The notes under the pieces were generated by a model. That model saw only the letters and a list, made by a program, of their open reading frames with translations. It searched no databases and had not been told where the DNA came from. A DNA stretch of 35,011 nucleotides from an uncultured Spirochaetales bacterium (GTDB lineage: Bacteria > Spirochaetota > Spirochaetia > Sphaerochaetales > Sphaerochaetaceae): the NCBI GenBank assembly GCA_902796335.1, contig CADBOI010000153.1, forward strand, positions 1 through 35,011, read 5' to 3'. Shown here piece by piece: positions 1 to 35,011 of the stretch. A program made the position numbers and the translations under genes. Every line of letters starts with the position of its first letter. The stretch's first letter is position 1.

Positions 1-705
1 GGCGGAGAGCTCGGAAGGATACTCCATTGCCATTGGCTCATTTCCTCATGGTTCAGGCCACAGTCCTATTATGATAACTCCACATGGCGTGCCACGTGGA
101 AAGGTGAGGGTGGAGGTCTTCTCATGAACCAGAACCCCCATAATCTGGATCTGTGGCAGTGGATCTGCGGCATGCCCTCAAGGGTGAAAGCCACCGTCTA
201 TTACGGCAAACACAGGAATATCGAGGTTGAAGACGATGTCTTTGCTCTTATGGAATATCCGGACGGCCATATCGGTACCTATGTCACGACAATAGCCGAT
301 GAGCCCGGTACAAACCGTCTTGAGATATCCGGAACCAGAGGAAGGCTGGTAATTGAGAATGACTCCATTTCATTCTCCAGATGCAGAGTTGATACGGATG
401 AATTCCAGAAAACATTCAAAGGAGAAATCGGGCATCCGGAAATCTGGAAGTGCGAGGTTCCTGTGAAGGGTACTTACACATCCCACTGCGGCATCATCAA
501 GAACTTCTGCGATGCAATCCAAAAGGGAACGCCTCTTCTTGCACCTGGCAGCGATGGAATCAAGAGCCTCGAGATAATCAATGCGATTCTTCTTTCTTCC
601 TGGACCGGAGGCGAATGGGTCTCCCTTCCGATAGATGGAGATCTTTATGAGAAGATGTTGCGCGAGAAGTGCGGCGGTTCTTTCATTTCCGAGGAACAGA
701 AATGA
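1..705 (+). CDS. Gfo/Idh/MocA family oxidoreductase, 5'-truncated by window edge
   Basis: The frame is open from base 1, so the gene begins upstream and about 234 C-terminal residues are visible. The ATG at 124 is internal. The stretch 'WRATWKGEGGGLLMNQNPHNLD' region (split by the window start side at about residues 32-55 of the visible part) is the family signature before the catalytic His, with GGG-LLMNQ-xxHNLD spacing. The rest is the alpha/beta C-terminal domain that forms the sugar site. The family performs NAD(P)-dependent oxidation or reduction of sugars, inositols and related substrates in the cytoplasm; the exact substrate cannot be read. The stop codon overlaps the ATG of the next gene (ATGA), indicating translational coupling in a carbohydrate operon. 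Confidence 0.9.
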   Translation, partial: GGELGRILHCHWLISSWFRPQSYYDNSTWRATWKGEGGGLLMNQNPHNLDLWQWICGMPSRVKATVYYGKHRNIEVEDDVFALMEYPDGHIGTYVTTIADEPGTNRLEISGTRGRLVIENDSISFSRCRVDTDEFQKTFKGEIGHPEIWKCEVPVKGTYTSHCGIIKNFCDAIQKGTPLLAPGSDGIKSLEIINAILLSSWTGGEWVSLPIDGDLYEKMLREKCGGSFISEEQK

Positions 706-1502
706 TCTACAGGGAATTAGCTCTGGGAAATGCTTTGCTCAGGACATATGTGCTGTCCAACTACGATGACCTGGATCCGGACAGAAGGAGGGCTTTTGTA
801 CTGATCTGTCCGGGAGGAGGCTATTCCCGCTGCTCTGAACGCGAGGCCGAAGCTGTTGCAATAAAGTTCAATTCCATGAGTTACAATGCTGCGGTTCTGT
901 ACTATACGGTCAATCCGTCCGGTAACGGACATCGGGACGAAGGAATCTATCCCGAGCCGCAGGAAGAGCTTTCAAAAGCAGTTGCATGGATCAGATGCAA
1001 TGCCGAAGATCTCAATACGGATCCATCCAAGATAGCGGTTCTGGGTTTCTCGGCCGGTGGCCATCTTGCTGCCAGTCTCGGTGTTTTCTGGCCTGAGTAC
1101 GGTATCATGTCCAGACCTGATGCTCTTGTTCTCTGCTATAGTGTCATTACGTCCGGTGAATATGCCCACAGACGTTCGATTGACAACCTGATCGGGAACA
1201 GAGCAGAGCTCCTCGACAGGGTCTCTTTGGAAAAACATGTGAGCAAGGACACTCCACCGGTTTTTATCTGGGCTTCCGACAAGGATCCATCTGTTCCGTA
1301 CCAAAACAGCACTATGTTCGTTGATGCTCTCAAACGGGAAGGTGTCAGAAACGAAGTAGTGTTATATGATTCCTGCAACCATGGTCTTTCTCTCGGGACC
1401 AGGGAGGTTATGAAGCCTGACAAACCGTTCAAGGCTTCCGTGAGCGATTGGCCGGAGAGAGCAGATCGTTTCCTCTGTTCTGTGTTCGGGTCAGTGTTCT
1501 GA
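702..1502 (+). CDS. alpha/beta hydrolase, acetylesterase-like
   Basis: A 266-residue cytoplasmic esterase of the BD-FAE/acetyl-xylan-esterase-like alpha/beta hydrolase group. The start at 702 overlaps the previous stop (ATGA) and has GAGG just upstream; a longer frame from 669 lacks such support. Visible parts are the oxyanion-hole motif PGGGY (about 37-41), the nucleophile elbow GFSAGG with Ser117, an acid in SDKDPSVP (Asp195) and the catalytic His227 in NHGLSL. No signal peptide is seen. It probably removes acetyl or similar acyl groups from an imported sugar that the flanking Gfo/Idh enzymes then process; that substrate link is inferred from the operon only. Confidence 0.88.
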   Translation: MIYRELALGNALLRTYVLSNYDDLDPDRRRAFVLICPGGGYSRCSEREAEAVAIKFNSMSYNAAVLYYTVNPSGNGHRDEGIYPEPQEELSKAVAWIRCNAEDLNTDPSKIAVLGFSAGGHLAASLGVFWPEYGIMSRPDALVLCYSVITSGEYAHRRSIDNLIGNRAELLDRVSLEKHVSKDTPPVFIWASDKDPSVPYQNSTMFVDALKREGVRNEVVLYDSCNHGLSLGTREVMKPDKPFKASVSDWPERADRFLCSVFGSVF

Positions 1503-1510
1503 TCCTGTAT

Positions 1511-1538
1511 TTGATTTCACATTGAAGGATGGTAGAAT
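1511..1538 (+). promoter_or_regulatory. promoter of the AraC-type regulator, leaderless layout
   Basis: TTGATT (1511-1516), 16 bp, then an extended -10: TG at 1530-1531 and TAGAAT at 1533-1538. Only 6 bp separate the -10 box from the ATG at 1545, and no Shine-Dalgarno sequence is placed for that ATG. The transcript would therefore start at or next to the start codon. Read by eye only. Confidence 0.55.
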
Positions 1539-1544
1539 GGCTCT

Positions 1545-3353
1545 ATGGCAGAGACCGGTATCAAACGTGAACTGATAAAGAAATGGGGACTCTCTTATTT
1601 TCTCATAATGATGATTCCTCTGATACTGTTTCTCGTTTTCACCATGGCCAGCATCCATACCGTCCGCAATTCAGTGGACAGGTCCAACAGGGCTGCTCTG
1701 AATGTATTCAGCAGTGAGCTTAACTCCGCTTTCATGGAGGTGGATGCACTTTGCGAGGAGTTGATTCTCTCGGATGAATTCACTGTGTTCTCGTCCAGAT
1801 CCCTGGGGGATTTCGATGCCTATAGTCTGTATCTCAAGACTCTGGATCTGGGGCACATGGTCAATAGCCGTTCGTACCTGAGCGACTGTGTTCTGTATTC
1901 TGCGGAAAACGATATGTACATCACTGTCCAGCAATACGGGAAACTGTCTGCCATAAGCAGAAACGACGTTCTGGACATAAGTGAATCGAAGAATCTGGGG
2001 AAAATACTTTCTGAGAACAGTCAGAACTACACGTATGTCATTGATGTCTCGGAAGGAGAAGACCATTACAATCTTCTTGTCATAAGGCCCCTGAGCTTTG
2101 TCCGTTCCGTCACTGTCGGAGATCTGTATGTGGCTGTCCTGGTTGACATCTCGAGCATCATTTCAACGGCTGTTTCCCAGGATTATGATGTTGTCATGTA
2201 TGACACGGATCTCCATAAGGAGTTCTTCCATTTCGGCACACATAAAAGCGGTCATTTTGATTCGGGACAGCTTGAGAACCTCAGTCATCAGGGCGGCAGA
2301 ATCGGTCAGGACAGAATTATGACGGCAAACTCGTCCATGCGGGGAATCAGATACTACCTGATAGTTGATGAGAGTGTATATTTCAAGGATCTTTTCACCA
2401 TCATCTGGTTGGGAGGGATAATTCTGGTTCTCGCAGTGGTCTTGTCTTTGGCCGTAATAAGAAAGATTGTGTCCAGGCATTGGGGTAGGTTTTCCGATGC
2501 CGTACTTGCCTCGGGAACGGATATAAAGACTCTGGATTCCGTGAGCAACCCTTATGAACCCTTTGTTTCCTCCGTAACGAAGCTCAAGGAAGAGAACAGG
2601 GCTCACATCATTTCCCGCCTTGTGCTCACGGAGGAGTCTCCTTTCTCAATCAGCGATTTTGTAGATATTGGCATCTTTGTGGAAGGTGGGGCTTTCTGCA
2701 TCGTTCTGGCGATGCGGTCAGAGCAGAAATTGGATGACGACGTACTGTTTGAGACTCTTGAGGCCAGCGGCGTGCATTGTGTACCTTTTGAGAGCGATTA
2801 TGATATCTCATTCATAGCCAACGCTGGACCGGATTCCTTGCAGCATGTGTTCGAGGTGTTGGAGAATTCGGAAACCCTGCAGTATTATGCCGTATCCAAG
2901 ACTGTCGGGGATCCGAACCTCATCCATAAAATGTTCATTCAGGCATGCAACATCATGGAATACAGAAAAACAATGCTCATGTCTGATTCTGGAAGTGAGG
3001 GCTATGCCGTCTATATGGCGGCAAAGGCCGAGGTCGAGAACAACTACAATGATGTCCAGCTCAACGTCTCACAGATAGCTGACCGTCTGGGCGTCTCCAT
3101 CGTCTATCTTTCGAAATGCTTTAAAAAGCACAAGGAAACAAACATATCCGACTATCTTACAGCCTACAGATTGTCGAAAGCCAAGGAGATACTCAGCGAC
3201 AGAAAGTGCTGGAACATTTCAATGAAAGATGTCTCCGAGCGTTGCGGATTCGGAAGCATACGCACGTTCATGAGAGTATTCAAGGAATCCGAAGGTGTTT
3301 CTCCCGGACAGTTCAAAGCCGGTAATTTGGCCTCGGAAAAGGAAGGTAAGTGA
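1545..3353 (+). CDS. membrane-bound AraC-family sensor/transcription regulator
   Basis: A 602-residue one-component regulator of the kind common in Firmicutes and spirochaetes. TM1 is at about 17-37. An extracytoplasmic region at about 40-280 is compatible with a dCACHE sensor. TM2 is at about 284-306, followed by a cytoplasmic linker. A C-terminal AraC/HTH_18 domain lies at about 500-595, with two helix-turn-helix motifs (around 'VSQIADRLGVSIVYLSKCFK' and 'MKDVSERCGFGSIRTFMRVF'). It likely senses an extracellular sugar and activates the surrounding carbohydrate genes. Its ATG has no Shine-Dalgarno sequence but sits 6 bp behind a -10 box. The TGA overlaps the ATG of the next gene by one base (TGATG). 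The ligand is unknown. Confidence 0.92.
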   Translation: MAETGIKRELIKKWGLSYFLIMMIPLILFLVFTMASIHTVRNSVDRSNRAALNVFSSELNSAFMEVDALCEELILSDEFTVFSSRSLGDFDAYSLYLKTLDLGHMVNSRSYLSDCVLYSAENDMYITVQQYGKLSAISRNDVLDISESKNLGKILSENSQNYTYVIDVSEGEDHYNLLVIRPLSFVRSVTVGDLYVAVLVDISSIISTAVSQDYDVVMYDTDLHKEFFHFGTHKSGHFDSGQLENLSHQGGRIGQDRIMTANSSMRGIRYYLIVDESVYFKDLFTIIWLGGIILVLAVVLSLAVIRKIVSRHWGRFSDAVLASGTDIKTLDSVSNPYEPFVSSVTKLKEENRAHIISRLVLTEESPFSISDFVDIGIFVEGGAFCIVLAMRSEQKLDDDVLFETLEASGVHCVPFESDYDISFIANAGPDSLQHVFEVLENSETLQYYAVSKTVGDPNLIHKMFIQACNIMEYRKTMLMSDSGSEGYAVYMAAKAEVENNYNDVQLNVSQIADRLGVSIVYLSKCFKKHKETNISDYLTAYRLSKAKEILSDRKCWNISMKDVSERCGFGSIRTFMRVFKESEGVSPGQFKAGNLASEKEGK

Positions 3354-4363
3354 TGCTGAATACAGCGGTAATCGGTTGTGGTGCTGTTTCACGCAACCAT
3401 GGCAAAGCGCTAAAGGACAACAGATATACAAAGCTTCAGTACTGCGTGGACATCATTCCTGAAAGGGCAAAGGTTTTTTCGGAAACCTACGGGGGAATTC
3501 CTCTGACGGACTACCGTGAGCTCTTTGACAAGGGTTTGGATGCGGTACATGTGATAACTCCGCATAATACCCATCCTCAGATTGTCTCCGATCTTCTTGA
3601 GCACGGAATCAATGTGTTCTGTGAAAAGCCTCTTGCCATCACCGTCAATGAGGCGAAACAGATGATAAGAAAGAGTGAGGAAACCGGCAGACTTCTGGGC
3701 GTCTGTTTCCAGAACAGGCTTAACCAGGCTACCGTTGAGGCAAAGGAAATACTGGAAAGCGGAAAATACGGAAAGATAATCAGCGGCATGGTCCTTGTTA
3801 CTTGGGACAGAGGAGGCAAATACTACAGCGAATCTCCATGGAGGGGAAAATACAGTGGTGAAGGTGGAGGCTGTATCATCAACCAGAGTATACATACCTT
3901 GGATATGCTCGATTATCTGACTTCATTCTGCGGCGGAGTAGAGAGCCTTTCCGGCTTTGATGGAAAGTTGCGACAGACTGATGACTATGAGGTCGAGGAC
4001 ACTGCCATGGCTCTGATCAATCTTGCCTGTGGCGCACAGTTCGTTGCTTTCTGCACCAACTGCTATAAGGGATCCAAGGTCTGTGATCTTGAGATCAGAC
4101 TTGAACATGCTGTGATGACAGTCCGGCAGAGCGGACTGACGGTCATAGAGGAGGACGGAAACACAATTTTCCATCCCGCAAAGGTTCTTACGGGAGAGAA
4201 GTCTGAATGGGGCATAAGCCACGGTCTGCTGATTGATCGCTTCTACGAGGCTCTGACCAACGGAACTCCATTTATCGGAGACTGCCATACGGCTTTGGCA
4301 GCTGTCTCAATCGTCAACGCCATACAGCATAGCAAAGGCAGATCAATCAAAATTGAACGATAG
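3353..4363 (+). CDS. Gfo/Idh/MocA family oxidoreductase
   Basis: A 336-residue cytoplasmic NAD(P)-dependent sugar oxidoreductase. The start is the ATG at 3353, with GGAAGG 7 bp upstream; a GTG one codon earlier is possible but unneeded. The N-terminal Rossmann fold shows GCGAVSRNHG (about 8-17). The EKP cofactor/active-site motif is in 'NVFCEKPLAI' (about 87-96). The family pattern GGGCIINQSIHTLD (about 173-186) carries the likely catalytic His. This is a second paralog of the truncated gene at the window start, so the operon probably runs a two-step oxidation/reduction or epimerisation of one sugar, as seen in other paired Gfo/Idh clusters. The substrate is not determinable. Confidence 0.92.
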   Translation: MLNTAVIGCGAVSRNHGKALKDNRYTKLQYCVDIIPERAKVFSETYGGIPLTDYRELFDKGLDAVHVITPHNTHPQIVSDLLEHGINVFCEKPLAITVNEAKQMIRKSEETGRLLGVCFQNRLNQATVEAKEILESGKYGKIISGMVLVTWDRGGKYYSESPWRGKYSGEGGGCIINQSIHTLDMLDYLTSFCGGVESLSGFDGKLRQTDDYEVEDTAMALINLACGAQFVAFCTNCYKGSKVCDLEIRLEHAVMTVRQSGLTVIEEDGNTIFHPAKVLTGEKSEWGISHGLLIDRFYEALTNGTPFIGDCHTALAAVSIVNAIQHSKGRSIKIER

Positions 4364-4380
4364 CATGTAAGGGTAAATAT

Positions 4381-5418
4381 ATGGTTAAAATCAACATTGA
4401 AGAGGCAAAACAGAGAATTATTGACATATTCGCAAAGGTCGGGATGTCTAGAGAAGAGGCCGCAATCATGGCCCAGATGCTTGTAGAAGCAGACCAGAGA
4501 GGAGTCAACTCTCATGGAATTCTTTCCACGGTCCGTTATGTGCGTCTGATTCAGGAAGGCAAGATGAGACCCAACATGGAAAAGAAAGTCATCCGTGACA
4601 ACGGAGTTGTTGCCGTCTGGGATGGAAACCGTTCCAGCGGTCAGATGTTGGGCTACAGGGGTATGGAGGAGGCTATGGCAAAAGCCCGGAAGAACGGGGT
4701 TGGTATTGTCTGCATAAAAGGTACAAACCACTTCGGTGCTTTGGCTTTCTATTCACAGATGGCCCAGAAGGAGGGGATGATAGGTATCACTTTCGGTACA
4801 GGGGATTCCACAATGGCTCCGTTCGGTGGTTGTGAGAAAGTCATAGGAAACAACCCGGTGGCTGTTGCCGCTCCTGCAGACAAACAGGTCTCTCCGGTTC
4901 TTGATATGGCAATGACGGTTGTGGCAAACGGCAAGCTTTCCAACATGAAAAGGCAGGGTATAGAGGAGATTCCCGAGGGCTGGGGTCTTGACCGTGACGG
5001 TCTTCCGACAACGAAGATGAGCGAGTATTATTCCGTTCCTGCCATGGCCGGCTACAAGGGATGGGGTATGGCTGTTATGGTGGACATTCTTGCCGGCATC
5101 CTGTTCGGCGGTGGAACCGGGGACAAGGCAAAAGATACCCAGGAAGGGCCCAGCCTCTTCCTGATGGCTTTGGACATCGAGGCTTTCAACGACAAAGAAA
5201 AATACTATCATGATATAGATGAGAGAATAAGTGAACTGAAAAGCTCAAAACCTGCCAAGAACAACAAAGGCGGCATCCTGATGCCCGGTGAGATTGAGGA
5301 CGGTCGTTTCAAGGCTTCGGAGAAATCTGGACTTGTCGATGTGCTTCCTGAAAACCTCAAGATGGTCAATGATCTGGCTGCAGAGATGGGGTTGGAGCAG
5401 ATAGCTGTACAATCCTGA
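4381..5418 (+). CDS. Ldh_2 family malate/L-lactate-type dehydrogenase
   Basis: A 345-residue NAD(P)H-dependent 2-oxoacid reductase of the Ldh_2 family (malate/L-lactate, ureidoglycolate, 2,3-diketogulonate and sulfolactate dehydrogenases). It shows the SHG motif (His45), KGTNHFGA (His117) and the cofactor-contact region VIGNNPVAVAAP with VLDMAMTVVANGK. A moderate GTAAGGG Shine-Dalgarno precedes the ATG, 17 bp after the Gfo/Idh stop, so it closes the same operon. A role in reducing or oxidising a sugar-acid intermediate fits the neighbours. A sulfolactate role is not supported, because the SQ genes next door are separated by a terminator and their own promoter. Confidence 0.9.
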   Translation: MVKINIEEAKQRIIDIFAKVGMSREEAAIMAQMLVEADQRGVNSHGILSTVRYVRLIQEGKMRPNMEKKVIRDNGVVAVWDGNRSSGQMLGYRGMEEAMAKARKNGVGIVCIKGTNHFGALAFYSQMAQKEGMIGITFGTGDSTMAPFGGCEKVIGNNPVAVAAPADKQVSPVLDMAMTVVANGKLSNMKRQGIEEIPEGWGLDRDGLPTTKMSEYYSVPAMAGYKGWGMAVMVDILAGILFGGGTGDKAKDTQEGPSLFLMALDIEAFNDKEKYYHDIDERISELKSSKPAKNNKGGILMPGEIEDGRFKASEKSGLVDVLPENLKMVNDLAAEMGLEQIAVQS

Positions 5419-5460
5419 TCTGGTTCTGAGTTGTTGTAAAATTAGTTGTTCAATGTCGTT

Positions 5461-5498
5461 GGCTGATGGTTTCTGAATATCATCAGCCTTTTTATTTC
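5461..5498 (+). terminator. Rho-independent terminator after the first operon
   Basis: A perfect 8-bp stem GGCTGATG (5461-5468) / CATCAGCC (5481-5488) with a 12-nt loop, followed by a T-rich tract (TTTTTATTT). It lies 42 bp after the Ldh_2-type stop. Confidence 0.85.
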
Positions 5499-5501
5499 AC
5501 C

Positions 5502-5573
5502 AGTGTTATGAGGTTTACCAGCGTTATCAACCGCAGGAGCGTTACCAACCTCAGGAGCTTCACCAAAACTCTC
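5502..5573. repeat. four degenerate 18-bp tandem repeats in the intergenic gap
   Basis: Four consecutive 18-bp units can be aligned: 5502-5519, 5520-5537, 5538-5555 and 5556-5573. Units 2 and 3 are most alike (AGCGTTATCAACCGCAGG against AGCGTTACCAACCTCAGG); units 1 and 4 are weaker. They lie between the terminator and the sulfo-TK promoter. No open frame with a start and Shine-Dalgarno sequence runs through them. The function is unknown. Confidence 0.55.
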
Positions 5574-5676
5574 CAAATCGGGCAGGGAGGGGTTTGATGT
5601 CGCTGATGTGGGAAGAATTGGGTCAACTGTTCAAAAAACGGACAGGCCTCGGTATTTGTTTTAAATGAAAAAAATG

Positions 5677-5705
5677 TTTACAAGTCCTGCGTGTAATGCT
5701 ATATT
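5677..5705 (+). promoter_or_regulatory. sigma-70-type promoter of the sulfo-TK catabolic operon
   Basis: TTTACA (5677-5682), exactly 17 bp, then TATATT (5700-5705). Transcription would start near 5712, giving a short leader with a GGAGG Shine-Dalgarno (5731-5735) before the ATG at 5740. The same -35 and spacing recur at 13201-13229. Confidence 0.8.
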
Positions 5706-5720
5706 TTCAGTAAGAAAATA
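5702..5720. promoter_or_regulatory. 19-bp palindromic operator, copy 1
   Basis: TATTTTCAGTAAGAAAATA is a perfect 7-bp inverted repeat (TATTTTC/GAAAATA) around AGTAA. It overlaps the -10 box and the transcription start, which is a repressor position. A near-identical copy sits at 13226-13244 on the transporter promoter next to the ROK repressor gene, so the ROK protein is the inferred ligand. Confidence 0.75.
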
Positions 5721-5739
5721 ATTGCAGGACGGAGGTCGT

Positions 5740-7068
5740 ATGCAGTTTGTATATATCCCTATCGGTGTTCCGACATTCGATCTTGAAGTGGCGCAGGACC
5801 AGTTCGACAGATCCTGTGCTTTGATGCGCAGCTGTTTCGGAGGTGAGGCTGTTTGCCCGCAGAAGATGCTGCTGTCGATTCCCGACCTGAAGGCTTTTCT
5901 GGCATCGGTTGATCCGGATCTGATCGTGCTTCAGAACATAACGTTCGCAAACTCGGCATACTGTTCCGAGGTTGTGGCAGCTTTCCCGTCCGTTCCGCTT
6001 CTGCTCTGGACACTGAAAGAGCCTGTGATCGACGGAAAGAGACTAAGACTGAACTCTCTCACCGGAGCGTATTCCGCTGCAAATGTCATGAAGAGCCTTG
6101 GGAAGAGCAGCTTTGGCTATGTGTTCGGATCACCTGACGATTCCGATGTCAGGAGGGCTGTTCTTGCAGATGCCTGTGCCGTCAGGACGCTGAAAGAGCT
6201 CAGGGAGTGCAGGGTGGCAGCCATCGGTACCACACCTGAAGGATTCGGATTCGGTCGTGCTCTGGACAGTGATGTCCTGCGTGTGTTCGGTAGCCGTCTT
6301 ATCTCTGTGGAGCTGAGCGAGATCCTGGACAAGGCGAAGTCATACAGCTTCGATGAGTGCAGACAGTATCTGGAAGGTTTCTGCTCCACATGCTGCGACT
6401 ATGACCATATTCCCGAGAAGAACATGGAAGGCTATGCCCGCCTGATGAAGGCGTATTCGGACTTCTGCGAGCAGAACAATGTGAAGGTCATAGGGTCCAG
6501 ATGCTGGCCTGACCTGTTCACACAGTTCGGGACACCCAACTGCGCCGTGCTCTCAATGCTCAATGACATGGGGATTGCAAGTGCCTGTGAAAGCGACATG
6601 TACGGCGGAATCTCGATGTTCCTGGCATCCAGGCTATCGGGCAAGGCCGTGTTCTTCGGAGATCCGGTCTCGATGGATGAGAAGGAGAACACAGTGACCT
6701 ACTGGCATTGCGGAATGTGCGCACCGTCTCTGGCCTCAAGACCTTCGATCGGTGTGCATCCCAACAGGAAGATCGGGCCTGCCATGGATTTCGGCTGCAA
6801 GGCCTGCGATAGCGTCACCGTATTCAGGATCGGACGAGATGCCGACGGATCTTTCCGTGCTTTCATCGCTCGGGGCAGCGCGCTGGACAAGCCGAAGCAG
6901 TTTTCGGGCGCCTCCGTTGTTGTGAAAACCGAAGGCAGTTCAAAGGAGCTTGTTTATGGATCTGTCAAGGACGGCTGGGAGCCTCACTTTGTGGTTGCCT
7001 ATGCCGATATTGCTTTTGAACTTGAAGAACTCTGCAGAATGCTGGGCATCCCGGTATGTGGGTTCTGA
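5740..7068 (+). CDS. L-fucose/L-arabinose isomerase-family protein, probable sulfoquinovose isomerase
   Basis: A 442-residue cytoplasmic protein of the FucI/AraA-like fold family. The start is the ATG at 5740 behind GGAGG (5731-5735); a TTG at 5722 would overlap the operator. The C-terminal half shows the family's metal/active-site regions: 'CWPDLFTQFGTPNCAVLSML', 'ACESDMYGG' with a candidate metal-binding Glu/Asp pair, and 'WHCGMCAPSL' with a candidate metal His. Members convert aldoses to ketoses. As first gene of an operon with a two-subunit transketolase and linked to a sulfoquinovosidase, the best guess is SQ to 6-deoxy-6-sulfofructose. I recall fucose-isomerase-like SQ isomerases from transaldolase-type SQ pathways, but specificity is inferred. 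The DUF4867 gene is the alternative candidate. Confidence 0.72.
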   Translation: MQFVYIPIGVPTFDLEVAQDQFDRSCALMRSCFGGEAVCPQKMLLSIPDLKAFLASVDPDLIVLQNITFANSAYCSEVVAAFPSVPLLLWTLKEPVIDGKRLRLNSLTGAYSAANVMKSLGKSSFGYVFGSPDDSDVRRAVLADACAVRTLKELRECRVAAIGTTPEGFGFGRALDSDVLRVFGSRLISVELSEILDKAKSYSFDECRQYLEGFCSTCCDYDHIPEKNMEGYARLMKAYSDFCEQNNVKVIGSRCWPDLFTQFGTPNCAVLSMLNDMGIASACESDMYGGISMFLASRLSGKAVFFGDPVSMDEKENTVTYWHCGMCAPSLASRPSIGVHPNRKIGPAMDFGCKACDSVTVFRIGRDADGSFRAFIARGSALDKPKQFSGASVVVKTEGSSKELVYGSVKDGWEPHFVVAYADIAFELEELCRMLGIPVCGF

Positions 7069-7079
7069 GGAGAACTGAT

Positions 7080-7907
7080 ATGAATGAAAACGAACTGAAG
7101 GCCTTTGCCGCAGAGGCTCGAAAGAACTGCCTCTTCTGTATCGGAAGCCTTGGTGTGGGACACGTCGGAGGTGCCCTGTCGATAATCGAGATACTCACTT
7201 ACCTCTACAACGGTGAGATGCGCAACCTTGATCCGAAGAACCCGCGCAGAGAGGACCGCGACATGCTGGTTGTCTCCAAGGGTCACAGCGGCCCGGCTCT
7301 CTATGCCGTGCTCGCCATGCAGGGATTTTTCCCGATGGAATGGCTGGATACCCTCAACAGGGGCGGAACAAGGCTTCCCAGCCACTGTGACCGCAACCAG
7401 ACTCCGGGAATAGACATGAGCACAGGTTCCCTCGGACAGGGTCTTTCAGCCGCCTGCGGAATAGCATACGGTGCAAAGCTCAAGGAAAACGGCCAGAGAT
7501 GCTACTGCATCATCGGAGACGGAGAGACTCAGGAGGGCCAGAACTGGGAAGCTGCGATGTTCGCTGCTGCCAAAGGTCTGGACAACCTTATCACAATCAC
7601 CGACTACAACAAGCTTCAGATAGACGGAACAGTGGAGCAGGTTGTAGGAATCGAGGACATCGAGGCCAAGTGGAAGGCATTCGGCTGGGATGTCTACCGT
7701 GCTGACGGTCATGATTTCAAGGCCTTGGAGAAGGCTTTCGATGCCGCTCACAAGGTTGACGGAAAACCGAAGATGATCATCTGCGACACAATCAAGGGAA
7801 AGGGTTTCCCTCGTCTCGAGGGACAGGTCGGAAGCCACAACGCCAACATCACTCTGGATGAAGTCAAAGAACTCTACAAAGGGGAGGTTCCTGCATGGCT
7901 GAAGTGA
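7080..7907 (+). CDS. sqwG: transketolase, N-terminal (TPP-binding) subunit; probable sulfofructose transketolase part
   Basis: A 275-residue half-transketolase carrying the thiamine diphosphate/Mg domain. It shows GHVGGALSIIEILTYLY near the N-terminus, the SKGHSGPALYA and 'STGSLGQGLSAACGIAYGAK' core, and the GDGETQEG...DYNKLQIDGT ThDP-Mg motif. The start at 7080 has GAGGAGA upstream; a start at 7056 would overlap the previous gene needlessly. It forms a heterotetramer with the next gene product (13-bp overlap). Split transketolases serve normal pentose metabolism too. The link to SqwGH, which cleaves sulfofructose and later sulfoerythrulose with glyceraldehyde-3-P as acceptor, is inferred from the operon. 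The symbol follows the published sulfo-TK scheme as I recall it. Confidence 0.85.
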   Translation: MNENELKAFAAEARKNCLFCIGSLGVGHVGGALSIIEILTYLYNGEMRNLDPKNPRREDRDMLVVSKGHSGPALYAVLAMQGFFPMEWLDTLNRGGTRLPSHCDRNQTPGIDMSTGSLGQGLSAACGIAYGAKLKENGQRCYCIIGDGETQEGQNWEAAMFAAAKGLDNLITITDYNKLQIDGTVEQVVGIEDIEAKWKAFGWDVYRADGHDFKALEKAFDAAHKVDGKPKMIICDTIKGKGFPRLEGQVGSHNANITLDEVKELYKGEVPAWLK

Positions 7908-8848
7908 AGGATATGGATATCGAGATGAGGCAGGCCTACTGCCGCACACTGATGGAGCTTGCTGCGGAGGATCCCCGCGTTGTGGTTCTTGAGGCTGACC
8001 TGATGAAGGCCTCCGGAACAATGCCGTTCAAGGATGCATTCGGAAAGCGAGCGATCGATGTCGGAGTAGCAGAGGCTGACATGGTCGGAATCGCAAGCGG
8101 TCTTTCCGTTCAGGGGTTCATCCCGTTCGCAGCCACATTCGGATGCTTTGCGGCCCGCAGGACGTTCGATCAGTTCTTCATCAGCAGCAACTACGCCAAG
8201 CTGAACGTGAAGCTTACAGGAACAGACCCGGGTGTCTCTGCCGTCTACAACGGCGGAACTCACATGCCGTTCGAGGATATAGGACTGATGCGCATGATAC
8301 CGGATCTCGTGATCCTGGAGCCGAGCGACGCCGCATCTGTCTGCGGTCTTGTCCGTGAGATGTACAAGCATCAGGGATGCTGCTATCTCAGGCTGCACCG
8401 CAAGAAGTCTCCCGCCATCTACGGTCCGGACGAGAAGTTCGAAATCGGAAAGGCAAAGCTTCTGAAGGATGGCAATGACGTTACGCTGATCGGTCTCGGC
8501 GCCGTGATGATGCAGGAGGTCCTCAAGGCCGCCGGACTTCTTGAAAAAGAGGGAATAAACGCCACAGTGATCGATGCTCTTTCGGTGAAGCCTCTGGACA
8601 GGGATCTGATCCTCGCCAAGGCCCGCGAGACCGGGGTTGTGGTCACATGTGAGAATCATCAGGTAGACGGAGGTCTTGGAATGGCCGTGACCAAGCTGCT
8701 TGCGGATGAGAACGTCTTCTGCAGGATGGGCTACATCGGTGTTCAGGACCGTTTCGGACAGGTGGGAAACCTGGATTATCTGGTCAAGGCATACAACCTT
8801 TCGGCCGATGACATCTGCGCCAAGGCAAAGTCGCTTCTGAAGAAATGA
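7895..8848 (+). CDS. sqwH: transketolase, C-terminal subunit; probable sulfofructose transketolase part
   Basis: A 317-residue Pyr-plus-C-terminal half of transketolase. VVVLEADL and 'IDVGVAEADMVGIASGLSVQ' hold the conserved Glu that activates thiamine diphosphate. FAATFGCFAARR is the pyrimidine-domain signature. 'TCENHQVDGGLGMAVTKLL' is the typical C-terminal-domain site. The ATG follows GGGGAGG (7881-7887) and overlaps the 3' end of the N-terminal subunit gene by 13 bp, so the subunits are translationally coupled. Together they would move a two-carbon ketol unit from sulfofructose and then sulfoerythrulose to glyceraldehyde-3-P, making xylulose-5-P twice. No xylulose-5-P-specific gene is near, so carbon probably enters the housekeeping pentose phosphate route. 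Confidence 0.85.
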   Translation: MAEVKDMDIEMRQAYCRTLMELAAEDPRVVVLEADLMKASGTMPFKDAFGKRAIDVGVAEADMVGIASGLSVQGFIPFAATFGCFAARRTFDQFFISSNYAKLNVKLTGTDPGVSAVYNGGTHMPFEDIGLMRMIPDLVILEPSDAASVCGLVREMYKHQGCCYLRLHRKKSPAIYGPDEKFEIGKAKLLKDGNDVTLIGLGAVMMQEVLKAAGLLEKEGINATVIDALSVKPLDRDLILAKARETGVVVTCENHQVDGGLGMAVTKLLADENVFCRMGYIGVQDRFGQVGNLDYLVKAYNLSADDICAKAKSLLKK

Positions 8849-8873
8849 AAAGGGAACAACAAGGAGAAATACT

Positions 8874-9347
8874 ATGAAAATCGCCATCGCATCCGATCTC
8901 AGCGGATATCCAATGAAGAAAGCAATCGTCGAGCATCTGAAGGAGAGGAGTGACATCGAGGTCCTGGACTTCGGCATCCCCAACGAGAACGAGCCGCATC
9001 CGTACGTCGAGCAGGCTCCCAAGGTATGCAAGGCCATCCAGAACGGAGAGGCGGAGAAGGGAATCCTGATCTGCGGAACAGGTCAGGGTATGGCAATTGT
9101 CGCCAACAAGCACAAGGGCATCTATGCCTGTGTGGTCGATTCAATCTTCTCCGGCGAGAGAGCCAAGATCATCAACAACGCCAACGTCATCACACTGGGC
9201 GGCTGGGTCACGGCACCGTTTCTTGGCTGCGAGATCGTGGATGCATGGCTTGCCATGAAGTTCACACAGAAGATGGAGTTCAAGAAGGACTTCCTGACCA
9301 AGAACTTCCACATTGTCGAGGACATTGAGAAGGAGAACTTCAAATGA
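8874..9347 (+). CDS. sqwI: RpiB/LacAB-family isomerase, probable 4-deoxy-4-sulfoerythrose isomerase
   Basis: A 157-residue RpiB-fold aldose-ketose isomerase. The catalytic base Cys67 sits in ILICGTGQG, and the NNANV motif is present. Two residues of true ribose-5-P isomerase B are missing: the His of SDHAG is Leu9 (SDLSG), and the ring-opening His before NNxNV (His99 of E. coli RpiB) is Ile100. A substrate that is already open-chain and not phosphorylated would explain both. 4-Deoxy-4-sulfoerythrose cannot close a furanose ring because it lacks a 4-hydroxyl. It sits 25 bp after the transketolase genes, with AAGGAG upstream. It should turn sulfoerythrose into sulfoerythrulose for the second transketolase round. 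Family certain, substrate inferred. Confidence 0.82.
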   Translation: MKIAIASDLSGYPMKKAIVEHLKERSDIEVLDFGIPNENEPHPYVEQAPKVCKAIQNGEAEKGILICGTGQGMAIVANKHKGIYACVVDSIFSGERAKIINNANVITLGGWVTAPFLGCEIVDAWLAMKFTQKMEFKKDFLTKNFHIVEDIEKENFK

Positions 9348-10522
9348 TCAGTTCCCCGCTCAGTCCGCTTAAGGTCATTGAGTGCAAGCACATCACAAAA
9401 GCCGTTCTCAGACGTATTTCCGGTACGGATGGAAAGATAGCAATTGTCACTGACAATGCCCCGATTGAGTCAAAAGCAAGGTTAATTGCATCATTCTCCA
9501 AGGATGAGGCTATTGTATTTGACAACGTCCAGCCAAATCCGCGTACAAGTGACATCATGCAGATGTTCGGTGACAAGGCATTCTCCACATGCTCCGTCAT
9601 AGTGGGAATCGGCGGTGGAAGCGTTCTTGACAGCGCCAAGGCACTTGCCATGCTCAGGACCAACGGAGGTGCTCTGGACGATTATCTGGGTAACTCTCCA
9701 AAGCGGAAGATAGAGAAGCGCTGCGCACCTCTGATCCTTCTTCCCACAACCGCGGGAACAGGAAGCGAGGTGACAAAGGTCGGTGTGTACACATCTGAAA
9801 ACGGACGCAAGTACACACTGGGATCTCCTCTGATGCACGCTCACAAGGCTGTCCTTGTCCAGGACTTCGTCGTCAAGGCTCCGCCGGCACTGGTGGCTTC
9901 GACAGGTCTTGATGCTCTGGACCATGCCTTTGAGTCCATCTGGAACAGGAACTCTGAGCCGGAGACCCTTGAGCTTTCGGTCAAAGCCGCAATAGAAGTC
10001 CTTTCAAATATCCGCACCATGTACGACTCAAGTGTTGCAATCATAGGTGGAAAGCCTGTGGACGAGGCAGCATATAGGGCTGCAAAACGCATGCTCCATG
10101 CTTCCTGCGTAGCCGGAATGGCATTCAACCTTACGGGAACCGCAGCAGGCCACGCATTGAGCTTTGTCCTGAGCGAGACATGGCATGTGCCCCACGGTAC
10201 CGCCTGCGCGTTCACCCTTAACGGTGTGTTCGCTCTGGCATGTCAGAATGACTGCACAAAGGAGTATCTTGCCAAGGTATCGAAGCATTTCCATCCGCAG
10301 CTGAGGACTGTGGACAAGCTTGTCAGCGCCCTTCAGAAGGACGTGGCCGAGCTTACCGTATACCTGAGACAGCCGCAGAAGTTCTCAGACCTTGGCATCG
10401 AGCTTACTCCGGACAAGATCGACTGCAACTTCGAGCGTTCGTTCGACGATCCGAAGATGTGGAACCAGCTTCCGGTTGCCACAAAGGAGAACATCTATCC
10501 GCTTCTGGAGGAGCTCTGCTGA
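9344..10522 (+). CDS. sqwF: iron-containing alcohol dehydrogenase, probable sulfoacetaldehyde reductase
   Basis: A 392-residue group III (iron-type) alcohol dehydrogenase. GIGGGSVLDSAKA (about residues 88-100) binds the NAD(P) pyrophosphate, and PTTAGTGSEV is the family signature. Metal ligands lie in LDALDHAFE and in 'AAGHALSFVLSETWHVPHGT'. The ATG overlaps the RpiB-like stop (ATGA) and has AAGGAG 9 bp upstream. Iron-type ADHs reduce sulfoacetaldehyde to isethionate in taurine-fermenting gut bacteria (SarD of Bilophila, TauF of Bifidobacterium), so the same reaction is the best assignment for the end of the SQ route. It would also regenerate NAD+ for glycolysis. Other aldehydes or ketoses cannot be excluded by sequence alone. 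Confidence 0.82.
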   Translation: MISSPLSPLKVIECKHITKAVLRRISGTDGKIAIVTDNAPIESKARLIASFSKDEAIVFDNVQPNPRTSDIMQMFGDKAFSTCSVIVGIGGGSVLDSAKALAMLRTNGGALDDYLGNSPKRKIEKRCAPLILLPTTAGTGSEVTKVGVYTSENGRKYTLGSPLMHAHKAVLVQDFVVKAPPALVASTGLDALDHAFESIWNRNSEPETLELSVKAAIEVLSNIRTMYDSSVAIIGGKPVDEAAYRAAKRMLHASCVAGMAFNLTGTAAGHALSFVLSETWHVPHGTACAFTLNGVFALACQNDCTKEYLAKVSKHFHPQLRTVDKLVSALQKDVAELTVYLRQPQKFSDLGIELTPDKIDCNFERSFDDPKMWNQLPVATKENIYPLLEELC

Positions 10523-11214
10523 TGGACAGGCTGTCGCTTCTCAGACAGAAAAATCCGGGTCTTGTGATCCACACGGTTGACGAGAAGATATTCTCCCGTT
10601 ACGCCCGTGTGGTCAACTCCCCGGTTTTTGAAGACATAGCCGCATACATAGACCGCACCACCACCGTTCCCGAGCGCAACACTTATGTCGCCGACATCCC
10701 TGAACTGCACACAAAGGAGAACGACGAGGCTCTTTGTGCTTTTTACGGTGGTCTTGTTCCTCAGATAGGTTACTGCAACGGCCCCAACTTCTCAATGAAC
10801 GGATGCGAGTACCACAAGGGTCCGGAGCTGACCATTGCCATCACAGACTGTCTGATGTGGTGGGTTCTTCCCGAGGATTTGGTTGATTTTGACCATGTTG
10901 ATTCCTCAAAGGCCGAAGTCTTCTACATTCCCAAGGGATGTGCGTTTCTCCTTAAGCCGGAGATTCTGCACCTTGCACCCTGTAAAGTGGATAAAAACGG
11001 ATACAAGACAGTGATCATCCTTCCGATGGGCACCAACAGCCCGATCGATCCTGACCTGAAGGCCTCAATCAAGGCCAACGGAGATCCGGAATCCGGGATA
11101 CTACACATGTCCAACAAGTACATAATCACCCACAAGGACTGGCAGCCTCTTGTGAGCCAGGGAGTCCATATAGGGCTTCTGGGCGAGAACCGCAGGGTGA
11201 ATCCCATATCCTGA
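10522..11214 (+). CDS. DUF4867 family protein, cupin-like, function unknown
   Basis: A 230-residue protein. The start is the ATG at 10522, sharing a base with the ADH stop (TGATG), with GGAGGAG upstream. The upstream extension to 10459 lies inside the ADH gene and is rejected. The sequence matches what I remember of DUF4867: QIGYCNGPNFSMNGCEYHKG, an AITDCLMWW strand, 'AEVFYIPKGCAFLL', LHLAPCKV and VIILPMGTNSP. The Glu-Tyr-His triple and the LHLAPC His suggest a cupin metal site. DUF4867 genes often accompany sugar-isomerase operons. Here it could be an SQ mutarotase, an isomerase or an accessory protein; I cannot choose. It is the only member of the operon with no assigned step. Confidence 0.75.
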   Translation: MDRLSLLRQKNPGLVIHTVDEKIFSRYARVVNSPVFEDIAAYIDRTTTVPERNTYVADIPELHTKENDEALCAFYGGLVPQIGYCNGPNFSMNGCEYHKGPELTIAITDCLMWWVLPEDLVDFDHVDSSKAEVFYIPKGCAFLLKPEILHLAPCKVDKNGYKTVIILPMGTNSPIDPDLKASIKANGDPESGILHMSNKYIITHKDWQPLVSQGVHIGLLGENRRVNPIS

Positions 11215-11215
11215 T

Positions 11216-11962
11216 ATGTCAGCGGCAGTTCTTTCCGGCATAGTCGTATTCTTCTCGTTCACGCTTGAGGTCATAACGGGCTTCGGGGGAGCCGTGACTG
11301 CGGTTTCGTTCGTCACAGCGCTTCTTGGAATGCATACGGGGGTTGTGATCCTGACCATGATCGCCATAATCCCGCAGCTTTCCGTAATCATAAGGAACTG
11401 GAGGAAGATAGACTGGAAGAACTACCTGATTATTGTCGGTCTGATGTTCCCTTTCCTGTTCGTGGGAAGGGCCCTTCAGTCCATGGTGGATACGGCAATT
11501 CTCAAGAAGATACTTGCGTGCTTCATAATCGCGGTATCAGTGTTCAGGCTTGTGCAGTTCTACATCCTTTCCCGCCGCAGGGGTTCGGCAGAGGAAGGGG
11601 AGAAGGCCGATGTGAAGTGGTACTCCTACCTTGCTCTGGTCGGAGCCGGAGTGATTCACGGAATGTTTTCCTCAGGCGGACCTCTTGCAATCATCTATTC
11701 CTCGTCCGCAATAAAGGACAGGGACAGCTTCCGCTCGACAATGTGCATGCTGTGGGTGACGCTCAACTCGATTCTGACAGTTTCCTATGCTCTTGACGGC
11801 TCGATAACCACAGAGATGTTGCGAATTGCCCTGGTCATGATTCCGTTTGTTATTGGAGGAATCATTGCCGGAAATCTGATTGTAAGAAGAGTCAACAATA
11901 AGGGTTTCTCAGTAGTCGTTTATGCCTGTTTGTTGGTAACAGGCATATTCCTATTGGTTTAA
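11216..11962 (+). CDS. TauE/SafE family exporter, probable isethionate/sulfonate exporter
   Basis: A 248-residue membrane protein with about 7-8 hydrophobic helices. The N-terminal repeat contains FTLEVITGFGGAVTAVSF, and the second repeat contains 'GVIHGMFSSGGPLAIIY', matching the two GxGGG/SSGGP-type repeats of the TauE/SafE (DUF81) family. These proteins export C2/C3 sulfonates and are standard partners of sulfoglycolysis, because the sulfonate end product must leave the cell. It begins 1 bp after the DUF4867 stop with no strong Shine-Dalgarno, so it probably depends on coupling. Its stop overlaps the convergent ROK gene stop (shared TTAA at 11959-11962). Confidence 0.82.
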   Translation: MSAAVLSGIVVFFSFTLEVITGFGGAVTAVSFVTALLGMHTGVVILTMIAIIPQLSVIIRNWRKIDWKNYLIIVGLMFPFLFVGRALQSMVDTAILKKILACFIIAVSVFRLVQFYILSRRRGSAEEGEKADVKWYSYLALVGAGVIHGMFSSGGPLAIIYSSSAIKDRDSFRSTMCMLWVTLNSILTVSYALDGSITTEMLRIALVMIPFVIGGIIAGNLIVRRVNNKGFSVVVYACLLVTGIFLLV

Positions 11963-13152
11963 GATTCAAAAAAGGCGTCTATGACAAGGTCGGATGCTCC
12001 AGCCTGAGCAACCACATTGTCATATGCCATTGCAAACACGCTGGGTATCCTGTTTTGGAAATAGTCCCTGGCGCCTTTGTAAAGAATCCTGATTTTTTCG
12101 GCAAGGGTCTCGGCCACGAAGATAGACGGACAGATTATGAGGAACGAATCCGGAGACAGCGATCTCTGGATGGTCTTCATTCCCGAGTACATATAGAAAG
12201 CCGCCTTTTCAAGGATTGCATCGGCCTTGGGTTCCTTGATGTCCGTAATCGAGGAGAACAGGACTGAATCCTGGGTTTTTCCGCCAATCTGGGCATTCAG
12301 TTCCAGCATATAGGCCTGAAGACAACCCTTGAGTCCGCAGCTGCAGAGCGGTCCGTCGAAGCTTACGGGAATGTGTCCGGCCTCAAGGGAGGTTCCGTCG
12401 GCGGCTGTGTAGATGCCGTTCTCGGAGACCATGGCTCCGTTTACTCCTCCTCTGACTAGGAAGGCGAACATTGCCTTTCCCGGATCCTTGTCGCCGTATC
12501 TGTATACCGAGGAGGCCAAGGCGCTGCAGTTGTTGTGGACAAGAACACGGTAGCCCAGACTCTTCTCCACGGCTTCCTTGAGGGGATAGTTCTCCATTCC
12601 CTTAATTCTGGAATAATAGACGACGGAACCGGTGGCCACGTTGACCTTTCCGGGAGCGGCGATTCCGATTCCTGCAATCTTTTCGTCGGGAATCCCAAGT
12701 TCGGAAACGGCCATGCGCGTCAGGCTGCAGATCAATTCCTCAACCTTGGCGGCATCTACGCTGTCGTCCAGCATCTCCATGTGGGAGTAGATGCGCTGGC
12801 GGTTGAAGTTGAAGACTCCGAGCGAGAGGCATGAGGACCAGAACTCTATTCCTATTGAATAGACAGCGTCAGGACAGACGGTATAGTAGACAGGGTGGCG
12901 GCCCTTGCGGGATTCGGGTATGGTCCTGGAGGACTGGCAGGGTGTGATGTAGCCGTTCTGCTCAAGATAGGAGAAAACCCTGAAGACCGACGGAGCTTTA
13001 AGACCTATGTTTGTGACAATGTCCGACTGTGACGCCCCGCCATGGTTTCTTGATGCATAGATTGCCGATAGAACGGCCATGATGTTCCTGTGTCTGATAT
13101 CCGTTGCCCTTACCGGATCGATGCCTGTCTGAATGCTGTCGTTGGTAATCAT
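11959..13152 (-). CDS. ROK family transcriptional repressor of the sulfo-TK regulon
   Basis: A 397-residue NagC/XylR-type ROK regulator. An N-terminal winged HTH covers about 20-75 ('GGASQSDIVTNIGLKAPSVF'). The ROK domain follows, with the EAGHI His and the zinc cluster CSCGLKGC. The phosphate-loop motif of ROK kinases (DxGxT) is degenerate (IGIEFWSS), so it should not be a sugar kinase. It is divergent from the binding-protein gene, and the 130-bp gap carries operator copy 2. Copy 1 is on the operon it converges with. The likely inducer is SQ or a pathway intermediate. It has no Shine-Dalgarno; a TAGAAT box ends 7 bp before its ATG. Confidence 0.9.
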   Translation of the reverse strand: MITNDSIQTGIDPVRATDIRHRNIMAVLSAIYASRNHGGASQSDIVTNIGLKAPSVFRVFSYLEQNGYITPCQSSRTIPESRKGRHPVYYTVCPDAVYSIGIEFWSSCLSLGVFNFNRQRIYSHMEMLDDSVDAAKVEELICSLTRMAVSELGIPDEKIAGIGIAAPGKVNVATGSVVYYSRIKGMENYPLKEAVEKSLGYRVLVHNNCSALASSVYRYGDKDPGKAMFAFLVRGGVNGAMVSENGIYTAADGTSLEAGHIPVSFDGPLCSCGLKGCLQAYMLELNAQIGGKTQDSVLFSSITDIKEPKADAILEKAAFYMYSGMKTIQRSLSPDSFLIICPSIFVAETLAEKIRILYKGARDYFQNRIPSVFAMAYDNVVAQAGASDLVIDAFFES

Positions 13153-13159
13153 AGTTTAG

Positions 13160-13188
13160 ATTCTAATATCAAAACACGCTGTTCGGAA
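13160..13188 (-). promoter_or_regulatory. probable leaderless promoter of the ROK gene
   Basis: On the minus strand, TTCCGA (13188-13183), 17 bp, TAGAAT (13165-13160), then 7 bp to the ATG. The -35 match is poor; the -10 is good. An 11-bp palindrome, TTAGATTCTAA (13156-13166), covers the -10 and may be an autoregulatory site. Confidence 0.4.
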
Positions 13189-13200
13189 AGCGTTTTTTTC

Positions 13201-13229
13201 TTTACAAAAGTAAATTGCCATGTGATACT
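13201..13229 (+). promoter_or_regulatory. promoter of the SQ ABC transporter/sulfoquinovosidase operon
   Basis: TTTACA (13201-13206), 17 bp, GATACT (13224-13229). The -35 box and spacing are identical to the catabolic operon promoter at 5677. The start is expected near 13236, about 46 bp before the ATG, with AAAGGAGAG as Shine-Dalgarno. Confidence 0.75.
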
Positions 13230-13244
13230 TTCAGTAAGAAAATA
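13226..13244. promoter_or_regulatory. 19-bp palindromic operator, copy 2
   Basis: TACTTTCAGTAAGAAAATA differs from copy 1 (5702-5720) at one base, so 6 of 7 arm pairs are kept. The identical stretch runs 3 further bases (ATTG) on its right flank. It sits on the -10 box between the ROK gene and its divergent target operon. Confidence 0.75.
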
Positions 13245-13282
13245 ATTGTTTTTCTTCATCGATAAAAAAAGGAGAGAAAAAG

Positions 13283-14533
13283 ATGAAAAAACTCACAATC
13301 GCATTTCTGATGCTCGCTCTTGTGCTTTCATTCACGTTTGCACAGGGCTCTTCAGAGAGTTCAAACAAAGAAGTTGAGCTTAAGTTCGTCACATGGTGGA
13401 CAGGAACCGATACAAAGGGTCCGTATGTCGAGCAGATCGTCAAGGACTTCAACGAGGCTCATGCCGGAAAGATCCATGTCACCCTCGAGGGAACAAACGA
13501 TGCCGACGGCATCTTCACTCAGATCATGACACAGCTCGGTGCCGGAAACCCGCCGGACATCTTCTCCGTCAAGCCGCAGGCAGAGTTCTACGGATACTAT
13601 GACAGCAACCTCCTGATGGACTTCGCAGCCGATCTCAAGGGAGAGTGGGGCGGACAGTTCGCAGAGGGCATTGTCGCTTCAACAACAATCAACGGCGAGA
13701 CAAAGTCACTTCCTTACGAGATGGCCTATGTCCCAATCTGGTACAACATGGACATCCTCAACGCCGTAGGAATCACAAAAGCTCCCGAGACAATGGATGA
13801 GTTCTGGGCAATGTGCGAGAAGGTCACCAAGGCCGGATACTACGCAACAGCTCAGATGACCGGTGGAACTAACGCATGGTTCTCAATGCTCTGGTACACA
13901 TCCATCTGCGGATCTATCGGCGGTGCAGGTGCATTCGACAACATCAAGAACGACTGGGCTACCAATCCTGTCTACGTCCAGGCAGCCGAGATCCTCTGCA
14001 AGATGGTCAGAGAGTACACGACTCCGGATGTCATCGGAGCCACAGCTCCTGTCGCAAACAGCCACTTCAAGGGCGGAGAGACAGCAGCTTACCTCAACGG
14101 ACCGTGGTGGATTGCAAACCTTGACGATGCACGCCAGGCAACAACAGAGTTCGCATTCTTCCCGACAATCAACTACAAAGACGTCCTGATCGGTTCAGTC
14201 CAGTCCAACCTTGCCGCAGCAAACACAAAGGATCCCGCAAAGAGAGCCGCTGTCATCGAGTTCCTTAAGTACTTCACAACAGCTCAGAACGCACAGCTTG
14301 TCTCCAACGCTGGTTCTGTCCTCGCAGTCAAGTACGAGCCTCTGGCAAATTCCTCCAAGCTCGCAAAGGACCTCCAGGCAAGAATCAATGAGGCTTCCGG
14401 CTTCATCGCCTACTGGGAGAACTGCATCGGAACAAGCGATGTCGTAGCGGAGTTCGGTCAGGCTCTCGCAGCCATGATCCAGGGCGCTCTCACACCGCAG
14501 CAGTTCGTCGCACAGATCGCAAATGTGATGTGA
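13283..14533 (+). CDS. sugar ABC transporter substrate-binding protein, probable sulfoquinovoside binder
   Basis: A 416-residue extracytoplasmic solute-binding protein of the UgpB/MalE type (COG1653). A Sec signal peptide covers about residues 1-21 (KK, hydrophobic core, FTFAQG). No Cys follows, so it is not a typical lipoprotein, as in many spirochaete sugar binders. The mature part has the family pattern 'LPYEMAYVPIWYNMDIL' and 'GPWWIANLDDA'. It follows a regulated promoter and an AAAGGAG Shine-Dalgarno, and precedes two permeases. The substrate should be a sulfoquinovoside such as sulfoquinovosyl glycerol, because the operon ends in a sulfoquinovosidase. That specificity is inferred; binding residues cannot be mapped by eye. 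Confidence 0.88.
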   Translation: MKKLTIAFLMLALVLSFTFAQGSSESSNKEVELKFVTWWTGTDTKGPYVEQIVKDFNEAHAGKIHVTLEGTNDADGIFTQIMTQLGAGNPPDIFSVKPQAEFYGYYDSNLLMDFAADLKGEWGGQFAEGIVASTTINGETKSLPYEMAYVPIWYNMDILNAVGITKAPETMDEFWAMCEKVTKAGYYATAQMTGGTNAWFSMLWYTSICGSIGGAGAFDNIKNDWATNPVYVQAAEILCKMVREYTTPDVIGATAPVANSHFKGGETAAYLNGPWWIANLDDARQATTEFAFFPTINYKDVLIGSVQSNLAAANTKDPAKRAAVIEFLKYFTTAQNAQLVSNAGSVLAVKYEPLANSSKLAKDLQARINEASGFIAYWENCIGTSDVVAEFGQALAAMIQGALTPQQFVAQIANVM

Positions 14534-14546
14534 TTTCAAATCTTCG

Positions 14547-14582
14547 CAAGACAGGGGCCCTCGGTGGTCCCTGTCTTGTTTT
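14547..14582 (+). terminator. intra-operon hairpin (partial terminator/mRNA stabiliser)
   Basis: A perfect 10-bp stem CAAGACAGGG (14547-14556) / CCCTGTCTTG (14569-14578), extendable by 2-3 pairs to a 6-nt loop, followed by TTTT. It sits between the binding-protein and permease genes. That is the usual place for a hairpin that makes the binding protein more abundant than the membrane subunits. Confidence 0.8.
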
Positions 14583-14594
14583 CAAGGAATGTCT

Positions 14595-15476
14595 ATGAGC
14601 AGGAATCTAGCTGAAAGGAAATTCAACAGGAACTGGAAGGGCATACTGCTTTTCCTTCTTCCGGCCTTTGTTCTTTACGGACTGTTTTTCATTTACCCCA
14701 TATTCACCGTCATATTCACAAGTCTGACGGACTGGTCCAACTTCAGGACCATGCACTTCGCGGGTTTCAAGAACTATTCAAACCTCTTCAAGAATCCTAC
14801 ATTCCTGAAAGCAATAAGGAACAACTTCATATGGGCGTTCGTACTGGCCTTTGTTCAGGTTCCCATTGCAATGACCATGGCCCTTGTACTTGCCCGCAAG
14901 CCGAAGGGCTGGAAACTGTTCAGAACAGTCTACTTCCTTCCCACCGTCATCTCGGGATCCGCCCTTGCAATGATGTGGAAGGCTGTCTACAACCCGACGA
15001 ACGGCGTCCTCAACGCCATTCTGGGTATCTTCAGTGCCAACAACGGCACCAACTGGCTGGGTGACATGAATACGGCACTGGTAGCCGTCATTGTCCAGCA
15101 GGTCTTCTATTTCGGATATTTCATGGTGATCATCTTCGCATCCAGACTCGGCATAGACGACACCATGTATGAAGCTGCCATGATAGACGGAGCCAACGTC
15201 TGGCAGCAGGAGATACATGTCACGCTTCCTATGCTCAAGCCCGTTCTGATCACGGCCATAACCTTGGCCATGGCGTACGGATTCAGGCATTTCGAATCCA
15301 CATACCTCCTCACAGGAGGCGGACCCAACCACGTGACAGAGACCATGGGAACGTTCCTCTACACAAAGCTGTCCTCGGCCAAGTGGGCTGAAGGCAACTC
15401 GATAGGAACTACGATCATCCTCCTCGGAGGAATCATGATAAGTGTGATCCGCTCAGTCCTGAGCAGGGAAAAGTAA
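14595..15476 (+). CDS. ABC transporter permease, MalF/UgpA type
   Basis: A 293-residue inner-membrane permease with six hydrophobic segments (first at about 18-40). The EAA loop that contacts the ATPase is in 'YEAAMIDGANVWQQEIHVTL'. The start is the second ATG (14595), because AAGGA lies 6 bp before it; the ATG at 14589 directly abuts that Shine-Dalgarno. It pairs with the next permease and with the binding protein. No ATP-binding subunit is encoded in this window, so a shared MsmK/UgpC-type ATPase elsewhere must energise the complex. Confidence 0.92.
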   Translation: MSRNLAERKFNRNWKGILLFLLPAFVLYGLFFIYPIFTVIFTSLTDWSNFRTMHFAGFKNYSNLFKNPTFLKAIRNNFIWAFVLAFVQVPIAMTMALVLARKPKGWKLFRTVYFLPTVISGSALAMMWKAVYNPTNGVLNAILGIFSANNGTNWLGDMNTALVAVIVQQVFYFGYFMVIIFASRLGIDDTMYEAAMIDGANVWQQEIHVTLPMLKPVLITAITLAMAYGFRHFESTYLLTGGGPNHVTETMGTFLYTKLSSAKWAEGNSIGTTIILLGGIMISVIRSVLSREK

Positions 15477-15488
15477 GGAGGCATCGGA

Positions 15489-16340
15489 ATGAATACAACA
15501 AAAAAACTCGGACCGGTCGATATCCTTGCGAAGTTCTTCAAGTGGTTCTTCCTGATTTTCTTCCTGCTGTTCATGATCCTTCCGCTTGTCTGGATCCTTA
15601 TCTCGTCGTTCAAGACCAATCTTGAATTCAACATCAAGAGCCCGTTCGCACTGCCTGAGGTCTGGCAGTTCTCGAACTACAGGAATGCGTTCTCGATCAG
15701 CAATCTGCCGAGGATGTTCCTGCATTCGATCATAGTGGCCATTGTCACTACTGCACTGAACCTTGTTGTTGCGGCCATGTCCGCATTCGCTCTGTCCAGG
15801 GAGAAGTTCAGAGGGAACAACCTGATCCTCACATTCCTGCTTTCGGGAGTCCTGATTCCCATCATCGCACTGATGGTCCCGATCATGAAGATCAACAACT
15901 TCCTGCATCTGTATGACACCCTCGGTGCCCTGATCCTGACATATACCGCTATAAATCTGCCCACTTCCATCTTCCTGGTGCATGGTTTCATGTCCACGAT
16001 TCCCAAGGAGCTGGAGGAGAGTGCCACAATAGACGGATGTTCGTTCCTTCAGCGTTTCACAAAGATCATCTTCCCGCTGACCAAGCCCGGTCTTGTCACA
16101 GCCGGAACACTGGTGTTCATCTACTGCTGGAACGAGTTCACATATGCCATGATCCTGACGATCTCGGAGAAGGCAAGGACAATCCAGCTGGGAATCAAGT
16201 ACTTCCAGACGGAGTTCAGCATAGACTATACCGGTATGCTGGCAGCTATTGTAATCACCATGCTTCCGACTATAATCGTGTATACTTTTATGCATGACAA
16301 GATCATCAGCGGCATGACAGCCGGAGCCGTCAAGGGCTGA
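15489..16340 (+). CDS. ABC transporter permease, MalG/UgpE type
   Basis: A 283-residue inner-membrane permease with about six transmembrane segments (first at about 19-41). The EAA-type loop is 'LEESATIDGCSFLQRFTKII'. A perfect AAGGAGG (15475-15481) precedes the ATG. The gene starts 12 bp after permease 1 and its stop overlaps the ATG of the sulfoquinovosidase (TGATG). It forms the translocation pore with the previous gene product. Confidence 0.93.
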   Translation: MNTTKKLGPVDILAKFFKWFFLIFFLLFMILPLVWILISSFKTNLEFNIKSPFALPEVWQFSNYRNAFSISNLPRMFLHSIIVAIVTTALNLVVAAMSAFALSREKFRGNNLILTFLLSGVLIPIIALMVPIMKINNFLHLYDTLGALILTYTAINLPTSIFLVHGFMSTIPKELEESATIDGCSFLQRFTKIIFPLTKPGLVTAGTLVFIYCWNEFTYAMILTISEKARTIQLGIKYFQTEFSIDYTGMLAAIVITMLPTIIVYTFMHDKIISGMTAGAVKG

Positions 16341-18313
16341 TGAAAGAAGGGGACATGATCAGCAAGTCTGTTTGCGGAAGGACGTTCGTGCTTCCGGAGA
16401 TTCTGGTAGGAAACGGTGAAAGCTCCGTCAGCATGTACAGGGGCAATTTCAAGGTACGCGAGAAAAAGGTCAGCTGGATTCCGCTGAATGTGTCGGAGAC
16501 TCCCGACGGGGCTGTCTATAGCTCTGAGGGGACAGAGATAAGGCTTTCTTCATCGGTCGAGGGATGCTTTCTTACACTCAAGCTCTCTCTGGTCTCAGGT
16601 TCATGGAACAGGTTTTTGATACGTTTTGCCGCAGAACATCACGAGGCCGTCTTCGGAGGCGGAGAGCAGTACTCCTATTTCAACCTCAGAGGACACAGGT
16701 TCCCGATTATGACAAGGGAGCAGGGTGTCGGAAGGCGTTACAACAGGCCGCTAACATTCCTTGCAGAGCTTCATGACAAGGCCGGCGGGGCATACCATAC
16801 GACCTATTATCCTCAGCCTACGTTCGTCTCGAGCCTCAACTACTTCATCCATGTACACAGCTTCAACTACAGCGTTCTGGATTTCTCATCCAACAGGTTC
16901 CATGACGTGTTCTCTTACAGCCTGCCTGAAAAGATCACAGTGGGTTTCGGTTCTTCCCTTATGGACACCGCATCCAAGGTCAGCCTGCTACTCGGGCGTC
17001 AGGATGTGCTTCCCTCATGGGTCCATGACGGAATTATCCTGGGAGTGCAGGGCGGTACGGAGACGGTTCGTGCCAAGCTGGAGGAATCGCTGTCCCACAA
17101 TGTGCGCGTCTGCGGCCTGTGGGCCCAGGACTGGTCGGGGAAGATCGTCACATCGTTCGGAAAGCGAGTTCTTTGGGACTGGAAGTGGAATCCGGAGATG
17201 TATCCGGGCCTTGATGAATGGATTGAAGAACTCAAGAAAAGTAACATTGCCTTTACAATCTACATAAATCCATATCTCATAAAGGGAAAGAGCCTTTGTA
17301 ACGAGGCTGTGGAGAAGGGCTATCTTGTTAAGAACTCCTCGGGTGAGGACTACTTCATCGATTTCGGCGAGTTCGACTGCGGCCATGTGGACCTGACCAA
17401 TCCGAATGCCTACATCTGGTACAAGGAGAAGATCAAGGCCAACATGATCTATTTCGGTTCGGCCGGATGGATGGCGGATTTCGGTGAATATCTTCCCACC
17501 GACGCTGTGGTTCACAGCGGCATAAGCGGAACCGAGGCCCACAACCTCTGGCCCGGACTCTGGGCAAAGCTCAACCATGAGGCTCTTGAAGAGACGGGAA
17601 ATCTGGACAAGATCATCTTCTTCATGAGAAGCGGCAACGCCATGAGCCCGCGATATGCGCAGAGCATCTGGGCCGGTGACCAGAACGTTGACTGGTCACG
17701 TGACGACGGAATCAGATCCGTCATTCCGGCTGCCCTTTCCCTTGCCTACAGCGGACACGGAATCAGCTTCAGCGACATAGGCGGTTACACAACGGTCGCA
17801 TGGCTGAAACGCACAAAGGAACTTCTTCTGCGATGGACTGAGATGAGCTGCTTCACGCCGATTATGCGCACACACGAGGGCAACAGGCCACAGACGAACT
17901 GGCAGTTCGACTCCGATGGCGATACTTTGGACTACATGGCATACTGGGCTGACCTGCACTACAGGCTCAAGGATTACATTGTCTTCTGTGAGAAGGAAAA
18001 CAGGGACAAGGGTCTTTCCTTGATGAGGCCGATGAACTGGTACAGCAGCGAGTCCTGGGCTCTGAACTGCGTGAACCAGTACATGCTGGGTCCTGAACTT
18101 CTGGTGGCTCCTGTGATGAAGAAGGGTGCCAAAGGCAGACATGTGTGCCTTCCCGAGGGCAGATGGGTACATCTCTTCACCGGAAAGACATATGGAGCAG
18201 GGCAGTACTTCATTCCATCAAAGATTGAGGACAGAAGCATCCCCGTGTTCTACAGAGCAGATGGGGAGTGGGCCTCATTCTTCAAAGGATGTATTTCCCC
18301 GAAAAAGAAATAA
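16340..18313 (+). CDS. yihQ: sulfoquinovosidase (GH31, YihQ type)
   Basis: A 657-residue cytoplasmic GH31 retaining alpha-glycosidase (no signal peptide). It hydrolyses sulfoquinovosyl glycerides to sulfoquinovose. Compared with E. coli YihQ from memory, the nucleophile Asp380 (WMADFGEYLP), the acid/base Asp447 (WAGDQNVDW) and all sulfonate-binding residues are present: Gln263, Arg276 and Trp279 in the QDWSG...TSFGKRVLW block, and Tyr483 in DIGGY. They match YihQ Gln288, Arg301, Trp304, Asp405, Asp472 and Tyr508 with identical spacings. The N-terminal domain also has GGGEQYSYFNLRG and EQGVGR. The start at 16340 is coupled to the permease stop; an ATG at 16355 is an alternative. The last 32 bp overlap the convergent GH31 gene. 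Confidence 0.96.
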   Translation: MKEGDMISKSVCGRTFVLPEILVGNGESSVSMYRGNFKVREKKVSWIPLNVSETPDGAVYSSEGTEIRLSSSVEGCFLTLKLSLVSGSWNRFLIRFAAEHHEAVFGGGEQYSYFNLRGHRFPIMTREQGVGRRYNRPLTFLAELHDKAGGAYHTTYYPQPTFVSSLNYFIHVHSFNYSVLDFSSNRFHDVFSYSLPEKITVGFGSSLMDTASKVSLLLGRQDVLPSWVHDGIILGVQGGTETVRAKLEESLSHNVRVCGLWAQDWSGKIVTSFGKRVLWDWKWNPEMYPGLDEWIEELKKSNIAFTIYINPYLIKGKSLCNEAVEKGYLVKNSSGEDYFIDFGEFDCGHVDLTNPNAYIWYKEKIKANMIYFGSAGWMADFGEYLPTDAVVHSGISGTEAHNLWPGLWAKLNHEALEETGNLDKIIFFMRSGNAMSPRYAQSIWAGDQNVDWSRDDGIRSVIPAALSLAYSGHGISFSDIGGYTTVAWLKRTKELLLRWTEMSCFTPIMRTHEGNRPQTNWQFDSDGDTLDYMAYWADLHYRLKDYIVFCEKENRDKGLSLMRPMNWYSSESWALNCVNQYMLGPELLVAPVMKKGAKGRHVCLPEGRWVHLFTGKTYGAGQYFIPSKIEDRSIPVFYRADGEWASFFKGCISPKKK

Positions 18314-20648
18314 CCTTTCCGTCGAGTTTTCCGGCCTCTACTGTTTCCGTACCGGAAAATCCTTCAGGGAATGCGATTGTGACCTTCCTGTTTTTCAAGG
18401 TGCTACTGTTGCCGCAGTGTATGAGGTTGATGCGGGTACTTCCTGTACAGGTTCTGACGTCATAGCTGACGGTAATTCGCCAGATGTTGTGGCTGTTGTC
18501 TGTTATTGCGGACTCTCCGTCATCCTCGAAATACTCGTAAGTGAATTCCTCTTTCCCATCTCCTGTTCCGGGAAGGACGAGCATGGTCAGGTCTCTGAAG
18601 TAGCCTGTTGTAAGCTTCTCGGGTTCCGCAAGGGGAATGACACTTGCCGTTCTGTAGAAATACCAGGTTGAATCCAAAGGTGTCGGGAATGTCCTTTGTT
18701 CTCCCCCGGGAATCAGGGTTCCGGTCTTGGGGCTGTACCAGTTGTCACCGTCGGGGAACCTCACCGATATCTCGGTCTGGTCCGGGTTCAGTACCGGAGC
18801 CTTGAGCACGCTTCTGCCGAACATGAAGGTCTGTTCATCTGATCCGAGGTTTCTGTCCTCGGGGTATTCCAGAAGGAGCATCCTTTCAAGTGGCTCTCCG
18901 GTACGGGAGCTGTGATATGCCTCGTTGTAGATGTAGGGCATGTGGCGGTAGTGGTCTGTCAGGGCAGACTTGATTGCATAGAATACCTCTGTGAACTTCC
19001 AGGGTTCGGTGGGCCTGTCGTCCTCCCTCCAGGAATGGATGACAAAACGGCTCTAGAAGATAGCGCTCTGACAGCATCTGACAAGAAGCTGCGGGCTTGG
19101 TTCGGGGCCGTAGAAACCACCAAGGTCGTGGCCTACGAACGGCAGGCCGCTCAGTCCCATTCCGATTCCCTGATACTGGTTGTACTTCAGGGTCTTGAAG
19201 TTGCTGCTGTTGTCTCCTGTCCAGGTCCTGGCGTATTTCTGGATTCCGGCATAGCCGCTTCTTGAGTAGATCCAAGGTCTTTTGCCCGGGTTCTTCTCGA
19301 TGCAGGCTTCATAGGACGAGCGGGCCATGAGGCAGGGGAGGACAGTGCGGATTCTCCAGATGTCAAGATCCGGGTCTGAGAACTCGAATTCGTTGTTGTC
19401 GTTCCAGATGCCTTCGGCTCCTGCATCAAGGTAAGCGCTTTTTAGTTTCGATTTCCACCAGGAGCAGGCTTCGCTGTTCGTGAAGTCTATGAAGGATGCA
19501 TCCCCTCCCCAGAAATACTCCACAACTGGACGGCCGGAGTTGTCTTTGATGAGGTAGCCCTTTTCTGCAAGTTCTTCGTATTCCGGATGCGTTTTCAGGA
19601 TTCCGGGTTTGATGTTGAATGTGAGATGATAGCCTCTTTTGCGCAGGTCTGTGATGAATTTCGCAGGATCCGGGAACTTTCGGCTATTCCAGACAAATGC
19701 ATGGCGAAGGCCTTCGTCTGATTTCAGATACCCTGAGGAGACATACATTCCCTCGCAGGGAATCTTGTGCTTCTCGACATCCTCGAAGAACTTCATGATT
19801 CGTGCCTGGGCGTCGTATGCCTCCACATAGTTCATGGATGAGCCCAGGTAGCCGAAGGAAAACAGAGGCGGAAGTGCGGGAAGACCTGTCAGTCCGCAGT
19901 ACTGAGCAAGTACATCCCTGTAGTTTTCTCCGGTGAAGAGGTAGAAGCTGAAAGGACCGTCGCAGATGTCAGCAGACCAGTAGAAAGGGCTTTCCTTTCC
20001 GAGGTCGAACGAGTCTATGCATGGGGAGGCAAAGAAGTAGCCTGTGCAGATTCGGTTTGAGCGGTTGAACCTCAGAAGGAATGGAATCGACTTGTAGAGG
20101 GGGTCGGAGAAGGAAGCGTCATAGCCAAGGGCATCCTTGTTGTACATCCGGAACCTCTTCCCCCTGCGGTCCGGTTTTCCCGCCTTGTCGCCCAGTCCGA
20201 AGAACATGTCATTGTCATCAAGTGCAAAGTAGAAACTTCCTGTCATGTGGTCTCTGCCGCCGACCAGTCTGAACTGGGACTGGGGAATGACAGTGTCTTT
20301 ACCGCCGGCCATGCCTCCGTGGACAAGTATTCCGTCTCTGAATACGGATACGGAGGAATGGTCCTTGGCTATCCTGACCTCCATGCGGCCGGATTTGATT
20401 GCCCAGCCATCCGGTGTTTCTATGAGTGCGGATTCCGACGGGGTGGGGCTGTTGTCTCGTTTTGTATTGCAGATCTGATCGATGGCTTCGGTTGCGTTTC
20501 GGGGAACGGTGTGGGTTTTGATGCTGTATTCGAAAGAAATGGAGTCTGCGCCGACAAAGCAGATTCCAAGGCGTCCGGTTTCAGTTTCAAAAAGATAACC
20601 GTCTTCTGTCCGAGATGCTTTTATGATTCCTCCGAGCTCGATCTTCAC
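18282..20648 (-). pseudogene. second GH31 glycoside hydrolase, interrupted by one in-frame TAG
   Basis: An approximately 788-codon GH31 frame split by a single TAG at 19055-19053. The upstream part (20648-19053) holds the N-terminal beta domain and the barrel, with nucleophile GIWNDNNE (Asp about 417) and acid/base WTGDNSS (Asp about 479). It ends '...LLVRCCQSAIF'. The same frame resumes directly with SRFVIHSWREDDRPTEPWKF and runs 256 residues to 18282, containing the end of the barrel and the C-terminal beta domains. The stop replaces one residue of the common 'QxxIFxPRF.IHSW' motif. I chose the GTG at 20648 (AGAGG 5 bp upstream) over a TTG at 20675. It lacks the YihQ sulfonate residues, so it is an alpha-glucosidase/xylosidase-like enzyme. 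No signal peptide is seen. It could be a pseudogene, a sequencing error or readthrough. Confidence 0.88.
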
Positions 20649-20689
20649 AGTTTCCTCTACCTCTTTTACTAACAAGTATGAAGAATATG

Positions 20690-20698
20690 TGGTATCAT
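20690..20698 (+). promoter_or_regulatory. extended -10 of the GPH symporter gene
   Basis: TGG-TATCAT (20690-20698) is an extended -10 element, 26 bp before the ATG, with GAGGAGG as Shine-Dalgarno. No good -35 is visible 17 bp upstream (TAACAA). The divergent GH31 gene starts about 40 bp away on the other strand, so both may share one control region. Confidence 0.45.
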
Positions 20699-20724
20699 TT
20701 TAGATTGATTGAGGAGGAAAAGCA

Positions 20725-22209
20725 ATGAGCTCTACTGCAAGTTATATCTCCCGTACCAGCGGGCTGAAGATAAAGGATTATCTGGGTTATGCGATGGTTG
20801 ACACCGCAGGTTGCTTCACCTTTGCCCTGGTGACCACACTGCTTCAGAAGTTCTACACCGACGTGTTCCATCTGAGCCCTCTGTTCATCATGCTCATGTT
20901 CGTTTTCGCACGTGTATGGGATGGAATCAACGATCCAATCATGGGACGTATTGCAGACACAGTCAAACCCGGAAAACACGGGCGATACCGCAAGTGGATC
21001 CTCTATGCCGCCCTTCCTCTCACAGTTGCCGCCATCCTCATGTTCACCAGATGGACGGGCCTCGGAGAGCCTGCAAACTACGGAAAGACCTGCATCTACG
21101 CCACAATCACATACATTCTGTACGGAATGGTCTATACTGCGCTTCAGATTCCCTACGGCTCCCTGGCATCGGTTGTCACCACAGATGACCATGAGAGAAG
21201 CAAGCTCTCCGTCTGGAGGTCCATGGGAGCGGCTTTAGGCTCGATTCCTGCCCTTGCACTTGCAAGCTTCGCCTATGCAAAACGACTTGATGCAAACGGG
21301 AATCCTGTGATGGGTGAGAACGGCAAGGTGATCACAGATCTCATGTACAAGCCTGTCTTTGTGGGTGTTGTGGCGATTTCGGTTCTTGCGATGATCCTTC
21401 TGTTCATCAGCTTCAAGCTCAACAAGGAGAGGGTGAAGACCAAGCCACAGCCCAAAGAGAAGGGTGCAGGGCGCAAAGCCATCAGGATTCTGTTCAAAAA
21501 CAGGGCGTTCGTGTCCATCAGCCTTGTGTCCATGCTGCTTCTTGCCGGACAGATGTTTACCCAGAGCTTCTACACGTATCTTTTCAACGACTATTTCCAT
21601 GCCAACTGGATGAACCTCGCTTCGCAGGCCTGCACCTATTCGCCGATGCTGATCCTCATGTTCTTCCTGCCAAAGATGGCGAAGAAGAAGGGAAAGAAGG
21701 AGATCACGGCAAGCGGAGTCCTCCTGGCATCCTTTGCGAACCTGGTTCTTTTCTTCCTGAAGGGAGTCAGTCCCGAAAAGCTCATCTGGCCGTTCCTCGG
21801 ACTGTGCTTCATCAGCGGATGCGGTCTGACCGTCCTTGTCATGCAGCTGTGGGCCATGGCCGCCGATGCTCTGGATGACATCTTCGTGACCACAGGTTCC
21901 AAGGACGACGGCACGGCTTATTCGTATTTCGCCTTCTTCCGCAAGTTCGGTCAGGTCATCGCCGCCATCTGCGTCAACGGAGCCTTGCTCGGCATGAACT
22001 ACAAGTACGAGAAGGGTGCTGTGCAGACTCTCGAGAACCTGAAGACCATGTACAATCTTGCGACTCTGATTCCGGCAGTGATGTTCGGAATCATGGGTAT
22101 CATGCTTCTTTTCTACTATCCTCTCACAAAAGAGAGCGTCGCTGAGCTTCAGTTGAAGAAGGAGCAGAAGCTCAAGGAGCATTACGAAAGCAAGAAGATT
22201 GACATCTGA
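20725..22209 (+). CDS. GPH-family glycoside/hexuronide:cation symporter (MFS)
   Basis: A 494-residue 12-helix transporter of the glycoside-pentoside-hexuronide:cation symporter family (MelB/XynB-like). The N-terminus has 'KDYLGYAMVDTAGCFTFALV'. The first cytoplasmic loop has the family pattern 'ARVWDGINDPIMGRIADTVK' with a conserved Asp (cation site) and GKHGRYRKWI. 'LQIPYGSLASVVTTDDHERS' is the second signature. It has a strong GAGGAGG Shine-Dalgarno. It is divergent from the interrupted GH31 gene, with which it probably forms an uptake-plus-hydrolysis pair for a disaccharide-sized glycoside. No operator of the SQ type is visible here. Confidence 0.92.
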   Translation: MSSTASYISRTSGLKIKDYLGYAMVDTAGCFTFALVTTLLQKFYTDVFHLSPLFIMLMFVFARVWDGINDPIMGRIADTVKPGKHGRYRKWILYAALPLTVAAILMFTRWTGLGEPANYGKTCIYATITYILYGMVYTALQIPYGSLASVVTTDDHERSKLSVWRSMGAALGSIPALALASFAYAKRLDANGNPVMGENGKVITDLMYKPVFVGVVAISVLAMILLFISFKLNKERVKTKPQPKEKGAGRKAIRILFKNRAFVSISLVSMLLLAGQMFTQSFYTYLFNDYFHANWMNLASQACTYSPMLILMFFLPKMAKKKGKKEITASGVLLASFANLVLFFLKGVSPEKLIWPFLGLCFISGCGLTVLVMQLWAMAADALDDIFVTTGSKDDGTAYSYFAFFRKFGQVIAAICVNGALLGMNYKYEKGAVQTLENLKTMYNLATLIPAVMFGIMGIMLLFYYPLTKESVAELQLKKEQKLKEHYESKKIDI

Positions 22210-22213
22210 TCTG

Positions 22214-22228
22214 TCTACGATTCGTAGA
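22214..22228. promoter_or_regulatory. 15-bp palindrome abutting the flavoprotein promoter
   Basis: TCTACGATTCGTAGA is a perfect 7-bp inverted repeat around one base. It touches the -35 box (22229) of the next gene and begins 5 bp after the symporter stop. There is no T-tract, so it is more likely an operator than a terminator. The cognate regulator is not in the window as far as I can see. Confidence 0.5.
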
Positions 22229-22257
22229 TTGTTTAGTAAATGACTCTGTGTTATATT
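22229..22257 (+). promoter_or_regulatory. promoter of the Fe-S flavoprotein gene, leaderless layout
   Basis: TTGTTT (22229-22234), exactly 17 bp, TATATT (22252-22257). Only 7 bp lie between the -10 box and the ATG at 22265, and no Shine-Dalgarno is present. Confidence 0.7.
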
Positions 22258-22264
22258 CGTTCCT

Positions 22265-22948
22265 ATGAAGATTCTTGTTTTAAACGGAAGTCCCAAGAAG
22301 GACAGCAGCGACACAATGTGCATCACACGTGCTCTTCTGGAAGGAATGAGGGAAGTCGCACCTCAGGATATTGAGATCATCCACACAGTGGAGAAGAACA
22401 TCGAGTACTGCTCGGGCTGCTTCTCTTGCATGAGAAACGGTGGCAACTGCATCCATGACGACGACATGCGTCCGATTCTGGAGAAGATCCTGGAAAGCGA
22501 TCTTCTGATCTTCAGTTTCCCTCTCTATTGCTATGGTATGCCGGCGTCGCTCAAGGCCCTTCTTGACCGTGTCCTTCCGCTCTCAAGCATGGCGATGCAG
22601 AAGGTTGGGGACAGATACCACCATGTGGGGCAGGCTGATTTCTCGCATCTGCGCTACATAATGGTCTGCGGCTGCGGTTTCCCAAACAGCAAGCACAACT
22701 TCGAGGGTGCGGTCATGCAGTTCAAGCTTAATTTCCCGAACAACCACACCATCATCACCATTCCTGAAAGTCCGATGTTCAACTCTCCTATGGCCGCACC
22801 GGTTACAGGTCCGAGACTCGAGCTTATCAAGAAGGCAGGACACGAATATGCCCGAAACGGTGAGATTCCACAGGCTATGCTGGAAGAGATCATGTCTCCC
22901 ATGATTCCCGACGAGCAGTACGCCGCCATAGTGAACAGTGGAGCCTGA
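22265..22948 (+). CDS. iron-sulfur flavoprotein / NADPH-dependent FMN reductase family
   Basis: A 227-residue flavodoxin-fold protein. KILVLNGSPKKDSSD at the N-terminus is the FMN phosphate loop. 'YCSGCFSCMRNGGNC' gives the compact C-x2-C-x2-C-x6-C cluster motif of iron-sulfur flavoproteins. 'FSFPLYCYGMPASLKALLDR' is the second FMN loop. The C-terminal 70 residues match the extra domain of some anaerobe flavoproteins. It should be a cytoplasmic electron carrier or quinone/oxidant reductase. It has its own palindrome-flanked promoter and a following terminator, so it is a single-gene unit, possibly redox-responsive. Confidence 0.87.
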   Translation: MKILVLNGSPKKDSSDTMCITRALLEGMREVAPQDIEIIHTVEKNIEYCSGCFSCMRNGGNCIHDDDMRPILEKILESDLLIFSFPLYCYGMPASLKALLDRVLPLSSMAMQKVGDRYHHVGQADFSHLRYIMVCGCGFPNSKHNFEGAVMQFKLNFPNNHTIITIPESPMFNSPMAAPVTGPRLELIKKAGHEYARNGEIPQAMLEEIMSPMIPDEQYAAIVNSGA

Positions 22949-22966
22949 TGTACTTGGTTTCTCCAG

Positions 22967-22992
22967 ACAGTAAACGGGTTTAGCTGTTTTTT
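22967..22992 (+). terminator. Rho-independent terminator after the flavoprotein gene
   Basis: ACAG+TAAA (22967-22974) pairs with TTTA-g-CTGT (22979-22987) with a one-base bulge and a CGGG loop, followed by TTTTT. It lies 19 bp after the stop. Confidence 0.65.
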
Positions 22993-23016
22993 GAAGTGTC
23001 ATCCGGTACGGGGACA

Positions 23017-23025
23017 TGGTATAAT
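23017..23025 (+). promoter_or_regulatory. extended -10 promoter of the DUF6512/NapH-like operon
   Basis: TG (23017-23018), one base, consensus TATAAT (23020-23025). The -35 is weak (TGTCAT 17 bp upstream). AGGAGGAG then precedes the ATG at 23057. Confidence 0.65.
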
Positions 23026-23056
23026 TCACTGAATATTGGCCACAGGAGGAGATTCT

Positions 23057-23581
23057 ATGCTTAGCAGGAAAGAGAAGACCATCACCATTGTCCTTATGGT
23101 TGTGCTTGGCACATGCATGCATTTTGTGCATGAAGCAATCCCCGTAGGGATGATTGCCGATTTCCTGGGAAACATCTTCCCTGTGAATGAGACCAGCTGG
23201 GAGCATATGAAGATGATCTGGTATCCGTTCCTCACGGCCGGCATTATCCTCAGCTTCAGGAAACAGAACCAGGGGTACTTCGCCGCCTTCGTGGTCTGCT
23301 CGGTCATGGCCATGCTGATGCAGCTCGGAGCGTTCTCCACATACCAGTCGTTCACCGGGATCAGCGTTCTGATTCTGGACATCATAATTTATACGGCTAC
23401 AATGGTTTTCTGCATCCTGCTGGCATTTGATTTCGCCAACAAGAAATGGACGCAGAAGATGCTGCCGTTGTGGATACTGCTTGCAGTGATCATTACGGCC
23501 TCGATTGTCTATCTGACCTACCGTCCTGCCGACGGATACGTGTTCCTGGACAACGAGGGATTCCACCATCACGAGCACTGA
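23057..23581 (+). CDS. DUF6512-like integral membrane protein
   Basis: A 174-residue protein with about five transmembrane helices. The ATG at 23057 follows AGGAGGAG; a longer frame from 23036 would begin inside the promoter. FVHE (about 23-26), 'IFPVNETSWEHMKMIWYPFL' and FWK-like loop residues match the DUF6512 pattern as I remember it. The tail is His-rich (HHHEH), perhaps metal-binding. It lies 10 bp before the NapH-like gene in one operon, so it may be a membrane partner of that Fe-S protein. The function is unknown. Confidence 0.75.
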   Translation: MLSRKEKTITIVLMVVLGTCMHFVHEAIPVGMIADFLGNIFPVNETSWEHMKMIWYPFLTAGIILSFRKQNQGYFAAFVVCSVMAMLMQLGAFSTYQSFTGISVLILDIIIYTATMVFCILLAFDFANKKWTQKMLPLWILLAVIITASIVYLTYRPADGYVFLDNEGFHHHEH

Positions 23582-23591
23582 GACGGGTGAG

Positions 23592-24410
23592 ATGAAGAAA
23601 TACTGCATGCCTGCGATTCTGCTGGCGGTTTTCGAGACGATTGCCGTCACGTTGTGGCTGACGAAAGACAACCTGTTCTATCTCTTCAATTTCAGCTATA
23701 TTGGCATTTCCATATCGCTGGGAATGATCCTCTATATCAGGAAATACGGCCATGCCAGGCGTGTGGTTCAGTTGCTGGTCGGCCTGTACATGCTGATTTA
23801 CCTGGGCCTTATCTGCAATGAGAACATGCAGATAGAGGGTTTCTGGTACTACCTTTTCACCGGTGTCTTCGAGGCGGCGACAATCCATTACGCTGTTGCC
23901 AAGATCTTCGGGCCGCTTCTGTTCGGAAGGGGATGGTGCGGTTATGCATGCTGGACGGCGATGGTGCTCGATTTCCTGCCATACAAGACTCCGTCCGGAC
24001 CCCGGAAGAGAATAGGGTGGATCCGGTATGTCACGTTCGTCTGTTCGCTGGTTTTCGTTGCCGCTCTGTTTCTCATGCATGTGGGGAATCTCGAGCGCAT
24101 CATGTTCTGGGCGTTCGTTGTCGGAAATGCCCTGTACTATGCTGTGGGCATCGTCCTGGCTTTCCTTTTCAAGGACAACAGGGCCTTCTGCAAGTATATC
24201 TGCCCCATAACCGTGTTTCTCAAGCCCATGAGCTACTTCTCGGTTTTCCGGGTGAGGTGTGACAAGGGCAAGTGCATCTCCTGCGGAAAGTGCAAGCGTG
24301 TCTGCCCCATGGATGTGGATGTCACGGACAATTCGAGGAATCGCAAGAACGGGACGGAGTGCATCCTCTGCATGGAATGCGTGAAAAACTGCCCAAAAAA
24401 TGCCCTTTAA
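23592..24410 (+). CDS. NapH/NosR-like membrane 4Fe-4S protein
   Basis: A 272-residue protein. Hydrophobic segments lie at about 7-25, 33-52, 62-80 and 150-190. The polyferredoxin signature GRGWCGYACWTA sits at about 115-126. 'CKYICPITVF' is the second Cys pair of the membrane domain. The C-terminal cytoplasmic ferredoxin domain has two 4Fe-4S motifs, 'CISCGKCKRVCPMDV' and 'CILCMECVKNCP'. Proteins of this kind move electrons between quinols and periplasmic or cytoplasmic partners. No reductase is adjacent except the flavoprotein 640 bp upstream, so the partner is unknown. The GGTGAG Shine-Dalgarno is weak. Confidence 0.87.
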   Translation: MKKYCMPAILLAVFETIAVTLWLTKDNLFYLFNFSYIGISISLGMILYIRKYGHARRVVQLLVGLYMLIYLGLICNENMQIEGFWYYLFTGVFEAATIHYAVAKIFGPLLFGRGWCGYACWTAMVLDFLPYKTPSGPRKRIGWIRYVTFVCSLVFVAALFLMHVGNLERIMFWAFVVGNALYYAVGIVLAFLFKDNRAFCKYICPITVFLKPMSYFSVFRVRCDKGKCISCGKCKRVCPMDVDVTDNSRNRKNGTECILCMECVKNCPKNAL

Positions 24411-24442
24411 TGTTGAATTATGCTGTTGAGTATTACTGCGAC

Positions 24443-24517
24443 ACTACTTTTTAAGTCTCTGGAACAAAAAAAGTAGAGTTTTCCTACTTTTTTTGAAATC
24501 ACGATTTAAAAAGTAGT
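24443..24517. terminator. bidirectional terminator built from four alternating CTACTTTTT copies
   Basis: Inner hairpin: A7GTAG (24466-24476) / CTACT7 (24484-24494), an 11-bp perfect stem with a 7-nt loop and U-tracts in both directions. Outer perfect 12-bp repeat: ACTACTTTTTAA (24443-24454) / TTAAAAAGTAGT (24506-24517). The four arms share one 9-mer in alternating orientation, so 1-2 plus 3-4 pairing is also possible. It lies between two convergent genes. Confidence 0.8.
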
Positions 24518-24523
24518 ATAAGG

Positions 24524-25642
24524 TCAGTTCTGGCTGTCGGTTTGTGCCGCCTGTTCTGCCGGCACTGCTGGTTTTTTCTTCTTGATTCCCAGGACGGCCC
24601 ATCTGAAGAAGGGGATTCTTGAGATCAGTGCTTCCAGCAGGTATGCGGTACAGAAGGCGGAAACAAGGGTCAGAACATAGACCAGCGCCGGTGAAAGGAT
24701 GTTGCTCTGGGCAACTTCGACGGCCACTATGGAGATTCCAAGATAGTGGAAGATATACAGGCCCCAGCTGTGCCGGCTCATCCAGGATGTGAAGGCGTTG
24801 GTGTAATCGAGGTATTTCGCACCTGCACCTAGAGCTGCAATTGAGGCGAAGTAGCCGAAGAAAATGAACAGGGGAGATCTGTTCGCAGGGATATCTGCAT
24901 AGTTCTGGCCGAAATAGCGCCATGAGAAGGATGTTCCCAGTGAGATTGCAACAAGAACAAACACCGGAGACCATCGTTTGAGAATATCGATGACCTCGTC
25001 GTGGGAGAACACGAAGTAGCCGAGTAGGAAGGCCATTCCATAGTATCCGAAACGATAGACAACGATGACCGGCGTGTTGAGAATCTGGGCCGCACCGAAG
25101 ACCGGGATGGAAAAGATCATTATGGCTATGATGTTGGTTTTTGCACCGAGGTTCCACAACCTGTCTTTGTCCAGTTTTCGAATTGGGATAAGCAGGGCAC
25201 ATAATACCCAGAGAAGCTGGATGTACCACAGGGCTCCGATACCGCTTGCAACCATGATCAGATATGCGACCGGTGCCGGCACACTCTGCATGGTATACAT
25301 GGCATCTGATAATCTGGTATTGAAATAGCCCTGGATGAACTGGAACACGAAAAGGCCTATTGTGGAGGGGACCAGGAGCTTTGTGGTTCTGCTTCTGAAG
25401 AACTCACCTTCCGTGTGTTTTTCCAGATAGCATCGGGAGCTGATGCCAGAAATCATGAAAAGGAGGAACATGAACCACGGATATACCATGTACTGGAAGA
25501 CGTCGTAGTGCTGTCTCTCAAGGCCTGTGATGTTCCCCACAACGCCGGGGATACCTTCGGCATTGTACATGTAGATGACGTGATAGATGACGACAATCAC
25601 GACTGTTATCCATTTGATATTGTCCAGATAATGCTTTCTCAT
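24524..25642 (-). CDS. acyltransferase 3 (OafA/YrhL-type) membrane protein
   Basis: A 372-residue integral membrane O-acyltransferase with about ten helices. The N-terminal 'HYLDNIKWITVVIVVIYHVI' carries the family's conserved His (catalytic region). 'FMISGISSRCYLEKHTEGEFFRSR' holds the Arg-rich second motif with R-xx-K-L-x-P. The tail is hydrophilic. Members O-acetylate or O-succinylate surface sugars or lipids at the membrane. The ATG at 25642 has no Shine-Dalgarno, but a TACTAT box ends 8 bp before it; a TTG at 25651 would fall inside the spacer. It appears to be a single-gene unit. Confidence 0.88.
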   Translation of the reverse strand: MRKHYLDNIKWITVVIVVIYHVIYMYNAEGIPGVVGNITGLERQHYDVFQYMVYPWFMFLLFMISGISSRCYLEKHTEGEFFRSRTTKLLVPSTIGLFVFQFIQGYFNTRLSDAMYTMQSVPAPVAYLIMVASGIGALWYIQLLWVLCALLIPIRKLDKDRLWNLGAKTNIIAIMIFSIPVFGAAQILNTPVIVVYRFGYYGMAFLLGYFVFSHDEVIDILKRWSPVFVLVAISLGTSFSWRYFGQNYADIPANRSPLFIFFGYFASIAALGAGAKYLDYTNAFTSWMSRHSWGLYIFHYLGISIVAVEVAQSNILSPALVYVLTLVSAFCTAYLLEALISRIPFFRWAVLGIKKKKPAVPAEQAAQTDSQN

Positions 25643-25650
25643 ACCGCACA

Positions 25651-25679
25651 ATAGTAGCCATTCGCGTTTTGAAAGTCCA
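25651..25679 (-). promoter_or_regulatory. leaderless-type promoter of the acyltransferase gene
   Basis: Minus strand TGGACT (25679-25674), 17 bp, TACTAT (25656-25651), then 8 bp to the ATG. No Shine-Dalgarno is present. Confidence 0.5.
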
Positions 25680-25816
25680 TATGGGTTTTATCGGGCTGTT
25701 ATCATGGACAGAGTGTTTTTTCATCAAAGACTGTCTTGTGAAATCATCAGCTGTGACGAATAATATACTCAGACACTAACAAATCCGACTGCAACAAGTT
25801 ATCAGGAGATCCCACC

Positions 25817-25969
25817 ATGAAGAAGGTCGCATTGCTTTTTATTGCTCTGCTGGCTCTTACATGCATTTTTGTGTCATGTAACGACGATGTCGAAAACAAA
25901 GTCAAGCCTGACCAGTTCGTCGGAACCTGGGCCCTGGATAGCAAAAAGGATTACATCCTGACCAGATAA
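25817..25969 (+). CDS. truncated small lipoprotein (50 aa)
   Basis: A complete short frame with AGGAG upstream. A signal peptide MKKVALLFIALLALTCIFVS is followed by the lipobox Cys (FVS|C, Cys21), then NDDVENKVKP and the segment DQFVGTWALDSKKDYILTR before TAA. 'FVGTWxLDS' is how many 100-200-residue lipocalin-like or beta-barrel lipoproteins begin their folded domain. This product stops right there, so it looks like a stub left by a 3' deletion or nonsense change. The next gene starts 12 bp later. It could still be exported as a lipopeptide. Confidence 0.65.
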   Translation: MKKVALLFIALLALTCIFVSCNDDVENKVKPDQFVGTWALDSKKDYILTR

Positions 25970-25981
25970 CAGGAAGTTTGA

Positions 25982-26614
25982 ATGACGTTTGATTTCAAGA
26001 AAGAGTACAAGGAATTCTATCTGCCTAAAGACAGGCCGGAAATAGTGACGGTTCCTCCGGCAAATTACATTGCTGTCAGGGGAACGGGGAATCCCAACGA
26101 GGTGGGCGGAGCTTATCAGCAGGCGATAGGTGTTCTTTACGCCGTAGCCTATACTCTGAAGATGAGTTATAAGACCGACTACCGAATCGATGGTTTTTTC
26201 GAGTATGTGGTTCCGCCGCTCGAGGGCTTTTGGTGGCAGGATGGCATCGAGGGGGTTGATTATTCCGACAAGGCCTCGTTCCACTGGATTTCAGTCATCA
26301 GGTTGCCTGATTTCATAAACCATGAGAATTTCAAGTGGGCGGTGGAGACGGCTCAGAGAAAAAAGAAGATAGACTGCTCCTCTTCGGAGTTCCTGACAAT
26401 CGATGAGGGCCTCTGTGTCCAGATCATGCACAATGGTCCGTTCGATGACGAGCCTGCTACGGTGGCCAGGATGGACGAATTTCTTGCGCAGAACGGGTAT
26501 GAAAATGATTTCAGCGATAAGCGCCTGCATCATGAGATATACATGTCCGATGCCAGGAAAGTCGCTCCGGAGAAATGGAAGACCGTGATCCGCCATCCGG
26601 TGAGAAAGGCATGA
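25982..26614 (+). CDS. GyrI-like small-molecule-binding domain protein
   Basis: A 210-residue cytoplasmic protein of the stand-alone GyrI-like (SHS2/BmrR effector-domain) group. The N-terminal 'FDFKKEYKEFYLPKDRPEIV' is followed by 'PPANYIAVRGTGNPNE', and 'YEYVVPPLEGFWW'-like residues (about 78-90) line the expected pocket. LCVQIMHNGPFDDEP and HHEIYMSDARK are typical late motifs. Such proteins bind or hydrolyse lipophilic cations and drugs. The ATG has AGGAAG upstream. It is followed 24 bp later by a nitroreductase, and the pair suggests a small xenobiotic-response operon. Confidence 0.88.
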   Translation: MTFDFKKEYKEFYLPKDRPEIVTVPPANYIAVRGTGNPNEVGGAYQQAIGVLYAVAYTLKMSYKTDYRIDGFFEYVVPPLEGFWWQDGIEGVDYSDKASFHWISVIRLPDFINHENFKWAVETAQRKKKIDCSSSEFLTIDEGLCVQIMHNGPFDDEPATVARMDEFLAQNGYENDFSDKRLHHEIYMSDARKVAPEKWKTVIRHPVRKA

Positions 26615-26638
26615 TTGAAATAAAGGGGGGAGGGCAAT

Positions 26639-27172
26639 ATGGAAGTTCTGGATGCGATCAGACAAAGGCATAGCTACAGAGGAAAATATAAGAAAATTCC
26701 TGTCCCGAAGGATGATTTGAGAAAGATCATGCAGGCCGGACTAGATGCTCCGTCAGGCTGCAACAAGCAGACGACTTCGCTGATTGCCGTGGATGATCCG
26801 GGTATTCTGGCGAAGTTCTATGAACTGATGGAAATGCCTGCCTCAAAGGCTGCCCCTGCGGCTGTCTGTGTCCTGACTCAGAGGATAAACGCATACAGGG
26901 ATAAATGTTTCAGTGTGCAGGACTATTCCGCTGCAATCCAGAACATGCTGCTTGCGATTGTTTCCATGGGATACCAGAGCTGTTGGTACGAGGGGCATAT
27001 AACCGATGATGACAGGATCTGCGACAAGATGGCGAAGATCCTGAATGTTCCAGATGGCTATGACCTGGTCTGTTTCCTTCCTGTCGGAATTGCCCAGGAC
27101 AATCCCTCCGGCCCCGTTAAGAAAGCATTTGAGGAAAGAGCCTGGTTCAATTCGTTTGCCGGGAATCAGTGA
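26639..27172 (+). CDS. nitroreductase family protein
   Basis: A 177-residue FMN-dependent nitroreductase. RQRHSYRGKYKKIPV (about 8-22) carries the FMN phosphate Arg. APSGCNKQTTSLIAV is the second FMN loop. DYSAAIQNMLLAIVSMGYQSCW is the dimer/flavin helix. 'VCFLPVGIAQDNP' is the C-terminal FMN strand. It is shorter than classic NfsB (about 217 residues) but typical of clostridial/spirochaete short members. A strong GGGGGAGGG Shine-Dalgarno is present. It reduces nitro, quinone or similar compounds with NAD(P)H; the physiological substrate is unknown. Confidence 0.9.
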   Translation: MEVLDAIRQRHSYRGKYKKIPVPKDDLRKIMQAGLDAPSGCNKQTTSLIAVDDPGILAKFYELMEMPASKAAPAAVCVLTQRINAYRDKCFSVQDYSAAIQNMLLAIVSMGYQSCWYEGHITDDDRICDKMAKILNVPDGYDLVCFLPVGIAQDNPSGPVKKAFEERAWFNSFAGNQ

Positions 27173-27178
27173 TTGTGA

Positions 27179-27913
27179 TCAGAATTCCATCCGGCAGAGT
27201 TCCTTGCTCCGTTTTTTGAAATTGCTCAGCATAATGAACTGCAGAACAATAGATGCAACGTCAATCACAAGGGCAATCACCAGAGCGATGTCAATGTCAG
27301 CTTCGAGACCTGCGTTATCAACTGTTGCCGCATCATAGATCGTGTGCCACAGAACCGGCAGGACAAGGGCGGCCAACACGTGCTTTGCAGAACCGCCGGT
27401 ACCATGTTTTCTATTATGCTTTGCCAGTCCAAGCTGCACTCCCATGATCATTCCGAACACCATGTGAAGGGCGAAACCGGGAAGGCGGGCCAACGAAAGA
27501 AGGTCGTTGTCGCCACCGTAGACTATCTCCTCAAGAGCCGTGAAACCGAATCCCACACCAATGAACATAAGGGCATAGGCATAGACGTTTTTCGGTCTGA
27601 CAATTGCAACTGCGAGCAATGCAAACAGAAGCTTAATGAACTCCTCGGTGAAGCCGGCCCCAAGAAATGCCTTGGCCAAGGATTTCAGGACAAGGTTGGG
27701 ATTTCGGATGACCACCGAGTCGCCTGCAATGTCCAGAATCAGCATCTTTATCAATAGAATAAAAATAAATGTGAAAACCGGAGCGATGAAACCAAGAGCT
27801 GCAGGGATGATGCTCTTCTTTCCAAGTGTCGCAGGCTCCTCGCGCTTGACCATATTGATGTAGATGAATGTGCAGAGTGCAAATGAAACAAAACAACTGA
27901 TATAACCGATCAT
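27179..27913 (-). CDS. PrsW family intramembrane metalloprotease
   Basis: A 244-residue membrane protein with about seven helices. It contains the family motifs 'GFTEEFIKLL' (EExxK), 'GFGFTALEEIVY', HMVFGMIMG and VLWHTIYD, which supply Glu and His zinc ligands. PrsW proteases cleave membrane anchors such as anti-sigma factors; no anti-sigma gene is adjacent. Its 3' end stops 6 bp from the convergent nitroreductase. It has no Shine-Dalgarno sequence; a consensus TATAAT ends 6 bp before the ATG. Confidence 0.9.
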   Translation of the reverse strand: MIGYISCFVSFALCTFIYINMVKREEPATLGKKSIIPAALGFIAPVFTFIFILLIKMLILDIAGDSVVIRNPNLVLKSLAKAFLGAGFTEEFIKLLFALLAVAIVRPKNVYAYALMFIGVGFGFTALEEIVYGGDNDLLSLARLPGFALHMVFGMIMGVQLGLAKHNRKHGTGGSAKHVLAALVLPVLWHTIYDAATVDNAGLEADIDIALVIALVIDVASIVLQFIMLSNFKKRSKELCRMEF

Positions 27914-27919
27914 GGTGGA

Positions 27920-27949
27920 ATTATATCACTAAATGGGATAAACTGTTAT
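27920..27949 (-). promoter_or_regulatory. leaderless-type promoter of the PrsW gene
   Basis: Minus strand ATAACA (27949-27944), 18 bp, consensus TATAAT (27925-27920), then only TCCACC before the ATG at 27913. Confidence 0.6.
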
Positions 27950-27974
27950 TAATTCGGAACATGCGGAGAGTCGG

Positions 27975-28142
27975 ATGAGGATAGAAAGCGGCGGAATTCT
28001 GATCAGAGATTTCGTAGAGAACGATTTTCCGCTTATGCTCAAATGGCGGACCGATTCGATGACGGGCTGGTTTTCCTCAAGAGCATCGAGCGCGGGAAAT
28101 GATACGAGGTTCCTGAAGCTGGCGGGTAAGGAAAACTCATGA
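27975..28142 (+). pseudogene. N-terminal remnant of a GNAT acetyltransferase
   Basis: A 55-residue frame, ATG 27975 to TGA. 'LIRDFVENDFPLMLKWRTD' is the classic first strand and helix of aminoglycoside-type GNAT acetyltransferases (LRxxxExDFPLLLKWLTD). After about residue 30 the homology is lost (SMTGWFSSRASS...) and the frame stops. The acetyl-CoA motif is absent. It looks like a deletion remnant; no clear promoter or Shine-Dalgarno is seen. Confidence 0.6.
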
Positions 28143-28305
28143 TTCATGAATTGAGAGTGAGATTGCCGTGTGTGGCATTAGTGAATATAACCTTTTTTGA
28201 TTAATATAATTTAAAGAGTTATATCGATATAACTTTTTGCATCAAAAAAAGACAAATAAGTTGGATGTGAAAGAATCAACGGACTTTTAGGATATCTTTG
28301 AACTG
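28143..28305. other. AT-rich intergenic region between GNAT remnant and HAD gene
   Basis: 163 bp, clearly more AT-rich than the neighbours, with no frame that has a start and Shine-Dalgarno. It contains the palindrome listed at 28213-28238. It probably includes decayed sequence from the GNAT remnant. Confidence 0.5.
28213..28238. terminator. perfect palindrome with T-tract, possible bidirectional terminator
   Basis: AGTTATATCGATATAACT (28217-28234) is an 18-bp perfect palindrome, extendable by AAAG/TTTT pairs to about 26 bp, followed by TTTTT on the plus strand. It lies downstream of the HAD gene (minus strand) and of the GNAT remnant. The A/T-only stem core is weak for a terminator, and it could be a protein site. 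Confidence 0.45.
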
Positions 28306-28992
28306 TTAAACCAGCAGATCTGTCAGTTCGTGAAGGTCGGATATGATGTAATCCACCTTGTGTGTGTCAGGCAGGGGCTTGCCCTCGGGATTGTACCAGC
28401 AGGTTCTGATGCCGGCGTTCATTCCTCCAAGGATATCGCTTGTGAGAGAGTCTCCCACGATCATTATCGTTGAAAGGTCATCGGCATGGATTGCCGAGAA
28501 GACTTTGTTGAAGAATGCGATATCGGGTTTGTCCACGCCCAATTCCTCGGAGAGGAAGATGCCGTCCATCTGTTCGCCTAGCTTTGACCTGTCAAGCTTC
28601 TTTGTCTGTGCGGCGATGGTTCCGTTTGACACCACGTACTGTCTGACTTTGCCTTTCAGACCCTTGACGATGTCAAGGCTGTCATCGTGATAAACTATTG
28701 TCTCGCCGAGAGTAAGTTGATATCTTTGGTTGAATTCGGGGGCTGTTTCCGTGTTGATGCCATATTCGTTGAAGAACTGCTCGAATCTTCCAACCAGAAC
28801 CTGACTTCTTGTAAGCTCATTCCTTTCGAGCTTCTGCCAGAAGCCGATGTTTATCTCATGGTAACGTGCCAGCATGGTGTCCGTGCATTCTCCCAAGCCG
28901 AAAGCATCAAAGAGAGTTCTGATTGCGGCGCGCTCGGCGGCATCGAAATCAAGCAGCGTTCCATCCACATCCCAAAGAATTGTTTTGATCAT
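28306..28992 (-). CDS. YjjG-type HAD hydrolase, pyrimidine 5'-nucleotidase-like
   Basis: A 228-residue cytoplasmic HAD phosphatase. Motif I is WDVDGT (Asp8 nucleophile, Asp10). Motif II is VVSNGT, motif III Lys is in GVDKPD, and motif IV is GDSLTSD. The cap has the YjjG pattern 'NIGFWQKLERNELTRSQVLVGRF'. YjjG removes phosphate from noncanonical pyrimidine nucleotides as house cleaning. GGAG lies 12 bp before the ATG, and an extended -10 (TGG-TATAGT) lies further upstream. The neighbouring SDR gene is co-oriented, 109 bp upstream. Confidence 0.88.
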   Translation of the reverse strand: MIKTILWDVDGTLLDFDAAERAAIRTLFDAFGLGECTDTMLARYHEINIGFWQKLERNELTRSQVLVGRFEQFFNEYGINTETAPEFNQRYQLTLGETIVYHDDSLDIVKGLKGKVRQYVVSNGTIAAQTKKLDRSKLGEQMDGIFLSEELGVDKPDIAFFNKVFSAIHADDLSTIMIVGDSLTSDILGGMNAGIRTCWYNPEGKPLPDTHKVDYIISDLHELTDLLV

Positions 28993-29021
28993 AACCGGCA
29001 GTCTCCATGAAATATGTTTCC

Positions 29022-29030
29022 ACTATACCA
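29022..29030 (-). promoter_or_regulatory. extended -10 of the HAD gene
   Basis: Minus strand TGG-TATAGT (29030-29022), 29 bp before the ATG. No convincing -35 is visible. Confidence 0.4.
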
Positions 29031-29101
29031 AAATTACGGAAGTCGGATAAACAGGGTAGTTCCGGTTGCTTTGTTCAGTTTGTTCTGAGATGATGTACTG
29101 A

Positions 29102-29914
29102 TTACAATGCGTGTCCGCCGGATACTTTAATCACCTGTCCTGTTATAAACCTCGCACGTTCACTTGAGAGGAACAAAACCGTGTCGGCTATGTCTTCCGG
29201 TTGGATCAGCTGTCCCATTGGAATTATCGGAACAACCTGCTTCTCTAACTCGGAATCAATCCATCCTGTCTGTGTCGGTCCCGGGGCAACGCAGTTTATG
29301 GTTATCCCGTACTTTGCAACTTCGAGGGCGACACTGCGGGTAAGTGCTTCCAGGGTTGCCTTGCTGGCACCATAGGCAATCTGACCGGCGAAAACCTGGG
29401 CCGCATCCGTAGAAATATTGATGATTCTCCCAAAGTCGTTGCGTTGATCTATCATCTCCCTCATCATCATGATGCTTCCTCGGACATTGACCGCAAATGT
29501 ATCGTCAATCACCTTCCTTGTGATTTTTTCTATGGTATCAAGACCGCTCTCGTCATCAGTTGCGGCATTGTTGACCAGGATGTCAACTTTGCCGAAGCGC
29601 TCAATGGCTTCTGAATAGATTTTCCTTACTTCAGCTTCCTCTGAAATATCACTTTCAAGAATGAGATAGTCCACACCAAGAGCTTGCAGCTGGTGTTCCA
29701 GCTTATCTGCATTTCCGGCGTTTGCCGCATAGTATCTGTCCACACCGTTTTGGGCTGTTTTGGTGTTGTCAAAAGGTCGGAAGACTTTCTTGTAAACGAG
29801 TACCAGTTTTGCTCCTTCACGTGCAAATGCAAGTGATGTAACGGCTCCGATTCCCTGTGGATTGTTTACTCCCGTGACAAGTGCGACTTTGTTTTTCAGA
29901 CCATACTCTGCCAT
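29102..29914 (-). CDS. short-chain dehydrogenase/reductase (SDR)
   Basis: A 270-residue classical SDR. The start at 29914 has GGAGAAG upstream; the longer frame from 29959 lacks it. The cofactor loop is TGVNNPQGIG (about 14-23), longer than the usual TGxxxGIG and typical of some 3-oxoacyl-ACP reductase relatives. VNNAATDDE follows. The catalytic Ser is in INISTDAA, and Tyr/Lys are in IAYGASKA. The C-terminal INCVAPGPTQTGWI is standard. A long insert after strand 2 (YKKVFRPFDNTKTAQNG...) may set substrate specificity. It reduces or oxidises an alcohol or ketone with NAD(P)(H); the substrate is unknown. Confidence 0.92.
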   Translation of the reverse strand: MAEYGLKNKVALVTGVNNPQGIGAVTSLAFAREGAKLVLVYKKVFRPFDNTKTAQNGVDRYYAANAGNADKLEHQLQALGVDYLILESDISEEAEVRKIYSEAIERFGKVDILVNNAATDDESGLDTIEKITRKVIDDTFAVNVRGSIMMMREMIDQRNDFGRIINISTDAAQVFAGQIAYGASKATLEALTRSVALEVAKYGITINCVAPGPTQTGWIDSELEKQVVPIIPMGQLIQPEDIADTVLFLSSERARFITGQVIKVSGGHAL

Positions 29915-29947
29915 ATGATTCTTCTCCGACTCGGTTTTTGTATTGCT

Positions 29948-29953
29948 ATTGTA
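29948..29953 (-). promoter_or_regulatory. -10 box of the SDR gene
   Basis: Minus strand TACAAT (29953-29948), 33 bp before the ATG with a Shine-Dalgarno between. The -35 is not convincing. Confidence 0.35.
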
Positions 29954-29966
29954 GCACAAGTGAAAA

Positions 29967-29995
29967 TTGACTCAGATATTTTATTTTGATTATTA
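29967..29995 (+). promoter_or_regulatory. candidate promoter of the repeat lipoprotein gene
   Basis: TTGACT (29967-29972), 17 bp, TTATTA (29990-29995). An overlapping alternative is TTGATT (29986-29991), 17 bp, TTAAAA (30009-30014). Either gives an 80-100-bp leader. Confidence 0.4.
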
Positions 29996-30092
29996 AGGTT
30001 AAGACATGTTAAAATCAGGAATAAACAAACCTTTGCGGCGTAGTTTTATTTTCGGCTCCTGTATTTTGCAGGACAAAACGGTAGGGGAGACC

Positions 30093-31343
30093 ATGAGAAA
30101 GGCGGTTTTCGTTCTCGCATTGTTTGTCGTTCTGTTTGCACTTGTTTCATGTTGCGGGGATTCTGATCCTGAATTCAATCTGATTTTGGATGCCAATGAC
30201 GGAAGCGGAACAAGTTCAACCATAAGAATAAGCGCCTCGGACAGAAAGGTCCCTGCTTGTCCATTCACTCGTGACGGGTATGGACTTGCTGTGTGGAATA
30301 CAAAACAGGACGGCTCGGGTACGGTATACAGAAAAGGGGATGTGATTCCATCTGTCGACAATTATACATTGTATGCCCAGTGGGGTATTGCATTGAAGGA
30401 ATCCACAACAGAATGGACGACTGCAACGTATGCGTTGGATAGGGATGTGACAATCAGCGAAAGGGTTGTAATATCGGGCGATGCCACTCTGTATCTATCG
30501 GAAGGATATACACTAATAGCATCTGAGGGAATCAATGTGCCAGGTGAAAGTTCCATAACCATTGATGGGTCAGGTGTGCTGAAAGCCATTGGTCAAAATG
30601 ATGCGGCAATTGGCGGAAACGAGGATGAAAGAACTGGGACTATTGTCATCAACGGTGGAACCATCAATGCGACAACTAAAAATTCGTACTATGGAAGCTA
30701 TGGCGCGGCAATCGGTAGTGGGCGAGGTGGTGTCAGCAGCGGTACCATTTTAATTCATGGTGGTACTGTGACTGCTGTAATACCCGAAGGCTCCTCAGGA
30801 GCCGGAATAGGAGCAGGACACCTCGGTTTCTTTGAAAACATCTCCATCTCGGGTGGAAAGGTGACTGCAAGAGGAGGCAATTCGGGAACTGGAATAGGAG
30901 GATGCGAGAGTTCAGGCGGCAATATCACTATTTCCGGGGGTGTCGTGGATGCAATCGGTGGAGGAGCAGCATCCGGCATAGGAGGCGGAGCAGGTAGCGG
31001 CGGAAACATCAACATCTCAGGCGGTATCGTGAGTGCAATCGGCGGTTTTTCGTCAGCTGGAATTGGAGGTGGTCAACAAGGTGACGGTGGAACAATTACC
31101 ATCTCAGGTGGTACCGTAGTTGCCATAGGTGGTGACTGTGAAACAGTCGGAATTGGAGGAGGATATAAAGGTTCGGACGGAACCTTGAATCTTGATGGTG
31201 TCTCGCTTAAGGTCAGTTCTGACAACTTGAATTGGACAGATTACGATGGTTCTAACCGCATGGTATACATGAAGACTGTTGATTCCATTCCAATTATTCC
31301 GTATCAGGGCAGCTATCTGCTTTTAAGGAGAAAGAACCGATGA
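30093..31343 (+). CDS. surface lipoprotein with Listeria-Bacteroides repeat and Gly-rich beta-helix repeats
   Basis: A 416-residue lipoprotein. I chose the ATG at 30093 (GGGGAG upstream, then a lipoprotein signal with LVSC, Cys20) over a frame start at 30006. Residues about 24-90 form a Flg_new/Listeria-Bacteroides-type repeat (FN-LILDANDGSG...TLYAQW). About 115-390 hold at least six imperfect repeats of 25-30 residues, built from 'ISGGxVxAIGG' and 'xGIGGG' motifs, as in right-handed beta-helix or carbohydrate-binding surface proteins. It is probably anchored in the outer or inner membrane and exposed, for adhesion or glycan binding. The repeat family is recognised by pattern only. Confidence 0.82.
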   Translation: MRKAVFVLALFVVLFALVSCCGDSDPEFNLILDANDGSGTSSTIRISASDRKVPACPFTRDGYGLAVWNTKQDGSGTVYRKGDVIPSVDNYTLYAQWGIALKESTTEWTTATYALDRDVTISERVVISGDATLYLSEGYTLIASEGINVPGESSITIDGSGVLKAIGQNDAAIGGNEDERTGTIVINGGTINATTKNSYYGSYGAAIGSGRGGVSSGTILIHGGTVTAVIPEGSSGAGIGAGHLGFFENISISGGKVTARGGNSGTGIGGCESSGGNITISGGVVDAIGGGAASGIGGGAGSGGNINISGGIVSAIGGFSSAGIGGGQQGDGGTITISGGTVVAIGGDCETVGIGGGYKGSDGTLNLDGVSLKVSSDNLNWTDYDGSNRMVYMKTVDSIPIIPYQGSYLLLRRKNR

Positions 31344-31485
31344 CGATGATTACTGTATTCAGGAGTTCATAGCTGAAGGCGGACGCTTTTATCGTTACGA
31401 TGGAAAAGGCGATTTGTCTGCATCCGAGATAGAGAATTACGACAGGAGAAAGGAGTTTGAGAACGGATGGCTATTGAAAAAGTGA
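31340..31485 (+). pseudogene. small frameshifted gene upstream of the YbaK-type gene
   Basis: AAGGAG (31325-31330) precedes an ATG at 31340 that shares bases with the previous stop. That frame closes after ten codons. One base of shift gives a coding-like frame, GAT 31345 to TGA 31485: DDYCIQEFIAEGGRFYRYDG, then KGDLSASEIENYDRRKEF and ENGWLLKK. This frame has no start codon of its own and overlaps the YbaK gene by 19 bp, as coupled genes do. It looks like an approximately 48-residue protein with a one-base deletion in codon 2-3, or a sequencing error. Confidence 0.5.
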
Positions 31486-31934
31486 AGCAGTATTTCTCGG
31501 AAATCGGCATTGCTGAACGCATACGGGAATTTGATGTTTCCAGCGCTACTGTGGAATTGGCAGCGGTGGCATTGGAATGTGAACCCTGTCGAATTGCCAA
31601 GACACTTTCGTTTATGGTGGATGGGCATGCTGTTCTTATTGTTACCGCCGGAGATGCGAAAATTGACAATTCCAAGTTCAAAGCGCAATTCGGAACCAAG
31701 GCCAAGATGCTGACTCCGGATGAGGTGGAAACTTTGGTCGGTCACGGTGTCGGCGGTGTCTGTCCTTTTGCAGTCAATGACGGTGTTCCGGTCTATCTTG
31801 ATGAGTCATTGAAAAGGTTCGTGACGGTTTTTCCCGCCTGCGGAAGCAGCAACAGCGCGATTGAACTGTCAATTGACGAATTGGAGAAGTATTCCGGATT
31901 CGTCTCATGGATCGATGTCTGTAAAAACTGGTAG
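31467..31934 (+). CDS. YbaK/EbsC family aminoacyl-tRNA deacylase
   Basis: A 155-residue cytoplasmic editing protein of the YbaK/ProX group. EPCRIAKTLSFMVDG carries the conserved Lys of the deacylase site. 'VLIVTAGDAKIDNSKFKAQF' and VGHGVGGVCPFAV are family signatures, and the C-terminus has the common FPACGSSNSAIELS segment. These enzymes remove wrongly attached amino acids from tRNA. AAGGAG precedes the ATG by 11 bp. It ends in TAG, one of two intact genes in the window to do so. Confidence 0.92.
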   Translation: MAIEKVKQYFSEIGIAERIREFDVSSATVELAAVALECEPCRIAKTLSFMVDGHAVLIVTAGDAKIDNSKFKAQFGTKAKMLTPDEVETLVGHGVGGVCPFAVNDGVPVYLDESLKRFVTVFPACGSSNSAIELSIDELEKYSGFVSWIDVCKNW

Positions 31935-31959
31935 TCTTGACCAATAAGGCCTTGTTTCA

Positions 31960-32009
31960 TTCATCCAATTGATTGATTTTCGTCCAAAAAGTGGGTTGAT
32001 TTGGATGAA
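31960..32009. repeat. 9-bp inverted repeat between convergent genes
   Basis: TTCATCCAA (31960-31968) and TTGGATGAA (32001-32009) are perfect complements 32 bp apart, flanked by A/T tracts. They lie between the YbaK and GNAT 3' ends, so a shared terminator is possible; the large loop makes this weak. Confidence 0.35.
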
Positions 32010-32046
32010 AAATGTTGCGGTTGGATGTAAGTATGCAGACTATGCT

Positions 32047-32568
32047 TTAATCGAGTATTTTTTCCATCCAAGCCATATTGTACCAGCGGTCGAATTTATA
32101 GCCGCACCTGTGAAACTCGCCGACTTTTTTAAATCCTAGATGTTCATGGAATTGAACACTATTGTAATTCAGGTATTCATCTTCCTTAAGATCAGGAACA
32201 CCGATACAGGCGTAGAGGTTCTTTATCCCCATTTCTTTTAATGTGTCTTCCAACTTCTTATAAAGAAGTCTTCCAATTCCTTGCTTGTGATGATTCTTGT
32301 CGATATAGATAGATAACTCCGTAGAGAATCTATATGCTTCACGACCGACAAAGGGACCTGCATAAGCGTATCCGACAATCCTGTTGTCAATTAACGCAAC
32401 GAAATAGGGATATTTTTCCAGTGTTCTTTCCATTCTTCTACTGAATTCTTCAATGGAGGGAACGGAATATTCAAATGAAATGGCGGTATTCAAAACATAA
32501 TGTCCATAAATACCCAAGATTTCTTTTGCATCATCTGTTGTCGCAAGTCTGGTTTCAATTTCCCTCAT
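32047..32568 (-). CDS. GNAT acetyltransferase, phosphinothricin-acetyltransferase-like
   Basis: A 173-residue cytoplasmic N-acetyltransferase of the Pat/YncA (MnaT) type. The N-terminal TRLATTDDAKEILGIYGHYV and 'TAISFEYSVPSIEEF' are subfamily marks. The acetyl-CoA loop is HHKQGIGRLLYKKLE (Q/RxxGxG/A). The late 'FHEHLGFKKVGEFHRCGYKF' is the classic C-terminal motif, followed by W-Y-N-M-A-W-M. It probably acetylates methionine-like amino-acid analogues. There is no Shine-Dalgarno; TATTAT ends 9 bp before the ATG. Confidence 0.92.
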   Translation of the reverse strand: MREIETRLATTDDAKEILGIYGHYVLNTAISFEYSVPSIEEFSRRMERTLEKYPYFVALIDNRIVGYAYAGPFVGREAYRFSTELSIYIDKNHHKQGIGRLLYKKLEDTLKEMGIKNLYACIGVPDLKEDEYLNYNSVQFHEHLGFKKVGEFHRCGYKFDRWYNMAWMEKILD

Positions 32569-32577
32569 GGCTAAAGA

Positions 32578-32583
32578 ATAATA
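32578..32583 (-). promoter_or_regulatory. -10 box of the GNAT gene, near-leaderless layout
   Basis: Minus strand TATTAT (32583-32578), 9 bp before the ATG at 32568; no Shine-Dalgarno, and the -35 is weak. Confidence 0.4.
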
Positions 32584-32679
32584 AAAAAGGCGTCACAATT
32601 TGAAGTTGTTTTACACGATTTGAATGAGCTTAACAGATGTTTTGAATGCTTGAACCCAATCAACGGCATCAGACTTCTG

Positions 32680-32688
32680 TGGTATTAT
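32680..32688 (+). promoter_or_regulatory. extended -10 before the small hypothetical gene
   Basis: TGG-TATTAT (32680-32688), 21 bp before the ATG at 32710. There is no clear -35. Confidence 0.35.
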
Positions 32689-32709
32689 GAAGCTCAAGAA
32701 AGGTTATGT

Positions 32710-32877
32710 ATGGGCATAATAACGTTTAACGAAGACTATTATCGCAGGAAGCTGGAAGAATACGAAAACAAGCCTCGTGGAATTGCCAGCGTAGAGTGGT
32801 ATGACTGTGTCCATGGTGAAAAGACTGACCCTGATTACCACAGCGCTATTTGGTTGCCGGTCAGTAGAAAGAGATAA
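32710..32877 (+). CDS. small hypothetical protein, possibly a GyrI-like C-terminal remnant
   Basis: A 55-residue frame from ATG 32710, with AAAGG 5-7 bp upstream. The open frame extends back to a TTG at 32620 without support. The sequence is charged and ends 'YDCVHGEKTDPDYHSAIWLP' VSRKR. An '(E/A)IWLPV' end is typical of AraC effector/GyrI-like domains, so this may be the tail of a decayed gene. Not recognised with confidence. Confidence 0.45.
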   Translation: MGIITFNEDYYRRKLEEYENKPRGIASVEWYDCVHGEKTDPDYHSAIWLPVSRKR

Positions 32878-32911
32878 AACAAAAATGAGACCCTCTTAGT
32901 AATTGTTGTAG

Positions 32912-32917
32912 TACAAT
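32912..32917 (+). promoter_or_regulatory. -10 box of the GNAT-YoaP gene, leaderless layout
   Basis: TACAAT (32912-32917), 8 bp before the ATG at 32926; no Shine-Dalgarno, and the -35 is poor. Confidence 0.4.
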
Positions 32918-32925
32918 CATGAAGT

Positions 32926-33672
32926 ATGGAGTACATACGCCTTACAAAAGAAAACTTGGATAAAGAGAATATCTGCTGTGCTATTTCCAACAACAAGGAT
33001 GTGCAGGTTTCATCTAAGAAAGCATGGCTGGCGGAACGGTTTGATGAAGGATTGGTTTTCATGAAAAGCACTGAACGTGGAAAATGCTTCATCGAGTATA
33101 TCCCAGCAGAGAATGCATGGAATCCAATTAATGCCCCCGGATACATGTACATTGATTGTCTGTGGGTTTCCGGATCCTTCAAGGGGCATGGATATTCAAA
33201 TGATCTTCTCAACGCATGTATAGAGGATAGTAAGGCAAAAGGAAAGAAAGGGCTTTGTATCTTGGCAACTGCTAAGAAGAAACCTTTTCTGTCAGACCCG
33301 AAATATCTGAAATACAAGGGCTTCTCTGTGTGTGATGAGGCTGATAACGGTGTTCAGCTATGGTATCTGCCGTTCAATCCCAAAGAGGAAGCTCCTGCAT
33401 TCAACGAGTGTGCCAAGCATCCACACGTAAATGAGGATGGATATGTCCTTTATTACACAAGTCAGTGTCCATTTAATGCAAAGTATGTACCTATTGTAGA
33501 GCAGACTGCAAAGGACCATGGCATTCCATTCAAAGCTGTTCACATTGAGACCAAAGAATCAGCTCAAAATGTTCCTACACCGATTACAACATATGCATTG
33601 TTCCATGATGGTGAATACGTTACAAACGAGCAAATGAACGATTCAAAGTTTCTTAAGATTGTCAGTCAATGA
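32926..33672 (+). CDS. GNAT acetyltransferase with C-terminal YoaP-like domain
   Basis: A 248-residue two-domain protein. The N-terminal GNAT domain (about 1-150) has 'YIDCLWVSGSFKGHGYSNDL' as the acetyl-CoA-binding strand and loop (S-FKGHGYS). The C-terminal about 95 residues, starting 'GYVLYYTSQCPFNAKYVPIV', resemble a thioredoxin-like YoaP domain with a single Cys and end in a compact strand-helix (ITTYALFHDGEYVTNEQMND). Such GNAT-YoaP fusions are common in Firmicutes and are uncharacterised. The ATG lacks a Shine-Dalgarno and follows a TACAAT box by 8 bp. Confidence 0.87.
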   Translation: MEYIRLTKENLDKENICCAISNNKDVQVSSKKAWLAERFDEGLVFMKSTERGKCFIEYIPAENAWNPINAPGYMYIDCLWVSGSFKGHGYSNDLLNACIEDSKAKGKKGLCILATAKKKPFLSDPKYLKYKGFSVCDEADNGVQLWYLPFNPKEEAPAFNECAKHPHVNEDGYVLYYTSQCPFNAKYVPIVEQTAKDHGIPFKAVHIETKESAQNVPTPITTYALFHDGEYVTNEQMNDSKFLKIVSQ

Positions 33673-33727
33673 TTCTCAGGAAATAGAAGCAGAAGCCGAG
33701 ATACAAAAGTAAAAAAGGAGAACTGAT

Positions 33728-34822
33728 ACGGAGTTATATTGTTCTGAATGCAAGAAAAGAGAACTTACGAGCACACGTAAGTCCCATTGTGACTGCGGCG
33801 GTCTTTGGAAACTGGATTTCAAACCTCCTAAATTTGATTTGAATGCAATAGACCGCGACCAGTGGAGCATGTTCCGCTACCGTAAGTTCATGGCTCTTGA
33901 AGATGACAGCTGGAAAGGGATTACTCTTGGAGAAGGAATGACTCCTATTGTTCCCCTGGATGAAAATGTTCTTCTTAAAATGGATTATTTCATGCCGACT
34001 CTCTCATTCAAGGACCGCGGTGCTGCGGTTCTGGTAGCTCACTGCAAGTCCATTGGTGTCGACAGTGTGGTTCAGGACTCAAGCGGCAATGCCGGAAACT
34101 CTGTTGCAGCTTATTGCGCCAAGGCAGGAATTAAATGTGAGGTCTTTGTAAAGGACGGAACAAGTCCCAAGAAAATAGACATGATACGTGCCCATGGCGC
34201 CACATGTACCGTTGTTCCAGGTTCCAGAGACCATTGTGCAGATGTGTGCAGGGAAAAGGTTGAACATGAAGGTGTCTATTATGCCAACCATGTTTACAAT
34301 CCGTTCTTCTATGAGGGAACTAAAACCTACATTTATGAGGTTTATGAGCAACTTCACCGCATCCCGGCCAATATTGTAGTTCCTGTGGGAAACGGGACTT
34401 TGTTCCTTGGCGTGCTGCATGCTCTTGAGCATCTTCTTGAAAGCGGATGCATTGAACGTATGCCCCAGATTATTGCACTCCAGACAGAAACCTGTGACCC
34501 GATTCTCCGTGCAGCAGAACAAGGCCAGAAGGAACCTGCGAAGATTACTCCTCAGGATACTATTGCTGAGGGAATTGCCATAGGCAGGCCCATGAGAGGA
34601 AAAGAGATTCTTGAGTATGTGTACAAATACAACATCCGTTTCATCCATGCTCCTGAAGACAAGATTCTGGATGCACGCAAAGCTCTGGCTCTTAAGGGTG
34701 TTTACTGTGAGCATACAACGGCGGCAAACTATGCTGCATATCTTGCCTACTGTGAGAAGTACGGACCTACCTCTGATTGTCTTATCACAATGTGTGGGGC
34801 GGGACTGAAATCGGACCACTGA
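33728..34822 (+). CDS. threonine synthase-like PLP enzyme with apparent ACG start
   Basis: A 364-residue fold-type II PLP enzyme. Read from ACG 33728, the N-terminus is a zinc ribbon, (M)ELYCSECKKRE...HCDCGG (Cys5, Cys8, Cys21, Cys23), which many threonine synthases carry. PLP Lys95 lies in LSFKDRGAA, SSGNAGNSVAAY is the substrate loop, and 'IVVPVGNGTLFLGVL' is the phosphate loop. AAAAAAGGAG (33711-33720) is spaced 7 bp from the ACG. No ATG, GTG or TTG exists in frame before the TTG at 33839, which would lose the ribbon and has no Shine-Dalgarno. Either ACG is used as start or an ATG was mutated. Threonine synthase is likely; diaminopropionate lyase-like or other relatives are possible. Confidence 0.82.
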   Translation, partial: TELYCSECKKRELTSTRKSHCDCGGLWKLDFKPPKFDLNAIDRDQWSMFRYRKFMALEDDSWKGITLGEGMTPIVPLDENVLLKMDYFMPTLSFKDRGAAVLVAHCKSIGVDSVVQDSSGNAGNSVAAYCAKAGIKCEVFVKDGTSPKKIDMIRAHGATCTVVPGSRDHCADVCREKVEHEGVYYANHVYNPFFYEGTKTYIYEVYEQLHRIPANIVVPVGNGTLFLGVLHALEHLLESGCIERMPQIIALQTETCDPILRAAEQGQKEPAKITPQDTIAEGIAIGRPMRGKEILEYVYKYNIRFIHAPEDKILDARKALALKGVYCEHTTAANYAAYLAYCEKYGPTSDCLITMCGAGLKSDH

Positions 34823-34930
34823 TGTGAATTGTGTAAGGGGGAGTCGCTTTTGGCTACCGGTAGGGTCTTCTGCATTTTATAGAGTCCGACACCATGATTG
34901 AGAAACCTCTTTTGTTGTGCTAACATATCC
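34823..34930. other. intergenic region after threonine-synthase-like gene
   Basis: 108 bp. A 10-bp palindrome, CTACCGGTAG, lies near its middle without a T-tract. I see no clear terminator, promoter or RNA gene. Confidence 0.4.
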
Positions 34931-35011
34931 ATGTTTGGGATAAAAGGTATGGTAGAAGAGTTAAAATTCAGGGAAGACGACAGAATCGCGGTAATAGCGC
35001 CGCATCCTGAC
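34931..35011 (+). CDS. PIG-L family deacetylase, 3'-truncated by window edge
   Basis: 27 visible codons: MFGIKGMVEELKFREDDRIA then VIAPHPD at the window end. (R)IAVIAPHPD(DE) is the start and first zinc-ligand motif of PIG-L/LmbE GlcNAc-type deacetylases; the next residues lie outside the window. The start may be the ATG at 34931 or the one at 34949; neither has a well-spaced Shine-Dalgarno. It would remove acetyl groups from an amino-sugar conjugate. Confidence 0.65.
   Translation, partial: MFGIKGMVEELKFREDDRIAVIAPHPD

Follow-up and report, generated by a model that had tools for sequence, protein, structure and literature searches.

Gene content and predicted control of a probable sulfoquinovose transketolase locus, isethionate branch, from a Sphaerochaetaceae-type spirochaete

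Sulfoquinovose (SQ), the sugar of the plant sulfolipid, is a very abundant organosulfur compound, and the isethionate derived from it feeds sulfide-producing gut bacteria. The stretch of DNA analyzed here (the window, 35,011 nucleotides) belongs to a 1.63-Mb draft assembly in 211 contigs that is 74% complete, and its label as spirochaete DNA is correct. The locus in this window raises the questions of whether its genes encode a transketolase-type SQ pathway (sulfo-TK) ending in isethionate, how such a pathway would be controlled, and whether its occurrence in a spirochaete is new. The evidence makes it very probable that this is a complete sulfo-TK locus, of the isethionate branch, from a Sphaerochaetaceae-type spirochaete.

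All 12 genes that a first-pass annotation had placed between positions 5677 and 18313 were found there in the same order and on the same strands. Their identities and coordinates were confirmed by Pfam families, which were as expected for every gene tested, and, for the two permeases, by tblastn conservation with sister loci. The locus opens with a promoter-like TTTACA at 5677 and closes at 18313 with the GH31 stop codon. A rightward run of seven genes (SqvD, SqwG, SqwH, SqwI, SqwF, SqvB, and TauE) is followed by an opposed ROK gene, and a second promoter-like site at 13201 leads into the genes for a binding protein, two permeases and the GH31 enzyme. An Rfam search gave zero matches and a tRNA search found none. 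The features are as follows:

5461..5488, + strand: intrinsic terminator, 10-bp stem and T run, setting the upstream Ldh_2 gene apart from the sulfo-TK operon
5677..5705, + strand: candidate promoter of the sulfo-TK operon, sigma-70-like TTTACA-17-TATATT with extended –10; taken alone, this match lacks significance
5705..5724, + strand: predicted ROK operator, copy 1, TTTCAGTAAGAAAATAATTG, identical to copy 2
5740..7068, + strand: SqvD/SftI-type sulfoquinovose isomerase (Pfam Fucose_iso_C)
7080..7907, + strand: SqwG, N-terminal (ThDP-binding) half of the split sulfofructose transketolase (Pfam Transketolase_N, E 3.8e-51)
7895..8848, + strand: SqwH, C-terminal half of the same enzyme, a separate ORF (Pfam Transket_pyr and Transketolase_C)
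8874..9347, + strand: SqwI, sulfoerythrose isomerase of the RpiB fold (Pfam LacAB_rpiB)
9344..10522, + strand: SqwF, iron-type sulfoacetaldehyde reductase (Pfam Fe-ADH)
10522..11214, + strand: SqvB/SftX (DUF4867, cupin), proposed SQ anomer/ring-opening enzyme (Pfam DUF4867, E 4.7e-52)
11216..11962, + strand: predicted SqwE-like sulfonate exporter of the TauE/SafE type (Pfam TauE, E 9e-24)
11959..13152, – strand: ROK-family repressor (Pfam ROK; the MarR-like N-terminus is weak and sub-threshold)
13201..13229, + strand: candidate promoter of the importer/YihQ operon, TTTACA-17-GATACT, from the promoter scan
13229..13248, + strand: predicted ROK operator, copy 2, TTTCAGTAAGAAAATAATTG, identical to copy 1
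13283..14533, + strand: solute-binding protein of a CUT1-type ABC importer (Pfam SBP_bac_8/1; signal-peptide-like N-terminus)
14589..15476, + strand: ABC importer permease 1 (tblastn, 74% to locus L035, 49–53% to other loci of the family)
15489..16340, + strand: ABC importer permease 2 (tblastn, 79% to L035, 51–57% to other loci of the family)
16340..18313, + strand: YihQ, GH31 sulfoquinovosidase (NF007746, 784 bits against a cut-off of 553)

Many genomes have these genes in each other's company, which rules out chance as the origin of the set. Orthologues of SqwI (at least 69% identity, with the next matches at 43% or below) occur in 23 of the 101 genomes of the window's family and those of SqwF in 21 of the 101, its own genome being counted in both. 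Eleven other loci of the family (L035, L036, L207–L209, and L213–L218) carry the complete 12-gene set, and in four genomes of the same genus (L222, L223, L224, and L226) the enzymes and YihQ are present with no adjacent ABC importer. Gene order at L035 is identical to that of the window; this locus is apparently on the same contig as L041, from the rumen MAG RUG11866.

The genes that act on SQ itself bear on the identity of the substrate. For SqvD, whose start is most likely the ATG at 5740 (after GGAGG) and not the TTG at 5722, the match to the SQ isomerase model NF048012 is full length (E 2.5e-105) and its 353 bits lie below the cut-off of 700, as do the scores of the isomerases from Faecalicatena contorta and other SQ clusters. 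Identity to the Firmicutes SQ-cluster homologues is 54–59%, and the protein belongs with the SqvD/SftI isomerases despite the sub-cut-off score. In one subgroup of the family the isomerase has diverged, to 24–27% identity with the window's SqvD and about 1e-59 against the SQ isomerase model. SqvB, which starts at the ATG at 10522, matches the solved DUF4867 cupin (PDB 9gyy) at E 3.4e-46, and retains all four metal ligands reported for DUF4867, i.e., Glu-x-His-x3-Glu and a distal His (PMC11968277), as expected of a member of that family.

YihQ is a full-length homologue of the E. coli enzyme (PDB 5aed; phmmer E 5e-200). It retains R301, W304, and Y508 (E. coli numbering), which bind the sulfonate, and the catalytic D405 and D472, and the two proteins thus have these five key residues in common, as a YihQ-type sulfoquinovosidase should. 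E. coli pairs its YihQ with a sulfo-EMP pathway and not with sulfo-TK. No signal peptide is visible at the N-terminus of the window's YihQ, which points to cytoplasmic cleavage of the glycoside as the probable case.

The transketolase is split into SqwG, which likely starts at the ATG at 7080, and SqwH. In the sulfofructose transketolase of Faecalicatena, RAFDR replaces RSFHR among the phosphate-recognition residues (PMC11659671). The window's SqwH carries the signature R12-A39-F-D111-R169; alignment with the split transketolase of C. hydrogenoformans (6yaj) places Ala39 at the Ser and Asp111 at the His of that enzyme, and the pair is therefore a split SqwGH with the His-to-Asp change of RSFHR to RAFDR. 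Among the SqwH homologues examined, for which the His/Asp column alone was compared (the Ser/Ala site comes from the 6yaj alignment), every SqwH from an SQ cluster has Asp, and ordinary split transketolases mostly have His. In the trees and residue tables for SqwH and SqwI, loci L243–L272 are from Firmicutes genomes, and L174, L176, and L262 hold RpiB genes of the ordinary kind, close to transketolases that are likewise ordinary. The Asp-type transketolases form one clade (support 100/100) that holds every SQ-cluster SqwH and, interleaved with them, spirochaete paralogues from outside SQ clusters; monophyly of the cluster-borne SqwH was rejected (AU p 9e-56). A SqwGH clade exclusive to sulfo-TK enzymes, an expectation of the first-pass annotation and not a published criterion for the pathway, was thus not recovered. 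Since the clade also holds these paralogues, the Asp signature marks the family and may not by itself mark use of SQ. One such paralogue (genome G000, contig 5) lies beside a LacI-type regulator, an ABC importer, a xylose-isomerase-like protein and a histidine phosphatase. A speculative reading, to which we give little weight, is that split transketolases of the Asp type have spread to roles beyond SQ in the Sphaerochaetaceae, and that the paralogues outside SQ clusters may cleave another sulfonated or otherwise anionic sugar by an undescribed transketolase route.

The presence of Asp-type transketolases outside SQ clusters, together with the position of SqvD in a broad fucose/arabinose isomerase superfamily and below the SQ isomerase cut-off, would also fit a locus in which the same chemistry serves a different 6-sulfo or anionic sugar (e.g., sulfofucose or another sugar acid) and SQ is not the true substrate. 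We consider this extremely unlikely, since YihQ is unambiguous in retaining all SQ-recognition residues, SqvB is typical of SQ clusters, and the homologous Firmicutes sets include demonstrated SQ degraders (PMC11659671 and PMC13219744).

The two enzymes that follow the transketolase group with known sulfo-TK proteins. SqwI of both phyla, spirochaetes and Firmicutes, has Ile or Val in place of the ring-opening His of RpiB and keeps the catalytic Cys; in the window's protein these are Ile99 and Cys67. The RpiB motif SDHGG becomes SDLSG or SDKSG in SqwI of both phyla, and rarely SDGSG. Sulfoerythrose has no free C4 hydroxyl and would not close into a ring, and we infer that a ring-opening residue is not needed. 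In the tree, the window's SqwI shares a clade with its Firmicutes counterparts and is separate from RpiB (SH-aLRT 98), as a SqwI of the LacAB_rpiB family that is distinct from RpiB. SqwF, a metal-dependent alcohol dehydrogenase, joins the SqwF reductases of Firmicutes sulfo-TK loci (SH-aLRT 93). Clustering with non-sulfonate enzymes had been named beforehand as the outcome that would speak against a sulfo-TK reading; SqwI and SqwF come through this comparison, their neighbors being the Firmicutes sulfo-TK enzymes, whereas SqwH does so only in part, given the paralogues from outside SQ clusters in its clade.

Transport was assigned at the level of protein class. At 11 sister loci the gene for the solute-binding protein lies with those for the two permeases and the sulfoquinovosidase. 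No SmoF chain was among the best 60 PDB matches listed for a single-protein query, nor among the matches listed in a profile search of the PDB at E 1e-20; membership of the CUT1 importer class is supported, and close homology to SmoF, the SQ-glycerol binding protein, is not. None of the solved SQ-binding proteins is closely related to it, so that its putative ligand is guessed from where the gene lies. The importer has no ATPase gene of its own at the locus, and three ABC ATPases with a MalK-type domain are encoded elsewhere in the assembly. The TauE protein is conserved at 41–72% in the sister loci.

Both operons begin with a similar arrangement. The promoter scan is at background level (8 matches against 8.6 expected), and the two promoter sites are credible because an identical 20-mer, TTTCAGTAAGAAAATAATTG, is found at both, just downstream of the –10 element. 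No shuffle yields a match to this 20-mer (0 expected), and the rest of the 1.63-Mb assembly has no site at two or fewer mismatches. Most sister loci have a degenerate form of it where their operons start: 29 of its 38 matches fall within the 2.4% of DNA that lies upstream of regulated genes, where 0.9 would be expected. As the consensus was drawn from these same sites, it is their placement alone that counts as independent evidence for the motif. A diverged form, TTTCAGAGTGAAAATAA, is present at the SqvD start in two loci of the same genus. The ROK protein is conserved at 42–65% in most spirochaete SQ loci, and since the 20-mer travels with it, the motif is predicted to be the ROK operator.

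The direct abutment of the 20-mer on the –10 box, with binding as yet a prediction, and the background level of the promoter scan leave room for another account, in which the repeat is a promoter element or a recent duplication and ROK does not control the locus. That account seems unlikely given that the motif is missing from the remainder of the assembly, that sister genomes carry diverged copies of it where the same operons begin, and that it accompanies ROK. The 20-base motif is probably the ROK operator, as judged from these sequence comparisons, and the gene set is probably co-regulated.

From the gene set and its order, the diagnostic residues, the conservation and the shared operator-like motif, the reactions, transport substrate, export and repression that we infer are as follows. 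The CUT1-type importer would take up sulfoquinovosyl glycerol or SQ with the help of an ATPase encoded elsewhere in the genome, and cytoplasmic YihQ would free SQ. SqvB may then aid ring opening or anomerization of SQ, and SqvD would convert it to sulfofructose. SqwGH would transfer C1-C2 of sulfofructose to glyceraldehyde-3-phosphate, giving xylulose-5-phosphate and sulfoerythrose; SqwI would isomerize sulfoerythrose to sulfoerythrulose, from which SqwGH would remove a second C2 unit to leave sulfoacetaldehyde. SqwF would reduce sulfoacetaldehyde to isethionate, which the TauE-type protein would export. The ROK protein, acting at the operator that the two operons share, would keep both repressed as long as no inducer is present. 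A search of the 74%-complete assembly for PFL-like glycyl radical enzymes found none, so that isethionate is probably an excreted end product, with about a quarter of the genome missing from that search.

Two published variants of the pathway end differently: one yields sulfoacetate (the SqwD/SqwKL branch), and the other, bifurcated through a transaldolase, also makes C3 sulfonates. The sulfoacetate variant has been reported for Spirochaetes in a review (PMC12890257), and the bifurcated one is found in Faecalicatena and Caproiciproducens. That either would operate here is very unlikely, because SqwF and the TauE exporter are present and, at the locus itself, there is no acylating dehydrogenase, acyl-CoA ligase or transaldolase. 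The bifurcated sulfo-TK/TAL system of Faecalicatena sp. DSM22707 has SqwGH with RAFDR, SqwI, SqwF, and an ABC importer in common with the window, but adds transaldolases and has a candidate NAD-dependent sulfoquinovosidase in place of YihQ (PMC11659671). The first-pass prediction of a sulfo-TK function with isethionate as its end is thus well supported, by the homologues of SqvD, SqwGH, SqwI, SqwF, SqvB, TauE, and YihQ, by their diagnostic residues, by conservation of the set and by its predicted co-regulation through ROK.

The same annotation had regarded a spirochaete sulfo-TK pathway that combines an ABC importer with control by ROK as new, and this cannot be upheld. A 2026 review (PMC12890257, citing Liu et al. 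2021) gives sulfo-TK for Clostridia, Spirochaetes, and Thermotogae, and an isethionate-branch sulfo-TK pathway with YihQ is described in a 2026 ISME J paper (PMC13219744) for SQrumen3 ('Neosphaerochaeta fermentans'), a MAG of the Sphaerochaetaceae obtained from rumen fluid fed with SQ. In that study the pathway was transcribed in cow rumen fluid while isethionate appeared, and it occurs in 11.8% of 246 Sphaerochaetaceae genomes; the legend of the cluster figure, for four species, further names SqwE, DUF4867 (SftX), and the importer genes SmoFGH. SQrumen3 resembles the window in phylum and, by inference, family, and in its isethionate-branch enzymes and YihQ; it is probably of a different genus and carries SqgA as well, and the text covered does not discuss a regulator of the ROK type or its operator. 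The family of the window is assigned from its relatives: genomes of its genus bear the names Spirochaetales or Spirochaetes and no finer ones, and L078, the relative whose name reaches family level, belongs to the Sphaerochaetaceae. With spirochaete sulfo-TK already described, the claim of novelty fails and the biology stands.

The combination of ABC importer and ROK beside sulfo-TK genes is not peculiar to the window either, being part of the 12-gene sets of the 11 other family loci and occurring in Firmicutes too. Four Oscillospiraceae/Ruminococcaceae loci (L103, L110, L111, and L115) hold ROK, the sulfo-TK core (SqwF, SqwI, SqwH, SqwG, and SqvD), YihQ, and the ABC importer in one locus, but they are from Bacillota, differ in gene order and have a ROK protein only 23–29% identical. 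MSTE9 (Liu et al. 2021, as described in PMC9594981, PMC12890257, and PMC11659671) has SqvD, split SqwGH, SqwI, SqwF, and SqvB in common with the window, with the same predicted chemistry and product, whereas its enzymes are those of Firmicutes. Identities between the window and the Firmicutes SQ loci are 51–57% for SqwG, 42–53% for SqwH, 39–49% for SqwI, and 32–38% for SqwF. The locus leaves the picture of the sulfo-TK pathway unchanged and extends the known set of likely isethionate producers by a genus of spirochaetes associated with ruminants. The present comparison of sequences adds residue-level support for SqwH and SqwI, the predicted ROK operator, and the Asp-type transketolases outside SQ clusters in this family; three features may serve as annotation handles: Asp at its signature position in SqwH, a SqwI that has lost the ring-opening His, and the predicted operator.

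Two neighboring genes were also considered. The Ldh_2 gene (4381–5418) was rejected as a sulfolactate dehydrogenase of the pathway: L-sulfolactate dehydrogenase is its best NCBIfam match, at 245 bits against a cut-off of 500, the terminator lies between it and the operon, and the sole Ldh_2 protein seen near a sister cluster is only 31% identical. On the other side of the locus, a GPH symporter (20725–22209) could possibly import SQ instead in those sister genomes that have no ABC genes, but it is paired with a second GH31 protein, which resembles MalA and alpha-xylosidase more than YihQ.

The same 20-mer occurs at window positions 5705-5724 and 13229-13248, in each case directly 3' of a -10 box, and is predicted to be the operator of the ROK repressor-family protein encoded between the two operons. 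In the rest of the assembly no further copy with two or fewer mismatches was found; sister loci carry degenerate versions of the 20-mer.

Other genes of the window:
4381-5418, Ldh_2-family dehydrogenase
18282-20675, minus strand, second GH31 gene
20725-22209, GPH-family sugar:cation symporter, adjoining the second GH31 gene
30006-31343, protein containing a region of glycine-rich beta-helix repeats

The top NCBIfam match of the Ldh_2-family protein was L-sulfolactate dehydrogenase, far under the cut-off, and a terminator stands between its gene and the sulfo-TK (sulfoquinovose transketolase pathway) operon. The closest models to the second GH31 were MalA and alpha-xylosidase; its reading frame is broken by a single in-frame TAG stop (19053-19055), and the gene is read as either a pseudogene or the product of an assembly error. 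In sister genomes (L222 and L223), homologues of this GH31 adjoin the same symporter, which is a possible alternative sugar importer where sister genomes lack the ABC genes. The repeat protein, with a weak match to the Listeria-Bacteroides repeat, is possibly surface-exposed.

Four loci of the same genus (L222, L223, L224 and L226) have YihQ and the same enzymes without the ABC importer. At L207, L208, L213 and similar family loci the sulfo-TK cluster is complete, with a diverged isomerase (24-27% identity) in place of the SQ isomerase SqvD; this replacement still matched the SQ isomerase model.

The window's own genome encodes a second split transketolase of the Asp type (contig 5, L279:386-2199 and onwards), neighboured by a LacI-type regulator, an ABC importer, a xylose-isomerase-like protein and a histidine phosphatase. 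Other family members carry related copies, likewise located outside SQ clusters.
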